Assembly (NCBI GenBank): GCA_015231615.1
Contig: JADGBE010000013.1
Span: 1 to 64,000, forward strand
DNA: 64,000 nt
Direction of reading: 5' to 3'
Origin: Desulfamplus sp.
Lineage (GTDB): Bacteria; Desulfobacterota; Desulfobacteria; Desulfobacterales; Desulfobacteraceae
In this document: piece after piece, positions 1 to 64,000 of the stretch
Layout of the letters: every line of letters begins with the position of its first letter
How positions within the stretch are numbered: the stretch's first letter is position 1
Translations under genes and position numbers: made by a program
Notes under the pieces: model-generated
The model's input: only the letters and a program-made list of their open reading frames with translations
What the model was told of the DNA's origin: nothing
Databases searched by the model: none

Positions 1-401
1 ACAAATTTTGACATCCATCTCAAACTTAAAATTTAAGCTGTTGACAGTTGACCTTAATCACATTCTTTGATATGTAATCACATTATGAAAACAATAGACG
101 AAAATATACTAAAAGCAACTAAAGAGAGTTATTGGTTATACTTTACACGGTCTTAATTTGAGCTTTTAATCTTTTATCGCCCTAAGCTAAAGCTCTGGGC
201 TAAGTTATCCAAGCCCGCTTAAGCGGGGCTTACTTACCTAAGCCGATGGCTTGGCCTACGGCTGAAAAGATTGAGTAAAAACTGACTTTATGACCTTTAA
301 CAGTATATTGGATTTTAGTATAATTATAGTCAACATTAGTGGATTCTTTAAAGTTTAGTCGTGCAATTTATCGCTTTGGCTAAACTTACGAGAATAGAGA
401 T
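1..401. other. Intergenic region at left edge, no supported gene
   Basis: No convincing gene is visible. A 23-codon frame at 85-156 (+) begins MKTIDENILKAT and stops early. It resembles the first residues of small accessory proteins but is too short to name. A GC-richer stretch near 205-265 has short self-complementary words (aagccgatggcttgg) without a clear terminator. The TTTATGACCTTT word at about 288-299 also occurs in other gaps of this window (near 41975, 42010, 55270 and 55340). Confidence 0.4.
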
Positions 402-3227
402 ATGGAGGTTATTTTGCCAACTGTAGAAAAATATTTACATAAATCTATCTTCTTGCTCTTTATTGTTGTGGGATTGATAATCATACCAACTCCTTCAAAG
501 ATTTTTGCAGATAACAAAGTAAATATTATTGAGCATACTGCTGCTGCCCCTAAAACTATACCTAAATCAACTATCCCTGAATCCAAACTCCTAAATAATA
601 AAATAAAGGTGGGAGTATATAATTTCAATCCCCTTGTCTTTGTAGATGAAACAGGAAAAGCGAGCGGGCTTTTTCCAGAGATTCTCAACTATATTGCTGA
701 AAAAGAAGATTGGGAGATTATTTATATACCGGGTTCATGGAGTGACTCTTTAGAACGAATAGAAAGTGGTGAAATTGACTTATCAATTTGCATTGCCCAC
801 ACCCCAGAAAGGGAAGCAAAGTTGGATTTTACCAAAGATTATCTGATTTTAGATTGGGCATCCGTATTTAAACAAAAGGGTAGCAATATTCAGACAATTT
901 TTGACCTTCAAGACAAAACAGTTAGTGTTCTTAAAAGCGGAGTAACAACAGACTCATTCAAAAGGGTGCTTAACCAATTTGGCATTACCTGCAAAATAGT
1001 TGAAAAAGATGAAAATATTGAAAACCTTAAAGCTGTTCATCAAAAAAAGGCTGATGCTGGCATCTGTCCTAATATTTACGGCACAATGGTTGAAGATAAT
1101 TACGACATTGAGAGAACATCAATTGTATTTGCCCCAATAAGACTTGGATTTGCAACAAAAAAAGGTAGTAATCATAAAGTTTTATCCGCACTAAATATAG
1201 ATATTCAGGAGATGAAAGCAGATAAAGAGTCTGTTTATTACGCGCTTCGTAGCAAGTGGATTGGTGCTTATAATAAAGATAAAATATTCTTGGCAAAATG
1301 GATAGTGCCTATTCTGGTAATTGTTATCTCTTTACTTCTAATATTAGTTCTCTTCAATATTGCATTGAAAAGAAAAGTAAAACTAAAAACATCAGAGTTG
1401 CTAAATATCAATGATGAATTAAAAATTTCAGAAGAGAGTTACCGTATTCTGTTTGAACAGGCTATGCAAGATATTGCTAAACGCAAAATTGCAGAATTAG
1501 CACTAAAACAGAGCGAGGAGAAATTTAGAGTAGTATTTGAACAGGCCCCAGTTGGTATTGTAATTACCAATTCTAAGGGGGTTATAGTAGATTGTAATAG
1601 ATATTTTTCAGATATGTTTGGAGCAACTCCAGAGCAATATTGTGGAATGGAGCTATTAGAAAAGTTGCCAGAAGGTGGGGTGAAACAGAATCTAATAGAT
1701 TCTCTTAACGACTATCAAATTCACCATTACGAAGGTCCTTATATTTCGATTCTAACGGGTAGAAGTCTATATCTAAATATTACAAGCGAAAGAGTTAGCT
1801 CTGATTTGATTATTAGCATAACTATTGATATGACTAAACACAGAGAGGCTGAAGAGGAGAACCAAAAACTTCAGTATCAGTTGATTCAAGCACAAAAAAT
1901 GGAGTCAATTGGGCGTTTGGCAGGAGGAGTTGCCCATGATTTCAATAACATGCTTGGGGTTATTATCGGTCATGTTGAGATGCTATTAGATGATGTTGAT
2001 GAAAAAGAGCCTATATATAAAGGGCTTGTTGCTGTCAATCAAGCTGCTACTCGTTCTGCCAACTTAACTAAACAGCTTCTTGCCTTTGCAAGAAAACAGA
2101 CTGTTAATCCGCAGGTAATTGATCTAAATAGCACTGTTGGGGGTATGCTCTCAATGGTTGAACGGATAATTGGGGAAGATATGACTCTTGTGTGGATAGG
2201 AGGTGAAAGTGGAGGAGCTGTTAAGGTTGATCCAGCCCAGATAGATCAGATAGTTGTAAACCTCTGTATAAATGCACGAGACGCGATTTTGGAAAAATAT
2301 AGTAGTCTCCAAATAGGCGAAATTGATATAACAGAGACTAAAGAAATAGACAACGAAACAAAAGGTAAAATCACCATTGAAACAGGTATTATAACCCTTG
2401 ATGATGATTATTGTCTTGATCATGTTGAAGCAATGCCGGGTTCTTACGTTATGCTCGCTGTCAGCGATAATGGCTGTGGCATTCATAAAGATAGGCTTTC
2501 AATGATTTTTGATCCTTTTTTTACCACAAAAGATATGGATCAGGGAACTGGACTTGGGCTTGCGTCAGTCTATGGCATTGTTAAGCAAAACAACGGTTTT
2601 ATAAATGTTTACAGTGAAATAAATCAAGGTAGCACATTTAGAATATACCTACCAAAGCATGACAAGAAAGACTCTCTTAGCTCTTATAAGAGTTATAACC
2701 AAGATAGTGATTCTAAAGAGAGTGAAAATAGCAATATAACATCAGAAGATAGAAACATAAAATCAAATAAAAATTCTGAATCATCAGAAAATGTAGAGTT
2801 ATCAGATCAAAATCAGGAAGCATCAACTACAATTAATGAATCAGAAATAGTTTACGGGTCAGAGACAATATTGCTTGTAGAAGATGAAGCATGGCTCTTA
2901 GAACTTGGTGAGACAATGCTAAAAAGGCTTGGTTACACAGTTCTTATAGCAGCTACTCCAAAAGAGGCAATAAATCTTGAATTAAACTATTTAGGGCAAA
3001 TAGACCTTCTTATAACTGATGTTATTATGCCTGAAATGAATGGTCGTGAGCTTGCAAAAGAGCTTTTTAATGTAAGACCTAATATGAAATCTCTTTTTAT
3101 GTCAGGCTATACTGCAAATGTTATTGCTCATCATGGTGTTTTAGAGCAAGGTGTCCATTTTATCCAAAAACCATTCTCAATACAGGAGTTATCAATCAAA
3201 ATAAGGGAAATTCTTGATATAATATAG
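402..3227 (+). CDS. Hybrid sensor histidine kinase with periplasmic SBP_bac_3 sensor, PAS and receiver
   Basis: This is a membrane two-component hybrid kinase. An N-terminal hydrophobic segment (about 14-36) exports a periplasmic solute-binding domain of the amino-acid type (about 65-295). A second membrane helix follows at about 300-322. A PAS domain spans about 372-475. The DHp helix carries the phospho-acceptor His in VAHDFNN (about 511). The ATPase domain shows the N box NLCINARDAI and the G box GTGLGLA. The C-terminal receiver (about 818-941) has its acceptor Asp in LLITDVIMPEMNG. A Ser/Asn/Glu-rich linker of about 60 residues separates kinase and receiver. Start: ATG 402 has no clear upstream Shine-Dalgarno. 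GGAGG at 404-408 lies 5 nt before TTG 414, so TTG 414 may be the real start. The ligand is probably an amino acid or similar small molecule (inference). Confidence 0.9.
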   Translation: MEVILPTVEKYLHKSIFLLFIVVGLIIIPTPSKIFADNKVNIIEHTAAAPKTIPKSTIPESKLLNNKIKVGVYNFNPLVFVDETGKASGLFPEILNYIAEKEDWEIIYIPGSWSDSLERIESGEIDLSICIAHTPEREAKLDFTKDYLILDWASVFKQKGSNIQTIFDLQDKTVSVLKSGVTTDSFKRVLNQFGITCKIVEKDENIENLKAVHQKKADAGICPNIYGTMVEDNYDIERTSIVFAPIRLGFATKKGSNHKVLSALNIDIQEMKADKESVYYALRSKWIGAYNKDKIFLAKWIVPILVIVISLLLILVLFNIALKRKVKLKTSELLNINDELKISEESYRILFEQAMQDIAKRKIAELALKQSEEKFRVVFEQAPVGIVITNSKGVIVDCNRYFSDMFGATPEQYCGMELLEKLPEGGVKQNLIDSLNDYQIHHYEGPYISILTGRSLYLNITSERVSSDLIISITIDMTKHREAEEENQKLQYQLIQAQKMESIGRLAGGVAHDFNNMLGVIIGHVEMLLDDVDEKEPIYKGLVAVNQAATRSANLTKQLLAFARKQTVNPQVIDLNSTVGGMLSMVERIIGEDMTLVWIGGESGGAVKVDPAQIDQIVVNLCINARDAILEKYSSLQIGEIDITETKEIDNETKGKITIETGIITLDDDYCLDHVEAMPGSYVMLAVSDNGCGIHKDRLSMIFDPFFTTKDMDQGTGLGLASVYGIVKQNNGFINVYSEINQGSTFRIYLPKHDKKDSLSSYKSYNQDSDSKESENSNITSEDRNIKSNKNSESSENVELSDQNQEASTTINESEIVYGSETILLVEDEAWLLELGETMLKRLGYTVLIAATPKEAINLELNYLGQIDLLITDVIMPEMNGRELAKELFNVRPNMKSLFMSGYTANVIAHHGVLEQGVHFIQKPFSIQELSIKIREILDII

Positions 3228-3280
3228 TCGGCTTTAGCCGACTTCTATTAAATGTTAGCCCTGAAATTTATTTCGGGGCT
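3226..3280 (+). terminator. Two successive hairpins after the hybrid kinase gene
   Basis: AGTCGGCT/AGCCGACT with a 2-nt loop (3226-3243) overlaps the stop codon. A second hairpin, AGCCCTGAAA/TTTCGGGGCT with a TTTA loop (3257-3280, one G-T pair), follows. Neither has a strong T tract, so termination or 3'-end protection is inferred. Confidence 0.4.
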
Positions 3281-3348
3281 GTAAAAATATGGTATCTGTT
3301 AAAAAAAAGATGATTCCACTAAACTATATCAATAAAGGAAAATACATT

Positions 3349-4254
3349 ATGGGTAATTCAACAAACGTTGTTTTAATTGAAAATGAGATAGCCCCACCCC
3401 ACCCTTTAAAAGAGTTTTGGAAATATTTTAGTGAAAACAAAGGGGCGGTAATAGGACTATATTTTATTGTATGTGCAGTAATTTGTGCAGTATTTGCAAA
3501 CTTTATTGCACCCCATAGCCCTTTTGACCAATATCGCGATGCAATTTTACAACCTCCTTTTTGGTTAGATGGAGGAGATAGCAAATTTCTACTCGGCACT
3601 GACGATGTTGGAAGAGATATTTTGTCCCGCCTTATATTTGGAGCAAGGTTAAGTCTTTTTGTGGGTGTGATTGTAGTTACTCTATCATTGGCTGCTGGAA
3701 TTTTTCTTGGTGTTACTGCTGGATATTTTGGCGGATTTTATGAGACTGTCATAATGAGGCTTATGGATATTATGCTTGCCCTGCCAAGTCTTTTGCTTGC
3801 TATGGCAATTGTTGCGATACTTGGTCCAAGCCTTCAAAATGCTATTCTTGCAATTGCAGTTGTTGTGCTTCCGCACTATGTAAGACTTACCCGTGCCTCA
3901 GTTATTTCAGAGAAAAATAAAGATTATGTTACTGCCTCAAGGGTTGGCGGGGCAGGTCCAATTAGAATGATGTTTGATGTTATTTTGCCAAATTGCATGG
4001 CCCCCTTAATTGTTCAGGCAACTTTGGGATTCTCCGCTGCAATTTTAGATGCTGCTGCCTTAGGATTTCTTGGAATGGGTGCCCAGCCTCCGACACCTGA
4101 ATGGGGGGCAATGCTTGCAAACTCTCTGCAATTTATCCAAAGAGCTTGGTGGGTTGTAACTTTTCCGGGCGTTGCGATTTTGTTAACCGTGCTTGCATTT
4201 AACCTTGCTGGTGATGGGTTAAGAGATGCTCTTGATCCAAAGATGAAACGCTAA
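3349..4254 (+). CDS. Dipeptide/oligopeptide ABC transporter permease (DppC-like)
   Basis: Inner-membrane permease of the peptide/nickel class (BPD_transp_1 with an OppC N-terminal segment). Features visible: an N-terminal helix after EFWKYFSENKGAV, the family motif LLGTDDVGRDILSRLIFGAR, several later membrane helices, and the EAA-loop region ASRVGGAGPIRMMFDVILPN that contacts the ATPases. The ORF track starts at 3289. I prefer ATG 3349 (MGNSTNVV), which has AAAGGA 9 nt upstream; the 3289 ATG has no ribosome site. The two ATPase genes follow on the same strand. The partner permease DppB and the binding protein DppA, normally upstream, are absent; the gene before is a sensor kinase. The protein therefore needs partners encoded elsewhere, or the operon has lost them. 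Confidence 0.9.
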   Translation: MGNSTNVVLIENEIAPPHPLKEFWKYFSENKGAVIGLYFIVCAVICAVFANFIAPHSPFDQYRDAILQPPFWLDGGDSKFLLGTDDVGRDILSRLIFGARLSLFVGVIVVTLSLAAGIFLGVTAGYFGGFYETVIMRLMDIMLALPSLLLAMAIVAILGPSLQNAILAIAVVVLPHYVRLTRASVISEKNKDYVTASRVGGAGPIRMMFDVILPNCMAPLIVQATLGFSAAILDAAALGFLGMGAQPPTPEWGAMLANSLQFIQRAWWVVTFPGVAILLTVLAFNLAGDGLRDALDPKMKR

Positions 4255-4284
4255 ATTCTTTAGTCTATAATGTTGATAAATTTG

Positions 4285-4321
4285 AAGTAAGTAAGGGCTG
4301 TGCCTTGGTTGCCCTACTTAT
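4285..4321 (+). other. Inverted repeat between dppC-like and dppD-like genes
   Basis: AAGTAAGTAAGGGC and GCCCTACTTAT form an imperfect stem with a bulge around a loop of about 12 nt. It lies in the 112-bp gap between the permease and the first ATPase gene, without a T tract. It could tune relative expression within the operon (inference). Confidence 0.3.
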
Positions 4322-4366
4322 AATATTAAATCTGACGTTAAAATCTTATGAAATGGCAGAGATATA

Positions 4367-5314
4367 ATGACAAAATTAGTAGAGATAAAAAAACTATCAG
4401 TTGACTTTGATGGATTTAAAGCTGTTGATGACGTTGATTTAACTGTTGAGGCTGGAAAGGTTGTTGGTATTGTTGGAGAATCTGGCTCAGGTAAAAGCGT
4501 AACGCAATTGGCTTTAATGGGTCTTATTCCATATCCCGGTATTATTGAGGCTGACACCCTTATGTTTAATGGAAACGATCTTCTTAAAATGCCAGACAAG
4601 AGACGAAGGCAGATTACAGGCAAAGAGGTTTCAATGATCTTTCAAGAGCCTATGACAAGCCTAAATCCTTGTTTTACAGTTGAGTACCAGATAAGCGAGG
4701 CTCTAAAAGTTCATGAAGGTGGAACTTCAAAGCAGAGAAGAGAACGAGTTATTGAACTTTTAAAACAAGTTGGGATTCCTGTGCCTGAAGATAGGCTTAA
4801 AAGTTTTCCACACCAATTATCTGGCGGTATGTGCCAAAGAGTTATGATTGCAATGGCGATTGCCTGTAACCCAAGCCTTTTGATTGCTGATGAGCCAACT
4901 ACTGCCCTTGATGTTACTATTCAGGCACAGATTTTAGAACTTCTTATTGATCTTCAAAAGAAAAATAACATGGCTCTGATTCTTATTACCCACGATATGG
5001 CTGTAATTGCTGAAACTGTCCAAGATGTTGTTGTGATGTATGCTGGGCAAGTTGTTGAAAAAAATAGCACTGAAAATATCTTTAAATCACCATCTCACCC
5101 TTACACTTATGCTCTTTTAAACGCCTTACCCGAAAGAAATCTAAACTCAAGGCGACTTCCAACAATTCCCGGCATTGTTCCCGGAAAGTATAACAGACCC
5201 AAAGGGTGTCTATTTCATCCAAGATGCAGCTTTGTTCAAGATATTTGTAAAACTAAAACTCCTGCCTACTTCCAGAAAGATAAAGTGGCGGTGAGGTGTC
5301 ATTTTCCGCTGTGA
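4367..5314 (+). CDS. Peptide ABC transporter ATP-binding protein (DppD-like)
   Basis: Cytoplasmic ATPase of a di/oligopeptide importer, 315 residues, the usual length. Walker A is GESGSGKS (about 36-43), the Q-loop lies in [12 protein letters not shown], the signature is LSGGMCQR, Walker B is [12 protein letters not shown] and the H-loop is ITHDM. The C-terminal oligo_HPY extension [10 protein letters not shown] is typical of the DppD/OppD subgroup. It pairs with the next gene as the ATPase heterodimer. Confidence 0.93.
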
Positions 5315-5383
5315 TTATAATTAGTTACTTAATATTTTTAATTATTTTTTACTTAGCCTGTGTTAAAAATGGAGTTTTTAAAA

Positions 5384-6364
5384 ATGCCCAAAGATAACCC
5401 CCCCGTAATTACAGCTAATAACCTTAAAAAATATTATCCTGTTAAACAAGATGGATTTTTTAAAAAAGATATAAATCTTAAAGCTCTGGACGGGGCTTCA
5501 TTTTCAATAGACGCTGGTAAAACCCTTGCTGTTGTTGGGGAGTCTGGCTGCGGAAAATCAACCCTTGCCCGTTTAGTAACCATGATTGAAGAGCCAACTT
5601 CTGGTGAATTTACGATTTCAGACATAAACGTTGTAAAGAGCAGCAAAAAAGAGAAAAAAACGCTTAGAAGTAAAGTTCAGATTGTATTTCAAGACCCTTA
5701 TGGGTCGCTTAATCCACGCAAAAAGGTAGGCGATATTCTTGAAGAACCACTTATTATAAACAGTGAGTTGAATAAAAGTCAGAGGCGAGAGAAATCTTTG
5801 GCAATTATGGAAAAAGTTGGATTGACACAAGAACAATATAACCGGTATCCTCACATGTTTTCAGGAGGACAGCGTCAAAGAATTGCAGTTGCAAGGGCAT
5901 TGATGCTAAACCCCTCTCTTGTGATTGCAGATGAACCTGTATCTGCTCTTGATGTCTCTGTTCAGGCACAGGCTTTAAATCTTCTTATGGATTTACAAGA
6001 GGAGATGAACCTTGCGTATCTCTTTATTTCTCACGATTTGAGTGTTGTCCGACTAATATCACATGAAATTATGGTTATGTATCTTGGAAGAGTTGTTGAA
6101 CAAGGAGAAAAAAATACCATTTTTGATAACCCGCTCCATCCATACACAATCGCACTTCTTACCGCAACTCCACGAGTTAATGCAGATTACAGACAAAAAA
6201 AGATAAGACTTTCAGGAGAGCTTCCATCTCCTTTAAATCCTCCGTCTGGCTGCACATTTCATCGCAGATGTGCCTATATGAGTGATATTTGTAAGAACTC
6301 TGCCCCTGAACCAAGACAAATTGCAGGCAGAGTTGTATCTTGCCACAATGTAGATAAAATTTAA
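5384..6364 (+). CDS. Peptide ABC transporter ATP-binding protein (DppF-like)
   Basis: Second ATPase of the peptide importer. Walker A is GESGCGKS, the signature FSGGQRQR, Walker B LVIADEPVSALD, and the C-terminal oligo_HPY motif GCTFHRRCAYMSDIC. The open frame begins at a GTG (5360) with further ATGs at 5369 and 5384. I chose 5384 (MPKDNPPV) because GGAG lies 9 nt upstream. A Lys-rich insert (KSSKKEKKTLRSK) follows the first strand region. Co-directional with dppC- and dppD-like genes; no dppB or dppA in the window. Confidence 0.92.
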   Translation: MPKDNPPVITANNLKKYYPVKQDGFFKKDINLKALDGASFSIDAGKTLAVVGESGCGKSTLARLVTMIEEPTSGEFTISDINVVKSSKKEKKTLRSKVQIVFQDPYGSLNPRKKVGDILEEPLIINSELNKSQRREKSLAIMEKVGLTQEQYNRYPHMFSGGQRQRIAVARALMLNPSLVIADEPVSALDVSVQAQALNLLMDLQEEMNLAYLFISHDLSVVRLISHEIMVMYLGRVVEQGEKNTIFDNPLHPYTIALLTATPRVNADYRQKKIRLSGELPSPLNPPSGCTFHRRCAYMSDICKNSAPEPRQIAGRVVSCHNVDKI

Positions 6365-6421
6365 AAAGCTACATAACAGTTAATTTAACTATTTAGTAAT
6401 TCGTTATGATGGGAAATTAGA

Positions 6422-8056
6422 ATGGGAGGTAATGGTAAAATAGGTGCAGGAATTGAACTTGATTTAATCGAGCTTCCAAACCTGCCTGAACTTGAAATAG
6501 TAGAGCAGGATAACTATCAACAGGTAAGACTCTCAAACATTCTTGAAGATTTAGATAAAAAGATGAAATCAGGAAGATTTCTTCACACTTTTACAGCACA
6601 GATTGAAGAGATCAACCGAGTCATGAAAATGAAGTATGCCTCTACAAGAGATATTGCAACAGTAATACTTAAAGATGTTGCACTTGCATCAAGAGTCCTC
6701 TCAATCGTAAATTCTTGTTATTATGGGCAATTTAGCCAAAAAGGAATCTCAAGCATTCCAGAGGCAATGGTTATTCTTGGAACAGAGGAGGTTCAGCAGG
6801 CAGCGGCTACATTGCTGCTTTTTGAGTTCATGCGAGATATTTCTAAAAGTGAAATGTTAAAGGAGAAATCTCTTTCAAGTCTTATGCGTGGCATGATGGC
6901 AAAAGAGATAGCCAAAGGTGCAAAATACAAAACTCCTGACGAATTTCAGCTTGTTGCAATGCTCTATGATATAGGGGAGCAGATAATTCTTTTTTGCGAT
7001 CCTGAAGCATATCAAAGGATTCGTAAAATTTCTGAGCAAAAACAACTTGATATGGAAATTGTATCTAAGAAATTAATCGGGGCATCATTCTCACAAATTG
7101 GCAGTGGAATTGCTTCTGGGTGGGGTTTTCCACAAAGTATTGTTGATTGCATTCAGCCATTTAAAGATTTTAATATGGATCCAAACGCATTAACAGGTCA
7201 AAGCCTAAAACGGCTTGTCGCCTCTTTTACAAATGAGTTGGCAGGTATTGATTGGCGTATTAGCGAAAGCGTGCGACAAAAAAAAGTTGAAGGAATCATA
7301 AAGCGTTATGGTCATTTTTTAGACTTAGGCTTATCTGCTGCAGATGGACTTTTGAACAGTGCAATTGAAAAAGTTGAAAAACATGCAAAAGTTCTCAAAA
7401 TCTCTCTTAGAAACAGCAGATTTGATAGAAGTGCAGTTGATCCATCAGCAGATTTACAAATTACATCTACCGAAGAGCTTTGGAAAACATCACAGATCAC
7501 TCCTAATGGTCAAGCTGATGGTGTTAGACAGATTTCTGACAATGCTATTCAGTGGATAGAAAATAATATTAGAAAAATTGAAGATGCTTTAATTTCTGCA
7601 TTTAAACTTAGCGAGATCCTCCATCTTATCATTACTACAATCTATAAAGGGTTCTTTTTCTCAAGAATCTCAATCTGTATTATGAATAAGGAGAAGGGGA
7701 TTATGGCTGTAAGATTTGTGTTAGGAGCTGAGTCTGAGAGATTTACCAAAGAGTTTAAATTTGTAGTTTCAGATAGTGATGACACATTCAACAAATCTCT
7801 GACAACAGGGCTTGATCTTGTTGTAGCTGATGTAAGTAACAGGTCGTTTAATAGCAGAATTCCAGATTGGTATATTAAAGGCGGATTTGCAAACTCATTT
7901 GCTATTTATCCAGTTGTTGTTGATCAGAAAAAAGTTGGGCTTATCTATGTTGATTGGGAGAGCAACAGAACCCACCTATTTTCTGACGAGGTAAAACAGT
8001 TGATGCAACGACTGAAGAACCTCACTGTTACAGCTATAAAGAAGAGTAGAACATAA
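6422..8056 (+). CDS. HDOD domain protein with C-terminal GAF domain
   Basis: 544 residues. The HDOD domain (about 45-255) shows the hallmark RVLSIVNSCYYG and the motif LVAMLYDIGEQI. HDOD is an HD-superfamily fold that usually lacks the metal-binding HD pair and acts as a signalling scaffold rather than an enzyme. The C-terminal third (about 385-540) looks like a GAF domain (SRISICIMNKEKGIMAVRF ... GLIYVDWES), which would bind a small ligand. It follows the transporter block after 57 bp and may or may not be co-transcribed. A role in signalling or cell-cycle/motility control is typical of the family; the actual target is unknown. Confidence 0.85.
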   Translation: MGGNGKIGAGIELDLIELPNLPELEIVEQDNYQQVRLSNILEDLDKKMKSGRFLHTFTAQIEEINRVMKMKYASTRDIATVILKDVALASRVLSIVNSCYYGQFSQKGISSIPEAMVILGTEEVQQAAATLLLFEFMRDISKSEMLKEKSLSSLMRGMMAKEIAKGAKYKTPDEFQLVAMLYDIGEQIILFCDPEAYQRIRKISEQKQLDMEIVSKKLIGASFSQIGSGIASGWGFPQSIVDCIQPFKDFNMDPNALTGQSLKRLVASFTNELAGIDWRISESVRQKKVEGIIKRYGHFLDLGLSAADGLLNSAIEKVEKHAKVLKISLRNSRFDRSAVDPSADLQITSTEELWKTSQITPNGQADGVRQISDNAIQWIENNIRKIEDALISAFKLSEILHLIITTIYKGFFFSRISICIMNKEKGIMAVRFVLGAESERFTKEFKFVVSDSDDTFNKSLTTGLDLVVADVSNRSFNSRIPDWYIKGGFANSFAIYPVVVDQKKVGLIYVDWESNRTHLFSDEVKQLMQRLKNLTVTAIKKSRT

Positions 8057-8082
8057 GTAGAGACGCCGCCATTCGTCTCTAC
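8057..8082. repeat. GTAGAGACG palindromic element, copy 1
   Basis: GTAGAGACG and CGTCTCTAC form a 9-bp stem with an 8-nt loop immediately after the HDOD stop codon, between convergent genes. The same arms occur in a perfect 30-bp palindrome at 36631-36660, so this is a dispersed repeat as well as a possible bidirectional terminator. Confidence 0.65.
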
Positions 8083-8122
8083 AATTTAAGATTAGATTGA
8101 AATTCTTGGCAAGAACATAAAG

Positions 8123-10177
8123 TTAACTTTGTTCATCAATAAAACTTATACCTTCCATTAGTAACTTCATAAAATGTCCAATAGCTTGTTTATGCCTATC
8201 CCTTGGGGGAAGAGCTGATGTGTATGTAAATCTTCCTTCAGTTTCTCTTAAAATTTTATAGAACGCCTCTTTATCACTATCTTGTTTATACTGAGAGCTA
8301 ACAATTTCTCCATTATGAAACGATATAGTTGCATTTCCATCAGGAAATCTAAATGAGATCATACCAGTCTTTTGACCCATATTAAGCATCTGCAAAAGCT
8401 CAGTGATATTTGTATCAGAAATAGAGCCAGTAAGACCTGATTGGAGATATTCAGAGGTTGCTATATCAGCTTTTTTTAGACGATTTGAGAGTCGCTTAGT
8501 TAATAGCCTTGCAAAATACATCTGAAGAGCTGGATATATTCGCAACATAGAGAGAAACTCTTTACCGTTAAGGTATAGTAGCTTAGCGGTTTCAACAACT
8601 TTTATTGTTGCATTTACAGGCTCACCGCTCATTAAGCTCATCTCTCCAAAGACATCTTCGCCCCCCATTGTATCCAATACAACGCCTTGATCATCAATCA
8701 CCTCAACCTTACCAGAGATAATTATAAATAGATTTTTACCGGGTTCTCCTTTTTTGATTACAACTTCTTCTGGTTGATACTCTTTGAGTTTAAGCCTCTC
8801 AACAATGCTTTTTATCTCGTTATCTTCAAGAGGTTGGAACATTGAGTAAGTAGAAAGAAGCGATGTCAACTGATTCATATCTTTTTGAGGGGTGTTGATT
8901 TTAGATTCTTTTTCAATATAAGCTGGAGGGTTTTCCCAATCTTCTGAACGTGATTGGCTCTTTGCAAAAAGCTCTCGTATCTCTTTTAGCTCATTTGCAA
9001 CTGATGCAATACTCTGGGCAACCTGTGTCAAAAGCTGATTTGTTTGAAATATAAGTTGTGTTGTATCAGGGGTTGATGGAGAATTTTCTTTAATTGGTGC
9101 TTCTTTAGCCAATTGATCTTTAGACTCATTAACATCAAAATTTCTATTTTGAGACTCAGACAAAGGCTTTTCTGGCAATTGAGGGATAGCAATATCAGGT
9201 AGCGTAGGTAAAGTTATTTCAGGCAATTGCGGTAGAGAACTCTCTTCTGGTATCTCTGATAGATTACTCTTTTGTTGTGTAGCAGACTCTGATGGTTTTG
9301 CCACAAGTGGGTCTGGTTCAACTTCAGACAAAAATGTTTGAGAGTTACTCGGCTTTTTAACCCCTGTTGTAAGCGTTCTTGCAAAAAAATTTAAGCATTT
9401 TTCCCAAAAGCTCTCCATTGTGAAATTTACTACGCCTTCTACCTCTTTTCTTATTAGGTTTTGTGCAATGTTTTTGATACTCTTTGATGCTGATGTATTA
9501 GGATAGAGCATTATAAATGGCTTCTGTCTTGAAACTGCGGAGACAACATTTTGGTCTCTTCCAATTACGCCAATAGGTATAAGTTTTAATCCTAAATATT
9601 TTGATGTAGTTGCCACAAATTTGCCAAGTGCATTTTTAGCACTCTGAATAGTTGGTGCTTGATTTACAACTACCATTACAGAGTTTGTAAATCCATTTAA
9701 GGTAAGTATTTTAAGAAGAGAGTATGCATCAGTTAATGAGGTAGGATCAGGAGTTATGATAACCATAAGCTCTGATGAGGCAAGGCAAAAGGAGATAACA
9801 TCTTTGGATATACCAGCAGCAGTATCAATTATAAAATAATCGTAAGCATCAAGTTTTGAGAATTGCCTGATAAGTTTTACGATCTGATCAGGAGTTAAGT
9901 TTGCCATCTCTTCAACACCTGAACTTCCCGGGATAATATCAATTCCTTCGTAATTTTCGATAAGAATCTCTTTTATATCCTTTTGATATAAGATTACATC
10001 TTTAAGATTGTGTTCAGGATAAATTTTGAGGAGAATGTTTATATTGGCAAGACCTAAATCAGCATCAAATAGACAGGTGTTGTATCCAAGTTCAGCTAAA
10101 TGGAGGGCAAGATTAGCACTGATATTGGTTTTACCAACCCCTCCTTTACCGCTCGTTACTGTTATAATTCTCGCCAT
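8123..10177 (-). CDS. MinD/FlhG-type P-loop ATPase fused to cyclic-nucleotide-binding and DUF4388 domains
   Basis: N-terminal SIMIBI ATPase (about 1-255) with the deviant Walker A GKGGVGKTN, Asp-rich FDADLGLANINI and the IIDTAAG motif, closest to FlhG/MinD. A Pro/Ser-rich linker (LPQLPEITLPTLPDIAIP) follows. A cyclic-nucleotide/CRP-like sensor domain lies at about 455-570 (GKNLFIIISGKVEV, GEDVFGEMSLMSGEPVNATI). A C-terminal DUF4388/PatA-N-like domain (GLTGSISDTNITELLQMLNM) ends the protein. The track starts at a TTG (10201), but GGGAGGGGG stands 6 nt before ATG 10177 (MARIITVTSGKGG), which I take as the start. The fusion suggests spatial positioning of a machine under second-messenger control (inference). 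Nothing adjacent reveals the cargo. Confidence 0.88.
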   Translation of the reverse strand: MARIITVTSGKGGVGKTNISANLALHLAELGYNTCLFDADLGLANINILLKIYPEHNLKDVILYQKDIKEILIENYEGIDIIPGSSGVEEMANLTPDQIVKLIRQFSKLDAYDYFIIDTAAGISKDVISFCLASSELMVIITPDPTSLTDAYSLLKILTLNGFTNSVMVVVNQAPTIQSAKNALGKFVATTSKYLGLKLIPIGVIGRDQNVVSAVSRQKPFIMLYPNTSASKSIKNIAQNLIRKEVEGVVNFTMESFWEKCLNFFARTLTTGVKKPSNSQTFLSEVEPDPLVAKPSESATQQKSNLSEIPEESSLPQLPEITLPTLPDIAIPQLPEKPLSESQNRNFDVNESKDQLAKEAPIKENSPSTPDTTQLIFQTNQLLTQVAQSIASVANELKEIRELFAKSQSRSEDWENPPAYIEKESKINTPQKDMNQLTSLLSTYSMFQPLEDNEIKSIVERLKLKEYQPEEVVIKKGEPGKNLFIIISGKVEVIDDQGVVLDTMGGEDVFGEMSLMSGEPVNATIKVVETAKLLYLNGKEFLSMLRIYPALQMYFARLLTKRLSNRLKKADIATSEYLQSGLTGSISDTNITELLQMLNMGQKTGMISFRFPDGNATISFHNGEIVSSQYKQDSDKEAFYKILRETEGRFTYTSALPPRDRHKQAIGHFMKLLMEGISFIDEQS

Positions 10178-10230
10178 GTTATCCCCCTCCCTTTTTTTCA
10201 ATATCTTAAATAATTACAACTAAATTCAGA

Positions 10231-10353
10231 TTACACTGTCTTATCACCATCTATTTTCAAGTTCCATAGATTTGCAATTGTAAAAGCATCTATAAGAGAT
10301 AAAATTCCTGAAAGAGAACATTTTTCACAAATAATAAAAGTTATCTTTATCAT
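10231..10353 (-). pseudogene. Remnant of a DJ-1/PfpI (GlxA/AraC-type) regulator N-terminus
   Basis: A 40-codon frame missing from the ORF track reads MIKITFIICEKCSLSGILSL and then IDAFTIANLWNL before a stop. This matches my memory of the opening strand and helix of GlxA-like AraC regulators with a DJ-1/PfpI domain, which run to about 320 residues. Nothing of the rest remains. It sits just upstream of the MinD-like gene and is probably a decayed gene. Confidence 0.5.
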
Positions 10354-10386
10354 ATTTAACCTATGCTTTTCTATAAATTATAAACC

Positions 10387-13300
10387 CTACCTCAAATTAA
10401 AAAACTCCACATTTGACCACCCGCTCAACCCATTGCTGTTATAAGCTTTAACCGCTCCATAAAAAGCAAATCCTTTGCCATCAAATGAGACTTCTCGCTG
10501 TTTACCCATCTCAATTTCGCCAATATCAGAGGGTTCTGGATTTGGATATGGAGCATAAAATAGCCTGTAGCCGTCAGCATTTGCAACTTCTGACCATGAA
10601 ACTGTAACCATATTTCCTTTGGTAGTGATTTTTATTTGTGGAGCTTCAAGAAATACTCCAGAATTTGCGATAACATTAAGAAATTTCTGCTCAGGCAGAG
10701 AGACATTACCAGCCTTGTCTTTGGCGTAATAGACAGCCTGATAACAGCCAGTTGCGAGGTTTGGGTAAGTTTGGCTTAAATCTGCTTCATAAACATTCAC
10801 TTTATCAGATTTTTGTTTCATCTCAATATTTACAGTTCGGTTTGATGGGTCAGTGATTGAGCTGATTGAACAAAATACGCCGCCCATTTCATTTTCAGGG
10901 TCAGTTGCAATCGCCCAGAGGAAATTATTTTGCGTATCTTCTCTGTTTATAGTCATGTCTGGATTTGTGGTTCTGATTTGTGGGCGTAAATTGCCAGATG
11001 GTCGGTATTCTATGAACTTGCCTGATGCCTCATAACTGTCAAACTTTGTCGTGCCAAAACCGTCTCCGTCTGCGTCCATTACTGGTCTTTGTGTGTGGCG
11101 ATAAAATTTCAAAATTTCGTAGCTTGCCTCAGCAAATGAGCCTTCAATATCACTGCCGTAGTTGATGAATTGATAGAAATATCGTGAAAATGAGCTTTCA
11201 CCAAGATTGTCGTAACCAGCATAACCGCCTTCATCAATCGGCTTGTCAGATGACGATGTCAAAATAATCCTGCCGTTACCTGCAATCTTTTCAATCCATT
11301 TACCAGATTGAGTTCCTTCAAGCACTATGGTTACAGGAAAACCTTTATATTCTGAATAGTTATCTTTTGAGTTGGTTTTAATGATCTCTTCAGCTTCATT
11401 AAGATATTTGGCAAGATCGTCAGCAGTTAAAACTTCGCTGTCGTTAAGTCTAAAACCGTTATCATCTTCAACTTTTCCGATAAGATAGAGATTTAAAGGG
11501 GTTTTGTATGGATCGTCAGTGGAAAATAAGGTGGTTGCCCAGTTAGTTAAAGAATCGTGCAGATTGGCTTTATTTGCTGTTCCGTTTGTAAATTTAGGGT
11601 CATCGGCAATGCCAAGATATTTTATTCGTTCGGCTGGAATATTTCTGCTTTTCAAGGCATTGTAAACATAACTGCCTAAATTCTTTGAAATGGTTTGAAA
11701 ATCTGCATTTCCAGATTCGGAAACAACAATAATTCCCTCACCAACTGGCTGACCAATCGGAACTACAAGTTTTGTGTTTATGCTGAGATAATCAGAAGTC
11801 TCTGGGAGGCTTGCCTTGACATTGATAAAACCGTTTCCAGGAACTACGACATCTCTATAAAATACGCCGTTTGCATCTATTTCAACACCTCCAACAAATT
11901 GGGGTTGAAGTCCAGCGTCTTGATTTGCAGGGTCAAGATAGCGAATATCAAGATTGACCTTTGTTCCGTCAAGTCGCACAGGTGTAATGATTCCTTGAAC
12001 TCTTAGAATATCGCCTTTTTTGGTTGATTGATTCACGTTTGATGATAGGGCTATGTTTGTTTTAGCTGGAAGGATAAAAATTTCTGCGGTGTTGCTGGTT
12101 ATTCCGTTTGAATTGGCAGTCAAAGTCAGCAATCCCGCATGAATCGGCGTAACAGTGCCTTGAAAATAACCTTTTTCATCGGTCGTAAAAGCCGCTGATT
12201 CCGCAGACTCTTTGATGTTATTGCCTGAAATAACTACAGATTGTCCCGCCTGTGCTGGAATAACATTCCCTGCAATCGTGAGAGAATCAAGAACTCTTGT
12301 CCGTTTTGTTTTATGGGCAATACTCAACGCAATCATGGAGTTTGTGCCATCGCTGACCTGAACATTTAAAGATGTGCTTTTGCCTGAATAACCTGATTGA
12401 ATTTTTGGAATGATTTTAATTGTTTGGGTGCTTTCAGAAAAGGCGGCAATTGTTAAAAGAACAGGTTTTGTTTCGCCTGATTTTAGTGAAACAGCTATGG
12501 GCTCAAGTTTTACGTTTATGTTATTGGAAATCGTATTTCCTGTGGCTGATTCAATCTCAAGAGCTACATCACCTCTGAACAAATCCAAAGAAGTGGCAAA
12601 CACCGTGATTTCTGCTTTTTCATTTGGCAACATTGCAATTGCATTTCTATCAAGGGTTAGCTCAACTCTTGGTTTCTCCTCAACCTGCGGGGTAATTAAA
12701 GCTGCTTCGTTGTTGTTTGCAACTCTGATAAGTTTGCCATTCTCTTCAATTACAGCAGAAAGGCGGTAATATCGGGGCAAACCTTCAAGCCATTCAGGGT
12801 CTTCTATTGGGGTATTGAGGGTATAGCCTTTTGTTGTTGAGCCGTCTGAATTTGTTCTTGTTTCTGGTGTGTGTCCTTCAACTGTAACCCAGCAGTTGTC
12901 AACTCTTGGTTTAGGACAAATCGAATAATCCGTGTAAAATCTGATTAGTTTATCTGAAGCATCAAGCACTGTTTCGTAAACGCCATCTTGTGATAATGAG
13001 CGTTGAAGTTCTATGTATTTGACGTTCTGAAAATCAAGAGAGGAAGAGTTGAGAAACCAGTTGATTGTGATTTCTGGGGAGTTGGGTTTGATGATTTGTT
13101 CGGGGGTGCCGAGTTGAAGGAAGTGGGCGAGACCTCCGCCATCAGTTCCAATCCATAATCCCCCGCTATTGTCTGACAAGAGGGAGAGTGAGTCAACATA
13201 GTTATCAGGTAATCCTGAATTTTTTGTATCAAAGACTTGCCACGAGCCGTTTGACTTTAAATGAGTAAGACCGCCTCCACGAGTTCCAATCCATAATCCT

Positions 13301-15036
13301 CCGCTTTCATCAGACAAGATTGAGCTAACATAGTTGTCAGGTAATCCTGAATTTTGTGTATTAAAGACTTGCCACGAGCCGTCTGACTTTAAATGAGCAA
13401 GACCGCCTCCATAATAATCGGCAGTTCCAATCCATAATCCTCCGCTGTTGTCTGACAAGAGGGAGTTAACAACTCCGCCTGGTAATCCTGAATTTTTTGT
13501 ATTAAACACCTGCCACTCACCGTCTGATTTAAAATGAGCAAGACCGTTAAATATAGTTCCAATCCATACTCCACCAATTCCGTCTGACGAGAGGGAGTTA
13601 ACAATTCCGCCTGGTAATCCTGAGTTTTCTTTATCAAAAACTTGCCACGAGCCATCTGACTTTAAATGAGCAAGACCGCCTCCATTAGTTCCAATCCATA
13701 AGTCCCCGTTGATGTCTGACAAAAGGGCAGAAACATTGTTATTAGGCAGTCCTGAATTTTTTGTATTAAAAACTTGCCACGAGCCATCTGTATTTAAATG
13801 GGTAAGTCCGCCAGAAGCTCCACCAATCCATAATCCTCCGTTGTTATCTGATAAGAGGGATGTAACAATGTTATCAAGCAATCCTGAATTTAAAGTATTA
13901 AATTTGAGATTCCTTTTTTTTCGCGAAATGTAAATGTAATTATCGTCTTTATGCTCACGCTCTGTATTAAAAACTTGCCACGAGCCATCTGACTTTAAAT
14001 GAGCAAGACCGCCTCCATTAGTTCCAATCCATAAGTCCCCGTTGTTGTCTGACAAAAGGGCAGAAACATAGTTATAAGGCAGTCCTGAATTTTTTGTATT
14101 AAAAACTTGCCACGAGCCATCTGTATTTAAATGGGTAAGTCCGCCCCAATAAGTTCCAACCCATAATCTCCCGTTGCTGTCTAACAAGAGAGATAAAACA
14201 TAGTTATCAGGTAATCCTGAATTTTTTGTATTAAAGACTTGCCACGAGCCATCTGACTTTAAATGTGTAAGACCACCATAATAAGTTCCAATCCATAATC
14301 CTCCGCTTTCGTCTGACAAGATAGAGTTAATAAAGTTGTCAGGCAAACCTGAATTGTTTGTATTAAAAACCTGCCACGAGTCATCTGCTTTTAAATGGGC
14401 AAGACCGCTGTTATAAGTTCCAATCCATAATCCTCCACTGTTGTCTGATAAGAGGGACCAAACAGAGTTGTCAGGCAATCCTGAATTTTCTGTATTAAAG
14501 ACTTGCCATGAGCCATCTACCTTCAAATGGACAAGATTTCTGTCATAATAACTGATAGTTCCGATCGTTATAATCCATAATCCTCCACTGTTGTCTGATA
14601 AGAGGGACCAAACAGCGTTGTCAGGTAATCCTGAATTTTGTGTATTAAAGACTTGCCACGAGCCGTTTGACTTTAAATGGGCAAGACCGCCACGAGTTCC
14701 AATCCATAATCCTTCGCTTTCATCTGACAAAAGGGAGTTAACATGGCTGGAAGGCAACCCATCTAAATTTGTAAATAACTGAAGAAGTTCTCCTGATTCT
14801 GCATTACGTTTTTCCAATCCACCAACTGTTCCCACCCAGAGTATTTTGCCATCGTCTGATCTCAATAAAGCATTAATCGTACTAATGCTTGTATAAACCT
14901 CCCAATTCTGCCTTTCTGCCTCAATACGATTTTCTTCTGATGATGCTATTGAAGGCAATACCCATAAACAAACAAGGAGCAAGTAAAAACAGTGATTTAC
15001 GCTAAAGAATCTGAATCTTTTTTGTTTTAATTTCAT
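10387..15036 (-). CDS. Giant secreted protein: 13 propeller blades, Ig-like domains, degenerate C13 caspase-like domain, FN3 (paralogue A)
   Basis: 1549 residues with a clear signal peptide (FYLLLVCLWVLPSIAS). About 40-640 holds 13 repeats of roughly 43 residues of the two-component-regulator propeller type (SGLPDNxVxSLLSD, GGLWIGT, GLAHLKSDGSWQVF). Units 6-7 and 8-9 are near copies. About 20 foreign residues (REHKDDNYIYISRKKRN) break the run after unit 7. Next come an FN3-like stretch, Ig-like segments, and a domain resembling peptidase C13/caspase (clan CD) at about 1115-1330. There the expected His-Gly reads LIGKVEDD and the expected Cys position reads LEGTQSG, so it is probably inactive. 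A DADGDG calcium-type loop, an Ig-like domain and a C-terminal FN3 follow. GGAGATTTTAC precedes the ATG. Last gene of a likely operon with paralogue B and the S41 protease. Confidence 0.85.
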   Translation of the reverse strand: MKLKQKRFRFFSVNHCFYLLLVCLWVLPSIASSEENRIEAERQNWEVYTSISTINALLRSDDGKILWVGTVGGLEKRNAESGELLQLFTNLDGLPSSHVNSLLSDESEGLWIGTRGGLAHLKSNGSWQVFNTQNSGLPDNAVWSLLSDNSGGLWIITIGTISYYDRNLVHLKVDGSWQVFNTENSGLPDNSVWSLLSDNSGGLWIGTYNSGLAHLKADDSWQVFNTNNSGLPDNFINSILSDESGGLWIGTYYGGLTHLKSDGSWQVFNTKNSGLPDNYVLSLLLDSNGRLWVGTYWGGLTHLNTDGSWQVFNTKNSGLPYNYVSALLSDNNGDLWIGTNGGGLAHLKSDGSWQVFNTEREHKDDNYIYISRKKRNLKFNTLNSGLLDNIVTSLLSDNNGGLWIGGASGGLTHLNTDGSWQVFNTKNSGLPNNNVSALLSDINGDLWIGTNGGGLAHLKSDGSWQVFDKENSGLPGGIVNSLSSDGIGGVWIGTIFNGLAHFKSDGEWQVFNTKNSGLPGGVVNSLLSDNSGGLWIGTADYYGGGLAHLKSDGSWQVFNTQNSGLPDNYVSSILSDESGGLWIGTRGGGLTHLKSNGSWQVFDTKNSGLPDNYVDSLSLLSDNSGGLWIGTDGGGLAHFLQLGTPEQIIKPNSPEITINWFLNSSSLDFQNVKYIELQRSLSQDGVYETVLDASDKLIRFYTDYSICPKPRVDNCWVTVEGHTPETRTNSDGSTTKGYTLNTPIEDPEWLEGLPRYYRLSAVIEENGKLIRVANNNEAALITPQVEEKPRVELTLDRNAIAMLPNEKAEITVFATSLDLFRGDVALEIESATGNTISNNINVKLEPIAVSLKSGETKPVLLTIAAFSESTQTIKIIPKIQSGYSGKSTSLNVQVSDGTNSMIALSIAHKTKRTRVLDSLTIAGNVIPAQAGQSVVISGNNIKESAESAAFTTDEKGYFQGTVTPIHAGLLTLTANSNGITSNTAEIFILPAKTNIALSSNVNQSTKKGDILRVQGIITPVRLDGTKVNLDIRYLDPANQDAGLQPQFVGGVEIDANGVFYRDVVVPGNGFINVKASLPETSDYLSINTKLVVPIGQPVGEGIIVVSESGNADFQTISKNLGSYVYNALKSRNIPAERIKYLGIADDPKFTNGTANKANLHDSLTNWATTLFSTDDPYKTPLNLYLIGKVEDDNGFRLNDSEVLTADDLAKYLNEAEEIIKTNSKDNYSEYKGFPVTIVLEGTQSGKWIEKIAGNGRIILTSSSDKPIDEGGYAGYDNLGESSFSRYFYQFINYGSDIEGSFAEASYEILKFYRHTQRPVMDADGDGFGTTKFDSYEASGKFIEYRPSGNLRPQIRTTNPDMTINREDTQNNFLWAIATDPENEMGGVFCSISSITDPSNRTVNIEMKQKSDKVNVYEADLSQTYPNLATGCYQAVYYAKDKAGNVSLPEQKFLNVIANSGVFLEAPQIKITTKGNMVTVSWSEVANADGYRLFYAPYPNPEPSDIGEIEMGKQREVSFDGKGFAFYGAVKAYNSNGLSGWSNVEFFNLR

Positions 15037-15058
15037 GTAAAATCTCCTGATAAAAATA

Positions 15059-17299
15059 TTAAAAAGCCCCGATAATCTTTCTAAAGCCTGAAACAGACTG
15101 TTCTATTGGCAATGTAGCAGATTTTATTTTGTGTGAAGAGAGAGCAGCTGATGAAAATTTGTCGTTTTCTAAATAATAGAGGGCTGCTTTTAAAGAGGCT
15201 TCATTTGGGTCTCCAAATTGCGAATCAAAGTCGTCTGCAACCTCATAATCCGGCTCTATTCCTCCAAAGTATCCGCCTTTACCATCACTGTTTACGGTTT
15301 CAAACATAATAGGTTCAAGCACCTTGTCGCAGAAAAATTGACTTGCCATTCCAACTGGCTTTCCGCATGTAATGCTGCCAATTGTTATTACATCTGCAAA
15401 CGGCTTAAGTCCGTTTATCAAAAGTTCACTTGCAGAACATGTTGATGCCCCAGTTATTACAACAATTCTTGAAAGATTAAGTGAATTAGACTGTTTTAAA
15501 AACTTGTAGGCATAATTTTCATCCTTATGTTTATCGTTATATTTAACAGTGGCAAATATCTCTCCATTAGTATTCTCTTTTGCTATTAAGGAAGCTAAAT
15601 ATGCAGATATTGAAACCCGGCCGCCGCCATTATACCTAAGATCAAGAACAAGTTCGTTTACTTTTTGTGCCTTAAAATAGCTGAAGACCTGATTAAGCTC
15701 TTGTTCAGAAGTTTCAAGAAAACTCATAAAAACAAGATAACCAATTTTTTTGTCTCCTGCATTGAAGATGTCATAATTAAAAACCGTGTTAATTTTGACC
15801 TTTTTCTTTGTCAGTTGTGTTTCAACTATATTGCCTTGAAGATCAGCAAATTCTAAATTGACAACAACTCCTTCTTTTGATTCCCCGTATATGTTGTCCC
15901 ATAGGCTGTTTGTTTCAATTTCTTCAACATCTTTTCCATTGACTTTAAGAACTGTCCAGCCTCTCTTAACTCCTGCTTTGTCTGCCGGCGAATCTTTATA
16001 AACATGGCTGATTCTTAAATTTTTATTGCTGTCATATTTAGTTCCATATCCCATGCCTATATATGTTCCCTCTTCAAACAAGGCAGCAAAAGATTCTGCT
16101 GATGTGATATAGCTCCATTTATCAAATTTCTTGTATTTTATAGCTTCTAACAGAAGTTCAGGAGATGAGTATTTTTTAGATGGTGATGAAATTTTGGGGA
16201 TTTTGCCATACCAATAATAAACATCAATCATACGATTATACAGCCACAAATTTTGGTCAACTGCAGAGCAGTCAGGAGAGTAATCATTCAGTGAGGTAAG
16301 TTGTAATTTAGCATTATTATCATTGGGTTGAAGTTTAAGATTCATCTCTACAAGCTTTATTTTTCCGTTATTTTCTTCTTGACGCACTGATGGAAGCTGC
16401 ATCTTATTTGTGCTGAAATCAAAAGATGGTCTAAAAGGTGATATAGAGATTTTGTTTAAAATATCATGCCATGAAAAAAGCTCTTCAAAAGGTTGATAAA
16501 CCTCTGTTTCTACTAAATTAAATGAAATTGGCTTTGTAGTATTTTGTTTTAAAGCTGTTGTATATGCTCCTGAAACACCTCCTGCGTTCAATACATCAAG
16601 GAGTGGAATATTAAGAGTTCCAGCATCTAAGTTATACACTGGCTGCTGCTGTGCTAAATTTATAATTTCAAAATTATCAAACCACGGCTTTGCCTCTTCG
16701 TCTGATACAAGCCCAACAGAACCGCCTAAATAGTTATCAAATTTCAAGAATTCTACTTCATTGTAATTAATGAAAAAACGAAACAAATTTCCCTGTTTGA
16801 GAATAGTCAATCTGTCATTTTTTCCTGTAATAGCAGGTGATTTTATATATCCTGTATAAAACTTCCATTTTTCCCCTTTAATAACCTCTATAATATAGTA
16901 TCCATCAAGGTTAATCTTGAACGTTATAATATCAGTTTTGTTATTTGAATCTTTCTGACCGCAAGCATATAATCCAAAAAATTTATCGCTTGATTCTTTT
17001 GCACAATTTACGATTACAGATGCTGCAAATTCGTAAAAGTAGTTGGATTTATCAATAGATGGATCCCAGCCGCCTGGATTTTCACCACCACCCCAACTTA
17101 CCCAGACATAATAGTATTTTTGAGGTTCTGAATTGTTGTAGTATAATGCACCGTCAGATATAAACCAGTCAGCATAAGGCTTAAATCCTTTTGTAGAAGA
17201 TGCAGCGTTAAAAGGTTCAAATATGTATGCATCAGAATATTTTGCAGCCAGAAGACACATAAGGATAGAAATGGTTGCAGCCACAACCCGTTTTTTCAT
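15059..17299 (-). CDS. Secreted S41 (C-terminal-processing-like) peptidase with N-terminal LamG-like domain
   Basis: 746 residues with a signal peptide (VVAATISILMCLLAAKYSDA). Residues about 25-215 form a concanavalin/LamG-like jelly-roll region (GYYIIEVIKGEKW ... VGLVSDEEAKPWFDNFEI). A linker is followed by the protease half (about 340-745), which has a PDZ domain (DSPADKAGVKRGWTVLKVNG) and the S41 core LVLDLRYNGGG. The probable nucleophile Ser lies in ASTCSASELL and the general-base Lys in ITCGKPVG, so the enzyme looks active. The ribosome site is GGAGAAAATAA-ATG. It lies 40 bp after paralogue B and 22 bp before paralogue A, indicating one transcript. Processing of its giant neighbours is an inference from position. 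Confidence 0.88.
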   Translation of the reverse strand: MKKRVVAATISILMCLLAAKYSDAYIFEPFNAASSTKGFKPYADWFISDGALYYNNSEPQKYYYVWVSWGGGENPGGWDPSIDKSNYFYEFAASVIVNCAKESSDKFFGLYACGQKDSNNKTDIITFKINLDGYYIIEVIKGEKWKFYTGYIKSPAITGKNDRLTILKQGNLFRFFINYNEVEFLKFDNYLGGSVGLVSDEEAKPWFDNFEIINLAQQQPVYNLDAGTLNIPLLDVLNAGGVSGAYTTALKQNTTKPISFNLVETEVYQPFEELFSWHDILNKISISPFRPSFDFSTNKMQLPSVRQEENNGKIKLVEMNLKLQPNDNNAKLQLTSLNDYSPDCSAVDQNLWLYNRMIDVYYWYGKIPKISSPSKKYSSPELLLEAIKYKKFDKWSYITSAESFAALFEEGTYIGMGYGTKYDSNKNLRISHVYKDSPADKAGVKRGWTVLKVNGKDVEEIETNSLWDNIYGESKEGVVVNLEFADLQGNIVETQLTKKKVKINTVFNYDIFNAGDKKIGYLVFMSFLETSEQELNQVFSYFKAQKVNELVLDLRYNGGGRVSISAYLASLIAKENTNGEIFATVKYNDKHKDENYAYKFLKQSNSLNLSRIVVITGASTCSASELLINGLKPFADVITIGSITCGKPVGMASQFFCDKVLEPIMFETVNSDGKGGYFGGIEPDYEVADDFDSQFGDPNEASLKAALYYLENDKFSSAALSSHKIKSATLPIEQSVSGFRKIIGAF

Positions 17300-17339
17300 T
17301 TATTTTCTCCATTTTGAATAATGTTTTTGATAGGTCTAT

Positions 17340-20300
17340 TTACCTCAAATTAAAAAACTCCACATTTGACCAACCACTTAAACCATTACTGTTATATGCT
17401 TTAACCGCCCCATAAAAAGCAAATCCTTTTCCATCAAATGTGATTGTTCTTTGGTTTCCCATATCAATTTCCCCAATATCTGCCGGCAGACAATCAGGAT
17501 AAGGACAATAAAAGAGCTTGTATCCGTCAGCATTTGCAACTTCTGACCATGAAACTGTAACCATATTTCCTTTGGTAGTGATTTTTATTTGTGGAGCTTC
17601 AAGAAATACTCCAGAATTTGCGATAACATTAAGAAATTTCTGCTCAGGAAGAGACACATTACCAGCTTTGTCCTTTGCGTAATAGACAGCTTGATAACAG
17701 CCAGTTGCAAGGTTTGGGTAAGTTTGGCTTAAATCTGCTTCATAAACATTCACTTTATCAGATTTTTGTTTCATCTCAATATTTACAGTTCGGTTTGATG
17801 GGTCAGTAATTGAGCTGATTGAACAAAATACGCCGCCCATTTCATTTTCAGGGTCAGTTGCAATCGCCCAGAGGAAATTATTTTGCGTATCTTCTCTGTT
17901 TATCGTCATGTCTGGATTTGTGGTTCTGATTTGCGGGCGTAAATTGCCAGACGGACGATATTCAATAAATTTGCCTGACGCTTCATATCTGTCAAAGTTT
18001 GTTGTACCAAAACCGTCTCCATCTGCGTCCATCACTGGTTTTTGAATATGGCGGTAAAATTTCAGGATTTCGTAGTTAGCCTCTGCAAATGCCCCTTCAA
18101 TATCGCTACCGTAGTTTATGAACTGATAAAAATACCGCGAAAATGAGCTTTCTCCGAGATTGTCGTAACCAGCAAAACCGCCTTCATCAATCGGCTTGTC
18201 AGATGACGATGTCAAAATAATCCTGCCGTTACCTGCAATCTTTTCAATCCATTTACCAGATTGAGTTCCTTCAAGCACTATGGTTACAGGAAACCCCTTA
18301 TATTCTGAATAGTTATCTTTTGAGTTGGTTTTAATTATCTCTTCAGCTTCATCAAGATATTGTGCAAGGTCGTCAGCAGTCAAAACTTCGCTGTCGTTAA
18401 GCCTGAAACCGTTATTATCATCTTCAACCTTGCCGATAAGATATAGATTTAATGGCGTTTTGTATGGGTCGTCAGTTGAAAATAAGGTGGTTGCCCAGTT
18501 GGTTAAAGCGTCATGCAGATTGGCTTTATTTGTTTTGCCAAAATTTTCAGCTGCTAAAGAGTCGTTAATTTTAAAATCAGCAATGATTTTATCGCCTCCA
18601 AGACCTAAATATTTTATTCGTTCTGCTGGAATATTCCTTGATTTAAGAGCGTTATAAACATAATTGCCCAAACTCTTTGAAATGGTTTGAAAATCTGCAT
18701 TTCCAGATTCGGAAACCACAATAATTCCCTCACCAACTGGCTGACCAATTGGAATCACAAGTTTTGTGTTCACGCTTAAATAATCAGAAGTTTCAGGCAG
18801 GCTTGCCTTGACATTAATAAAGCCGTTTCCCGGAACTACAACATCTCTATAAAATACACCATTTGCGTCTATCTCCACACCTCCAACAAATTGAGGTTGC
18901 AGTCCAGCGTCTTGATTTGCAGGGTCAAGATAGCGAATATCAAGATTGACCTTTGTTCCGTCAAGTCGCACAGGTGTAATGATTCCTTGAACTCTTAGAA
19001 TATCGCCTTTTTTGGTGGATTGGTTCACGTTTGATGACAGGGCAATGTTGGTTCTGGCTGGAAGGATAAATATTGCTGCGGTGTTGCTGGTTATTCCGTT
19101 TGATTGGGCGGTCAAGGTCAGCAAACCCGCATGAATTGGCGTAACAGAACCTTGAAAATAGCCTTTTTCATCAGTCGTAAAGGTCGCTGATTCAGCAAAT
19201 TCTTTGATGTGATTACCTGAAATAACTACAGATTGCCCCGCCTGTGCTGGAATCACATTACCTGAAATCGTGAGAGAATCGAGAACCCTTGCCCGTTTTG
19301 TTTTGTGGGCAATGCTCAAGGCTACCATAGAATTTGTGCCATCGCTGACCTGAACATTTAAAGATGCACTTTTGCCTGAATAACCTGATTGAATTTTGGG
19401 TATGATTTTAATGCTTTGGGTGTTTTCAGCAAAGGCCTCAAGTGTCAGAAGAACAGGTTTTGTTTCGCCTGCCTTTAAAGAAAGTGTGGAAGATTCAAGT
19501 TTTGCGTTTATATTGTTTGAATTTGCAACACTATCACCCGATTCAATTTCAAGATCAACATTACCTCTGAATAAATCCAAAGAAGAGACAAACACCGTGA
19601 TTTCCGCCTTTGTGTTTGGCTGCATGGCAATTGCATTTTTATCAAGGGTCAATTCAACTCTTGGTTTCTCCTCAACCTGCGGGGTAATCAAGGCTGCCTC
19701 ATTATTGTTTGCCACTCTGACAAGTTTGCTGTCTTCTTCAATTATAGCAGAAAGGCGGTAGTATCTTGGCAGCCCTTCCAGCCATTCAGGGTCTTCTATT
19801 GTGGTGTTGAGGGTGTAGCCTTTTGTTGTTGAACCGTCTGAATTTGTTTTTGTTTCTGGTGTGTGTCCTTCAACTGTAACCCAGCAATTATCAACTCTTG
19901 GTTTAGGACAAATCGAATAATCTGCGTAAAATCTGACTGGTTTATCTGAAGCATCAAGCACTGTTTCGTAAACGCCGTCTTGGGATAATGAGCGTTGGAG
20001 TTCAACGTATTTAACATTCTGGTAATCAAGAGAGGAAGAGTTGAGAAACCACTTGATGGTTATTTCTGGGGAGTTGGGTTTTATGAGTTGTTCGGGGGTG
20101 CCGAGTAGTAAAAGATGGTAAAGCCCATCAAGACCGCTCCCTAACCAGATACCCCCTTTACCATCGGGTAATAAACCTCCTCTTCCATCAGGTGACATTG
20201 GAACAACCCAAACAAAAGAAGAAGCATCCTTATCATAAACATCCCATGCACCATCTTTCTTCATATGTGCAAGCCCAATACTACCACCTGTTCTCACCCA

Positions 20301-22202
20301 AATACCACCTTGTCCGTCAGACATAAGGGATTCAATGGAATTATTTGGTAATCCAGAGTTATTTTTATCAAATACTTGCCAAGTTCCATCAGACTTAATA
20401 TGAACAAGACCTCCTATTGATGTAAATCCTAATTCAGTACTGCTTTGTGTTCCTACCCAAATACCGCCTTTACCATCGGATAATAAACAAGAGACAAAAT
20501 TAGAGGGCAAGACAGAATTATTTGGTGTGAAGACTTGGCAGGTTCCATCGGCATTCAAGTGGCCAAGACCTCCAAAATATTCATCGCTAAACAGAAACCC
20601 TATCCAAATCCCCCCTTGAGCGTCAGACAAAAGACAGTTGATAGTATTCGATGGTAAACAAGAATTATCTTGAGTAATAAATTCCATTTTCCCATCTGAT
20701 GTCAGATGCTGAAGACCACCGAAAGTCTTTCCCATCCAAATACCTCCCTGATTGTCGGAAATAAGAGAAGTAGTCCAGTTTACTGGAGAAAAGAGCGAAC
20801 TCATTGGTAGGTTTGAGTTGTCTTGGGGCAATATTTCCCATGAATTGTCAGCCTTCAGATGGGTAAGGGCGGTATCTGTTGCAAATGTTCCTATCCAAAT
20901 TCCACTTTGATGGTCAGAAAGAAGGGAAGTTATCCAATCGTGTGGCAGATCGGAATTATCTTCCGTGAAGACATCCCATGAGTTATCCGCTTTCAGGTGA
21001 CCAAGCCCTACACCAGTACCTACCCAGATGCCATTTTTTCCATCAGGAAGAAGAAAATTGACCGTATTATCTGGTAAATTAGCGTATTTTCTATTAAAGG
21101 ACTCCCATGTATTATCTGGTCTCAAATGTGCAAGACCGGAATTTGTACCTATCCAGAGTCCATTCGCACCATCAGATAGAATACAAAATATAGTATTAGT
21201 TGGTAAGTTGAAGTCATCCTTATCAAAAATTTCACATGTGCCGTCTGATTGCAAATGTGCAAGACCACCGCTCTCATAACTATCACCACCAAGTACAGTC
21301 CTTTCAGAAAATTCCGAAGTTCCAACCCAAACCCCGCCTTGACCATCAGAAAGAAGACATTTGATATGATTGCTTGGCAACCCTGAGGTTTCAGTGTTAA
21401 AGACATCCCATGTATCGTCAGCTTTTAGATGGGCAAGTCCTTTATCAGTTCCTATCCAAAGACCTCCTTTTTTATCAGATAGAATAGTTCTAATATTGTT
21501 ATTTGGCAGCTCAGAATTAAATGTAGTGAATTGATATTGAGTCCCATCTATCTTAATGTGAATAAGACCCCCAATAATATTCGAATTCTCTTCAGCAACC
21601 ACTCCTGCCCAAATACCACCTTGACCGTCAGACAAAAGGACAGAAACATAATCCATGAAGTTTAAATCTGGCAAATCAGGGTTATAAGAGTTTAAATAAA
21701 AGATGCTCCATGAACCATCTGACTCTAAGTGGGCAAGCCCTACTTCGCTGCCAACCCAGATACTGCCTTGACCGTCAGGTAGTAAGGATGCGGCCATCTT
21801 AAACGGCAAATCAGTGAAGACTTCCCAGCTTTCGTCTGCACTTAAATGTGCAAGTCCATTAACAGCTCCAACCCAAATACCACCTTGACCATCAGGTAGA
21901 AGTTTCCCTACCCCTCTATATGGTAACCCACTCTTTTTTGTATAAATTTTTTTAAGCGATCCGGTAAGAATATCTATCTTTTCGAGACTGCCTGAGGTGG
22001 CCACCCATAGACTCGATTTATCGTCAGATATTGCCAAATCGAATATTCTGCTTTTATCTACATAAACCTCCCAATTCTCTCTTTCCGCCTCCACACGATT
22101 TTCTGCCCATGCTATTGAAGGTAACACCCAAAAGCAAACAAGAACCACGTAAAACCAGTGAGTTGAGTTAAAGAATCTGAATCTTTTTGTTTCTAATTTC
22201 AT
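17340..22202 (-). CDS. Giant secreted protein: 14 propeller blades, Ig-like domains, degenerate C13 caspase-like domain, FN3 (paralogue B)
   Basis: 1620 residues, same plan as paralogue A: signal peptide (FYVVLVCFWVLPSIAWA), about 14 divergent propeller units (GGIWVGT, GLAHLKADxSW), the Ig-like middle, the caspase-like domain and FN3. The blades differ strongly from A and C. The C-terminal 900 residues are nearly identical to A, in places at DNA level, which points to gene conversion or recent duplication of that half. The catalytic positions read LIGKVEDD and LEGTQSG, again without His or Cys. Compared with A there is a short extra segment (DFKINDSLAAENFGK) before the domain. First gene of a B-S41-A operon. 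The region upstream of its ATG (AAAATCTCCTTAAAGATGG on the plus strand) is shared with paralogue C. Confidence 0.85.
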   Translation of the reverse strand: MKLETKRFRFFNSTHWFYVVLVCFWVLPSIAWAENRVEAERENWEVYVDKSRIFDLAISDDKSSLWVATSGSLEKIDILTGSLKKIYTKKSGLPYRGVGKLLPDGQGGIWVGAVNGLAHLSADESWEVFTDLPFKMAASLLPDGQGSIWVGSEVGLAHLESDGSWSIFYLNSYNPDLPDLNFMDYVSVLLSDGQGGIWAGVVAEENSNIIGGLIHIKIDGTQYQFTTFNSELPNNNIRTILSDKKGGLWIGTDKGLAHLKADDTWDVFNTETSGLPSNHIKCLLSDGQGGVWVGTSEFSERTVLGGDSYESGGLAHLQSDGTCEIFDKDDFNLPTNTIFCILSDGANGLWIGTNSGLAHLRPDNTWESFNRKYANLPDNTVNFLLPDGKNGIWVGTGVGLGHLKADNSWDVFTEDNSDLPHDWITSLLSDHQSGIWIGTFATDTALTHLKADNSWEILPQDNSNLPMSSLFSPVNWTTSLISDNQGGIWMGKTFGGLQHLTSDGKMEFITQDNSCLPSNTINCLLSDAQGGIWIGFLFSDEYFGGLGHLNADGTCQVFTPNNSVLPSNFVSCLLSDGKGGIWVGTQSSTELGFTSIGGLVHIKSDGTWQVFDKNNSGLPNNSIESLMSDGQGGIWVRTGGSIGLAHMKKDGAWDVYDKDASSFVWVVPMSPDGRGGLLPDGKGGIWLGSGLDGLYHLLLLGTPEQLIKPNSPEITIKWFLNSSSLDYQNVKYVELQRSLSQDGVYETVLDASDKPVRFYADYSICPKPRVDNCWVTVEGHTPETKTNSDGSTTKGYTLNTTIEDPEWLEGLPRYYRLSAIIEEDSKLVRVANNNEAALITPQVEEKPRVELTLDKNAIAMQPNTKAEITVFVSSLDLFRGNVDLEIESGDSVANSNNINAKLESSTLSLKAGETKPVLLTLEAFAENTQSIKIIPKIQSGYSGKSASLNVQVSDGTNSMVALSIAHKTKRARVLDSLTISGNVIPAQAGQSVVISGNHIKEFAESATFTTDEKGYFQGSVTPIHAGLLTLTAQSNGITSNTAAIFILPARTNIALSSNVNQSTKKGDILRVQGIITPVRLDGTKVNLDIRYLDPANQDAGLQPQFVGGVEIDANGVFYRDVVVPGNGFINVKASLPETSDYLSVNTKLVIPIGQPVGEGIIVVSESGNADFQTISKSLGNYVYNALKSRNIPAERIKYLGLGGDKIIADFKINDSLAAENFGKTNKANLHDALTNWATTLFSTDDPYKTPLNLYLIGKVEDDNNGFRLNDSEVLTADDLAQYLDEAEEIIKTNSKDNYSEYKGFPVTIVLEGTQSGKWIEKIAGNGRIILTSSSDKPIDEGGFAGYDNLGESSFSRYFYQFINYGSDIEGAFAEANYEILKFYRHIQKPVMDADGDGFGTTNFDRYEASGKFIEYRPSGNLRPQIRTTNPDMTINREDTQNNFLWAIATDPENEMGGVFCSISSITDPSNRTVNIEMKQKSDKVNVYEADLSQTYPNLATGCYQAVYYAKDKAGNVSLPEQKFLNVIANSGVFLEAPQIKITTKGNMVTVSWSEVANADGYKLFYCPYPDCLPADIGEIDMGNQRTITFDGKGFAFYGAVKAYNSNGLSGWSNVEFFNLR

Positions 22203-22277
22203 GTAAAATCTCCTTAAAGATGGTTGGGGGGTGAAATACCATTTGAAAAATATCAGGGTATTTAATACACTAACATT

Positions 22278-22382
22278 ATGAAAAAATACAGAATAGTTAT
22301 AGATACCAATGTTTTTATAAGTGCTTTGAGGTCAAAAAGAGGGGATAACTGTAATGACAACATTAAGGATAAACCTTCCTGA
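22278..22382 (+). pseudogene. Truncated PIN-domain toxin (first ~23 residues)
   Basis: A frame missing from the track reads MKKYRIVIDTNVFISALRSK then RGD, the opening of a PIN-domain (VapC-type) ribonuclease with its first acidic residue in IDTNV. After 23 residues the frame runs into the start of the antitoxin gene and stops (34 codons). The other three acidic residues are missing, so no nuclease activity is expected. It is one of only two plus-strand pieces in a 34-kb minus-strand stretch. Confidence 0.7.
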
Positions 22383-22482
22383 TTCTTTACATAAAAAGGC
22401 AGAAGAGCTTGCGTCTAATGGGCAGATGTCAATAAATCAGCTTATTACAACTGCACTGGCTGAAAAACATGATGAATTGTAG
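22354..22482 (+). CDS. Small ribbon-helix-helix antitoxin (HicB C-terminal/VapB-like)
   Basis: Forty-two residues: MTTLRINLPDSLHKKAEELA then SNGQMSINQLITTALAEKHD. This is the ribbon-helix-helix signature of short HicB-type or VapB antitoxins (strand, then the SINQLITTALAEK helix). AGAGGGG stands 7 nt before the ATG, so it is probably translated. The family normally runs another 20-40 residues and is usually followed by a toxin. Here it follows the PIN stub and no toxin gene lies downstream on the plus strand, so it may be a solitary or degraded antitoxin. Its start overlaps the PIN remnant in another frame. Confidence 0.65.
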   Translation: MTTLRINLPDSLHKKAEELASNGQMSINQLITTALAEKHDEL

Positions 22483-22532
22483 TAATTGCTGCCCCATATT
22501 AAGTATTAAAAATGTAAACATGGAAGGGACAC

Positions 22533-22660
22533 TTACATATTAACCGTAACCTCTTCCCAACACAACCTGTCAAACCCTAATGACACCACATCAAAGCTCT
22601 TGAGCCTGAAATCTTTTCCTAAATACCGCTTTTTTAATATTTGGCTGTATTCTCTAAATT
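22533..22660 (-). pseudogene. Coding-like C-terminal fragment overlapping the 3' end of paralogue C
   Basis: In a frame different from paralogue C, the minus strand reads FREYSQILKKRYLGKDFRLK then SFDVVSLGFDRLCWEEVTVNM and a stop. The composition looks like a genuine protein end, but I do not recognise the family and see no start. The fragment begins exactly where paralogue C diverges from A and B, so it probably marks a recombination junction. It should be treated as a remnant only. Confidence 0.3.
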
Positions 22661-25600
22661 AAAAAACTCCACATTTGACCATCCACTTAAACCATTGCTT
22701 TTATAAGCCTTAACCGTCCCATAAAATGCAAATCCTTTGCCATCAAACGTTATTTCTCTTTGCTTGCCCATATCAATTTCGCCAATATCTGATGGTGAAC
22801 AATCTGGATAATTACAATAAAAGAGCTTGTATCCGTCAGCATTTGCAACTTCTGACCACGATATTGTAACCATATTTCCGTTGGTAGTTATTTTCATCTT
22901 TGGAGCTTCAAGAAGCACTCCAGAATTTGCAATAACATTCAAGAATTTCTGCTCAGGCAACGAAACATTACCAGCCTTGTCCTTTGCGTAATAGACAGCC
23001 TGATAACAGCCAGTTACAAGATTTGGGTAATTTTGGTTTAAGTCTGCCTTGTAGAAATAGCCCGTATCAAGTTTCATTTCAATATTTACGGTGCGGTTTG
23101 ATGGGTCAGTGATTGAACAGAAAACACCCTGCATCTCGTTTTCAGGGTCAGTCGCAATCGCCCAGAGGAAATTGTTTTGAGCATCCACTCTATTTATCGT
23201 CAAATCAGGGTTTGTGGTTCTGATTTGTGGGCGTAAATTACCAGACGGACGATACTCAATAAATTTACCTGACGCCTCATATCTGTCAAAGTTTGTTGTG
23301 CCAACACCGTCTCCATCTGCATCCATCACTGGTTTTTGCGTATGGCGGTAAAATTTTAGGATTTCGTAGTTAGCCTCTGCAAATGCCCCTTCAATATCAC
23401 TGCCGTAGTTGATGAATTGATAGAAATATCGTGAAAATGAGCTTTCACCAAGATTGTCGTAACCAGCAAAACCGCCTTCATCAACTGGCTTGTCAGATGA
23501 CGATGTTAAAATAATTCTGCCGTTACCTGCAATTTTTTCAATCCATTTGCCAGATTGAGTTCCTTCAAGAACTATGGTTACAGGAAACCCCTTATATTCT
23601 GAATAGTTATCTTTTGAGTTGGTTTTAATTATCTCTTCAGCTTCATTAAGATATTGTGCAAGGTCGTCAGCAGTTAAAACTTCGCTGCCGTTCAACCTGA
23701 AACCGTTATTCTCATCTTCAACTCTGCCGATAAGATATAGATTTAAAGGGGTTTTATATGGGTCGTCAGTTGAAAATAAGGTGGTTGCCCAATTGGTTAA
23801 AGCGTCATGTAGATTTGCTTTATTTGCTGTTCCGTTTGTAAATTCAGGGTCATCAGCAATGCCAAGATATTTTATTCGTTCGGCTGGAATATTTCGACTT
23901 TTCAGGGCGTTATAAACATAATTACCCAAACTCTTTGAAATGGTTTGAAAATCTGCATCTCCAGATTCGGAAACCAGAATAATCCCCTCACCAACCGGCT
24001 GACCAATAGGAATCACAAGTTTTGTGTTTATGCTAAGATAATCAGAAGTTTCAGGCAGGCTTGCCTTTACGTTGATAAAGCCGTTACCCGGAACTACAAC
24101 ATCTCTGTAAAATACGCCGTTTGCATCTATTTCAACACCTCCAACAAATTGGGGTTGTAATCCAGAACTTTGATTGGCAGGGTCGAGATAACGTATATCA
24201 AGATTGACCTTTGTTCCGTCAAGTCGAACAGGCGTAATGATTCCCTGCACCCTTAAAATATCGCCTTTTTTGGTTGACTGATTCACGTTTGATGAAAGGG
24301 CAATGTTCGTTCTGGCAGGCAGGATAAAAATTTCTGCGGTGTTGCTGGTGATTCCGTTTGATTGGGCAGTCAAGGTCAGCAATCCCGCATGAATTGGCGT
24401 AACAGTGCCTTGAAAATAACCTTTTTCATCGGTCGTAAAAGTCGTTGATTCAGCGGATTCTTTAATATTATTGCCTGAAATAACTACAGATTGCCCCGCC
24501 TGTGCTGGAATAACATTACCTGAAACCGTCAGAGCGTCCAGCACTCTTGTCCGTTTTGTTGTGTGGGCAATGCTTAATGCAATCATGGAGTTTGTGCCAT
24601 CGCCAACTTGAACATTTAAAGATGCACTTTTGCCTGAATAACCTGATTGAATTTTAGGAATGATTTTAATTGTTTGGGTATTTTCAGAAAGGGCGTCAAT
24701 TGTCAAAAGAACTGGTTTTGTTTCACCTGATTTTAAAGAAACAGAAGAAGGTTCAAGCCCCACATTTATGTTATTAGAAATCGTATTGCCTTCAACTGAT
24801 TCAATTTCAAGCGTTACATCACCTCTAAACAAATCCAAAGAAGAGACAAACACCGTAATTTCTGCCTTTGTGTTTGGCTGCATGGCAATTGCATTGCGGT
24901 CAAGCGTTAGTTCAACTCTTGGTTTTTCCTCAACCTGCGGAGTAATTAGAGTTGCTTCGCTGTTGTTTGCAACTCTTACAAGTTTTCCATCTTCTTCAAT
25001 TACAGCAGAAAGGCGATAATATCGTGGTAAACCTTCAAGCCATTCAGGGTCGTTTATTGGAGTGTTTAGGGTGTATCCTTTTGTTGTTGAACCATCTGAA
25101 TTTGTTTTTGTTTCTGGTGTGTGTTCTTCAACTGTAACCCAGCAGTTGTCAACTCGTGGTTTAGGACAAATAGAATAATCAGCATAAAATCTGATTAGTT
25201 TATCTGAAGCATCAAGCACTGTTTCGTAAACTCCATCTTGAGATAATGAGCGTTGGAGTTCTATATATTTGACGTTTTGGTAATCAAGAGATGAAGAGTT
25301 GAGAAACCAGTTGATTGTGATTTCCGGGGAGTCGGGTTTTATGAGTTGTTCAGGGGTGCCGAAAAGAAGTAGGTGGGCGAGACCGCCACCATCAGTTCCA
25401 ATCCATAACCCTCCTTGCTCGTCTGAAATAAAAGACTGCACATCGTTATTCGGCAGCCCTGAATTATCTTTATTAAAGACTTGCCATGAGCCATCTGATT
25501 TTAAATGTGCAAGACCGTCAGAAGTTCCGATCCATAATCCTCGTTCCTCGTCTGAAATAAGAGAATAGACAAAATTAAACGGCAGCCCTGAATTGTCTGT

Positions 25601-26518
25601 ATTAAATACCTGCCATGTGCCATCTGACTTATAATGGGCAAGACCACCTCCCCAAGTTCCAATCCATAAACCACCGCTTTGGTCGGACAAGAGGGCAAAA
25701 ACCCTGTTGCCAGGGAATCCTGGACTTTCTTCATCAAATACCTTCCATGATCCATCTGCCTTGAAATGGGCAAGACCGCCCCAAAAAGTTCCAATCCATA
25801 AACCACCGCTCTGGTCTAACAAGAGGGAACGAACAGAGTTGTCAGGTAATCCTGAATTTTGTGTATCAAAAACTTGCCATGTGCCATCTGACTTTAAATG
25901 GACAAGACCGCCCCCAGTTCCAATCCATAAACCACCGCTGCCGTCTGATAAAAGAGATGCAACATAATTGTCAGGTAATCCTGAATTTTTTTTATTAAAT
26001 ACTTGCCAAGAGCCGTCTGACTTTAAATGAGCAAGACCGCCCCCAATCGTTCCAATCCATAATCCTCCGTGTTGGTCTGATAACAGGGAATAAACAATGT
26101 TGTCGGGCAATCCTGAATTTTTTTTATTAAATACTTGCCATGAGCCATCTGATTTTAAATGTGCAAGTCCACCTAAATAAGTTCCAATCCAGAGTCCCCC
26201 GCTACTATCTGACAGGAGAGAGGTAACAATGTTGTCCGGCAATCCATCTAAATTTATAAACAACTGAATAAGGTGTCCTGTTTCTGCGTCACGTTTTTCC
26301 AATCCTCCCATTGTTCCAACCCAGAGAGTTTTGCCATCATCAGATAACAATAGAGCCTGAACATTGCTACGGCTTGTATAAACCTCCCAATTTTGCCTTT
26401 CCTCTTCAATACGATTTTCTGCAAATGCCATTGAAGGCAACGCCAAGAAGCAAACTAAAATCATGTAAAACCAGTGAGTTGCATTAAAGAATCTGAATCT
26501 TTTTTGTTCTGATTTCAT
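22634..26518 (-). CDS. Giant secreted protein: 8 propeller blades, Ig-like domains, degenerate C13 caspase-like domain, FN3 (paralogue C)
   Basis: 1294 residues, the shortest of the three. A signal peptide (FYMILVCFLALPSMAFA) is followed by only 8 propeller units (GGLWIGT, GLAHLKSDGSWQVFNK), then the same Ig-like, caspase-like and FN3 order. The caspase-like positions read LIGRVEDE and LEGTQSG, so His and Cys are again absent. The blades are closer to A than to B. The last residues differ: A and B end FFNLR, whereas C ends FFNLENTAKY because the frame runs into unrelated sequence. The 5' untranslated sequence up to ACCATCTTTAAGGAG matches that of paralogue B. Separated from B by the toxin-antitoxin debris, so probably its own transcription unit. 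Confidence 0.85.
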   Translation of the reverse strand: MKSEQKRFRFFNATHWFYMILVCFLALPSMAFAENRIEEERQNWEVYTSRSNVQALLLSDDGKTLWVGTMGGLEKRDAETGHLIQLFINLDGLPDNIVTSLLSDSSGGLWIGTYLGGLAHLKSDGSWQVFNKKNSGLPDNIVYSLLSDQHGGLWIGTIGGGLAHLKSDGSWQVFNKKNSGLPDNYVASLLSDGSGGLWIGTGGGLVHLKSDGTWQVFDTQNSGLPDNSVRSLLLDQSGGLWIGTFWGGLAHFKADGSWKVFDEESPGFPGNRVFALLSDQSGGLWIGTWGGGLAHYKSDGTWQVFNTDNSGLPFNFVYSLISDEERGLWIGTSDGLAHLKSDGSWQVFNKDNSGLPNNDVQSFISDEQGGLWIGTDGGGLAHLLLFGTPEQLIKPDSPEITINWFLNSSSLDYQNVKYIELQRSLSQDGVYETVLDASDKLIRFYADYSICPKPRVDNCWVTVEEHTPETKTNSDGSTTKGYTLNTPINDPEWLEGLPRYYRLSAVIEEDGKLVRVANNSEATLITPQVEEKPRVELTLDRNAIAMQPNTKAEITVFVSSLDLFRGDVTLEIESVEGNTISNNINVGLEPSSVSLKSGETKPVLLTIDALSENTQTIKIIPKIQSGYSGKSASLNVQVGDGTNSMIALSIAHTTKRTRVLDALTVSGNVIPAQAGQSVVISGNNIKESAESTTFTTDEKGYFQGTVTPIHAGLLTLTAQSNGITSNTAEIFILPARTNIALSSNVNQSTKKGDILRVQGIITPVRLDGTKVNLDIRYLDPANQSSGLQPQFVGGVEIDANGVFYRDVVVPGNGFINVKASLPETSDYLSINTKLVIPIGQPVGEGIILVSESGDADFQTISKSLGNYVYNALKSRNIPAERIKYLGIADDPEFTNGTANKANLHDALTNWATTLFSTDDPYKTPLNLYLIGRVEDENNGFRLNGSEVLTADDLAQYLNEAEEIIKTNSKDNYSEYKGFPVTIVLEGTQSGKWIEKIAGNGRIILTSSSDKPVDEGGFAGYDNLGESSFSRYFYQFINYGSDIEGAFAEANYEILKFYRHTQKPVMDADGDGVGTTNFDRYEASGKFIEYRPSGNLRPQIRTTNPDLTINRVDAQNNFLWAIATDPENEMQGVFCSITDPSNRTVNIEMKLDTGYFYKADLNQNYPNLVTGCYQAVYYAKDKAGNVSLPEQKFLNVIANSGVLLEAPKMKITTNGNMVTISWSEVANADGYKLFYCNYPDCSPSDIGEIDMGKQREITFDGKGFAFYGTVKAYKSNGLSGWSNVEFFNLENTAKY

Positions 26519-26596
26519 GTAAAATCTCCTTAAAGATGGTCGGAATTTGGTAGTTCATAGTTTTTCAAGAATTGTGAGACATTCATCTATAGTAAT

Positions 26597-27499
26597 TTAT
26601 CGCTGATTATGTTTTATTTCTGTTACTTTGCTTATATCCATATTGGCAATAGATGCAACTTCTTCAATTGTCATACCTCTTAATAACATTGCCTTTACCA
26701 TTTTTTCTTCACCTTCTTTTATCCCATCTTTTATCCCTTCTTTTTTTCCCTCTTTTATCCCCTCAGCCTTAGCTTTCAAGATAGCTGTTTGTGCAGATTT
26801 GATGCGTGTTAATTGATCCATTATCTCTGCCTGTCGGGCTTCATATAACATTCGGGCTTTTTCATCTTGGGCTATTATTTGAAGCAGATCAAAGGCACTT
26901 CCTATATGTTTGTTTTTTTGTGCAAGCATCTCTATCACCTCTCTTGATTTGGCGTTGATAAACATCATCCATTGGGTTATTGGATCATTTTCATCTATTG
27001 TTGTTGCTGGATCAAACAGCTTTGGTAACTCCATAAAATGAATCTCTTCAATATCAGTAAGTTTATGCCCTGTGTGATCTTCAATCAAATGATAGCAAGA
27101 GTGAAGCTGTTTAAGCGGTGTGCATTCAAAATCCACGATATTAATGGTTATACACCGTTTAAGCTGATCATAGGTATCACCAGATTTAATTTGTGATACA
27201 AACATTTTTGCCCAATAGAACAGAGTCCGTTCTGGCATAAATTCTGTGGGTAAAATCTGAATCTCAATATTTATCTGCTCTCCATCTTTAGTCTGTGCCC
27301 TGACATCAAGTATGCCTTTTTTATCCTCTTTAAATTCACGCAGTAATTCTGAGTTGATGATTTTAATATCAGCAAGTTCACCTTCTGACATATTTAAAAC
27401 ATTTGTCAGAAAGGCTATAAGTATGTGCTTGTTTTTCTCATCTCCAAATATCAATTTGAATACAAAATCATTTTTGGGGGACATTAAATAATCGTTCAT
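26597..27499 (-). CDS. Rpn family recombination-promoting nuclease / PD-(D/E)XK transposase-like protein
   Basis: 300 residues. MSPKNDFVFKLIFGDEKNK is the opening of the Rpn/PDDEXK_2 family. The nuclease core is visible as GILDVRAQTKDGEQINIEIQ, giving the D...ExQ pattern. The C-terminal tail holds a charged tetrad repeat (EGIKEGKKEGIKDGIKEGEE) and then a helix VASIANMDISKVTEIK, common in this family. Rpn proteins nick DNA and stimulate RecA-independent recombination; they are multi-copy and often decayed. A second 3' end of the same gene type is fused to the neighbouring small gene. Confidence 0.88.
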   Translation of the reverse strand: MNDYLMSPKNDFVFKLIFGDEKNKHILIAFLTNVLNMSEGELADIKIINSELLREFKEDKKGILDVRAQTKDGEQINIEIQILPTEFMPERTLFYWAKMFVSQIKSGDTYDQLKRCITINIVDFECTPLKQLHSCYHLIEDHTGHKLTDIEEIHFMELPKLFDPATTIDENDPITQWMMFINAKSREVIEMLAQKNKHIGSAFDLLQIIAQDEKARMLYEARQAEIMDQLTRIKSAQTAILKAKAEGIKEGKKEGIKDGIKEGEEKMVKAMLLRGMTIEEVASIANMDISKVTEIKHNQR

Positions 27500-27550
27500 A
27501 TTTCCTATTGACCCTTTTTACTAAGACCATAAATTATTTTTTATCGCAAT

Positions 27551-27597
27551 TACTTTGCTTATATCCATATTGTCAATAGATGCACTTCTTCATTGTC
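27551..27597. repeat. Duplicated Rpn 3' segment (second copy of 26624-26672)
   Basis: The 47-bp block beginning TACTTTGCTTATATCCATAT matches 26624-26672 with one substitution and two single-base deletions. It lies at the 3' end of the 86-codon gene and encodes, out of frame, the end of an Rpn protein. It is best read as the leftover of a second Rpn gene deleted between the two blocks, or of a local duplication. Confidence 0.75.
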
Positions 27598-27819
27598 TTG
27601 ACGCATCTCTTTCTGCCACGCAACAGGATCGCTGATACCGGCTAAAGCGTTTCTATCTGCCATACGTTTAAGGATTGCAGCCGCACGCTGTCCATTCTTT
27701 TCAGATTGTAAATTGATTCTTTCCTCTCTAACAATTTCCTGCACCAACATCTGAAGCAGGTATAGTTTATCACTATGCGAAAGCATATTTATTTCGGTTC
27801 TTATTTTTGTAATAGTCAT
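27559..27819 (-). CDS. VapB-like small antitoxin-type protein with a scrambled C-terminus
   Basis: 86 residues with a strong ribosome site (GGAGG, 6 nt, ATG). The N-terminal helix MTITKIRTEINMLSHSDKLY and the later block MADRNALAGISDPVAWQKEM resemble small antitoxins that precede PIN toxins; family members normally end shortly after in a basic tail. Here the last residues (NEEVHLLTIWI) come from the duplicated Rpn 3' segment read in another frame. The natural end is therefore lost and no toxin follows. Function is doubtful. Confidence 0.6.
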   Translation of the reverse strand: MTITKIRTEINMLSHSDKLYLLQMLVQEIVREERINLQSEKNGQRAAAILKRMADRNALAGISDPVAWQKEMRQDNEEVHLLTIWI

Positions 27820-27871
27820 TTTTATCCTCCAAATTTTAGAATAACCCCTTGAAAATACTTTTGAAAGACGT

Positions 27872-29116
27872 TTACCGATAATTTTGCAAACGCTCCAACC
27901 TTCTATTTATACCCCACTCAAGTTTTAGTATGTCAGATTCAGGGACTTTGTAACGTCCAAAAATCGTTCGCCATTCTGATACAGCCTGAACCACCTCATC
28001 AATAATTTGTCCGCTGTTTTTAATGTGCTGCTGTTTTCCAATCTGTTGCAGACTGTTTCTATCTGGTGGCAGATAGCTTGAGTTAAACGACAATGTATGT
28101 TCTCTTCTTTCGTATATATCAGGCAATAGGTCATAGGCAGGCGACAAACAAAATCCATGCTCTTTGTGGAGCATACAGAAGTTTTTGAGATGATCGTCAG
28201 TATTGCCGATTGCAGCATTAAAAACCATCTGACGGAACAGGAGAGGAATATCAGTTGAGGGCTGGACGCTGTGAGATTTAAGAACGTTAAACATATCGTT
28301 GTAGCCAAGATAATAGAACCCTTCAGCCCGCAATAGAGTCTGCATACTGATAATATGATAACGACCGCCATTAGGCGAAACGTCAAACCGCCTTAGCATC
28401 AGGAGTTTTCTGCTGCCGATACTCTGGATTTCAAACTCAGGAACGATAATTCCTGACTGCCGTGCAAGCTCAAGGGTTGCAGCTTCAATTGGGATAACAT
28501 CAAGTTTGTCGTTAAGGCTTGGTAACTTGACAATCCAGAGAGACATATCATCTTTATTTACAAGTGCTTTGGGTCTTGCACCGCCCGGCGAGCTTCCTAC
28601 CCGAAAAAGCAGCTGTAAATCAGCCTCATCAACCTGTAAACCTGAATCGTATCTTAAAGATGCATTTAAAAGAGTGTTCAATTCCACCATGCTTGCTGAA
28701 CCGTTCTCATCAGTGGTGTTTTTGGCTGACATATCAGAGACAGAGACACCAGAGTCTAAGATGAAAGAGAGAGAACCCAATCCGTTTGCCCCTAATATTT
28801 CAAGCAATTTAGGAAGGTTTTGTTCTCTTCTTCCAAGTTTTGCCTTTTGAATCAAAAGTTTTCTTCCCCAGTCATCAGGAAGCGAATCCTCAAAAACTGC
28901 GTGAATTCCAGTTGGTCGATCTGCAATAAACTCTTTTGATGACAATGGCAGGTTGACGGGATCCAATGGAAACGCAAACGGATTTTCAAGATATTCTGGT
29001 GTATATCTGAATGCACCTTGTATGAATCCTCGTGAATCAGGGGTTGTCGTGAGAATATCGCCGCAATATAATCGTTTTCTATCAGGTAACGTAACCATTA
29101 CACGCAATTTTATCAT
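27872..29116 (-). CDS. hipA: HipA-family serine/threonine kinase toxin
   Basis: 414 residues, normal length for HipA toxins, which phosphorylate tRNA synthetases and cause dormancy. Visible: the N-subdomain with GALGF-like start region (FQGAFRYTPEYL is a local variant here), the Gly-rich loop GSSPGGARPK, the nucleotide-binding Lys in WIVKLPS, the catalytic Asp-Asn motif IGNTDDHLKN and the metal-binding SPAYDLLP. All the key kinase residues I can recognise appear present. It starts 14 bp after the HipB-type gene, the classical antitoxin-then-toxin order. Confidence 0.88.
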   Translation of the reverse strand: MIKLRVMVTLPDRKRLYCGDILTTTPDSRGFIQGAFRYTPEYLENPFAFPLDPVNLPLSSKEFIADRPTGIHAVFEDSLPDDWGRKLLIQKAKLGRREQNLPKLLEILGANGLGSLSFILDSGVSVSDMSAKNTTDENGSASMVELNTLLNASLRYDSGLQVDEADLQLLFRVGSSPGGARPKALVNKDDMSLWIVKLPSLNDKLDVIPIEAATLELARQSGIIVPEFEIQSIGSRKLLMLRRFDVSPNGGRYHIISMQTLLRAEGFYYLGYNDMFNVLKSHSVQPSTDIPLLFRQMVFNAAIGNTDDHLKNFCMLHKEHGFCLSPAYDLLPDIYERREHTLSFNSSYLPPDRNSLQQIGKQQHIKNSGQIIDEVVQAVSEWRTIFGRYKVPESDILKLEWGINRRLERLQNYR

Positions 29117-29130
29117 GGTTTAGCAAATTC

Positions 29131-29502
29131 TCATAATTCAGATTTTTTAGGGTAGTCCGATTTTTGAACCGTAACTCTTGCCCTTTGACGTTTTCTTCTC
29201 TTTTTCTCTGCCTCATATTGCTCAAACAGTGATTCTTTCGGGCTTATTAATCTATCTAACTCATCATGTCTGCCAAGTATTGAGAGAGCTTTTACCCAAA
29301 CGCCTATTGATATTGATGGATCGCCATGTTCCATCTTGTATAAAGTTGGAATAGATATACCTATTCGGAAGGCAAACTCTTTTTGAGGGTCGTTACGCTC
29401 AAGTCTTGCTTGTTTGAGACGTTTCCCTAACTTTTTCAATATATTTTGTTCAATAATATTAATCATAATTTGTTTTATCTCATTTTTATCATTATAAAAC
29501 AA
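29131..29502 (-). CDS. hipB: HipB-type XRE helix-turn-helix antitoxin
   Basis: A Cro/CI-type HTH lies at about 20-80 (KRLKQARLERNDPQKEFAFR then IGISIPTLYKMEHGDPSI). A basic C-terminal tail (KKRRKRQRARVTVQKSDYPK) follows, as in HipB-like antitoxins that bind operators and neutralise HipA. The track start MFYNDKNEIKQI could be an upstream extension; ATG 29466 (MINIIEQNI) is an alternative. No strong Shine-Dalgarno separates them. The AT-rich region upstream (about 29500-29580) is the likely autoregulated promoter. Confidence 0.85.
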   Translation of the reverse strand: MFYNDKNEIKQIMINIIEQNILKKLGKRLKQARLERNDPQKEFAFRIGISIPTLYKMEHGDPSISIGVWVKALSILGRHDELDRLISPKESLFEQYEAEKKRRKRQRARVTVQKSDYPKKSEL

Positions 29503-29653
29503 ATAATTTTTATTGTTATTGCCAATGCTATCACTAACTTGATTATTATTTTTACAACTTTGTTTGGTTACACAATAAGAGTTGTTTTTGGGTAAGGAGA
29601 GGTTGTGATAGAAATAAAATCAAGGGATAGTCCAAGTTCTTGCAGAAAATCTA

Positions 29654-30349
29654 TCAAGCTATATCATCACGTCTAAGGTGGGCATACCAACGATATTCCA
29701 ATTTTTTGAATAGAAAGACAATCATAAATGTAAGGGTAAGATAGAACAATGCGGCTGTTAGAAATGCTTCATAAGGGGTGTAGTATCGGGAGTTGATAAT
29801 ACGGGCAGCTCCTGTAATGTCAATAATTGTGATTACGCTTGCCAATGAACTTCCGTGCAGCATGAATATAACTTCGTTGCTGTATGCTGGAAGGGCTCGT
29901 CTAAAAGCACTTGGCAAGATGATACGCTGCATCATCTTTAATCTTGACATACCAACTGATTTTGCAGCCTCAATTTCGCCATAGTTAGTTCCTTCTATCG
30001 CACCTCGCAATATTTCAGTTGTGTAGGCAGCGGTGTTAAGGGTAAACGCAAGCAATGCACAAAAATATGCCTCTTTAAGGTAAGTCCATAAAAATGTAGA
30101 TTTTAGGAGTTCAAATTGACCAAGACCGTAATAGATCATAAACATCTGAACAAGAAGTGGTGTGCCTCTAAAAAAATAGATATAAGCTCTAACAGGGGTA
30201 GAAAAAAGATAGTTTTTAGATGTACGGATAACAGCAAGAGGAACAGCCATTAAGAAACCAATAACCAAAGCCAAAGATACAAGCTGGATAGTGTTATTAA
30301 GCCCTTCAAAATAAATTCCAATATTTTCTGCAATAATTGAAAAATTCAT
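29654..30349 (-). CDS. Polar amino-acid ABC transporter permease (HisM/ArtM-like)
   Basis: 231-residue inner-membrane permease. The first part, NNTIQLVSLALVIGFLMAVP, and FFRGTPLLVQMFMIYYG are signatures of the His/Lys/Arg permeases. The EAA loop is EIEAAKSVGMSRLKMMQRII. Last gene of a four-gene importer, 24 bp after its partner permease. Substrate is probably basic amino acids (by family). Confidence 0.9.
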   Translation of the reverse strand: MNFSIIAENIGIYFEGLNNTIQLVSLALVIGFLMAVPLAVIRTSKNYLFSTPVRAYIYFFRGTPLLVQMFMIYYGLGQFELLKSTFLWTYLKEAYFCALLAFTLNTAAYTTEILRGAIEGTNYGEIEAAKSVGMSRLKMMQRIILPSAFRRALPAYSNEVIFMLHGSSLASVITIIDITGAARIINSRYYTPYEAFLTAALFYLTLTFMIVFLFKKLEYRWYAHLRRDDIA

Positions 30350-30373
30350 AAAAACTCCAAAAAAAAAGTGCTA

Positions 30374-31066
30374 TTATCCTTTTAAAACCCCTACACTATA
30401 CTTTCTGTCAAGCCAGCTTAAAACAACACCTGAAAATGATGTTATAATGAGATATATTATTGCAACAGCAAAATAAAATGTAAATGGAAGGCGTGTTGAG
30501 CCAGAGGCGATTGATGCTTTTCTCACCATATCATCAAGACCAATTATTGAGACAAGGGCGGTTGACTTTATTAAAACAAGAAAGTTGTTTCCAAATCCCG
30601 GCAGGGCATGACGCATCATTTGGGGAAATAAAATTCTAAAAAACACCTTTATCTTTCCCATTCCAAAAGCATATCCAGCTTCAAGCTGACCCGGAGATAC
30701 TGCCAATATAGCACCTCTAAACGTTTCAGTCATATATGCTCCAAATATAAACCCAATCGTTAGAACCCCTGCAATAAATGGATTGATGTCTATATATGAG
30801 TCATAACCAAATTTAGGTGCAATCTGATTTAGCATAACTTGACCACCAAAAAAGATAAGTAGCATCAACACTAAGTCAGGAATTCCTCTTATTATAGTTG
30901 TGTAACTCTGTGATATAAAATTCAAAATACGTGATTTTGATAATTTAAACATAGCACCTGTAAATCCAAGCACCATTGCAATGATTAAAGAGATAACTGA
31001 TACTTTAAGAGTTAAGAGAGTTCCCTCTAAAATACTTGGACCATATCCATGAAGATTTAGTAGCAT
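30374..31066 (-). CDS. Polar amino-acid ABC transporter permease (HisQ/ArtQ-like)
   Basis: Permease partner of the HisM-like protein. MLLNLHGYGPSILEGTLLTL is the typical HisQ opening; RGIPDLVLMLLIFFGGQ and the EAA loop EAGYAFGMGKIKVFFRILFP follow. The track extends to a GTG at 31111. I chose ATG 31066, which has GGTGA 7 nt upstream and matches the family start. It follows the binding-protein gene after 142 bp that contain a 28-bp palindrome. Confidence 0.9.
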   Translation of the reverse strand: MLLNLHGYGPSILEGTLLTLKVSVISLIIAMVLGFTGAMFKLSKSRILNFISQSYTTIIRGIPDLVLMLLIFFGGQVMLNQIAPKFGYDSYIDINPFIAGVLTIGFIFGAYMTETFRGAILAVSPGQLEAGYAFGMGKIKVFFRILFPQMMRHALPGFGNNFLVLIKSTALVSIIGLDDMVRKASIASGSTRLPFTFYFAVAIIYLIITSFSGVVLSWLDRKYSVGVLKG

Positions 31067-31141
31067 GATAAATTCACCAAAGTTATAATCTAATTGTGGT
31101 TGAGAATACACTCAAGGTGGTAATTCTGATAGGATGAAGTA

Positions 31142-31169
31142 GTAGGGTTTAAGCATGCTTAAACCCTAC
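31142..31169. repeat. GTAGGGTTTAAGC palindrome, copy 1, between binding-protein and permease genes
   Basis: A perfect 28-bp palindrome with arm GTAGGGTTTAAGCA meeting at GCATGC. A sister palindrome differing only at one position per arm (GTAGGGTGTAAGCA) lies at 50308-50335. It sits between the binding-protein stop and the HisQ-like start. A folded form would cap the upstream message and could raise binding-protein output over permease (inference). Confidence 0.75.
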
Positions 31170-31208
31170 AAAAATAAAACTCTTAACTCGTACAACTAAT
31201 TTAATGAA

Positions 31209-32018
31209 TTACTCTTTTCCAAAAACATCAAATTCAAAATATTTATCTTGTATCTGTTTATATGTGCCATCTGCACGAATAGCTTTAATGGCTTTATTAA
31301 ACATATCTACCAAATCTTTGTCCTCTTTTCTTATTGCAATGCCAGCACCATCTCCAAACCATTTTTTGTCTGTTAAATCTGGACCTACAAATTCATAATC
31401 CTTACCCTCTGGTTTTTTCAAAAAACCGTCATCAAGTGCAACACTATCAGCAAGAAGCATATCAACACGACCAGCAGTTAAATCAAGATAAGCCTCATCT
31501 TGAGAGCCATAGCGTTTAATCTCAACATCTTTTCCATAGTTGTCTGTCAAATAGCTGTCATGGATAGTTGCCCTCTGAACACCTACGATTTTTCCCTTTA
31601 TAGTCTCTTTAGAAAATTCTTTTACAGCCCCTTTTTTGGTTATAAATTTAGCAGGCGTTTGGTAATATTTTCCAGCAAATGCAACGCTTTTCTTTCTCTC
31701 ATCAGTAATTGACATTGATGCAATAACAGCATCATATTTTTTTGCTAAAAGAGCTGGAATAATGCCGTCCCAATCTTGTTTAACAAGAACACACTTTACA
31801 TTCATAGCTTTACAAAGTGCTTTTGCAATATCAATATCAAAACCTGCAAGCTCTCCCTCTGGAGTTGTAAAGTTAAACGGAGGATAAGCTCCTTCTGTTC
31901 CAATACGCACCTCTTTCCACTCTTTTGCACTGACATTATCAATAGACAATGTAAAAGCTAAAACCAATCCAACAACACACAACACAAAAACATTAACCTT
32001 TGATAAAACTCTTTTCAC
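31209..32018 (-). CDS. Periplasmic polar amino-acid-binding protein (ArgT/HisJ/ArtI-like)
   Basis: 269 residues with a signal peptide (VNVFVLCVVGLVLAFTLSID, cleavage near VSA-KEW). The mature part is a classic SBP_bac_3 domain: RIGTEGAYPPFNF, GELAGFDIDIAKALC, and the ligand-contact stretch SMSITDERKKSV. It would deliver lysine, arginine, ornithine or histidine type ligands to the HisQ/HisM-like permeases. It follows the ATPase gene after 35 bp and has GGAGAAAT before its ATG. Confidence 0.92.
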   Translation of the reverse strand: MKRVLSKVNVFVLCVVGLVLAFTLSIDNVSAKEWKEVRIGTEGAYPPFNFTTPEGELAGFDIDIAKALCKAMNVKCVLVKQDWDGIIPALLAKKYDAVIASMSITDERKKSVAFAGKYYQTPAKFITKKGAVKEFSKETIKGKIVGVQRATIHDSYLTDNYGKDVEIKRYGSQDEAYLDLTAGRVDMLLADSVALDDGFLKKPEGKDYEFVGPDLTDKKWFGDGAGIAIRKEDKDLVDMFNKAIKAIRADGTYKQIQDKYFEFDVFGKE

Positions 32019-32053
32019 GATATTTCTCCTTTAAAATTAAACATTATAAAAAA

Positions 32054-32830
32054 TTACATCCCAGCGATAAACTGCTTAAATCTTTCGCTCTTTGGATTGC
32101 CAAAAACCTGTTCTGGATCACCATCTTCTTCAATAACTCCGTGATTTAAAAATATTACACGGCTTGATACATCTCTTGCAAATGCCATCTCATGGGTTAC
32201 GACAAGCATAGTTCGCCCCTCTTCAGCAAGAGAACGTATAACATTTAGAACCTCTCCAACAAGCTCGGGATCAAGGGCTGATGTTGGCTCATCAAATAGC
32301 ATAGCTTCTGGCTCCATTGCTAAAGCTCTTGCAATTGCAGCCCTTTGCTGCTGCCCTCCTGAAAGGTGTGCTGGATATGAGCTTGCTTTATTGTAAATCC
32401 CAACTTTTTCAAGGCAGATTTTTGCCCTTTCAAGAGCCTCTTTTTTAGGAACTTTAAGAACATGAACAGGTGCTTCAATAACATTTTCAAGCACAGTCAT
32501 GTGAGACCACAAGTTAAATTGTTGAAATACCATAGATAATCTTGATCTTATCTGTTCAACCTGCTTCATGTTTTGAGGAGTATTTTCGCCACGCCTATTT
32601 TTTTTCATCAATATCTCTTCTCCAGCAACAATAATTCTGCCGCTATCAGGTATTTCAAGCATATTTATACAGCGTAAAAACGTGCTTTTACCTGATCCAC
32701 TTGATCCAAGAATAGAGATAACATCACCTTTAAAGGCAGAAACCGATATTCCTGATAATACCTTTAGAGAGCCAAAACTTTTATGTAAATCGTAAACAGA
32801 CAGTGCGGGTTGTTTTGTCATAGAAGTCAT
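32054..32830 (-). CDS. Polar amino-acid ABC transporter ATP-binding protein (HisP-like)
   Basis: 258-residue ATPase. Walker A is GSSGSGKS, the Q-loop is in [10 protein letters not shown], the signature HLSGGQQQR and Walker [14 protein letters not shown]. The insert [12 protein letters not shown] before the Q-loop is seen in HisP-type proteins. It is the first gene of the importer operon (ATPase, binding protein, permease, permease). Starts ATG 32830 and 32821 are both possible; neither has a strong ribosome site. Confidence 0.92.
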
Positions 32831-32997
32831 AATGTTATAGATAACCTGTTTGTTTGGAGGACGTATTATGGAAGAAAATAATCAATAAGTAATGTGGCAT
32901 CATTAAAAAAGAAGTTTCATTATGTCAAGGTATTTATTTTGTTGCTATGAATTTCAACCTAATAAGGCGTTTAGAGTATATCTTTCCTTAGCCCTCT

Positions 32998-34494
32998 TCA
33001 GCCTCTTTGTTGTCCCCTGAGCAACACCATTAACTCATTAACAAGTCCCAACATCACTTCAGATTGAGCGTGCATCTGTTCCGAAGCACTTGCAGACTCT
33101 TCAGCATTTGCAGCATTTTGCTGTATTACTTTATCCATCTCAGCAACAGCAATATTTACCTGTGCAATTCCAGTTGCCTGCTCTCGTGATGCTTCAGAAA
33201 TCTCACCAATTAATGACCCAACTTTTGTAGTGCTTCGAGTTACTTCATTAAATGCAATATTGGTTATATTTACCAACTCTGAACCACCCATTACCTTTTG
33301 AACAGTGCCTTCAATCATAACTGCTGTACTTTTTGCAGCTTCAGCAGAACGCATTGCAAGATTTCTTACCTCTTCTGCAACTACAGCAAAGCCTGCCCCA
33401 GCTTCACCAGCCCTTGCTGCCTCAACAGCAGCGTTAAGAGCTAACAGATTGGTCTGAAATGCAATCTCATCAATAGTTTTAATAATTTTTGAAATTGCAT
33501 CACTTGCCTTTGAAATCTCTTCCATGGAATGGATAAGTTGATTCATTGATTCATTTGCCTTATTTACAACGCTATTGGCATCTTTCATCAACTTATCAGC
33601 ATGACTTGCATTCTCAGAGTTTCGTTTTGTCATAGAGGATATCTGCTCTAAAGATGATGCTGTCTCCTCAATAGATGCTGCCTGTTCAGATGCCCCTTCT
33701 GCTAACGATTGGCTTGCATTTGCAACTTGCCCTGATGCTGATGACACCTGCCCTGCCCCATCATTTAACCCATCAATGACTCTATTAAGTGGTATTGTAA
33801 TTGCTCTTGTTATTAAAAAAGAGAGCAGTCCTCCAAGTAAAACAGCGAAAATGCCCGTTATCAACATTAAACTATTGGCGTGAGATATTTCTGACTCCAT
33901 TTTTTCTTTTTGGTTTGCGGCAGCATCTTCACAGACTTTAATTGCATCTCTGGCAGCTTTGACCATAATTGCGTCAGACTCTTCCTGTTTTTTGCTGATA
34001 CTATCAAGTTGTGAATTGCTATTAAGTTGCAACTTAGTATCAGGCTGTAAATTGGTATTGCGATTAAGTTGCAGATTCTGCCCATTACCTTCTTGAGTTT
34101 TTGCTAAAATTGCACTTTTTTGATTCGTAAACTCTACATAATCATTGAATGCACGATAGTAGATATTAACCTTTTCAGTAACCTCGTCCATTTGAGCTTT
34201 ATTCAAAGGGTCTTTAAACTGTTCTTTTACATGAGAGGCATGTTTTATAAGGTTTTTAACAATTTCATCTACCTTCTGCAGATAACTTGCATCATTACGA
34301 ATAATATAATTCTTTTCATGTCGTCTTGCTTCAAGGATCATCTTTACCATCAAGTTTACATCATCTGATTTGTCAGCCCTATCAGCTACGCCACTTAAGC
34401 TTATGTATCCTATAGATGCGACAATAACCACAAACAAGATAATAATTGAAAACCCACCAGCTATTTTTGCTCCAAGTCTTACGTTACTAAACAT
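32998..34494 (-). CDS. Methyl-accepting chemotaxis protein
   Basis: 498 residues. TM1 (about 8-32, [20 protein letters not shown]), a helical periplasmic sensor, TM2 (about 207-230, [18 protein letters not shown]), a short HAMP and the signalling hairpin. The conserved hairpin tip reads [20 protein letters not shown] and [20 protein letters not shown]. No NWETF-type CheR tether is present. An Asn/Gln/Leu-rich run ([20 protein letters not shown]) is inserted in the sensor helix and looks like repeat expansion. The hybrid kinase gene ends 28 bp upstream, so the two are probably co-transcribed. Confidence 0.92.
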
Positions 34495-34522
34495 TCTTTA
34501 TCTCCTCCATAATTTTTTTATA

Positions 34523-36583
34523 TCAATCCAACAGCTCTCTAACTGTTTTGAGCAAATCTTGACTTATTATTGGTTTCATAACAACTCTATCAATATCAGA
34601 GCCACTCTTTTTTAAATCAGAGACTTTTTCACTAAAACCTGTACAGAGGATAACAGGAATAGTTGGATTAACGACTTTCAAAGCTGTAGAAAGTTTGTCT
34701 CCAGTAAGTCCCGGCATTGTTAAATCAGTTATAATTAGATCATACATATCAGGCTTTTCTTTAAAAATTTGTAATGCCTCAAGGCTATCTGTTTGAATAG
34801 AAACTTTATAACCTGCTCGCTCAAGAATTGTGCCTAACAGCTTTGCAATAACACCTTGATCATCAACAACCATAATTGTCTCATTACCTGTGTGCGTTTT
34901 GGACGGTAACGATTCAGTTAGATTAAACTTTTGAGGCTCAATTCCGGGTAGATAGACTTTAAATGATGTCCCTTTTCCAACTTCGCTGTTTACTACAATA
35001 TCACCTTTGCAACTTTTAACAATTCCATGCACTACAGCAAGACCAAGACCCGTCCCTTTTCCTTGCTCTTTTGTTGTGAAATATGGTTCAAAAATTCTGT
35101 TACGTGTCTCTTCCTCCATTCCAATGCCAGTATCTATAACCTCAATACAAAGATATTTTTCATTCAACTGTTTAGACAAAGGTGTAGATTGACTAAAAAC
35201 TTTAGTGGTGTAGCTATTATTAGTATCGGCAACAACTTTTTGAGTCTCATAAATCTTTACAGTTAGACTACCTCCTGTATCTTCCATTGCATGAAATGCG
35301 TTGATGATAAGATTCATCAACACTTGGTGAATCTGTGTAGGATTAGCCATAACCATGCAGCAACTCTTTGCAATATCTTGATTTATTTTAATTGTTGAAG
35401 GGATCATAGCTCTTGAGAGTTTAATTATCTCTTTTGCAATTGGCTGAATTGACAACGGCATAACCTCTTGTTGTTCTTGACGGCTAAATGTGAGAATTTG
35501 CTTTACAAGCTCTTTTGCCCTGTGACCCGCTTTTAAAATTTCGCCAAGAAATTCTCTTTGAGTGCTTTCTTTTGGGCTATCTTCAATAAGCATCTCTGCA
35601 CAGCCAAGTATTGGAAATAAAATATTGTTGAAATCATGGGCAATGCCACCAGCCATAGTTCCAATTGCTTCCATCTTCTGTGCCTGATTGAGCTGTTCTT
35701 CAAGTTTTTTCATCTCATCTTCAGATTGCTTTTTTAAAGTCTCATCTCTAAAAATAGCTACAATTTCACCAGAAGAGAGTTGGTAAACATAATTGTCATA
35801 ATATTTATTTATTCGCTCATCTTTATAGAGCTTTGTTGGGTGGTGATGCGGTTTTCCTATTCGTAAGACTTTTTTGAATGTATCCACAAGACCAAATTCC
35901 CGAATACCGGGCTTTGCTTCAAAGATGCTCTTGCCAATAAGCTCTTCCTTCTTTTGTCCCTCAATCCTTTCAGCAGATTTATTAACATCAAGAAATATAA
36001 AATCCTCACCTTTTCCAACAACCTTGTATATTGCAACGCCAGATGGCATATTATCAACTAAAGCCTTATATTTTTCATCACTTCTTCTAAGCTCAATTAG
36101 TGCTTTAGTTTTTTCAGCTTCAATTTTGGCACTATATATTGCAATATCAATGGTTACTTTAAGCTCTCTTGTTGATATTGGCGTTAAAATATAACCAAAT
36201 GGAAAATCTAATTTAACATTGTAGATAAACTCTTCGTCTGTATGCCCAACAATAAATATAATTGGAATTTGCCACGACATGCGTATCTCTTTTGCAGTCT
36301 CGGTTGCATTCATAAGATTTGTCCCAAGGCTAAGGGCAATATCCATAAGGATTAGATCGGGTAATTCTGTGCATCTATTTGATATTGATGATTCTGATGT
36401 TTGTGCTGCTGCTTCATATTGTTCTAATTCTCTATTAGATGTTGTCTTAAGGAGTCTGATAGCTTTTTCGCCTGAATCAATAACAGAGATAACATCGCAG
36501 TAAAGATATCCAAGGTGCATCTTCAGCTCTTTGACGATTTCAGGGTTATCTTCAATAAGCATTATTTTTGTCATTTTCACCAT
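34523..36583 (-). CDS. Hybrid histidine kinase: receiver-PAS-kinase-receiver
   Basis: 686-residue soluble kinase with no membrane helix. The N-terminal receiver (about 5-150, IMLIEDNPEI, Asp in LILMDIALSLG) contains an extra Ser/Glu/Gln-rich segment of about 25 residues. A PAS domain (about 170-280), a DHp helix with His in IAHDFNN, the ATPase (N box NLIINAFHAM, GTGLGLAVV) and a C-terminal receiver with Asp in LIITDLTMPGLTG follow. It lies just before the chemoreceptor gene and 123 bp downstream of the J-domain gene, with a palindrome between. It may feed a response tied to that receptor, but no CheA or CheW is nearby. Confidence 0.9.
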   Translation of the reverse strand: MVKMTKIMLIEDNPEIVKELKMHLGYLYCDVISVIDSGEKAIRLLKTTSNRELEQYEAAAQTSESSISNRCTELPDLILMDIALSLGTNLMNATETAKEIRMSWQIPIIFIVGHTDEEFIYNVKLDFPFGYILTPISTRELKVTIDIAIYSAKIEAEKTKALIELRRSDEKYKALVDNMPSGVAIYKVVGKGEDFIFLDVNKSAERIEGQKKEELIGKSIFEAKPGIREFGLVDTFKKVLRIGKPHHHPTKLYKDERINKYYDNYVYQLSSGEIVAIFRDETLKKQSEDEMKKLEEQLNQAQKMEAIGTMAGGIAHDFNNILFPILGCAEMLIEDSPKESTQREFLGEILKAGHRAKELVKQILTFSRQEQQEVMPLSIQPIAKEIIKLSRAMIPSTIKINQDIAKSCCMVMANPTQIHQVLMNLIINAFHAMEDTGGSLTVKIYETQKVVADTNNSYTTKVFSQSTPLSKQLNEKYLCIEVIDTGIGMEEETRNRIFEPYFTTKEQGKGTGLGLAVVHGIVKSCKGDIVVNSEVGKGTSFKVYLPGIEPQKFNLTESLPSKTHTGNETIMVVDDQGVIAKLLGTILERAGYKVSIQTDSLEALQIFKEKPDMYDLIITDLTMPGLTGDKLSTALKVVNPTIPVILCTGFSEKVSDLKKSGSDIDRVVMKPIISQDLLKTVRELLD

Positions 36584-36630
36584 ATAATAATCCTATTTCA
36601 TTCTTTTATCCTTGCTTTGTTTTTGTTGAA

Positions 36631-36660
36631 AGTAGAGACGCACGGCCGTGCGTCTCTACT
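36631..36660. repeat. Perfect 30-bp palindrome, GTAGAGACG family copy 2
   Basis: The arm AGTAGAGACGCACGG is followed directly by its reverse complement. It lies downstream of the J-domain gene and upstream of the hybrid kinase gene. It shares its outer arms with the hairpin at 8057-8082. A REP-like mobile palindrome or strong transcript-end hairpin is likely. Confidence 0.75.
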
Positions 36661-36705
36661 CGTAAGATTTCCACAAATAATTTAGGAGAGCTATACTCAT
36701 TTGAA

Positions 36706-37587
36706 TCAGTTAAACAAATCTTTTATCTTAGATAACACACTATCTTTTATATTTACGGTGAGAAAGAGGTCGCCCTTTTCTCCTGTTTGGGGAATTTCCA
36801 CCCCAGCCCCTTTTAATCGTATTTTATGACCTTCTTTAATATTTTCAGGAATTTTGACAATCAATTTTTTATCATTTTTTTGGTGGTAATAGGCGTATGG
36901 ACCTCCTTTTTTTGCATGGGAAGCTGAGAGAGTTATAGTGTCGTATATATCCATTTTTTCAGGATAGCCCATTAAGTCTGATTTAGAGATATTGAGTCTT
37001 TTCATACTTTCATTGAGTAACTTATCAACCACTTTTCTAACAATTTTACCACCAACTTCACGGATTACTCTTTGATGTGGTTTTAACTTAACCGATTCAT
37101 TGTTAGATATATTGTTATATCCTCCATCTGGCTGTTGTCCAAATGTTCCGAAAAAGAAAAACCCACCTCCGTTAATGCCTCTACTGCCAAAATCTGTGCT
37201 GCTAAAACTGCCACTTTTTATATTGAGATTCACATTACTAAAAAGTTCATTCAATCCTCTTATGCCAAATCCCTCTGCAATCTCTTGAAAAATTTTCTCA
37301 AGATCAGAATTTTTAAGAATATCGTCATAGCTGTTGCTTTGACGGAATCTACCAGCAGCATCTTCCCCAAATCGTTCTCTTAGGATGTCGTATTCTCTTT
37401 TTTTCTCTGAATTTGAAAGCACAGCATAAGCCTCATTTAAAGCTGCCATCTTTTCAGAAGCATTTATATCATCAGGATTTCTATCAGGGTGGTATTTTAT
37501 GGCAAGAGTTTTATAGGCTTTTTTGATCTCGGGTTGGGTCGCATTTTTATCAAGCTCAAGTATTTTATAGTAATCTTGGGTCTGCAT
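36706..37587 (-). CDS. J-domain co-chaperone, shortened DnaJ/CbpA type
   Basis: 293 residues. The J domain (about 5-70) has the invariant HPD in IKYHPDRNPDD and would stimulate a DnaK ATPase. A Gly/Phe segment (GGGFFFFGTFGQQPDGG) follows. There is no zinc-finger (CxxCxGxG) region and only one substrate-binding-like C-terminal domain (KLIVKIPENIKEGHKIRLKG ... GDLFLTVNIKD). It is therefore shorter than true DnaJ. AGGATTAGAAAA precedes the ATG. Confidence 0.88.
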   Translation of the reverse strand: MQTQDYYKILELDKNATQPEIKKAYKTLAIKYHPDRNPDDINASEKMAALNEAYAVLSNSEKKREYDILRERFGEDAAGRFRQSNSYDDILKNSDLEKIFQEIAEGFGIRGLNELFSNVNLNIKSGSFSSTDFGSRGINGGGFFFFGTFGQQPDGGYNNISNNESVKLKPHQRVIREVGGKIVRKVVDKLLNESMKRLNISKSDLMGYPEKMDIYDTITLSASHAKKGGPYAYYHQKNDKKLIVKIPENIKEGHKIRLKGAGVEIPQTGEKGDLFLTVNIKDSVLSKIKDLFN

Positions 37588-37818
37588 TTTTTCTAATCCT
37601 ATTTTCCATTAAATTAAAATAGAGTTAAGATAGTTATGATTTATTATTCTGTAAATCTAAAAAACTAACAGTTATTGTATATCAGTATTCTTATATTTTT
37701 GACAAACAGATATAAACAGTCTCATTAAAAAGAAGTTGTAAGATGGATTGTAAATCGGGTGGGTATGAAACGATGTTTAATTGGTAGGATATGATTTTGT
37801 ATTATATATCTATATAAG

Positions 37819-37850
37819 GTTTTATGGCAACGGTATTTTTCCCATAAAAC
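37819..37850 (-). terminator. Hairpin downstream of the decarboxylase operon
   Basis: GTTTTATGG and CCATAAAAC form a 9-bp stem with a 14-nt loop, 18 bp after the decarboxylase stop on the minus strand. An AT-rich but not T-rich tail follows, so termination is plausible only. The rest of the 280-bp gap to the J-domain gene holds no recognisable gene. Confidence 0.35.
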
Positions 37851-37867
37851 TTCCATCTTAATTTTGT

Positions 37868-39385
37868 TTATGGAAATGGTATAACTTCAGGGACAGCCTT
37901 TATAAAATGCTGACGCAAACTGTATGTATATGCCCCCTGTCCCGGAATCATCAACAGATCGCCATCTTGAATATCTTTGCCCCAATAGCTATATCCCCAA
38001 ACGTCATGCGGGGTGCAAAGAGAGCCTGTAATAAGACACTCTCTTTCAGTTAAAGCGGGGCGAGATATGTTCAGAATCGGGCAGTAGTCTGTCTCAAATC
38101 GCTCCCAACCTATGGCATTTGTCCCTCCATCAGTTATAACCAGATCGTCATATTTTTTATCCATAACTTTGATAATAATGTGCATACTGTCATTGCATAT
38201 CCATCTTCCGGGTTCAAAGCAGATTTTGCAAGATATTTGATTATGAATGTTATCACAAATAGCACTGCTAAGTTCTTGAGCAAATGTCTCAATGGAGGTG
38301 GAAGGATTAAGATAATGGGGATATGGTTCAGCAGCAGAACCATAATTTCCAGAAGTGTTAGGCAAATAATTAGAACTATTTTGAACAGAAGAAGTTAATG
38401 GATTTAATGAAGATGAAGTTAGTGAATTTAATGAAGATGAAGTTAATGGATTTAATAAAGATGGAGTCAATGGATTTAATGAAGATGGGTTTAAAGAAGC
38501 TCCCAATGCGTTACGCATCATGCCTTGAGGAGTTCCTGCTGGTTGAAGCCACTCACCTTGTTCAGGCCAGTACCCTCCACCAATATCAATAAATTTTATC
38601 ATCAGCCGTTCTTCAGGAGTTAAAGCAGCAAGAGTTTCTCCAAGCTCTTTTATAAAGGCAATTTGACGATCAGGAGTCATATTCCAGCTTGAATGGAACT
38701 GAATCCCCTGAAAATTGATATACTTATATTTTTTGGACTCCTCAATAAATTTTGCTAAATCTTCTTTAGGTATTCCAAATTTTCTCCATAATCCATTAGG
38801 CTCAGTTGTAAGACGAACTCCAACTCTCATTTTTTTACCTTGACGGGCAGCACGCTTTTCAAGACGTTTCATCTCTGTAAAGCTGTCTATCAATACAACT
38901 ACCTTTGCATTATTGGCAATTGCAATATCAAGCTCTTGAGCCGTTTTACCAGGACCGCTAAAGACAATATCATCAGCACCAAGCTCTAATGCAGTTTCAA
39001 GTTCAGCACCACTTGAGACATCTAACCCAAATCCACAAGTTAGAACTGTTTTGGAGACATCAGGAAAGTTGTTGCTCTTCATGGCAAAATAAAATCCTGT
39101 CTCTGGAAGGCGTTGCTGAAAAACTCTCTTAAATATTTTAGCTTTATTTATGATAACACCAGGCTCAAAAAGATAACAAGGTGTAAGATGTCCACCTATT
39201 GTATGGAGAATCTGCCTTCCTTTCATAAAATTTGTTTCAACAAAATTAAGCAGAAGTTTATCAGGTAAAAGTTGTGTTGTTTTATTTAAGATAGCTTGAA
39301 CCTGCTGAATAGTTGCTTGATTTTGTTGGGTTGATATCTGAAATTGCTGAAACGTCTGATTTTTATATTCTGATAAATCAACCAT
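37868..39385 (-). CDS. Fold-type III PLP-dependent decarboxylase (diaminopimelate/ornithine decarboxylase family)
   Basis: About 505 residues. The Schiff-base Lys lies in FYFAMKSN, the PLP phosphate-binding Gly motif in FIDIGGGYW, EPGR in CFEPGRWICND, and the cross-subunit active-site Cys in GSLCTPHDVWG. This family decarboxylates D-centre diaminopimelate or L-basic amino acids; the exact substrate cannot be read. A Gln-rich N-terminal extension and a 24-bp minisatellite-coded Ser/Asn/Pro/Leu/Thr insert (LNPLTSSS units) set it apart from relatives. I chose ATG 39385 (MVDLSEYKN) over 39409: GCGAGGA lies 5-6 nt upstream, and the start then overlaps the ATP-grasp stop by 8 bp (translational coupling). 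Confidence 0.85.
   Translation of the reverse strand: MVDLSEYKNQTFQQFQISTQQNQATIQQVQAILNKTTQLLPDKLLLNFVETNFMKGRQILHTIGGHLTPCYLFEPGVIINKAKIFKRVFQQRLPETGFYFAMKSNNFPDVSKTVLTCGFGLDVSSGAELETALELGADDIVFSGPGKTAQELDIAIANNAKVVVLIDSFTEMKRLEKRAARQGKKMRVGVRLTTEPNGLWRKFGIPKEDLAKFIEESKKYKYINFQGIQFHSSWNMTPDRQIAFIKELGETLAALTPEERLMIKFIDIGGGYWPEQGEWLQPAGTPQGMMRNALGASLNPSSLNPLTPSLLNPLTSSSLNSLTSSSLNPLTSSVQNSSNYLPNTSGNYGSAAEPYPHYLNPSTSIETFAQELSSAICDNIHNQISCKICFEPGRWICNDSMHIIIKVMDKKYDDLVITDGGTNAIGWERFETDYCPILNISRPALTERECLITGSLCTPHDVWGYSYWGKDIQDGDLLMIPGQGAYTYSLRQHFIKAVPEVIPFP
38391..38486. repeat. 24-bp tandem repeat, four units, inside the decarboxylase gene
   Basis: Four consecutive 24-bp units of the form GAAGTTAATGGATTTAATGA-AGAT with few substitutions, plus a decayed fifth. 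On the coding (minus) strand each adds eight residues such as SSLNPLTS. The period keeps the frame, so unit number can change without breaking the enzyme. Confidence 0.85.
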
Positions 39386-40925
39386 TATAGTCCTCGCTTT
39401 TGGGTTCAATAATATCTATCTTTAGCATTGATAAAAGTTCCATGCACTGATCTTTATAGGGTATGTCTTCAAAAGGTTTAAAAATAATATGCCCTAAATT
39501 CCATGAATCATAATTTTCAGGTGGTAGAGTAATTTGATGACGAGTTTTATGTTTTATGAAAATCTCTCTAACTCTGGAATCAGATTCAACTTTCTTAGTG
39601 TCAATTGATCTCAGAACCCCTGACTGATTAGCATGAATCCTAAGACCAATAAGTTTATCATCAAAGTGTGGCAAGTATTTATCGCAACCAGTTGATAAAT
39701 GTTTATCATAACAAGTTGGTAAATGTTTTAACTTAAAATCTTCTTTCTTAAAACTCTGGTTAGAGTAACAGGCAAAATCAAGGTTAAGTTTCAATATATC
39801 AATGTTCATAGCTTTTTGAATAAGCCAAGGAAGGCAATCTCCACCCGGTCTTGGTGTCATTTCAAGTAGCGACACTTTATTGTGAACATCTACAATAAAA
39901 TCAACCATACAGATAGCCCTTGTTATACCAAGTGCTTTTGCACCTTTTTCTAAAACAGATATTAGATATGATTTATCAATATTAGCAGATGAGATGTCAA
40001 CAATTTCATAAGCCATAGTAGTGCCAAAAACAGGAATAGGAGAAGGTATTTTACGTGTAAATCTTATCGGAATAACATCATGCTTGTAAACATCTTCTCC
40101 ACTACAAAATATATTTTTTAGAACTTTTATTTCGCCATCTTTTGTTCCGCCAATTATAAAATCACAACTATACTCTGTTCCCTCCACATAAGTCTCAATT
40201 ATAATATCTGGTGAGCTTTGGGGTTTACAGATAAGATTGTATGCGGCTTCGCACTCATTTGCAGTGCTACACCTAAAAACTCGTTCGCTGCCGCTGCTAT
40301 CAACAGGTTTTAGAACACATGGTGTTATTTTGGATATTTTATCACGCAAAAAATTTATTTTATTTTTATCTAATAAATTTTCATTGTTAAGCTTATTTAG
40401 AGAGAAATTAATATTTTGAACACTTTGAACAGAGTTAAAAAACTCAACAGCTTGGGCAGCAGAATTTACTCTTTTATATTTGGGAGTTGGGACTCCTTTT
40501 GCGTGCCAAAGTTCTCTGGTTTTTGATTTATCTCTACACGCCATCACAGCCTCGATTGATGGGTAGGGCATATTAAATGAAGCAGCAATTTTGGCAGTAA
40601 GAGCCATTGATTCACAGTCAAAGCAGGCAATACCCTTTAATGTGATACCATAAAGTTGGATATGTTTATTAATAAGGTTGATGACCTCTTGAGGTAAGGT
40701 AGAAGAATGAGAATTAGTAACATTAGTGGCAGCTAAATTATTAACTCCCCCAAGTCTATCAAGCTCACATAGCAACTCTTCATCTGGCTCTGGTCTCTCT
40801 TCAGTTGCCTTTTCTCTAATTGTTGAGTCTGTGATAAAAACAAGCTCTTTTGTAGGATACTTCTTACGAAGAAGATCAATGTAATCAGATGTTGTTCCAA
40901 CAATCAAGATTCTTTGGCTTTGCAT
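39378..40925 (-). CDS. ATP-grasp domain ligase
   Basis: 515 residues. A Rossmann-like preATP-grasp domain (RILIVGTTSDYIDLLRKKYP) is followed by an ATP-grasp fold: ACRDKSKTRELWHAKGVPTP, the lysine strand PCVLKPVDSSGSERV, the hinge IIETYVEGTEYSCDFII, and the Mg-binding end VDFIVDVHNKVSLLEMTPRPGGD. Such enzymes join a carboxylate to an amine through an acyl-phosphate. Two inserts stand out: a Asn/Leu/Lys-rich run (NINFSLNKLNNENLLDKNK) in the ATP-grasp core, and three 8-residue units (HLPTCYDK-type) coded by 24-bp repeats. Sits between the acyltransferase and the decarboxylase with almost no gap. Confidence 0.87.
   Translation of the reverse strand: MQSQRILIVGTTSDYIDLLRKKYPTKELVFITDSTIREKATEERPEPDEELLCELDRLGGVNNLAATNVTNSHSSTLPQEVINLINKHIQLYGITLKGIACFDCESMALTAKIAASFNMPYPSIEAVMACRDKSKTRELWHAKGVPTPKYKRVNSAAQAVEFFNSVQSVQNINFSLNKLNNENLLDKNKINFLRDKISKITPCVLKPVDSSGSERVFRCSTANECEAAYNLICKPQSSPDIIIETYVEGTEYSCDFIIGGTKDGEIKVLKNIFCSGEDVYKHDVIPIRFTRKIPSPIPVFGTTMAYEIVDISSANIDKSYLISVLEKGAKALGITRAICMVDFIVDVHNKVSLLEMTPRPGGDCLPWLIQKAMNIDILKLNLDFACYSNQSFKKEDFKLKHLPTCYDKHLSTGCDKYLPHFDDKLIGLRIHANQSGVLRSIDTKKVESDSRVREIFIKHKTRHQITLPPENYDSWNLGHIIFKPFEDIPYKDQCMELLSMLKIDIIEPKSEDYNG
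39654..39725. repeat. 24-bp tandem repeat, three units, inside the ATP-grasp gene
   Basis: Units 39678-39701 and 39702-39725 (TTTATC..AAC.AGTTG.TAAATG) are closely alike; the first, 39654-39677, is decayed. The encoded units are HLPTCYDK, HLSTGCDK and YLPHFDDK. The period equals that of the repeat in the adjacent decarboxylase although the sequence differs. Confidence 0.75.
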
Positions 40926-40947
40926 TGATAATAAATCCGATAGCGTT

Positions 40948-41901
40948 TTAAATGGATAAAGGTTGTTTTAGAATAATTTGATAAAGTGTTCTTGGAGTTA
41001 AATGGAATCGCTCTTTCCACCCAAAATCACCGCAAAGAAAGTCAATATACTCTATCTTTTCAGAACATGCCCATTTGAGATGGTGAAGGTTAATAAGTTT
41101 TGCAATCCCCAAAAATTTTTTATTAGTTCCACCAGCAAGCATAATACAGGTATTGTTCCATATAGCACCCATATCAACAGCAGCAATTTCACCATTTATA
41201 AGCACTGTAACTACTCTTAGCATTCCATTTTTATCTAAATTTGAAGCAAGCTCAATAAAAGATTGTAAAAACTTTGGATCATGGAAATATCCATGCTCTC
41301 CAAAATTGCTGATATTGAGTCTAAACATAGTATCTAAGTCATCAGGGTCGTTATACCTAAAAGAGATACCCTGTTTTTCAATTGCTGTTATTTCAGACAA
41401 GATTTTTTTTCTTGATTTACCAGCAAAAGTTCCAAGATACTTTTCGTAACTATATTCATGATTTTTAGGATAAAATAGATAACCTGTCTCATCAACTGTG
41501 CTGTTTAAGCTAAACTCAGATGGAATATTATCCAATGAAGTTTTACACAAATATCTTATATCTGCACTGTTTTGGAATGAACAAAGTGTTAATAGCATCT
41601 CCCGCATTACATCGCTATTTTCAGCAATAATTTTGTTCTGTTCCATCCATGTTCTATTGTGCCATATCTCACCCGGAAAAAAAGCAAAGGCATTAATAGG
41701 CTCTACAACTTTACAAAGTGGAAGCAGACCATTTAGTCTGCCATTTTCTTCGTGGACAATAAAAAAAATATCTCTCATGTAATTCTTTGCAAAAGTCTCT
41801 CTGACCCACCAAATGTCAAAGAGAGACTCAACAGGGTAGTATTTCTGCCATAAAAAGGCACACTCATCAATATCCTTTACAACACGGATTTTTGGTGGCA
41901 T
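40948..41901 (-). CDS. GNAT/FemAB-like N-acyltransferase
   Basis: About 317 residues, built like the CelD/BioF2 (DUF482-type) acyltransferases with two GNAT-like halves. Seen: YLGTFAGKSRKKILSEITAI, a typical basic patch of the family, and the second half MLRVVTVLINGEIAAVDMGA ... MLAGGTNKKFLGIAKLINLH. It would transfer an acyl or aminoacyl group to an amine. I prefer ATG 41901 (MPPKIRVV) over the track start 41934 because AAGGA lies about 9 nt upstream. It ends 22 bp before the ATP-grasp gene. The donor and acceptor are unknown. Confidence 0.75.
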   Translation of the reverse strand: MPPKIRVVKDIDECAFLWQKYYPVESLFDIWWVRETFAKNYMRDIFFIVHEENGRLNGLLPLCKVVEPINAFAFFPGEIWHNRTWMEQNKIIAENSDVMREMLLTLCSFQNSADIRYLCKTSLDNIPSEFSLNSTVDETGYLFYPKNHEYSYEKYLGTFAGKSRKKILSEITAIEKQGISFRYNDPDDLDTMFRLNISNFGEHGYFHDPKFLQSFIELASNLDKNGMLRVVTVLINGEIAAVDMGAIWNNTCIMLAGGTNKKFLGIAKLINLHHLKWACSEKIEYIDFLCGDFGWKERFHLTPRTLYQIILKQPLSI

Positions 41902-41953
41902 GGCAATATATCCTTTTTGATATTTATATTTCAAACAGAATAAACTTAACTTT

Positions 41954-42016
41954 TATATATGCAAAACTCAATTTATGACCGCTTGCAGTATATATGCAAA
42001 ACTAAACTTATGACCG
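41954..42016. promoter_or_regulatory. Two 28-bp direct repeats, 35-bp spacing, upstream of the acyltransferase gene
   Basis: TATATATGCAAAACT.AA.TTATGACCG occurs at 41954-41981 and again at 41989-42016 with two substitutions. A 35-bp period (between three and four helical turns) and the position between the AdoMet-decarboxylase-like gene and the acyltransferase gene suggest a paired operator or a small tandem duplication. The TTATGACC core recurs in other gaps of the window. Confidence 0.5.
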
Positions 42017-42038
42017 AGAGCATCATAGTAAAATTGCA

Positions 42039-42428
42039 TCATTGTCTGTAAGTAACATTAATCATTGTCTCTTTGCCTTCAAAATAGCCTTGTGCAAAAT
42101 TTCTAACAACTTCTGGGTCATAAGGTTTGCAACTAAACACATCAAGATATGTGGTGTTGGTAAGATTGGCAAAATGGGCAGAGATAAGAGATGTCTCAAT
42201 CAACTGCACCATTGAAAATCCAGCAACTTTTTCATCTTCACCAAAATGGACAACCTGAGTCTCCCCAAATCTCTTCATCTCAATTAAATCGCACAGGTCT
42301 TTTACAAACTGTTTTATATATTCTGCGTCTCTGATTTTTTCAGGATTACAGCTATATATATCAATTGAAGATGCGATACCCCAAACATCTTCAGCAGGAT
42401 CAATTTTTCTAATTGGCACTATTTTCAT
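42039..42428 (-). CDS. S-adenosylmethionine decarboxylase-like protein (SpeH family)
   Basis: 129 residues, the size of bacterial AdoMetDC proenzymes, which self-cleave at a Ser to make a pyruvoyl cofactor and yield the aminopropyl donor for polyamines. The fold signature TYLDVFSCKPYDPEVV matches the normal DVFTCG strand, and ETSLISAHFAN aligns with the usual ESHISIHTW cleavage region. The Ser is kept, but the usual His after it is Leu and a residue is added, so activity is uncertain. First gene of the operon; ACAAGGAGAATAAGTAAT precedes the ATG. Its neighbours suggest a polyamine-like product. Confidence 0.72.
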   Translation of the reverse strand: MKIVPIRKIDPAEDVWGIASSIDIYSCNPEKIRDAEYIKQFVKDLCDLIEMKRFGETQVVHFGEDEKVAGFSMVQLIETSLISAHFANLTNTTYLDVFSCKPYDPEVVRNFAQGYFEGKETMINVTYRQ

Positions 42429-43166
42429 ATTACTTATTCTCCTTGTTTATATTTAGATTATTTTATTCTATTGTATGCAACTTAAATACTAATTCTAATG
42501 AATCTCCAGCCACAGAGACGTATCTTAAAAGCATTACAAGCCCCAAGGGCGTTATAAACCCTGCTTCGCAATAAACTATGGTGGATGATGGCATGGCCTA
42601 AGCATCTTTAATGCCACATATTAATAAAATAATATATCATCCTTATTTAATTAGTAATTTATTTTTATGCCAACTTTATTGTAAATAATATCTCATAACA
42701 TAGATTCAAAATAAGCATACAAATACCTCTTTTTGCCTATTTTATTTAACTATAGTCTATTTAAGTAAAAAAATACTTTTTTTATGGCTAAAAAATATTT
42801 TTAAATAAAATTTTTAAATGAATTTAAGCCATTAATCTTCTTTTTCAGGTAAATCTTTTCTTATATTAACATGTTATTTATCATGATAAGCATATTTAAC
42901 AGCTTGATATTATTAACTATCAAAACAAAATAGTATTATAATACCAATTTTATATAATTGATAAAGAGTAAATGTTAAAATCTACAATTATTGCTGATAA
43001 AACTCCTTGAATAGTACAATCAATATACTTTTTCTATTCACAAAAGATTTTTATTGATATAAAGTAGCATAAAAATACCATTCCTTAACGAGAGATGTTC
43101 CTTAAACAATCTCAAATATCTCTAATTAAGCTATTTTTAAGATTTAAGACCAAGGAGAAAAAACTC
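42429..43166. other. Long divergent intergenic region
   Basis: 738 bp between the divergent AdoMetDC-like and sigma-54 activator genes. The right two-thirds are very AT-rich and hold no gene I can support. The left part (42463-42594, minus) carries an open frame of 43 codons beginning MPSSTIVYCEAG, embedded in GC-richer sequence with short inverted words (GCCCCAAGGGC near 42540). It could be a leader or a structured 5' untranslated RNA of the operon. I could not match it to a known riboswitch. Confidence 0.35.
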
Positions 43167-44591
43167 ATGCTGCTTAGGCTTGCATTAGCAATAAAGGACA
43201 AGAAATTAGAATCAAGAATTGTAGATAGATTAGATGCTATTTCAGATATTCAGCTAAAAAAATTTGGACGCAATAATGGAGTATGGCAATCTCTTGTCAG
43301 AAGTTGTGCAGATATCTTTCTTATCAGTGAAGCATCAATTCCAAAGCCCATAGAGTCAGGGCTTTCGGTCTTGAACAATCTTCCTGAAAAGCCAGTAACC
43401 ATTGTTCTTCATCCTAATGACTCTTCTGAAGATCATGCACAACTGCTTGCTGCTGGTGCTGATACCGTGCTCTATTCTGGTATCTCAATTACAAGTCTTA
43501 TTGAAGCAATAGAGACCATTTTAGAGTCAAGACGACAGTTTAACCTAATGGACAGGTATGATCGAAAAGGTCGCCTAAAGCCTAAGATAAGCGACTTTGT
43601 TTCAGATAGCCAGCAGATGCAGATATTTATGGAGGAGGTTCAACAGGTTGTAAACAGCAGTGCAACCCTCCTAATCTTAGGAGAAACAGGGGTAGGAAAG
43701 GAGCATCTTGCAAAGGCTATCCATGCTGAAGGTTCACGTTCTAATGGTCCATTTATTGCGGTAAATACAGCCGCTCTTCCCGAGCAGCTTCTTGAAACAG
43801 AACTTTTTGGACATGAACAAGGGGCATTCACAGGTGCGATACGTGCAAGAAGAGGTGCATTTGAGCTTGCCCACAATGGCACGATATTTCTTGACGAGAT
43901 TGGTGATATTCCTCTCCATCTACAGACAAAACTTCTAAGAGTTCTTCAAGATTATGAATTTGTCCCAATTGGTGGAGAAGAGCCAATTTGGGTTGATGTC
44001 CGTGTAATTGCTGCTACCAACAAAGACCTTGAAAAAGAGATAGAGCTTGGCAGGTTTAGAAGAGATCTCTTTTATCGTATCAGCGTTGTATCTCTTACAA
44101 TTCCACCTTTGTGCAGAAGAAGAGAGGATATTCCGGGACTTATTCGCAACTTTATCTCCTATTTTCGGAAAAAAATTGGCAGAGAGGTGATTGGCATATC
44201 AGAAGAGGCGGTTCAGTTGATGAGCAGATACGATTGGCCCGGAAATGTAAGAGAGCTTATGAATGTAATTGAACGTGCTATGCTTCTTTGCAGAACAGAC
44301 ACCATAAAACCAAACGATCTTCCTGAAAGCATCTTCAATCCCGAAGGAAATCAGCACAACCAACTCTCTATTGAAAATCAGATATTTAACATAGCATCTT
44401 GGGAAAATAAAACTTTACCTCAGGTTACAGCAGAGGTAATAAGTAATGTTGAGCGTATTTACATTGAAATGATACTCAAAAAGGTTAATGGTCGAGTAGG
44501 TCAAGCTGCAAAAGTTTCAGATATTCACCCAAGGGGACTTTACAATAAAATGAGACAGCTTGGGATCAAAAAAGAGGACTTTAAAAATTAG
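43167..44591 (+). CDS. Sigma-54-dependent activator with degenerate receiver domain
   Basis: About 474 residues. The N-terminal 125 residues look like a receiver fold (GADTVLYSGISITSLIEAIE is its last part), but the acceptor strand reads DIFLISEASIP with no Asp at the usual place, so control by phosphorylation is doubtful. The AAA+ domain is complete: Walker A GETGVGKE, GAFTGA loop, Walker [11 protein letters not shown], and the arginine-finger region FRRDLFYRISV. A Fis-type HTH ends the protein (GRVGQAAKVSDIHPRGLYNK). I chose ATG 43167 (MLLRLALAIKD) with AAGGAG 9 nt upstream instead of 43095. The HD-GYP regulator follows after 46 bp. Confidence 0.9.
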   Translation: MLLRLALAIKDKKLESRIVDRLDAISDIQLKKFGRNNGVWQSLVRSCADIFLISEASIPKPIESGLSVLNNLPEKPVTIVLHPNDSSEDHAQLLAAGADTVLYSGISITSLIEAIETILESRRQFNLMDRYDRKGRLKPKISDFVSDSQQMQIFMEEVQQVVNSSATLLILGETGVGKEHLAKAIHAEGSRSNGPFIAVNTAALPEQLLETELFGHEQGAFTGAIRARRGAFELAHNGTIFLDEIGDIPLHLQTKLLRVLQDYEFVPIGGEEPIWVDVRVIAATNKDLEKEIELGRFRRDLFYRISVVSLTIPPLCRRREDIPGLIRNFISYFRKKIGREVIGISEEAVQLMSRYDWPGNVRELMNVIERAMLLCRTDTIKPNDLPESIFNPEGNQHNQLSIENQIFNIASWENKTLPQVTAEVISNVERIYIEMILKKVNGRVGQAAKVSDIHPRGLYNKMRQLGIKKEDFKN

Positions 44592-44637
44592 AACCCCTGC
44601 AAAACTTGAATTGACCCCTTGAGACACCTTACCCTAT

Positions 44638-45735
44638 ATGGAGCATAAACAGATTATGAAAGATCACCAATGGCGAGTCCTTATTGTTGACGATGAACCC
44701 AATAACCTTCAACTTATGCGTCATATACTTGCAGGAGAATATCAACTCTCATTTGCAATTAACGGAGTAAATGCCCTTGATGTTGCAAAGAAAGTTATGC
44801 CAGATATTATTCTGCTTGATATTATGATGCCCCAAATGGATGGTTATGAAACCTGTAAAAGACTCAAATCAGACAAATCAACTGCAAATATACCAGTTAT
44901 ATTTATCACTGCTATGTCTGATGTCTCAGATGAGAGCAAAGGTTTTGAGGTTGGTGGAGTAGATTATATTACAAAGCCAATTTCAAAGGCTATTGTAAAG
45001 GCAAGGGTTGCTAACCATCTTGCTTTGCATGACCAACAGATTGCATGTGAAAAATTAGTGCAATCAAGAACAGCAGAGCTTGAGGCAAGCCAGCGTTCTG
45101 CTGTATTTATGCTTGGAGAGGCAGGTGATTACAATGATACAGATACAGGAGTTCATATTTGGAGAATGGCAGCCTATTCTTCTGCAATAGCGCGAGCTTT
45201 TGACTGGAGTGTTGAAAAATCAGAAATGATTGAACTTGCAGCCCCAATGCACGATATTGGAAAAGTTGGAATACCTGATGCAATACTGAAAAAGCCAGGG
45301 CCTCTAAATGACGAAGAGTGGAATATTATGAAAACTCACCCTAAAATTGGGCATACTATTCTCTCTAAATCACGCACTCCTCTATTTATAATGGCTTCTG
45401 ATATTGCCCTATCTCACCATGAAAAATGGAATGGAAAAGGCTATCCAAGACAGCTAAAAGGTAAAGATATTCCTGAATCTGGAAGAATCGTTGCTTTAGC
45501 AGATGTCTTTGATGCGTTAACCATGAAACGACCATACAAAGAGCCATGGAGTTTAGAACGGGCACTTGAGGAGATCAAAAATGGGGCTGGAAGCCATTTT
45601 GACCCTGAAATTGTCAACTGTTTTTTTAAAGTTGAACAAGAGATAAGAGATATAAAACAGATGTGGGAAGAGATGGAAGCACAAGGGCTTAAAGTGTCTG
45701 ATCGCCTTAAGAAACGGTTTCCTGACTATTTTTAA
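44638..45735 (+). CDS. Response regulator with HD-GYP phosphodiesterase domain (RpfG-like)
   Basis: 365 residues. The receiver (about 10-130) has its acceptor Asp in IILLDIMMPQMDGYET. The HD-GYP domain (about 150-350) shows MHDIGKVGIPDAILKKPG and HHEKWNGKGYP, the metal and GYP motifs of cyclic-di-GMP phosphodiesterases. It would lower c-di-GMP on phosphorylation. The upstream activator gene is probably in the same transcript. ATG 44656 (MKDHQWR) is a second possible start, with GGAG 12 nt before it. GC-rich inverted repeats follow the stop codon. Confidence 0.92.
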   Translation: MEHKQIMKDHQWRVLIVDDEPNNLQLMRHILAGEYQLSFAINGVNALDVAKKVMPDIILLDIMMPQMDGYETCKRLKSDKSTANIPVIFITAMSDVSDESKGFEVGGVDYITKPISKAIVKARVANHLALHDQQIACEKLVQSRTAELEASQRSAVFMLGEAGDYNDTDTGVHIWRMAAYSSAIARAFDWSVEKSEMIELAAPMHDIGKVGIPDAILKKPGPLNDEEWNIMKTHPKIGHTILSKSRTPLFIMASDIALSHHEKWNGKGYPRQLKGKDIPESGRIVALADVFDALTMKRPYKEPWSLERALEEIKNGAGSHFDPEIVNCFFKVEQEIRDIKQMWEEMEAQGLKVSDRLKKRFPDYF

Positions 45736-45740
45736 GATAG

Positions 45741-45813
45741 CCCCCCGCCCGTCCTCCCCAAGGGGATGAGTAATTATTCCCCTCTCCATTGGGGAGGGGG
45801 CAGGGGTGGGGCA
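45741..45813. repeat. GC-rich palindromic element after the HD-GYP gene
   Basis: Starting CCCCCCGCCCGTCCTCCCC and ending GGGGAGGGGGCAGGGGTGGGG, the two ends pair with each other, and an inner CCCCAAGGGG and CTCCATTGGGGAG add smaller stems. It stands out in an AT-rich genome and lies between convergent genes. The same general sequence occurs at 48169-48244 inside the flavoenzyme gene. Confidence 0.6.
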
Positions 45814-45845
45814 ACAGGAATTGCCAATTTATTTATCTGGAATAA

Positions 45846-47189
45846 CTATTTGATAATTTTATCAACCATTATTTTTAGAATCACACGGTCAGTCTCAACC
45901 ATTCCTTGAGAGCTTATAATGCCGATATTCCTTATGGTCTTTTCTGGTCTCTCACCAACAATACCATCAGTCATCTTTACATTCAGCCCGTTAAGTGCAA
46001 ACAGGGCAGCCTGAACCGCTGCCCCTGCTGCTGTATCAAGTTTTAATGCACAACTATTCTTTGCCCCATCGCATATAACACCAGCAAGGTCTTCAATTAT
46101 ATTTTCAACAGCATAACCAATCTGATCAGAAGTTCCACCAAGAAGGCGTGTTATACCAGCAGCAGCACCAGCCCCAGCAGCCACAGAGCAGGCACATATT
46201 GCAGCAAGTCTGCCTGTGTGGGCTTTAATGCAAGCTGTCATTATGTGGCTTAGTCCAACAGCACGACATAGATCATCTCGTTTTGCCTGAACATGGTCAG
46301 CCACAGCTTTTACAGGAATGATAGCTGTTAAACCATGATTTCCACTTCCAGCAGAACTCATAGCTGGAAGCCTTGCCCCAGACATTCTTGCATCTCCAGC
46401 AGCAGCAGTTAAAACCCTTGCATTATGGATCATATCTTCTGAGACTAAACCTTTATCTGCAAGTTTTTTTAAAGTTGCCCCAACCTGAAGACCACACTCG
46501 TATTCAAGACCATACTTTGCAAGAGCAATATTCATCTCAATTCCACGCTCAATAAAATCAAGGTCATCGCTATCAAGTTCATCAACAAGAGCTATGATTT
46601 CACTCATGGTTATCTGTTTTAAACTCTTTTCAAGCTCTGCGGCATTGCCTCTATTTTTTCTATTTCCATTATGATCTTTTTTGCTATTTGTATTATTCAA
46701 TAAAGGATGGTTTGTAATTTGTTCTCCATTGAGTTCAAGAGTTGTTATGTTATCATGTAGAACCTCAATAGTTGAGATAGCACGATCTTGACCCGACTTG
46801 ATTGCTGTTTTTACATAGAGACCACGATGATCAGAAAGTAGATTTACCTTAACTTTGCCATCTTTAACAAATTTAGATGCAAACTTTACGTCATCATCGG
46901 TTATCGGAACAAGAACCTCCATACGAAGCATTGGTTCTCCTGCTACCGCCCCAATTGCAGATGCAAGATCAAGACCTGAAAGTCCACCTGTTCCGGGTAT
47001 GGCAACAGCAAGACCATTTTTAAAAATATTTGGATCAAGCCAAAGTTCAATAGAATCTATCTTGTTTTTGGGTATTGAAAGCAAAAGAGATGCAGCAGCA
47101 GCCGCACCAAGTGCAATTGCTGTAGGCTCTGTGCAGCCAAGTGCTGGAGCTACCTCAAGTTGTAAAATATCTTTGACTGTATATTCCAT
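45846..47189 (-). CDS. L-cysteine desulfidase family protein (CyuA/UPF0597)
   Basis: 447 residues. The opening VAPALGCTEPTAIALGAAAA and the later Cys-containing blocks AAICACSVAAGAGAAAGI and CDGAKNSCALKLDTAAGA are the family signature; these Cys residues bind a [4Fe-4S] cluster in the serine-dehydratase-like fold. Known members convert L-cysteine to pyruvate, ammonia and sulfide; some are annotated as serine dehydratase alpha-like. A short Asn/Lys-rich insert (NTNSKKDHNGNRKNRGN) interrupts the middle. Monocistronic by spacing; the flavoenzyme gene ends 120 bp upstream across a 36-bp palindrome. Confidence 0.88.
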   Translation of the reverse strand: MEYTVKDILQLEVAPALGCTEPTAIALGAAAAASLLLSIPKNKIDSIELWLDPNIFKNGLAVAIPGTGGLSGLDLASAIGAVAGEPMLRMEVLVPITDDDVKFASKFVKDGKVKVNLLSDHRGLYVKTAIKSGQDRAISTIEVLHDNITTLELNGEQITNHPLLNNTNSKKDHNGNRKNRGNAAELEKSLKQITMSEIIALVDELDSDDLDFIERGIEMNIALAKYGLEYECGLQVGATLKKLADKGLVSEDMIHNARVLTAAAGDARMSGARLPAMSSAGSGNHGLTAIIPVKAVADHVQAKRDDLCRAVGLSHIMTACIKAHTGRLAAICACSVAAGAGAAAGITRLLGGTSDQIGYAVENIIEDLAGVICDGAKNSCALKLDTAAGAAVQAALFALNGLNVKMTDGIVGERPEKTIRNIGIISSQGMVETDRVILKIMVDKIIK

Positions 47190-47255
47190 TAGTTTCCTCT
47201 ATGCTTGATAGTGTATTATGGATTTAGGGCGGTTTTAATTTTGAACATTGGCAGC

Positions 47256-47291
47256 ATAGATTTGACAACTTTTAAAAGTTGTCAAATCTAT
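47256..47291. repeat. Perfect 36-bp palindrome (ATAGATTTGACAACTTTT arm), copy 1
   Basis: The 18-bp arm ATAGATTTGACAACTTTT is followed at once by its reverse complement. It lies downstream of the flavoenzyme stop (minus strand) and ahead of the desulfidase gene. A diverged copy with the same flanking word (CAACTGAAAAAT versus CAGTTGCAAAAT) lies at 49497-49533. Confidence 0.75.
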
Positions 47292-47309
47292 CAACTGAAA
47301 AATTGCTGA

Positions 47310-49460
47310 TTACCCCCTTGCAATCTCTTCAGCTTCGCTTATGCAATACATAAGATGACGTGGTGATTTTGCATCTCCGATAAAATGAAATTCTGCGTTG
47401 GTTAGAGGTTCAAATTTCTTAATATCTCTGATTGAGATATGTTTTTCTGAAATCACAACCATATCACAGCCATCTATGGAAACATTTTCAGCATCTTTAA
47501 TGGAATCCCCTTTTTTTATATGAAACTCCACGCCACAAGGCGTAAATTTTTCAATCGAAACATTCTTATACAGCACAACACCTTTCTTTTTAAGGTTTTC
47601 CCTCAGATAATATCGATCGTTTGCCGACATCTCCTCTGCATAGCTCTTTTTTCGATTTAGCACATAAACCTCATTGCCCTTTGAAGCAATGTAATCGGCA
47701 GTGATAAGTCCTGTCATGCCGCCACCTAAAACAATTACACGTTTAACAGATTGCTTGGCATTGACGTTTTGCGTTTGCTCTATTTGATTTGAATCCTCAA
47801 GAATATCCACACTGGTTACAACGTCCATTTTACTTTGAAAAAGTCCTTTAATTATAGGCATATCTGGCATTGAACCAGTTGCTATAACCACCTTATCAGG
47901 AGCAAACGATTTAAGGATAGCCTCATCAAGAGATTTGCCATAAAGTATCTCAACATTTAGCCTTACAAGCTCATTTTTGAAAAATTCAAGAATATCGCCA
48001 AGCTCACCGCGTCCAGGGGCTTTTGAAGCAAGAGAGAGCAATCCTCCTGAATTGGTCTTTTTTTCAACAATCAAAACTTTATGCCCTCTGATTGCAAAAA
48101 GACGGGCAGCAGCCATTCCAGCAGGTCCTGCCCCAACAACCAGAATTTTGAGTTTATGGTCTGTTTGTCCCACCCCTACCCTCCCCGAAGAGGAGGGAGT
48201 TGTTATCCCCTCTCTCTTTTCAAGAAGTGGCAAGGGGGCGGGGCTTGGATTTTCTTTCTGATATTCCTCTTTTAATTTATACTCTCTTCCAACATCAGGA
48301 TTTGCAACGCATGACCCCGGCTCTTTAGCAAGAACAGCATGGATACAGCCCAAACAACACCCAATACATGGGCGTATTTCAGATAAATTTCCCTGTTGAG
48401 CTTTAATTGGCAAATATGGATCAGCAAGCAACGCACGACCCATTGAGACAACATCAGCCTTTCCATCTCTTAAAATCTCATCAGCAAGTATTGGAGATTT
48501 TATCCTTCCAACTGTAATAACAGGAATTGAGACATGCTTTTTTACCTCCTCAGCCATATAGACAAAACAGCCATGAGCTGAATACATTGATGGGATAGTA
48601 AGCTCAGTTGAGCCATAAACACCACCTGAAATGTGAAGATAGGCAACTCCAGCTTTCTCTAAAAGCGGGGCAACTCTAACTGCATCTTCAAGTTCCCAGC
48701 CATTTTTAATGTAATCTTTACCATTCATACGAATGCCAATAGGAAACTCTTCACCTGCTTTTTTCTTTATATCTTCAATAATTTCAAATAAAAATCGAGT
48801 TCTATTCTCAAATGATCCGCCATATTGATCTTGCCTTATATTTGAGTTAGGCGACATAAATTGATTTATAAGATAACCGTGTGCAGCATGAATTTCTACA
48901 AAATCAAATCCCGCATCTTTGCAACGCTTTGTAGAACTTCCAAAACACTGTGCAAGCTCTCGTATCTCATCAATCTCTAATGCTCTCACCTCACCTTTAA
49001 CAACTGCTGGGGCTGGTATTGCTGATGGTGCAACTTTTTCAGGCAGATAAGATTGACGACCACCGTGCATTAACTGAACACCAAACTTAACTTTATAATC
49101 TTCTGATTTTTTAAATATTGAGTTATCAGAAGGTTGGGATTGAGACTGTAAGTGAGACTGAAATTGATCAGCCTCTCTCACAGCTTTAACCATCTTCTGC
49201 AAAGATGGGATACAACTATCCTCGTACAAAACAGGCAAATCAGGAAGTTCCTGACCTCCCGGGTGGACGCTTCCTCCGCCGACAAGCATCATGCCAACGC
49301 CACCTTTTGCCCTCTCAACAAAATATTGGGTCAACTGTTCTGTAACATGACATTTATCATCTACTCCAAAATTTATGCTCATAGCAGACATCATAAGTCT
49401 GTTTTTAACATACATAGAACCTATTTTGATTGGTGTAAAAATGTGAGGAAAAGTTGTCAT
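47310..49460 (-). CDS. NADH:flavin oxidoreductase / 2,4-dienoyl-CoA reductase family enzyme
   Basis: 716 residues. The N-terminal FMN TIM barrel (about 1-365) shows FTPIKIGSMYVKNRLMMSAM, the HAAHGYLINQFMSPNSN active-site stretch and SMGRALLADP. A four-Cys Fe-S motif follows (RPCIGCCLGCIHAVL and GSCVANP). The FAD domain opens with ILVVGAGPAGMAAAR, and a second dinucleotide-binding motif reads VIVLGGGMTGLITAD. Relatives (FadH, BaiCD, enoate reductases) reduce conjugated C=C bonds using NAD(P)H. Two inserts are unusual: a Gln/Ser-rich run (FQSHLQSQSQPSDNS) in the barrel, and about 25 residues (NPSPAPLPLLEKREG and on) coded by a GC-rich repeat just before the FAD domain. Confidence 0.9.
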   Translation of the reverse strand: MTTFPHIFTPIKIGSMYVKNRLMMSAMSINFGVDDKCHVTEQLTQYFVERAKGGVGMMLVGGGSVHPGGQELPDLPVLYEDSCIPSLQKMVKAVREADQFQSHLQSQSQPSDNSIFKKSEDYKVKFGVQLMHGGRQSYLPEKVAPSAIPAPAVVKGEVRALEIDEIRELAQCFGSSTKRCKDAGFDFVEIHAAHGYLINQFMSPNSNIRQDQYGGSFENRTRFLFEIIEDIKKKAGEEFPIGIRMNGKDYIKNGWELEDAVRVAPLLEKAGVAYLHISGGVYGSTELTIPSMYSAHGCFVYMAEEVKKHVSIPVITVGRIKSPILADEILRDGKADVVSMGRALLADPYLPIKAQQGNLSEIRPCIGCCLGCIHAVLAKEPGSCVANPDVGREYKLKEEYQKENPSPAPLPLLEKREGITTPSSSGRVGVGQTDHKLKILVVGAGPAGMAAARLFAIRGHKVLIVEKKTNSGGLLSLASKAPGRGELGDILEFFKNELVRLNVEILYGKSLDEAILKSFAPDKVVIATGSMPDMPIIKGLFQSKMDVVTSVDILEDSNQIEQTQNVNAKQSVKRVIVLGGGMTGLITADYIASKGNEVYVLNRKKSYAEEMSANDRYYLRENLKKKGVVLYKNVSIEKFTPCGVEFHIKKGDSIKDAENVSIDGCDMVVISEKHISIRDIKKFEPLTNAEFHFIGDAKSPRHLMYCISEAEEIARG
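48169..48244. repeat. GC-rich repeat inserted in frame in the flavoenzyme gene
   Basis: CCCACCCCTACCCTCCCC ... TTATCCCCTCTC ... AAGGGGGCGGGG resembles the intergenic element at 45741-45813 in order and spacing of its words. It adds about 25 Pro/Ser/Gly-rich residues between the Fe-S segment and the FAD domain, a boundary where extra length is likely to be tolerated. Confidence 0.6.
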
Positions 49461-49496
49461 TGGTTATCCTTGTCCTTAATTTTGAAAATTATAGTA

Positions 49497-49533
49497 ATAG
49501 ATTTGAGAACTCTTTGAAATTTATCAAATCTTT
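49497..49533. repeat. Diverged copy of the ATAGATTTGA palindrome, copy 2
   Basis: ATAGATTTGAGAACTC and AAATTTATCAAATCT are the worn arms of the 36-bp palindrome at 47256, with similar sequence continuing to the right. It lies between the DUF554 gene and the flavoenzyme gene. Two such copies thus flank the flavoenzyme gene. Confidence 0.6.
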
Positions 49534-49550
49534 CAGTTGCAAAATATAGG

Positions 49551-50246
49551 TTACCATGGATATATCAGCAGAATAATATACCATATCATAGGAAGGAAGA
49601 TAGCTGGTATCATGCTTCCAACCCTTATTTTTGCAGCACCAAGAAGATTTATGCCAATTGCCATAATAAGCACGCCACCAACTGATGACATCTGGCTTAC
49701 AACCTGCGGTTGAAGAAATGGTTTTACAAATACAGCAGCCATAGTTATAGCTCCTTGATATAAGAGTATTGGCAAGCCTGAAAATATAACTCCTAAACCA
49801 AAAGATGAGCCAAGTATTATAGAGGTGATACCATCTAATGCAGATTTTGCAAAAAGGGTTTGATGGTTACCTGTAAGTCCACTTTCAAGTGAACCTACAA
49901 TTGCCATTGAACCAACACAAAAGATAAGAGTCGCTGTAATAAAGCCTTGATAAAAACGACCGTCATCTTCATCTTTTGAGAACCTTTTTTCTAAAATACG
50001 CCCTACCCTTTCAAGCCCATCTTCAATGTGCATCAACTCACCTAAAAGACTTCCAAATGCTAAACTAAATATCACAACAAGAAGATCATCACTTTTAATA
50101 GCACCTTTAATACCAATAATAAGCACAGCAAGACTTACGGCGTGCATTATGGTTTTATTATACCTTTCAGGAATCCCTCCACTAAAGAGCATTCCAATAA
50201 GACCTCCAGCAATAATCGCAACTGCATTAACTATTGTTCCTAACAT
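49551..50246 (-). CDS. DUF554 family membrane protein
   Basis: 231 residues, mostly hydrophobic with about six to seven membrane helices. The opening MLGTIVNAVAIIAGGLIGML and the central TLIFCVGSMAIVGSLESGLT are the family signature (YdfK/YqgA-like). The family is thought to be a transporter or channel; its substrate is not known. Expression is probably together with the upstream NifA-like activator or separate, with a 28-bp palindrome in the gap. Confidence 0.87.
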   Translation of the reverse strand: MLGTIVNAVAIIAGGLIGMLFSGGIPERYNKTIMHAVSLAVLIIGIKGAIKSDDLLVVIFSLAFGSLLGELMHIEDGLERVGRILEKRFSKDEDDGRFYQGFITATLIFCVGSMAIVGSLESGLTGNHQTLFAKSALDGITSIILGSSFGLGVIFSGLPILLYQGAITMAAVFVKPFLQPQVVSQMSSVGGVLIMAIGINLLGAAKIRVGSMIPAIFLPMIWYIILLIYPW

Positions 50247-50307
50247 ATTAAATTTTTTCCTATTCTTAACTTAATCGCTCTACTTATATTTTTATCGGTA
50301 ATAAGTT

Positions 50308-50335
50308 GTAGGGTGTAAGCATGCTTACACCCTAC
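50308..50335. repeat. GTAGGGTGTAAGC palindrome, copy 2
   Basis: Perfect 28-bp palindrome with arm GTAGGGTGTAAGCA around GCATGC. It differs from the 31142 copy by one compensated change per arm, which keeps the stem. It lies just downstream of the NifA-like gene stop. Confidence 0.75.
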
Positions 50336-50386
50336 CCTACCAGAAAAAGCTAAATTTCTTCCAATTTACATTACAACAAAGTCAAG

Positions 50387-51910
50387 TTATCTGTAATCTT
50401 TATAATCTACACCATATTTAGAGGCTTTGTAGGCAAATATTCTTACTGTAGTGCCAACAAGCTCGGCTGCTTTCTTTATATTTCCTCTCGTGTTTTTTAG
50501 AGAGTCAATTATCATTTCACGTTCAAGATTTGCAACAGCTTGATCCATAGTTATTGGTGCAAGAGTGTGTGAAGTTTTACCAGTTTGAAGACTTGGCGGT
50601 AGATGATAGCTGTGAATTGCACCCTCATTACATAGAAGAACAGCCCGCTCAATGCAGTTTTCAAGCTCTCGAACATTTCCGGGCCAATGGTATTCCATGA
50701 GCATATCAATGGAAGGAGTTGAGAATCTTTTTATATCCTTAAAATGCTCTTTTGAATATTTTTCAAGAAAATGGTCAGCAAGAAGGATAACATCAGTTTT
50801 TCTCATTCTCAAACTTGGAACATAAATTGGAAAGACATTTAGCCTAAAATAGAGATCATCTCTAAAAGTCCCCTTTTCAACCATACTCTCAAGGTTGCTA
50901 TTTGTGGCTGCAATGATTCTTACATCAACCTTGATAGTTTCATGCCCCCCTACCCTCTCAAACTCCTTTTCCTGAAGCACTCTTAGAAGTTTGACCTGAA
51001 CAGAGATATCCATAGTGCCAATCTCATCAAGAAATATTGTCCCTTTATGGGCCATCTCAAACTTGCCTTTTTTTTGTTGCAATGCTCCTGTAAAAGAGCC
51101 TTTTTCGTGTCCAAAAAGCTCACTCTCTATCAAATTAGTAGGAAGTGCGGCACAGTTGATCTTAACAAAAGGGTGGCTATTTCTGTGGCTGTTGTAGTGA
51201 ATTGAGTTGGCAATCAACTCTTTACCTGTTCCACTCTCTCCTCGTATTAAAACAGTAGCATTGCTTCTTGAAACTTGAGAGATCATCTGAAAAACCTCTC
51301 TCATCTTATTGCTATTACCGATAATATTGGAAAAGCTATATCTATTTTCAAGCTCACCTTTTAGCCGAGTATTCTCCTGTTTTAATTTATCCTTTTCAAC
51401 ATGAAGTCGCTCAAGGTTAATAACATGGCGGGCAATCATTGTTGCTACAACAGATAAAACCTTCTCGCCCTGCTGTAATTCACTTTTCCCCTGATATGGT
51501 CTATCAGCACTTAAAGCACCAACCACACGGGTTCCTTTTTTAACAGGCACACAGATAAATGAGTAATCCATGCCAACTTCTCCCTTATGGGAGTCTGTTC
51601 TATTAAGAAAAAGCGGCTCTTCATTGATAATTGGCACAACTGCTGGCTCTCCTGTTTGGATAACCTTTCCAGTTATTCCTTCACCAAGTTTATATTTTGC
51701 CCGCTTCATAGCTTTTTCAGGAATGCCATGTGCAACCTCTATTCTTATCTCTTTTGTTATAGGATCAAGAAGTGTAACTGTCCCTCGCACAAGGTTTAAA
51801 GATTCAGAGAGTATCTCTAAAACCTTGTAGAGAGCCTTTTTCATATCTGTATTGTCATTTAATGCTTCGTTTATCTCATAAAGAAGGGAAATCTCTTCTA
51901 TAGACTTCAT
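50387..51910 (-). CDS. Sigma-54-dependent activator with N-terminal GAF domain (NifA-like)
   Basis: 507 residues. The GAF domain (about 5-170) shows [20 protein letters not shown] and [10 protein letters not shown]. The AAA+ domain has Walker A GESGTGKE, the sigma-54 loop as GSFTGA (Ala to Ser at the second position of GAFTGA), Walker [11 protein letters not shown] and the [17 protein letters not shown] region. A Fis-type HTH ([20 protein letters not shown]) ends the protein, as in NifA/FhlA-like regulators. No nif genes are present, so the regulon is unknown. AAGGA stands about 9 nt before the ATG. Confidence 0.9.
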
Positions 51911-52185
51911 GTGATAGAATCCTTCAACTTTGATTTATATAAAAAAATTAAACTAAAAAAAGAATGGCGGTAGTTACTAAAAATTAATCTTACTATCTTC
52001 AAGTTGACAGGCACATTATCATAAATCTTGATTTATGACACCTTTAATGAGATAGTTCTTAAAAATGTAGTATAAACTAAAAGTTCTCTTTTGCTGTATA
52101 TAGGCTCTAAGTATGGCTAAATATTTAACAAATATAGACTATCTTAAGATTAAATATCTTTTTTATAAATGATGCCGCGTATGGC

Positions 52186-53400
52186 ATGGATGTTACAATG
52201 AAACAAAAAAATCAGACCAAAAATGAATGTCCTGATATAAGAAATACCCATAAAACCATAGATGTGATGCTTGAGATTGCAGACTCAGTCAATAGAACAA
52301 AAACTCTTGATGAATTTTATAAAGCTATACACAAATCTCTTTCTAAAATCATAAATGTAGATAACTTTTTTATTGCCATATACCACGAAGATGAGGATCG
52401 TATCTCTTTTCCCTATTACTTTGATCAAAAAGATAGCAATTTAAAAGAGATAAAAAATTTAAGCAAAACTGCCTCTCTGACTGGCAGAGTTATACATAGT
52501 GGTAAACCTCTTATGCTCTATAAAGATGAGATAGATAGCTATGCAGCTTTAACAGGAATGCCAATTGTTGGAACTTTAAGCAAAGTGTGGCTTGGCGCCC
52601 CCTTAAAAACTAAAGATAGGGTTATTGGAGCAATTTCTGTCCAAAGCTATGCTTATCAAAGTATGTATCAGAAAAGCGATCTAAATATTCTTAATATCGT
52701 TTCTCAATATATTGCACTTGCTATTGAACGAAAAGAGTCTGATGAGGCATACAAAAAGCAGCGTAAGATTCTTGAAAAGATTTTACAGACTTCCCCTATG
52801 GGTATTGCGCTTCTTGAAAACAGAATATTTAAGTGGGTAAATCCTGAGATGCTAATACTCTTTGGTTATGAACAAAAGGAAGATTTTGAGGGAAAAAGTG
52901 CTGAGATGATCTATGATTCCCATGAGAGCTTTGTAAAGAATGGCGATATTATATATTCAAACTTGTCTCATGGAAGAAGAACCGAGATTGAGTCCACACT
53001 TATGAAAAGAGATGGCACAATATTTCCAGCAAGTATTCACATAAGCAGTGCAGACCCTGATAATCCGATGTCATGGATTATTGCAACATTTATTGATATT
53101 TCTGAAAGAAAACTTGCTGACGCAGAGAAGATAAAAAATGAGAAACTTCAAGCTGTTCTTGAGATAGCAGGGGCAGTTTGCCATGAGTTAAATCAACCTC
53201 TTCAGGCACTATTTGGATATACAGAGCTTATTATGATGGATCATGAACATGACGGTAAAATTAGCAAAGATATGGTTGCCATAAAAAAGCATGTTGACAG
53301 AATTGCAAAAATAACCCAGCGTCTCTCAAGCATCACAAACTACAAAACTGTTGATTATCCCGGAAACAAGAAAATTGTTGATATATGGGGAGGAGAGTAA
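52186..53400 (+). CDS. GAF-PAS protein with histidine-kinase dimerisation domain but no ATPase domain
   Basis: 404 residues. A GAF domain (about 25-185, LTGRVIHSGKPLMLY, GAISVQSYAYQSMY), a PAS domain (about 195-305, GIALLENRIFKWVNPEML) and a DHp helix with His in AVCHELNQPLQALFGYTEL. The protein ends at TNYKTVDYPGNKKIVDIWGGE where the ATPase domain should begin, with no HATPase sequence downstream in any frame. It cannot phosphorylate itself and would need a partner kinase, or acts as a phosphotransfer or scaffold protein. A stop-start overlap (TAATG) leads into a 19-codon frame (MLKQEIIKKDRVHENFIYF), possibly a leftover of a following gene. Confidence 0.85.
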   Translation: MDVTMKQKNQTKNECPDIRNTHKTIDVMLEIADSVNRTKTLDEFYKAIHKSLSKIINVDNFFIAIYHEDEDRISFPYYFDQKDSNLKEIKNLSKTASLTGRVIHSGKPLMLYKDEIDSYAALTGMPIVGTLSKVWLGAPLKTKDRVIGAISVQSYAYQSMYQKSDLNILNIVSQYIALAIERKESDEAYKKQRKILEKILQTSPMGIALLENRIFKWVNPEMLILFGYEQKEDFEGKSAEMIYDSHESFVKNGDIIYSNLSHGRRTEIESTLMKRDGTIFPASIHISSADPDNPMSWIIATFIDISERKLADAEKIKNEKLQAVLEIAGAVCHELNQPLQALFGYTELIMMDHEHDGKISKDMVAIKKHVDRIAKITQRLSSITNYKTVDYPGNKKIVDIWGGE

Positions 53401-53436
53401 TGTTAAAACAGGAAATAATAAAGAAAGATAGAGTCC

Positions 53437-54045
53437 ATGAGAATTTTATCTATTTCTGATGTTGTTGTTCCATCACTTTACAGTGAATTTGACAAAAAAA
53501 AATTTGACCCCATTGATCTTGTCCTTTCATGTGGCGACCTTCCGCCTGAATATCTCTCGTTTATCCTCCATTCCCTAAATGCTCCTTTATACTATGTGCG
53601 TGGAAATCATGACATCAGATATGATCTAAAACCCCCTATGGGTTGCACAGATATTCACGGAAAAATTGTGAAATTCAACCAAATTAAGATAATCGGGTTT
53701 GGTGGTTCAAGGTGGTATAATGGCGGGATGAACCAATATACAGAATCTCAAATGAGAAAGTTTATTAGAGGAGTGAAATTCTCTATATGGTGGAACAGAG
53801 GCGTAGATATTGTGATAACTCATTCACCTCCACGACATATCCATGATGCTGAGGATAGGTGTCATAGAGGATTTCGTTCATTTTGCAAATTTATTGATAA
53901 ATATAAGCCTGATTACTTTATTCATGGGCATATTCATCGGCATTTTACCTGCCAAGAAGAACGAATAACCACTGTAAACAAAACAAAGGTAATCAATACC
54001 TATGGCTACAACATCATCGAAATCAATGATGGCAAAACTTCGTGA
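53437..54045 (+). CDS. Calcineurin-like metallophosphoesterase
   Basis: 202 residues. The dimetal motifs are mostly present: GD in LSCGDLPPEY, GNHD in YVRGNHDIRYD, the His in ITHSPP and the GH-H end in IHGHIHRH. The first motif, normally DxH, reads ISDVVVP, so one metal ligand is missing. The protein probably hydrolyses a phosphoester; the substrate is unknown. It starts 36 bp after the kinase-like gene, and its 3' end overlaps the next gene, suggesting coupled expression. Confidence 0.85.
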   Translation: MRILSISDVVVPSLYSEFDKKKFDPIDLVLSCGDLPPEYLSFILHSLNAPLYYVRGNHDIRYDLKPPMGCTDIHGKIVKFNQIKIIGFGGSRWYNGGMNQYTESQMRKFIRGVKFSIWWNRGVDIVITHSPPRHIHDAEDRCHRGFRSFCKFIDKYKPDYFIHGHIHRHFTCQEERITTVNKTKVINTYGYNIIEINDGKTS

Positions 54046-55210
54046 TTTTTTTGCCATCAGCAATAAAGATAACAGTGAAATAAGGCGGGAGCTGGGATCA
54101 GAATCAGATATAAAAGATATTGCCTCATTTGAAAATACTCAAAAAAAAGAGGGTGCTTTTGACAGTCGAGAGCGTGGAGTTCAGACAGTAAAATTGAGCC
54201 AAATTACAGGAAGTGTAGGCAGGTATCAAGATTTTGACGATAAGTTCCGTTTTAAAAGCCAAGTCCCTTCAGAAAGGTTTACAGCTATCCTTGAGGCTAT
54301 GCGTTGTGGAACTTCTCTGCCGCCAGTTAAGCTCTATCAGATAAAAGATGAATATTATGTTCTTGATGGCAACCACAGAGTTGCTGCTGCAAAGAAACTC
54401 AACCATGATGAGATTCTTGCCACAATACTTGAGTTCATTCCATCAAGCGAAACTCTTGATAATGTTCTCTATAAAGAGATGATGGACTTTTGCGATAGAA
54501 CGGGGCTTCCTCGAAGTATTAAACTTACAGAGGTTGGACAGTATCAAAATCTTCTTGAGCAGATACACGAGCATCACGAATATTTAAGAAATAGTGCTGG
54601 CATCACTAAAAACAATTTCGATTCTACCTTTTTAAATAGTGCCTTTAATGCTTCTTCTCCCGCTGCTTTTACAACACCCATAACTTTTGCTTCTGCTGCA
54701 AGAGATTGGTATAAGACCATCTATCAGCCATTTTGCTCAATCATAAAGAGAGGTAATATTGTAGAGACATTTCCAGATAGGACTCTTTCTGATCTTTATG
54801 TATATATCTCTTTTGGACACTGGAAGCGTAAACGACCTGCCCAATATGGGATTGGTCTTGGTAAGCTGATACCTGAAACAATGGAAGAGTTCAGAATAGA
54901 GATGAAAGAGCTTAATGAAGTTGAATACCCAGAGATGAAACAGAGTATTACAGCCTTTGTTCTTATGATTGTGCGTGCCAAACATGAGTATAAAATCATT
55001 GAAAAACTATTTGAGCTTGATGAAATAGTTGAAATTCACGCGGTTCATGGAGATGCTGATCTTTTAATAAAAGTGCGACTATCAAGAGACCTTTTAAGTT
55101 CTGATGCAGAGGTCATCTCAAACTTTGTCCATGAAAAGATGAGACAGTTAAATGGCGTTGTGAGCAGTAAAACTCTTATTCCGGGGCTTTCTCGTATCAA
55201 ACCAGTATAA
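54002..55210 (+). CDS. ParB-N domain protein with RAM/Lrp-like C-terminal domain
   Basis: 402 residues. The N-terminal ParB/Srx-like domain (about 60-145) shows VQTVKLSQITGSVGR and YYVLDGNHRVAAAKKL, whose GNHRVAA corresponds to the nucleotide-contact motif (GERRxRA) of ParB proteins. The middle region (WYKTIYQPFCSIIKRGNIVE ... DLYVYISFGHWKRKRP) resembles ParB-like/DUF4032-type proteins. The C-terminal 85 residues (FELDEIVEIHAVHGDADLLI) look like the small ligand-binding RAM domain of Lrp regulators. A Ser/Ala/Phe/Thr-rich insert (FNASSPAAFTTPITFASAA) sits in the middle. It overlaps the phosphoesterase gene by 44 bp; ATG 54026 or 54029 are alternative starts. Confidence 0.75.
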   Translation: MATTSSKSMMAKLRDFFAISNKDNSEIRRELGSESDIKDIASFENTQKKEGAFDSRERGVQTVKLSQITGSVGRYQDFDDKFRFKSQVPSERFTAILEAMRCGTSLPPVKLYQIKDEYYVLDGNHRVAAAKKLNHDEILATILEFIPSSETLDNVLYKEMMDFCDRTGLPRSIKLTEVGQYQNLLEQIHEHHEYLRNSAGITKNNFDSTFLNSAFNASSPAAFTTPITFASAARDWYKTIYQPFCSIIKRGNIVETFPDRTLSDLYVYISFGHWKRKRPAQYGIGLGKLIPETMEEFRIEMKELNEVEYPEMKQSITAFVLMIVRAKHEYKIIEKLFELDEIVEIHAVHGDADLLIKVRLSRDLLSSDAEVISNFVHEKMRQLNGVVSSKTLIPGLSRIKPV

Positions 55211-55360
55211 TAGACTTCATTGAAATCATAGAATTGTTATTGCTACAATTTTTTAGGTGTATAATGTCAAAGGTCATAAATTTCGTTATTATTAAATCTT
55301 TCAGCCGATGGCGATAAATAAAATTAGATAACCAACTTATGACCAGAACAATACATTTAA

Positions 55361-58317
<2,957 letters not shown>

Positions 58318-58357
58318 TTAAAATTTAATTTGAAAAAGTGGTTTAAAAAATTACAAG

Positions 58358-58386
58358 TTAATATAACACCATCTTTAGTCTGTCAA
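58358..58386 (-). promoter_or_regulatory. Candidate sigma-70 promoter for eno-pyrG
   Basis: On the minus strand, TTGACA (58386-58381), a 17-bp spacer and TATTAA (58363-58358) precede enolase. The transcript would have a leader of about 70 nt. The remaining 200 bp up to truA are AT-rich; apart from a weak stem CCACG/CGTGG at 58437-58454 I see nothing in them. Confidence 0.5.
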
Positions 58387-58587
58387 TTTTTTGTTTACCA
58401 TTAAAGGCTACCCAAATTTTACTTAGAACTTTAAAACCACGTCTTCTTGCGTGGATAGGTCGATTCAAACGTTTTTCTACTACTCTTTAGCAATTCACCC
58501 ATTTGTTGACTTTTTAGCTCTATATGATAATTGAAATCACATTAATCGATCCAGTAACTCTTTATAATACTCATTTAGATTTATACA

Positions 58588-59433
58588 ATGAAAATGGAAA
58601 CAAACTTCAAAATTACCTTAGAATATGATGGCTCTCATTTTGATGGATGGCAGGTTCAAAAAAGTGGGATTACAGTTCAAGGAGAGCTTGAAAAAGCACT
58701 CTCCATGATTTTAAATCAACCAATCAAAGTCATTGGCTCAGGTAGAACAGATGCGGGAGTCCATGCTATAGGGCAGGTTGCAAATTTTCATGCTACAGTA
58801 GATAATGATAAATTAGATATAATATCTCAACATCTTATTAAAGGAGTTAACAGCATAATAAAAACTCCAATCGTTATAAGATCGTGCAATACCGTAGAGC
58901 ATAATTTTCACGCACGATATAGTGCAATCTCTAAGGAGTACCACTATCATATTTTAAATAGCTATCTGCCACCTGCTTTAGGCAGAGACTATGTGTGGCA
59001 TATAAAGCAGACTCTTGATATGGATAAGATGAATAGTTGCTGTGATATGCTAACAGGAGAACACGATTTTAAATCATTTGAAGCAAGTGGAAGCCCAAGA
59101 GTCCATACAATAAGAACAATCTACAGTGCAAGTATGGAGTATCTAAATATAAAAAGATTTAAAACAGATAGTTTAATTAAATCTACTCCCGAAATAGCCT
59201 TATTAGATGAAGATGCAGATTTGGGCTTTAAAGAGCATATTATATTTAAAATTGTGGGTAATGGTTTTTTACGTTTTATGGTGAGAAATATAGTTGGAAC
59301 TCTTGTAATGGTAGGATTATCAAAAATAACACCAGAAGATTTTAGGAAAATTCTCAATTCAAAAAATAGAACCCTTGCAGGTGCAACTGCTCCTGCAAGG
59401 GGACTGTTTTTAATGCGTGTAAATTATGAGTAA
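58588..59433 (+). CDS. truA: tRNA pseudouridine(38-40) synthase TruA
   Basis: 281 residues. The catalytic Asp lies in GSGRTDAGVHAIGQV; the opening KITLEYDGSHFDGWQVQ and the C-terminal GFLRFMVRNIVGTLVMVG are diagnostic. It isomerises uridines 38-40 in the tRNA anticodon arm. A stretch of about 25 residues (FKTDSLIKSTPEIALLDEDA) before the last motif is longer than usual and looks like another low-complexity insert. Confidence 0.95.
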   Translation: MKMETNFKITLEYDGSHFDGWQVQKSGITVQGELEKALSMILNQPIKVIGSGRTDAGVHAIGQVANFHATVDNDKLDIISQHLIKGVNSIIKTPIVIRSCNTVEHNFHARYSAISKEYHYHILNSYLPPALGRDYVWHIKQTLDMDKMNSCCDMLTGEHDFKSFEASGSPRVHTIRTIYSASMEYLNIKRFKTDSLIKSTPEIALLDEDADLGFKEHIIFKIVGNGFLRFMVRNIVGTLVMVGLSKITPEDFRKILNSKNRTLAGATAPARGLFLMRVNYE

Positions 59434-59481
59434 TTCAATATCTTACTCTATAATTTGGAATGAATCTTTATGAGGTGGCAT

Positions 59482-60870
59482 TTATTTAGAGCTATTTGAG
59501 TTCCCTTTCCTTAACTCATTGACACCTTGAAGCACCATATCAAATAGAAGTTTGACCTGCTCTTGTTCAAGACAAGAAAATGCAACCCTTATATTATCCT
59601 TTCCAATTGAGATAAGACCGATACCATAATTATCAAGCATGTGCAGACGCAATGTTTCTGCATCTACATCTTTAAGGCGTATGCACATAAAGTAACCAGA
59701 GTTAAAAGGATAGACGTCCCAAGCATCGCTATAAACAGGGTCTTTTAATACCTCTTTTATAGTCAATGCCCTTGTCTTTAGTAGATCAAATTTCTCTTGT
59801 TTATATTTAGGATAATTTTCATCTTCCATTGATTTTAGAACAACTGATTGACTAAGATGCGAAGCATTAGAGATACATCCACGAATACAGCCCGCAGTTT
59901 TTTTCTCCAAGGCAAAGTAAAGATCGCTTAAAGAAGGTTTTTTAGAAGAAGAGGAACATGAACACCCAGAAGCTGCAACTGGAGAGTCAGAATCTACACC
60001 AACTCCGTGAGTTACAAAACCAGTGCGAAGTCCCCAAACATAATCCTCTTTAGTTGCTCCATCTAATTTTACAGCAACAAGACGTTTATCTGCACCAGTA
60101 AGAAGAGAAAAGATAGACTCTTTCATAGTCTCTTGTTCGTAAAATAGACCAAAATAGGCATCATCACAGCCAACTACAACATTAGAGCCATGTTGTGCGA
60201 CACCAATCAGAATTGAGGAGACCCTCTTTGCTTCATCAACAGATAGTGTATATCCTGTAGGGTTATGAGGAAAATTAAGCAAAACAACAATTTTTTTATT
60301 ATTAGAAGACTCTCTTAAAATAGTAGATTCAAAAGAGTCAATATCCATCTGCTTAAGATCAGGCGTATAGGTATTATATTGCACGATTTTGGCCCGATTT
60401 CTTATGCCAAAGGTCATGCTATAGTTGCCCCACATCATATCAGGCAATATAACCGTATCACCAGCATCAATCCATAGGTCTGCAAAAGTGCTTACAGAGT
60501 GAGTAATGCCGCCTGTTACAACTGGAAGACTTATCTCTTTTCCGACAAGAGAAGGATTTTTTTGGAAAAGAGCATTTTTCCATTTTTCTCTTAGTTCAGG
60601 CACTCCAAATGATGATGCGTAAGGTAGAAAATTGTCAGGATCGATTCCATTTATAAGAGCTGTTATAGACGGCAGTGCCATCACTCTATTGTTCTGCTTT
60701 GCAATACCTATTGTTGCGTTTATTTTGTGTGCCTTTTGTTTGGCTTCAGCACTTTGAGTTAATATTCCTTTGGGGAAATAGAGTTTCTTCCCCATTTCCG
60801 ATAGCATCTCCAAAATATGGGGATTCACATTTTCTATAATAGTATTTAGTTCTGCAGCAAGGGGATTCAT
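59482..60870 (-). CDS. Class I/II aminotransferase (fold-type I PLP enzyme)
   Basis: 462 residues. Motifs: LNFPHNPTGY, the PLP-pyridine Asp in GCDDAYFGLFY, the Schiff-base Lys in LDGATKEDYVWGLRTGF, and the C-terminal Arg in NIRVAFSCLE. It belongs to the aspartate-aminotransferase superfamily; the amino donor cannot be read. An insert of Ser/Cys-rich residues (VAASGCSCSSSSKKPSLS) follows the Lys region. Monocistronic, convergent with truA. Confidence 0.88.
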   Translation of the reverse strand: MNPLAAELNTIIENVNPHILEMLSEMGKKLYFPKGILTQSAEAKQKAHKINATIGIAKQNNRVMALPSITALINGIDPDNFLPYASSFGVPELREKWKNALFQKNPSLVGKEISLPVVTGGITHSVSTFADLWIDAGDTVILPDMMWGNYSMTFGIRNRAKIVQYNTYTPDLKQMDIDSFESTILRESSNNKKIVVLLNFPHNPTGYTLSVDEAKRVSSILIGVAQHGSNVVVGCDDAYFGLFYEQETMKESIFSLLTGADKRLVAVKLDGATKEDYVWGLRTGFVTHGVGVDSDSPVAASGCSCSSSSKKPSLSDLYFALEKKTAGCIRGCISNASHLSQSVVLKSMEDENYPKYKQEKFDLLKTRALTIKEVLKDPVYSDAWDVYPFNSGYFMCIRLKDVDAETLRLHMLDNYGIGLISIGKDNIRVAFSCLEQEQVKLLFDMVLQGVNELRKGNSNSSK

Positions 60871-60909
60871 ATTAGATATTTTTCCTAATGTTGCTAATTT
60901 ATATTAAGC

Positions 60910-61182
60910 CTATTTTCTCTTTGATGCCTTAATTGGATTGAGTTTCTGTTTCTTAACTTCAACAACAACTTTAGCATGGGTTGCAAGGTTGCAAATACCA
61001 TTTTTCCATTTAATTGATGGGTCTGGAGCTGCGGTGCAGAATTTTCCATTAGCATTTTCTACAATCCTCTGGCATCCTTCACACTTCTCAACTATAGGTT
61101 TACACTCTCCGCCATTATATTTACAGCCACTATTTGACATAAAAACACATTCATCTCCGTTTCTTACAGTTGTACAGATCAT
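60910..61182 (-). CDS. PxxKW family cysteine-rich protein
   Basis: About 90 residues with 8-9 Cys (CKYNGGECKPIVEKCEGCQR ... FCTAAPDPSIKWKNGICNLA). The PSIKW block gives the family its name. It is a small protein of unknown role, probably metal- or Fe-S-binding, known mostly from sulfate-reducing deltaproteobacteria (from memory). I chose ATG 61182 (MICTTVRNGDEC) with CGGAG 9 nt upstream; the track start at 61227 has no such site. A basic tail (KKQKLNPIKASKRK) ends it. Confidence 0.8.
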   Translation of the reverse strand: MICTTVRNGDECVFMSNSGCKYNGGECKPIVEKCEGCQRIVENANGKFCTAAPDPSIKWKNGICNLATHAKVVVEVKKQKLNPIKASKRK

Positions 61183-61411
61183 TTGCTTAAACTCCGTATA
61201 GTTTTTTAAAAAAATAATGGAAACCAACTGGTTTCCCCTCTATTAATAACCATTTTTAATTTTATTACCCTTAAGTTAGATACAGGGCTATATATTAATT
61301 TTTGAGCGAAGAAATATACCATTATCAAAAAATATGTCAATACTTTGAATTTAGCATTAATATCTCCTTTTATTTCAAAAATGCTTGGTTAAAACTTTTT
61401 GGTGTAATTGA

Positions 61412-62305
61412 TTATTTTTGTCCAAAATCTGAGAGTTTCCAAAGTAAATCGCCTTTGCTTTCCCCTACATACTCAAAATTCACCCATAAATTCATAGTGC
61501 CAGATGGCGAAACATAATTAAGCTGGGGAATATGTAAATCCAAATCCGCAGAAATTGTGGCTGGAGTAGCAGAGCCATTAATATCAATACCGCATGATGC
61601 AGGGTTATCAATACATGCCTGTTTACCTGCCTCATAGTTTGCTGTTCCACAAAGATTAGACTGTGTCTCATTTGAAGTTTCCCAACCAGAAGGGATACCG
61701 CACGGGGTTGGAAACATAATCCAACAATCAACGCTCGGTGATTTAGCATAAGTTATTACTTGAGAACAAATTGGCTCTTCACAATTAATGCCACAAGCTG
61801 ATGGATTGTCTATACAATATTTTTTACCAGCTTCATAACCTTCATTATATTTAGCATCTCCTTCATCATTAACATATTGCAACAGTCGATCATAAAACGC
61901 CTGAAGCTCTTGTATTCCCGTAGTCTGATCTTGATATGTGTTTTCTTTAGTTGGATCAATAACACAAATTAGGGGTAAGCTAAAACTTCCTAATCCAGAA
62001 GCGTATTGATTCCATTCAGTGCTATTATCTACATCACAAAACCATGGGATAAATGATTGTTCAATTAAATTTTTAATCGGAGGAGAGACAGATTCACATG
62101 CTGTATATTTCATGTATTGACAATTGCCACAGGTTTCTCTTCCACCAACGAGCAATATTTTTTTACCTTCGGCCACTGCCATAGAAACAGCAGTAGCTTT
62201 TGAAGTCTGCCATGTCAAATTAGCAGCAAATGTTATATTATTTCCGCTGAAATAGTATAAAAACACAATTGTTAGTAAACTAATTAATACTCTATAGTAT
62301 TTCAT
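61412..62305 (-). CDS. Secreted thioredoxin-like protein with two EAGKxxCxxNPxxCGI repeats
   Basis: 297 residues with a signal peptide (VLISLLTIVFLYYFSGNNIT, cleavage near TFA-ANL). The first 150 residues resemble a thioredoxin-like fold with the redox motif ETCGNCQYMK and the cis-Pro-like SLPLICVIDP. Then come two repeats, YEAGKKYCIDNPSACGI and YEAGKQACIDNPASCGI, a Cys-rich unit often seen in secreted bacterial proteins. The C-terminal 50 residues (DLDLHIPQLNYVSPSGTMNL) look like a beta-sandwich module. GGAGGAAAAAAA precedes the ATG. Role unknown; oxidative folding or surface attachment are possible. Confidence 0.7.
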   Translation of the reverse strand: MKYYRVLISLLTIVFLYYFSGNNITFAANLTWQTSKATAVSMAVAEGKKILLVGGRETCGNCQYMKYTACESVSPPIKNLIEQSFIPWFCDVDNSTEWNQYASGLGSFSLPLICVIDPTKENTYQDQTTGIQELQAFYDRLLQYVNDEGDAKYNEGYEAGKKYCIDNPSACGINCEEPICSQVITYAKSPSVDCWIMFPTPCGIPSGWETSNETQSNLCGTANYEAGKQACIDNPASCGIDINGSATPATISADLDLHIPQLNYVSPSGTMNLWVNFEYVGESKGDLLWKLSDFGQK

Positions 62306-62363
62306 TTTTTTTCCTCCTTATGCTTAAATGTAATTATATGATAACGCAGAGGTAACCTGCCGC

Positions 62364-62424
62364 GCCAACAGCCTCCGCGGTCAACGACTCCCGTTCACGC
62401 GGTCAGGTTGACCGATTTGTTGGC
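62364..62424. repeat. attC-like GC-rich nested palindrome
   Basis: Outer pair GCCAACA (62364-62370) / TGTTGGC (62418-62424) and inner pair GGTCAAC (62379-62385) / GTTGACC (62407-62413) give the nested imperfect inverted-repeat layout of integron attC sites, 61 bp long. The crossover words only partly match RYYYAAC/GTTRRRY, and no integrase is in view. It lies 3' of the C39-like gene (minus strand), where a cassette attC would lie. It could also be another REP-like element. Confidence 0.4.
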
Positions 62425-62548
62425 AGATAAAATTTCACACCAATGTCTTAATTTCAAGAGCCACAACGGCAAACGTAATATTTTGTTCAATATTTTATAT
62501 TTCAAATCTCGCAGTAAGCCCCATCTATATAAACAACTTTCAAAAAAA

Positions 62549-64000
62549 TTAATTATGCGTTAAATAAATAGACTCTGGAATAATTATAGCATATTCAGAA
62601 GTGCTTAAAAACTGAACCTTATCATTTGAATTACTTGTTATTTTTATTAAGTTACACATAGTTGTTGTTCCATCCTCAACTATCCAAGTGTAACAGTCTG
62701 AGGTCAATTCTGGAATATAATAATATGTTTCATCTCCCCAAGTGTCATTGATGTAGAGACCTATAATCTTATTATCGTTATCCATCTTATACCCCACGAC
62801 TAGTAAAGAATGGCCAGAGTACCTATGGTTTCCTTCATCCACGATTGTTGATACTTCTAATGGATAATCGTTGTTTATAGAATTAAAAATCGTATAAGAC
62901 CAATCCTGCCAGGACATTGAACCACTTATATTTCCCCAAATGAATTTCCCAGTATAAGTACCAAGATTTAATTTAAAATCACTTTTCAAAACATCTTGTG
63001 AATATGTACTTGTCGCTATTCCAGAGTCTTTTGTAAAAGAATTAAAAAGATTTCTAAGATATGATAACATTTCTTCAAAATTTATAGACCCAACTCCACG
63101 TTGTTCAGAAACATAATTAATCATCATTGCCATACTAGTCGGAGTGCAACCAGCACAATAGTCATTACCATTTTTTTTATATGTATATTCACATTGATTA
63201 ATTGCAGTCACGTCTAATTTTTTTTCTAATGGAGTTCGGAGATATGCTAAATTTGAAAATACTTGACCATATGAGTTTGTTGCCAAAACAGCCACTGCAT
63301 AATCATGATGATCATTTTGAGGAATCTCAAGTGTCAAATTAGTCTCGGAATTCATTGGAATAGAACTGTACAATTCTAAATTTGAAGATGGAGCAAAAAA
63401 AAGATCATATTTTTCAGCGTTCTTTACGTCACTCCAAGAGATTTCAACCGTTGCAGTTTCACCTTCATTTATATTATTAATCACTTCCACATTTAAAACT
63501 GGTTCTGCAACTATAGTAATAGAAGAAGAAACTGTTTGTCCCATAATGTCTTGAACTGTAAGGGCTACTTGATAAATACCTGAAGTAGAGTATGTATACG
63601 TTACTGGTTGAGAATTATCTTCAGCAGTCCCATATGCCCCGTCTCCAAATTCCCAAATGAATTGATAAGGCGGGGTTCCTCCATCTACAGAAGAATAGAA
63701 AGACACCTCCAAAGGTTCATAGCCGCTTGTTTGGTTCGCCGAAATTGAGACATTTAATGGGCTTGTAAGAGCTATTGTTTGAAATGTTTTGTCGTTTCCA
63801 TAGTAATATACAGAATCGTCTACAACTACGAGGCGGTAATGATATGTTGTTGCTGCTAAAAGATTATCGATATCTGAAAAAAAATCAAATCCATATGCAA
63901 AAGATGAGGAAGTAATATTTGCTATTCTTCCATAATTAGTAGTAGTGCCATATTCAAAAAAATATGCTGTCATTTTTGAATAGTCAGCGGGAATTAGCTC
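62549..64000 (-). CDS. Secreted PKD/FN3 protein with C39-like papain-fold peptidase domain, 5' end outside window
   Basis: The frame has no stop up to the right edge (reading ELIPADYSK before the track's Met), so the start and any signal peptide are missing. Domains in order: an FN3-like end (YFFEYGTTTNYGR), a PKD domain (PPYQFIWEFGDGAYG), another FN3-like module, and a C-terminal C39-type domain with the catalytic Cys in NDYCAGCTPTSMAMMINYV, His in YSGHSLLVVGY and the third residue in LYINDTWGDE. It looks like an active papain-like cysteine peptidase of the secreted Peptidase_C39_2 type. The neighbouring secreted protein gene is downstream. Confidence 0.82.
   Translation of the reverse strand, partial: ELIPADYSKMTAYFFEYGTTTNYGRIANITSSSFAYGFDFFSDIDNLLAATTYHYRLVVVDDSVYYYGNDKTFQTIALTSPLNVSISANQTSGYEPLEVSFYSSVDGGTPPYQFIWEFGDGAYGTAEDNSQPVTYTYSTSGIYQVALTVQDIMGQTVSSSITIVAEPVLNVEVINNINEGETATVEISWSDVKNAEKYDLFFAPSSNLELYSSIPMNSETNLTLEIPQNDHHDYAVAVLATNSYGQVFSNLAYLRTPLEKKLDVTAINQCEYTYKKNGNDYCAGCTPTSMAMMINYVSEQRGVGSINFEEMLSYLRNLFNSFTKDSGIATSTYSQDVLKSDFKLNLGTYTGKFIWGNISGSMSWQDWSYTIFNSINNDYPLEVSTIVDEGNHRYSGHSLLVVGYKMDNDNKIIGLYINDTWGDETYYYIPELTSDCYTWIVEDGTTTMCNLIKITSNSNDKVQFLSTSEYAIIIPESIYLTHN

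Follow-up and report, generated by a model that had tools for sequence, protein, structure and literature searches.

A probable C13 pseudoprotease domain maintained by selection in large propeller proteins of Desulfamplus

The window, that is, the whole stretch of 64,000 nucleotides analysed here, comes from contig C44 of a 3.86-Mb Desulfamplus genome that represents a species other than D. magnetovallimortis; the latter belongs to the Desulfobacteraceae and is a magnetotactic bacterium that reduces sulfate. An initial annotation had placed three large minus-strand paralogues, here called A, B and C, between positions 10387 and 26518. All three were found there as intact open reading frames, but the interval also contains an unrelated S41 peptidase gene. 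The features discussed below are as follows.

10387-15036, minus strand: paralogue A, intact open reading frame, 1549 aa
11059-11757, minus strand: C13-like domain of A (residues 1094-1326), placed by alignment with intact C13 domains, hhalign and Foldseek
11311-11313, minus strand: codon of A Thr1242, at the catalytic Cys position in alignments
11473-11475, minus strand: codon of A Lys1188, at the catalytic His position in alignments
15059-17299, minus strand: S41 peptidase of the C-terminal-processing type with a PDZ domain, 746 aa (Pfam Peptidase_S41, E 4.1e-20)
17340-22202, minus strand: paralogue B, intact open reading frame, 1620 aa, with a divergent propeller
18012-18749, minus strand: C13-like domain of B
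18264-18266, minus strand: codon of Thr at the Cys site of B
18429-18431, minus strand: codon of Lys at the His site of B
22634-26518, minus strand: paralogue C, intact open reading frame, 1294 aa, with a shorter propeller of 8 repeats
23306-24007, minus strand: C13-like domain of C
23558-23560, minus strand: codon of Thr at the Cys site of C
23723-23725, minus strand: codon of Arg at the His site of C

The S41 gene is situated between B and A, and its product gives 2.7e-31 with the NCBIfam prc model, under that model's cut-off. Because the gaps that separate it from B and A measure only 40 bp and 22 bp, the three genes are probably co-transcribed as a single transcript. A, B and C follow a common plan, in which a signal peptide (recognised by eye) is followed by a Reg_prop propeller, beta-sandwich spacers, the C13-like domain and two further beta-sandwich domains. 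Membership of the Reg_prop family is clear for all three proteins (128-187 bits against a cut-off of 20.4); in A the Pfam match reaches E 1.7e-58, with about 13 repeats extending to about residue 641. The two C-terminal domains were assigned, with low confidence, from the predicted secondary structure of the homologous C-terminal half of C, for which the 909-residue model (pLDDT 57, pTM 0.34) is too weak to describe domain packing. As part of the overall explanation that we tentatively prefer below, A, B and C would be exported proteins, either periplasmic or displayed at the surface. A link to PorZ and type IX secretion was considered and set aside, as the NCBIfam model NF052228 gives 108 and 72 bits where 260 are needed; no match to PF18962, the type IX sorting tail, was found anywhere in the genome.

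The initial annotation had further proposed that each protein holds a C13-like segment of clan CD, and this assignment is borne out by profile comparison and by modelling. The family of dead domains aligns with the intact C13 family at an hhalign probability of 98.8% (E 1.2e-16, 204 columns) with the residue pairing unchanged. A mixed profile of dead domains and intact relatives matches human legumain at E 2.5e-8, in the same catalytic columns; the profile built from the dead family only has no PDB match, so that the intact relatives are needed in it. On an intact C13 domain, the family profile scores 76 bits. An AlphaFold2 model computed from ten sequences, of modest confidence (pLDDT 63, pTM 0.65), shows the clan CD order of strands and helices, and Foldseek places legumain (5obt_A, E 6.2e-4) first and GPI transamidase K (9.3e-4) second, with weaker matches to asparaginyl ligases, metacaspases and caspases lower down. 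The direct search against the Pfam C13 model that had been suggested as a check, on the other hand, failed to detect the domain: PF01650 gives no match in A, B or C at E values up to 10 and its gathering cut-off of 22.8 bits is not reached, whereas intact C13 relatives score 26-48 bits. With the whole proteins, Pfam and NCBIfam see only the propeller and weak beta-sandwich matches. Nor do the window proteins match Peptidase_C14 or p20 in Pfam; their nearest solved relatives are the legumains. Profile similarity and predicted fold thus support a clan CD domain closest to C13/legumain, as a non-peptidase C13 homologue.

It is at the catalytic centre that this domain departs from its active relatives. 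A and B read LIG-K-VE and C reads LIG-R-VE, while VTIVLEGTQSG, LTADDLxxYL and ILTSSSDKP are present in all three, so that the motifs on which the initial annotation relied are indeed in the sequence. Intact relatives in the same genome read LLGHG..DSCYSG, TNHGG..DACYSG and HGHAD..DTCYSG. When these are aligned, LYLIG-K/R-VED falls on FLLGHG, YFTNHGG and YVHGHAD, and VLEGTQSG on VMDSCYSG, IIDACYSG and VLDTCYSG, which puts Lys, Lys and Arg (in A, B and C, respectively) in the catalytic His column and Thr in the catalytic Cys column, as the profile comparisons also do. Both catalytic residues are therefore replaced, as had been claimed. In place of the His-Gly that follows the third core strand of active C13 enzymes, A, B and C carry Lys, Lys or Arg with Val, and not Gly, as the next residue, and the D. 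magnetovallimortis proteins have Ala, Asp or Thr at the His position; after the fourth core strand, LEGTQSG or LEGSQS stands where active enzymes have [DE]xCxSG. Moreover, the domain contains no Cys at all (those of A lie at 16, 23, 707, 715, 1389 and 1431, outside residues 1094-1326), which makes a cysteine protease with another His/Cys arrangement impossible. Neither of the outcomes named beforehand as speaking against the assignment, a fold unrelated to clan CD or a normal dyad elsewhere in the domain, was thus encountered. We consider it very likely that the domain of A, B and C is a C13 pseudoprotease kept by selection.

The family is not limited to the three copies first noticed. The genome of the window species encodes at least five full-domain copies, including D on contig C166 and E on contig C8 (whose gene runs off the contig), together with one C-terminal fragment. 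D. magnetovallimortis has four copies, with a domain identity of 74-77%; altogether, the family is present in 2 of the 10 Desulfamplus genomes examined. Several copies are flanked by nuclease or transposase-like ORFs and by AAA-type ATPases. Across the nine copies, 135 of 233 domain positions are invariant, among them LIG-x-VE and LEG[TS]QS, which surround a freely varying His site: among the five copies of the window species this site is K, K, R, K, R, among the four of D. magnetovallimortis it is A, D, D, T, and the Cys site is T in the former and S in the latter. In the tree the nine copies form one clade (support 100/100) on a long stem. Most simply, these sequences point to a single old loss of the dyad that predates the split of the two Desulfamplus species. 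A, B and C are close paralogues with one inherited loss, and three copies do not amount to three independent losses.

Substitution rates, estimated by the NG86 counting method, speak for strong selection on this dead domain. Among the copies of the window species its dN/dS is 0.03-0.13. Between species, where dS is saturated, the domain has the lowest dN of the four regions compared, 0.15-0.19 as against about 0.29-0.37 for the spacers, 0.27-0.32 for the C-terminus and 0.44-0.83 for the propeller. The C13 domain of an active orthologue has a dN of 0.32 between the same two species, which means that the dead domain is at least as constrained as the living one. The rates thus support the view that it is under strong purifying selection and is not decaying. 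Of the initial proposal of a selected pseudoprotease, then, the conclusion stands on these rates, but its argument from three concordant copies carries little weight, since all three go back to one loss and appear homogenised in their C-terminal modules; better evidence comes from a second species, which conserves the domain while having other residues at the lost sites, from a dN below that of the active orthologue and from the pairing with intact C13 described below. Relative to single-domain intact proteins, constraint seemed to be lower in the His loop and higher in the C-terminal helices; we do not rely on this, as a tandem intact pair trends similarly.

How far the likeness of A, B and C reflects recent events is a separate matter. 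Within the genome, the constant part of the proteins, from the spacers to the C-terminus, shows a dS of 0.24-0.83, while the propellers are near saturation, except for the A-C pair (0.65). This pattern suggests that a constant module has spread under varied propellers by conversion or exchange, although the repeat alignment may be out of register. That the likeness is mainly due to recent duplication and gene conversion of this C-terminal module, as the grouping of the copies by species in the tree would also suggest, is a proposal that we regard as evenly balanced. On that view the three copies would tell us little about selection. It is compatible with the explanation preferred below and would account for the likeness within a species, but it does not explain why dN is low between species, where dS is saturated.

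A possible role is suggested by the genes that accompany the dead copies. A Pfam C13 search of the window genome returned four relatives above the cut-off (on contig C166, on contig C13 and two on C163), of which three keep the dyad. Copy D, on C166, is followed by one ORF and then by the intact gene N1, at a distance of 2.4 kb from D, and a clostripain-type C11 gene. On C163, the gene R1, which belongs to a separate dead lineage (YRGEE..EASYSG, with His replaced by Arg and Cys by Ser), starts 26 bp after the intact N3; R1 is a case of inactivation independent of the window family. In D. magnetovallimortis all four dead copies are clustered with intact Reg_prop-C13 genes, four in number, on the same strand, although these share two contigs and cannot be counted as four independent cases of pairing. 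Copy E lies at a contig end, and the A-B-C cluster has no intact C13 neighbour; the 69-kb contig that carries it contains no intact C13 gene. By our own estimate, for which we counted three intact genes per 3.9 Mb in one genome and about twelve per 6.7 Mb in the other, the chance of an intact C13 gene lying within 10 kb is about 2-4% per cluster. With the family profile, the intact neighbours in D. magnetovallimortis score 17-24 bits, N1 scores 45 and tandem first domains elsewhere score 76, so by score the adjacent intact genes are not the nearest relatives of the dead family. That the dead family arose by recent local duplication of the adjoining intact genes is unsupported, the similarity of the D. 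magnetovallimortis neighbours being among the lowest.

A similar coupling is seen within single chains. Many proteins of other Desulfobacterales have two C13 domains, and exactly one of the two dyads is intact in all 21 informative tandem proteins; it belongs to the first domain in 20 of these, the order being swapped in one (L077, on another branch). The dead second domains form a clade (support 99/93), from which it follows that most of them share one ancestral loss. On the tree, a minimum of five label changes is needed for dead single domains, and seven for the distinction between intact and broken domains. For a possible origin of the window family within this dead clade, a tree that groups the two gave an AU p value of 0.086; the best scores of the window family are with the intact first domains of tandem proteins.

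The explanation that we prefer, tentatively, is that the domain of A, B and C is a pseudoprotease that works with C13 proteases, either as a partner without catalysis of its own or as the subunit that binds the substrate. Beta-sandwich spacers would connect a beta-propeller recognition head with a legumain-like C13 domain that does not cut, and in a protease pair this domain would be the half without catalysis. By binding either the intact C13 partner or the partner's substrate, it may set where or when the partner cuts, while the variable propeller would recognise a target or signal. For the window copies, the gene of the partner may lie elsewhere in the genome, or they may work with the S41 peptidase whose gene separates B from A. 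Within this order dead and intact C13 domains are paired repeatedly: in Desulfamplus their genes are adjacent, and elsewhere one protein holds both. By analogy, one could go further and picture a two-part extracellular protease of the Desulfobacterales, consisting of an intact C13 unit and a propeller-tuned dead C13 controller, fused or neighbouring, which would parallel FLIP(L):caspase-8, but in bacteria and outside the cytoplasm, and would have been reached at least twice independently in C13; this wider picture is speculative and, on balance, rather unlikely.

The main rival is that the dead C13 domain has a general function in a surface or adhesion protein, where it would bind peptides or other ligands or play a structural part and be functionally unconnected with intact C13 enzymes, and that their co-location is a product of shared mobile, repeat-rich regions. 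The isolation of the window copies from any intact C13 gene agrees with this, the mobile-type genes and ATPases that surround several copies would mark recombining regions, and the invariance of LIG-x-VE and LEG[TS]QS fits a ligand pocket. Yet mobile regions alone would not explain why dead and intact domains are paired in unrelated branches and in cis, as in R1-N3 and the tandem proteins. We regard this alternative as possible but somewhat doubtful; a binding or presentation role for the domain, as the initial annotation had suggested, would in itself be plausible. New catalysis, in which the residue that has replaced the Cys (Thr or Ser) would be the nucleophile and another residue the base, seems improbable. 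A hydroxyl residue is always present there, Thr or Ser depending on the species, in an invariant EG[TS]QS, and His1314 is invariant as well. However, the site of the former general base varies freely (K, R, A, D or T), which leaves no dyad, and the helix that contains His1314 is close to the C-terminal edge, in a poorly modelled part, so that its proximity could not be shown. Simple decay after loss of function, to which the vanished catalytic residues and the variable His site might point, is hardly credible for intact reading frames of 1294-1620 aa whose dead domain has so low a dN/dS and, between species, evolves more slowly than the rest of the protein and even than the active orthologue.

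Among known systems, legumain, or asparaginyl endopeptidase (C13, clan CD), resembles the domain of A, B and C in fold, in strand-helix order and in the positions of the His and Cys loops. Unlike legumain, this domain has neither His nor Cys at these sites, escapes the Pfam C13 model, is joined to a propeller and beta-sandwiches and is bacterial. The intact Reg_prop-C13 proteins of Desulfamplus (L050:4150-7845 and L019:1-2844), whose genes adjoin the dead copies in D. magnetovallimortis, have the same propeller type and the same order of propeller and C13 domain, but retain a DHG..DACHSG or NHG..DACYSG dyad, have other spacers and show a C13 similarity of 17-27 bits. The tandem C13-C13 proteins resemble the Desulfamplus gene pairs in coupling a dead C13 domain to an intact one; in contrast to A, B and C, their dead domain is in the same chain and in a separate clade, and the sampled ones are without Reg_prop-type motifs. 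The pseudo-orthocaspases, C14 homologues in which His-Cys is often replaced by Tyr-Ser, are likewise bacterial clan CD proteins that lack the dyad and have long been retained (PMC6426788). However, they belong to C14 p20 and occur mainly in Alphaproteobacteria and Cyanobacteria (PMC6426788), whereas the Desulfamplus domains are C13 with K/R-T or A/D/T-S.

For the proposed mode of action, in which a dead protease relative senses or binds and controls an active one, analogies are offered by FLIP(L), a binding partner of caspase-8 that modulates its activity (PMC7586951), and by the CspC and CspA pseudoproteases, which govern CspB in Clostridioides (PMC6636752, PMC6199464). FLIP(L) is a human cytosolic C14 homologue and the Csp proteins are subtilisin-like, while the pairing seen here is one of genes and, in the tandem proteins, of domains. 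The main text of the paper on copper-sulfide biomineralisation in D. magnetovallimortis does not mention C13, caspase or propeller proteins, and the literature searched, of partial coverage, yielded no description of bacterial C13 pseudoproteases. Dead caspase relatives are already known in C14; the bacterial C13 case appears to be new.

Annotation based on Pfam misses C13-like domains of this kind, which should serve as a warning. If dead and intact C13 units do work in pairs, the finding would show how bacterial legumain-like enzymes are controlled and how clan CD repeatedly evolves inactive regulatory partners.

Loss of the catalytic His-Cys dyad of the C13 (legumain-like) domain is not confined to the Reg_prop propeller proteins of the window. 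On locus L018, a gap of 26 bp separates the end of an intact C13 gene from the start of the dead Reg_prop-C13 protein that follows it:

L018:3418-6720, minus, dead Reg_prop-C13 protein
L018:6747-9449, minus, intact C13 gene

In this protein the dyad is altered from H to R and from C to S, and it is a second, independent dead case. Its DNA is nearly identical to that of its counterpart in another genome of the same genus (L024; dS 0.00–0.03), which suggests recent transfer or mis-binning. At L036, L033 and L067 more C13 domains, each occurring singly, have a replacement at one or both positions of the dyad (H/S, R/D, H/P), and these changes are apparently separate losses.

Among proteins with two C13 domains, all 21 informative ones have exactly one intact dyad per chain, which in nearly every case belongs to the first domain; examples are found at L035, L039, L054-L057, L060, L063, L072, L074, L087, L097, L104 and L106. 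The dead second domains form a clade of their own in the tree.

Other genes accompany the window paralogues (A, B and C) and D, a further dead copy in the same genome:

window 15059-17299, S41 peptidase with an additional N-terminal region, lying between B and A with little space on either side
window 26597-27499, PDDEXK_2 nuclease/transposase-like ORF, directly upstream of C
window 27872-29116, upstream of the A-B-C cluster, HipA-like protein with the domains HipA_C and Couple_hipA
L016:2250-3116, ORF similar to the window PDDEXK_2 ORF, upstream of D
L016:13752-16106, C11 (clostripain-type) peptidase, adjoining the intact C13 gene N1, near D

The S41 peptidase is a possible processing partner. 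On L016, three clan CD-type genes (C11, N1 and D) lie close together on one strand.

Against the NCBIfam profile of PorZ, a type IX secretion protein, the propellers of A (10387-15036) and C (22634-26518) scored 108 and 72 bits, below the cut-off; no type IX sorting tails were found in the genome.

AAA-type ATPase-like ORFs adjoin D and the dead copies of D. magnetovallimortis; together with the PDDEXK_2-type ORFs, they could possibly drive module exchange around these copies.

Follow-up and report, generated by a model that had tools for sequence, protein, structure and literature searches.

Intragenic VNTRs, or coding minisatellites, are known from bacteria, and the tolA gene of E. coli is one example (PMC3477136; PMC3899988). 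Their units lie head to tail and in frame, and related genomes differ in copy number by whole units. Both slippage and recombination models have been given for minisatellites (PMC3899988), and the contraction of the tolA repeat was RecA-dependent (PMC3477136). Two neighboring enzyme genes of a Desulfamplus genome carried arrays that share these properties of in-frame, head-to-tail units and whole-unit variation. They were located in the window, the whole 64,000-nucleotide stretch of DNA analyzed here, which belonged to assembly G000 (3.86 Mb in 200 contigs, 90% complete). We consider, with a probability of roughly 0.87, that the two arrays are in-frame coding minisatellites of separate origin that share their period by chance, and that they represent two cases of a genus-wide process. 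The features of the gene pair were as follows.

37868..39385, minus strand: PLP-dependent decarboxylase gene, fold type III, DapDC/ODC-like, 505 aa (ORF; Pfam PF02784 and PF00278)
38384..38479, minus strand: decarboxylase array of four 24-bp units, residues 303-334 (TRF and unit listing)
38336..38491, minus strand: decarboxylase loop with the array, residues 299-350, pLDDT <50, predicted disordered (AlphaFold2)
39378..40925, minus strand: ATP-grasp gene, 515 aa (ORF; Pfam PF13535)
39657..39728, minus strand: ATP-grasp array of three 24-bp units, the last being, by its sequence, the ancestral copy (TRF and comparison with the units of G007 and G005)
39666..39755, minus strand: ATP-grasp loop, residues 391-420, pLDDT <50, predicted disordered (AlphaFold2)

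The ATP-grasp gene (40925-39378) was followed on the minus strand by the decarboxylase gene (39385-37868), and the two overlapped by 8 bp. The former matched ATP-grasp_4 and the latter Orn_Arg_deC_N and Orn_DAP_Arg_deC, and a reading of the sequence alone had correctly described them as an ATP-grasp gene and a decarboxylase gene. The decarboxylase is PLP-dependent and belongs to the DapDC/ornithine decarboxylase type. The decarboxylase also matched TIGR01048 (lysA) below the curated cut-off. The closest NCBIfam models for both proteins scored far under their cut-offs, and thus the exact substrates of both enzymes were left unassigned.

Positions 37868-42428 and loci L182-L216 showed a gene order of AdoMetDC-like, GNAT/FemAB-like, ATP-grasp and decarboxylase genes. 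The ATP-grasp-decarboxylase neighborhood recurred in almost every related locus, and these ranged from Desulfobacterota to MAGs named Krumholzibacteria, Verrucomicrobia, and Pirellulales. The four-gene neighborhood looks like an uncharacterised biosynthetic cluster, and a literature search found nothing on it.

The decarboxylase array was detected by TRF at 38387-38487 with a period of 24 bp, 4.2 copies, 88% match, no indels and a score of 160. The ATP-grasp array was detected at 39678-39728 with the same period, 2.1 copies and 85% match, and a third unit adjoined it at 39657-39680. In frame, the decarboxylase units read LNPLTPSL, LNPLTSSS, LNSLTSSS, and LNPLTSSV, and differed among themselves at 2-6 of 24 bases; the ATP-grasp units read KHLPTCYD, KHLSTGCD, and KYLPHFDD, the third being degenerate, with 8 mismatches to the first over 24 bases. 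The unit sequences of the two arrays were unrelated. The four and three units of 24 bp that the sequence-only reading had counted were therefore present, apart from the degeneracy of the last ATP-grasp unit, and the in-frame listing agreed with its eight residues per unit, equal period and differing sequences. The arrays had the properties of a coding minisatellite or intragenic VNTR: units within the ~10-100 bp range lay head to tail inside a gene, and the unit length was a multiple of three that kept the frame, with both ORFs open.

Both proteins were gathered from genomes of the same genus and more distant ones and then aligned, with one genome per species. The closest relatives were G007 and G005; pairwise DNA identity among the three genomes was 0.91-0.93, and G000 was about equally close to both. 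The decarboxylases of G007 and G005, which shared 93 and 92% protein identity with that of G000, had one unit each at this place and were thus three units, or exactly 24 residues, shorter. The ATP-grasp gene had three units in G000, three in G007 and one in G005. The comparison of unit numbers that had been proposed earlier thus revealed whole-unit differences between close relatives (decarboxylase 4 vs. 1 and 1; ATP-grasp 3, 3, and 1), in which the counts of G007 and G005 came from metagenome assemblies, where copy numbers can be wrong; arrays of 72-96 bp fit within a normal short read. Both arrays were absent from the other genus members and from all outgroup genera aligned. Homologous inserts of fixed length were looked for in these distant relatives and were absent there, so that this test did not refute the earlier reading.

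The last decarboxylase unit, LNPLTSSV, was the single copy kept in G005. Compared with the single G005 copy, the third ATP-grasp unit had 3 differences in 24 bases, and units 1 and 2 of G000 had 9 and 12. Judging from these sequences, each array has its ancestral unit in last position. Since the last units matched the single copies of the relatives, the arrays are local tandem duplications. The decarboxylase site of G007 carried a 15-bp doublet (ASLNPSSLNPL), which is a plausible seed for the array. Because G000 was about equally close to G007 and G005, the simplest history is that the decarboxylase array was gained in the lineage of G000.

In-frame insertion into conserved enzymes is a hallmark of Rickettsia palindromic-type elements, and a mobile or dispersed repeat of this kind, inserted into the genes, would also give in-frame inserts in conserved enzymes such as those found here. 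However, each array matched local ancestral sequence, and the unit sequences differed among the in-gene arrays listed. When the decarboxylase array was used as a DNA query against its own genome, it matched only itself, and no related copies were found elsewhere. This makes a mobile origin extremely unlikely for the pair, and it was ruled out for the decarboxylase array, which occupied one genomic place only. The arrays grew by local tandem duplication, and do not represent mobile elements or any conserved domain.

AlphaFold2 models were built from alignments of the window and locus proteins (34 sequences for the decarboxylase and 33 for the ATP-grasp protein) and had mean pLDDT values of 83 and 84, respectively. 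The array segments (residues 299-350 and 391-420) fell below 50 and the flanking secondary structure was confident, which indicated that the inserts were loops outside the fold. The decarboxylase loop was located between the GGGYWP and FEPGRW motifs, and the ATP-grasp loop separated the ATP-grasp domain from the C-terminal part. The models gave no support to an ordered turn in the array segments. A structural solenoid or conserved repeat domain, with ordered units conserved in relatives, did not agree with the pLDDT below 50 or with the absence of the arrays from relatives. Over aligned codons, dN/dS was 0.14-0.22 among G000, G007, and G005, and the frames were open, which suggested that both enzymes were under purifying selection and not decaying. 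The proposed mapping of the inserts onto predicted structures thus placed both in loops predicted to be disordered, and the predicted disorder together with the purifying selection supported the earlier statement that they lie in loops of otherwise conserved enzymes.

The tandem-repeat scan asked for in the sequence-only reading was run by TRF on genome samples: 0.6 Mb from G000, 0.4 Mb from each of G007 and D. magnetovallimortis, and 0.16-0.2 Mb from each of four outgroup genera. In-gene arrays were abundant in the three Desulfamplus samples, but their periods peaked at 18 and 21 bp, and the 24-bp period accounted for only 11 of 156 in-gene arrays (7%). Periods that were multiples of three were found in 148 of 156 in-gene arrays vs. 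20 of 81 intergenic ones, and the median period was 21 bp in genes and 22 bp between them. The similar medians and the frame bias in genes suggested that one mutational process acted in both, and that frameshifts were removed by selection. Selection for the reading frame was clear.

A selected 24-bp period, in which a turn of the structure accommodates the eight-residue unit or matching repeats let the two enzymes interact, was suggested by the equal period in a neighboring, overlapping gene pair and by the richness of both proteins in indels. However, the unit peptides were unrelated and both were predicted to be disordered, and G007 combined three ATP-grasp units with one decarboxylase unit, which indicated that the counts were uncoupled. 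The ATP-grasp enzyme of other species carried units of other lengths: in one G002 protein, a 15-bp unit (EQHSG/EPYSR) was repeated 8.6 times behind the segment that corresponds to EELLC of the window, and in the G006 protein a 21-bp unit (EIHAPVK) was repeated seven times in a different loop. The chance that two random arrays share a period was 0.124, and a common period was seen in 5 of the 19 close pairs of the G000 sample; therefore, the shared period needs no explanation. The period distribution spoke against a meaning of the shared period, selection of the period is very unlikely, and coincidence is the most likely source of the equal periods. A meaning of the identical period was not supported by the rarity of 24-bp arrays or by the sharing seen among random (~12%) and close pairs. 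The mechanism proposed in the sequence-only reading divided into two parts. Growth of a length-tolerant linker by slippage or duplication, under selection for frame, was supported by the whole-unit differences, the single-copy seed, the predicted disorder and the multiples of three. Selection for turn length was not supported, given the 7% share of 24-bp arrays and the 15- and 21-bp arrays of the sister species.

In coding minisatellites of separate origin, a 24-bp piece of each gene's own loop sequence would have been duplicated head to tail. The first duplication was probably caused by replication slippage between short repeats, and further units would have been gained by slippage or unequal recombination. 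Slippage is the molecular event that we infer here, and recombination could give the same pattern. Duplications that kept the frame in a loop outside the fold would be tolerated, others would be removed by selection, and the inserts themselves are presumably neutral. The two arrays would have arisen separately and share their period by chance, and the same genus-wide process would swell many conserved Desulfamplus proteins with disordered, length-variable inserts.

Among 54 orthologue pairs of G000 and G007, 17 indels of at least two residues were found, and five of them fell in the decarboxylase and ATP-grasp genes, which made up 6% of the sequence compared (p = 0.002). Given this clustering, there may be something special about these two proteins. 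By eye, about one third of the 17 indels were clear tandem duplications, which suggested that other insertion events also contribute. The arrays might be a tuning device, in which the copy number alters activity or substrate range and is kept by selection, as for tolA in E. coli, whose repeat number changes stress tolerance (PMC3477136). The whole-unit variation between close relatives and the position of both proteins as indel hotspots fit this explanation. However, the differences at 2-6 of 24 bases among the decarboxylase units suggest slow rather than frequent turnover, and the arrays of the genus were spread over many unrelated housekeeping genes. Tuning is therefore unlikely.

In G002, the ATP-grasp and decarboxylase genes were fused in one long reading frame (L012, L038, and L192), and one assembly contained two copies of the fused frame.

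The spread of in-gene arrays in the genus was consistent with two ordinary cases of a wider process. In 0.53 Mb of G000 coding sequence, codon-shuffled genes contained on average 5.1 arrays vs. 70 in the real genes, and 0.3 vs. 29 for arrays of at least 2.8 copies; codon shuffling left 2-5 arrays per Desulfamplus sample. The real counts were far above the shuffled ones, and the in-gene arrays are thus not due to chance. With the same TRF settings run on extracted genes, 154 arrays were counted over the 1.21 Mb of coding DNA in the three Desulfamplus samples (127 per Mb), compared with 29 over 0.66 Mb in the four outgroup genera (44 per Mb), an excess of 2.9-fold, or 4.8 for arrays of at least 2.8 copies, between groups of unmatched base composition (GC 36-41% in the genus samples and 46-56% in the outgroups). 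AT-richness could be the source of part of this excess, because the base composition was unmatched.

In the G000 sample, 50 of 459 predicted genes (~1/9) carried a detectable in-frame tandem array. They included TruB, iPGM, DAHP synthase/prephenate dehydratase, GrpE, PFOR, Mfd, LptD, a type II/IV secretion ATPase, and others. The mfd gene of G000 (L089:12675-16535) contained six 27-bp units (ILQTDNISK). Among the genomes searched, this segment was present in G007 only, and the Mfd matches of G004, G009, G006, D. magnetovallimortis, and the outgroups broke off on either side of the array. Full-length Desulfamplus Mfd frames were 1212-1316 aa long, vs. mostly 1160-1185 aa in the other genera of the family. 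The TruB frames of G000, G007, G008, and G002 had 373-423 aa, compared with 303-324 aa for almost every other genus of the family; those of G009, with 321 aa, and D. magnetovallimortis, with 281 aa, were not long. GrpE frames were 253-328 aa in most of the genus vs. 184-256 aa elsewhere in the family. No clear lengthening of iPGM was seen in the length comparison. In another gene with a 21-bp array, whose family was unassigned, the array region was likewise shorter in G004, G009, and G008.

Some further repeats were observed beside these genes. Long arrays of ~132 bp at 13130-14711 and 25394-26245 of the window look like propeller repeats of the two-component-regulator type. A methyl-accepting chemotaxis protein at 32998-34494 contained a degenerate repetitive insert, probably another decayed duplication. 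In contig C3 of G000 (L064, 486-612), a 16-bp array of 7.9 copies with 96% match lay over a 92-aa ORF; its period was not a multiple of three, and the array was therefore probably not coding.

We tentatively propose, as a possibility somewhat short of even odds, that Desulfamplus has an unusual rate or tolerance of short tandem duplication, the rate being high, that its conserved proteins are widely enlarged by disordered inserts specific to the lineage, and that the cause is heritable and identifiable, either a change in replication or repair or relaxed selection on length. Loss of the known suppressors of tandem-repeat rearrangement was considered as the cause, and no simple loss fitted. In ten Desulfamplus genomes searched, a recJ-family match was found in all ten, xseA in nine, with G000, G007, and G005 among them, and sbcD above the cut-off in four (G000, G001, G005, and G007). 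Of two RecJ-like genes, G000 yielded the lower-scoring one alone (405 bits). The array load of G007 was similar to that of G000, and G000 was only 90% complete; thus, simple loss does not explain the load. Several Desulfamplus genomes, including G007 and G005, had two RecJ-family genes. To our knowledge, mismatch repair does not act on loops of 24 bases.

The load of the genus includes the core genes mfd, truB, iPGM, and grpE. No publication dealing generally with tandem repeats of Desulfamplus coding genes came up in a literature search. Recent repeats influence both the lengths and the alignments of proteins in this group. Desulfamplus would be a natural system for the study of tolerated disordered loop growth in enzymes and of what sets the tandem duplication rate.

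The two arrays themselves are ordinary in kind, and only the load across the genus merits a specialist's attention. In tolA, the copy number has been shown to affect stress tolerance, whereas the Desulfamplus arrays lie in predicted disordered loops of metabolic enzymes and are known from sequence. Variants of the KPC beta-lactamase likewise contain in-frame tandem-repeat insertions in a catalytic enzyme (PMC12593533); however, the KPC-263 insertion was 3 bp and was found under drug pressure, whereas the decarboxylase gained three whole 24-bp units. Intragenic microdiversity loci (PMC2884548) are similar in that small variable segments keep the frame within genes. That study compared strains within species, and minisatellites made up 2-4% of the E. 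coli loci, whereas in Desulfamplus species were compared and tandem arrays were common.
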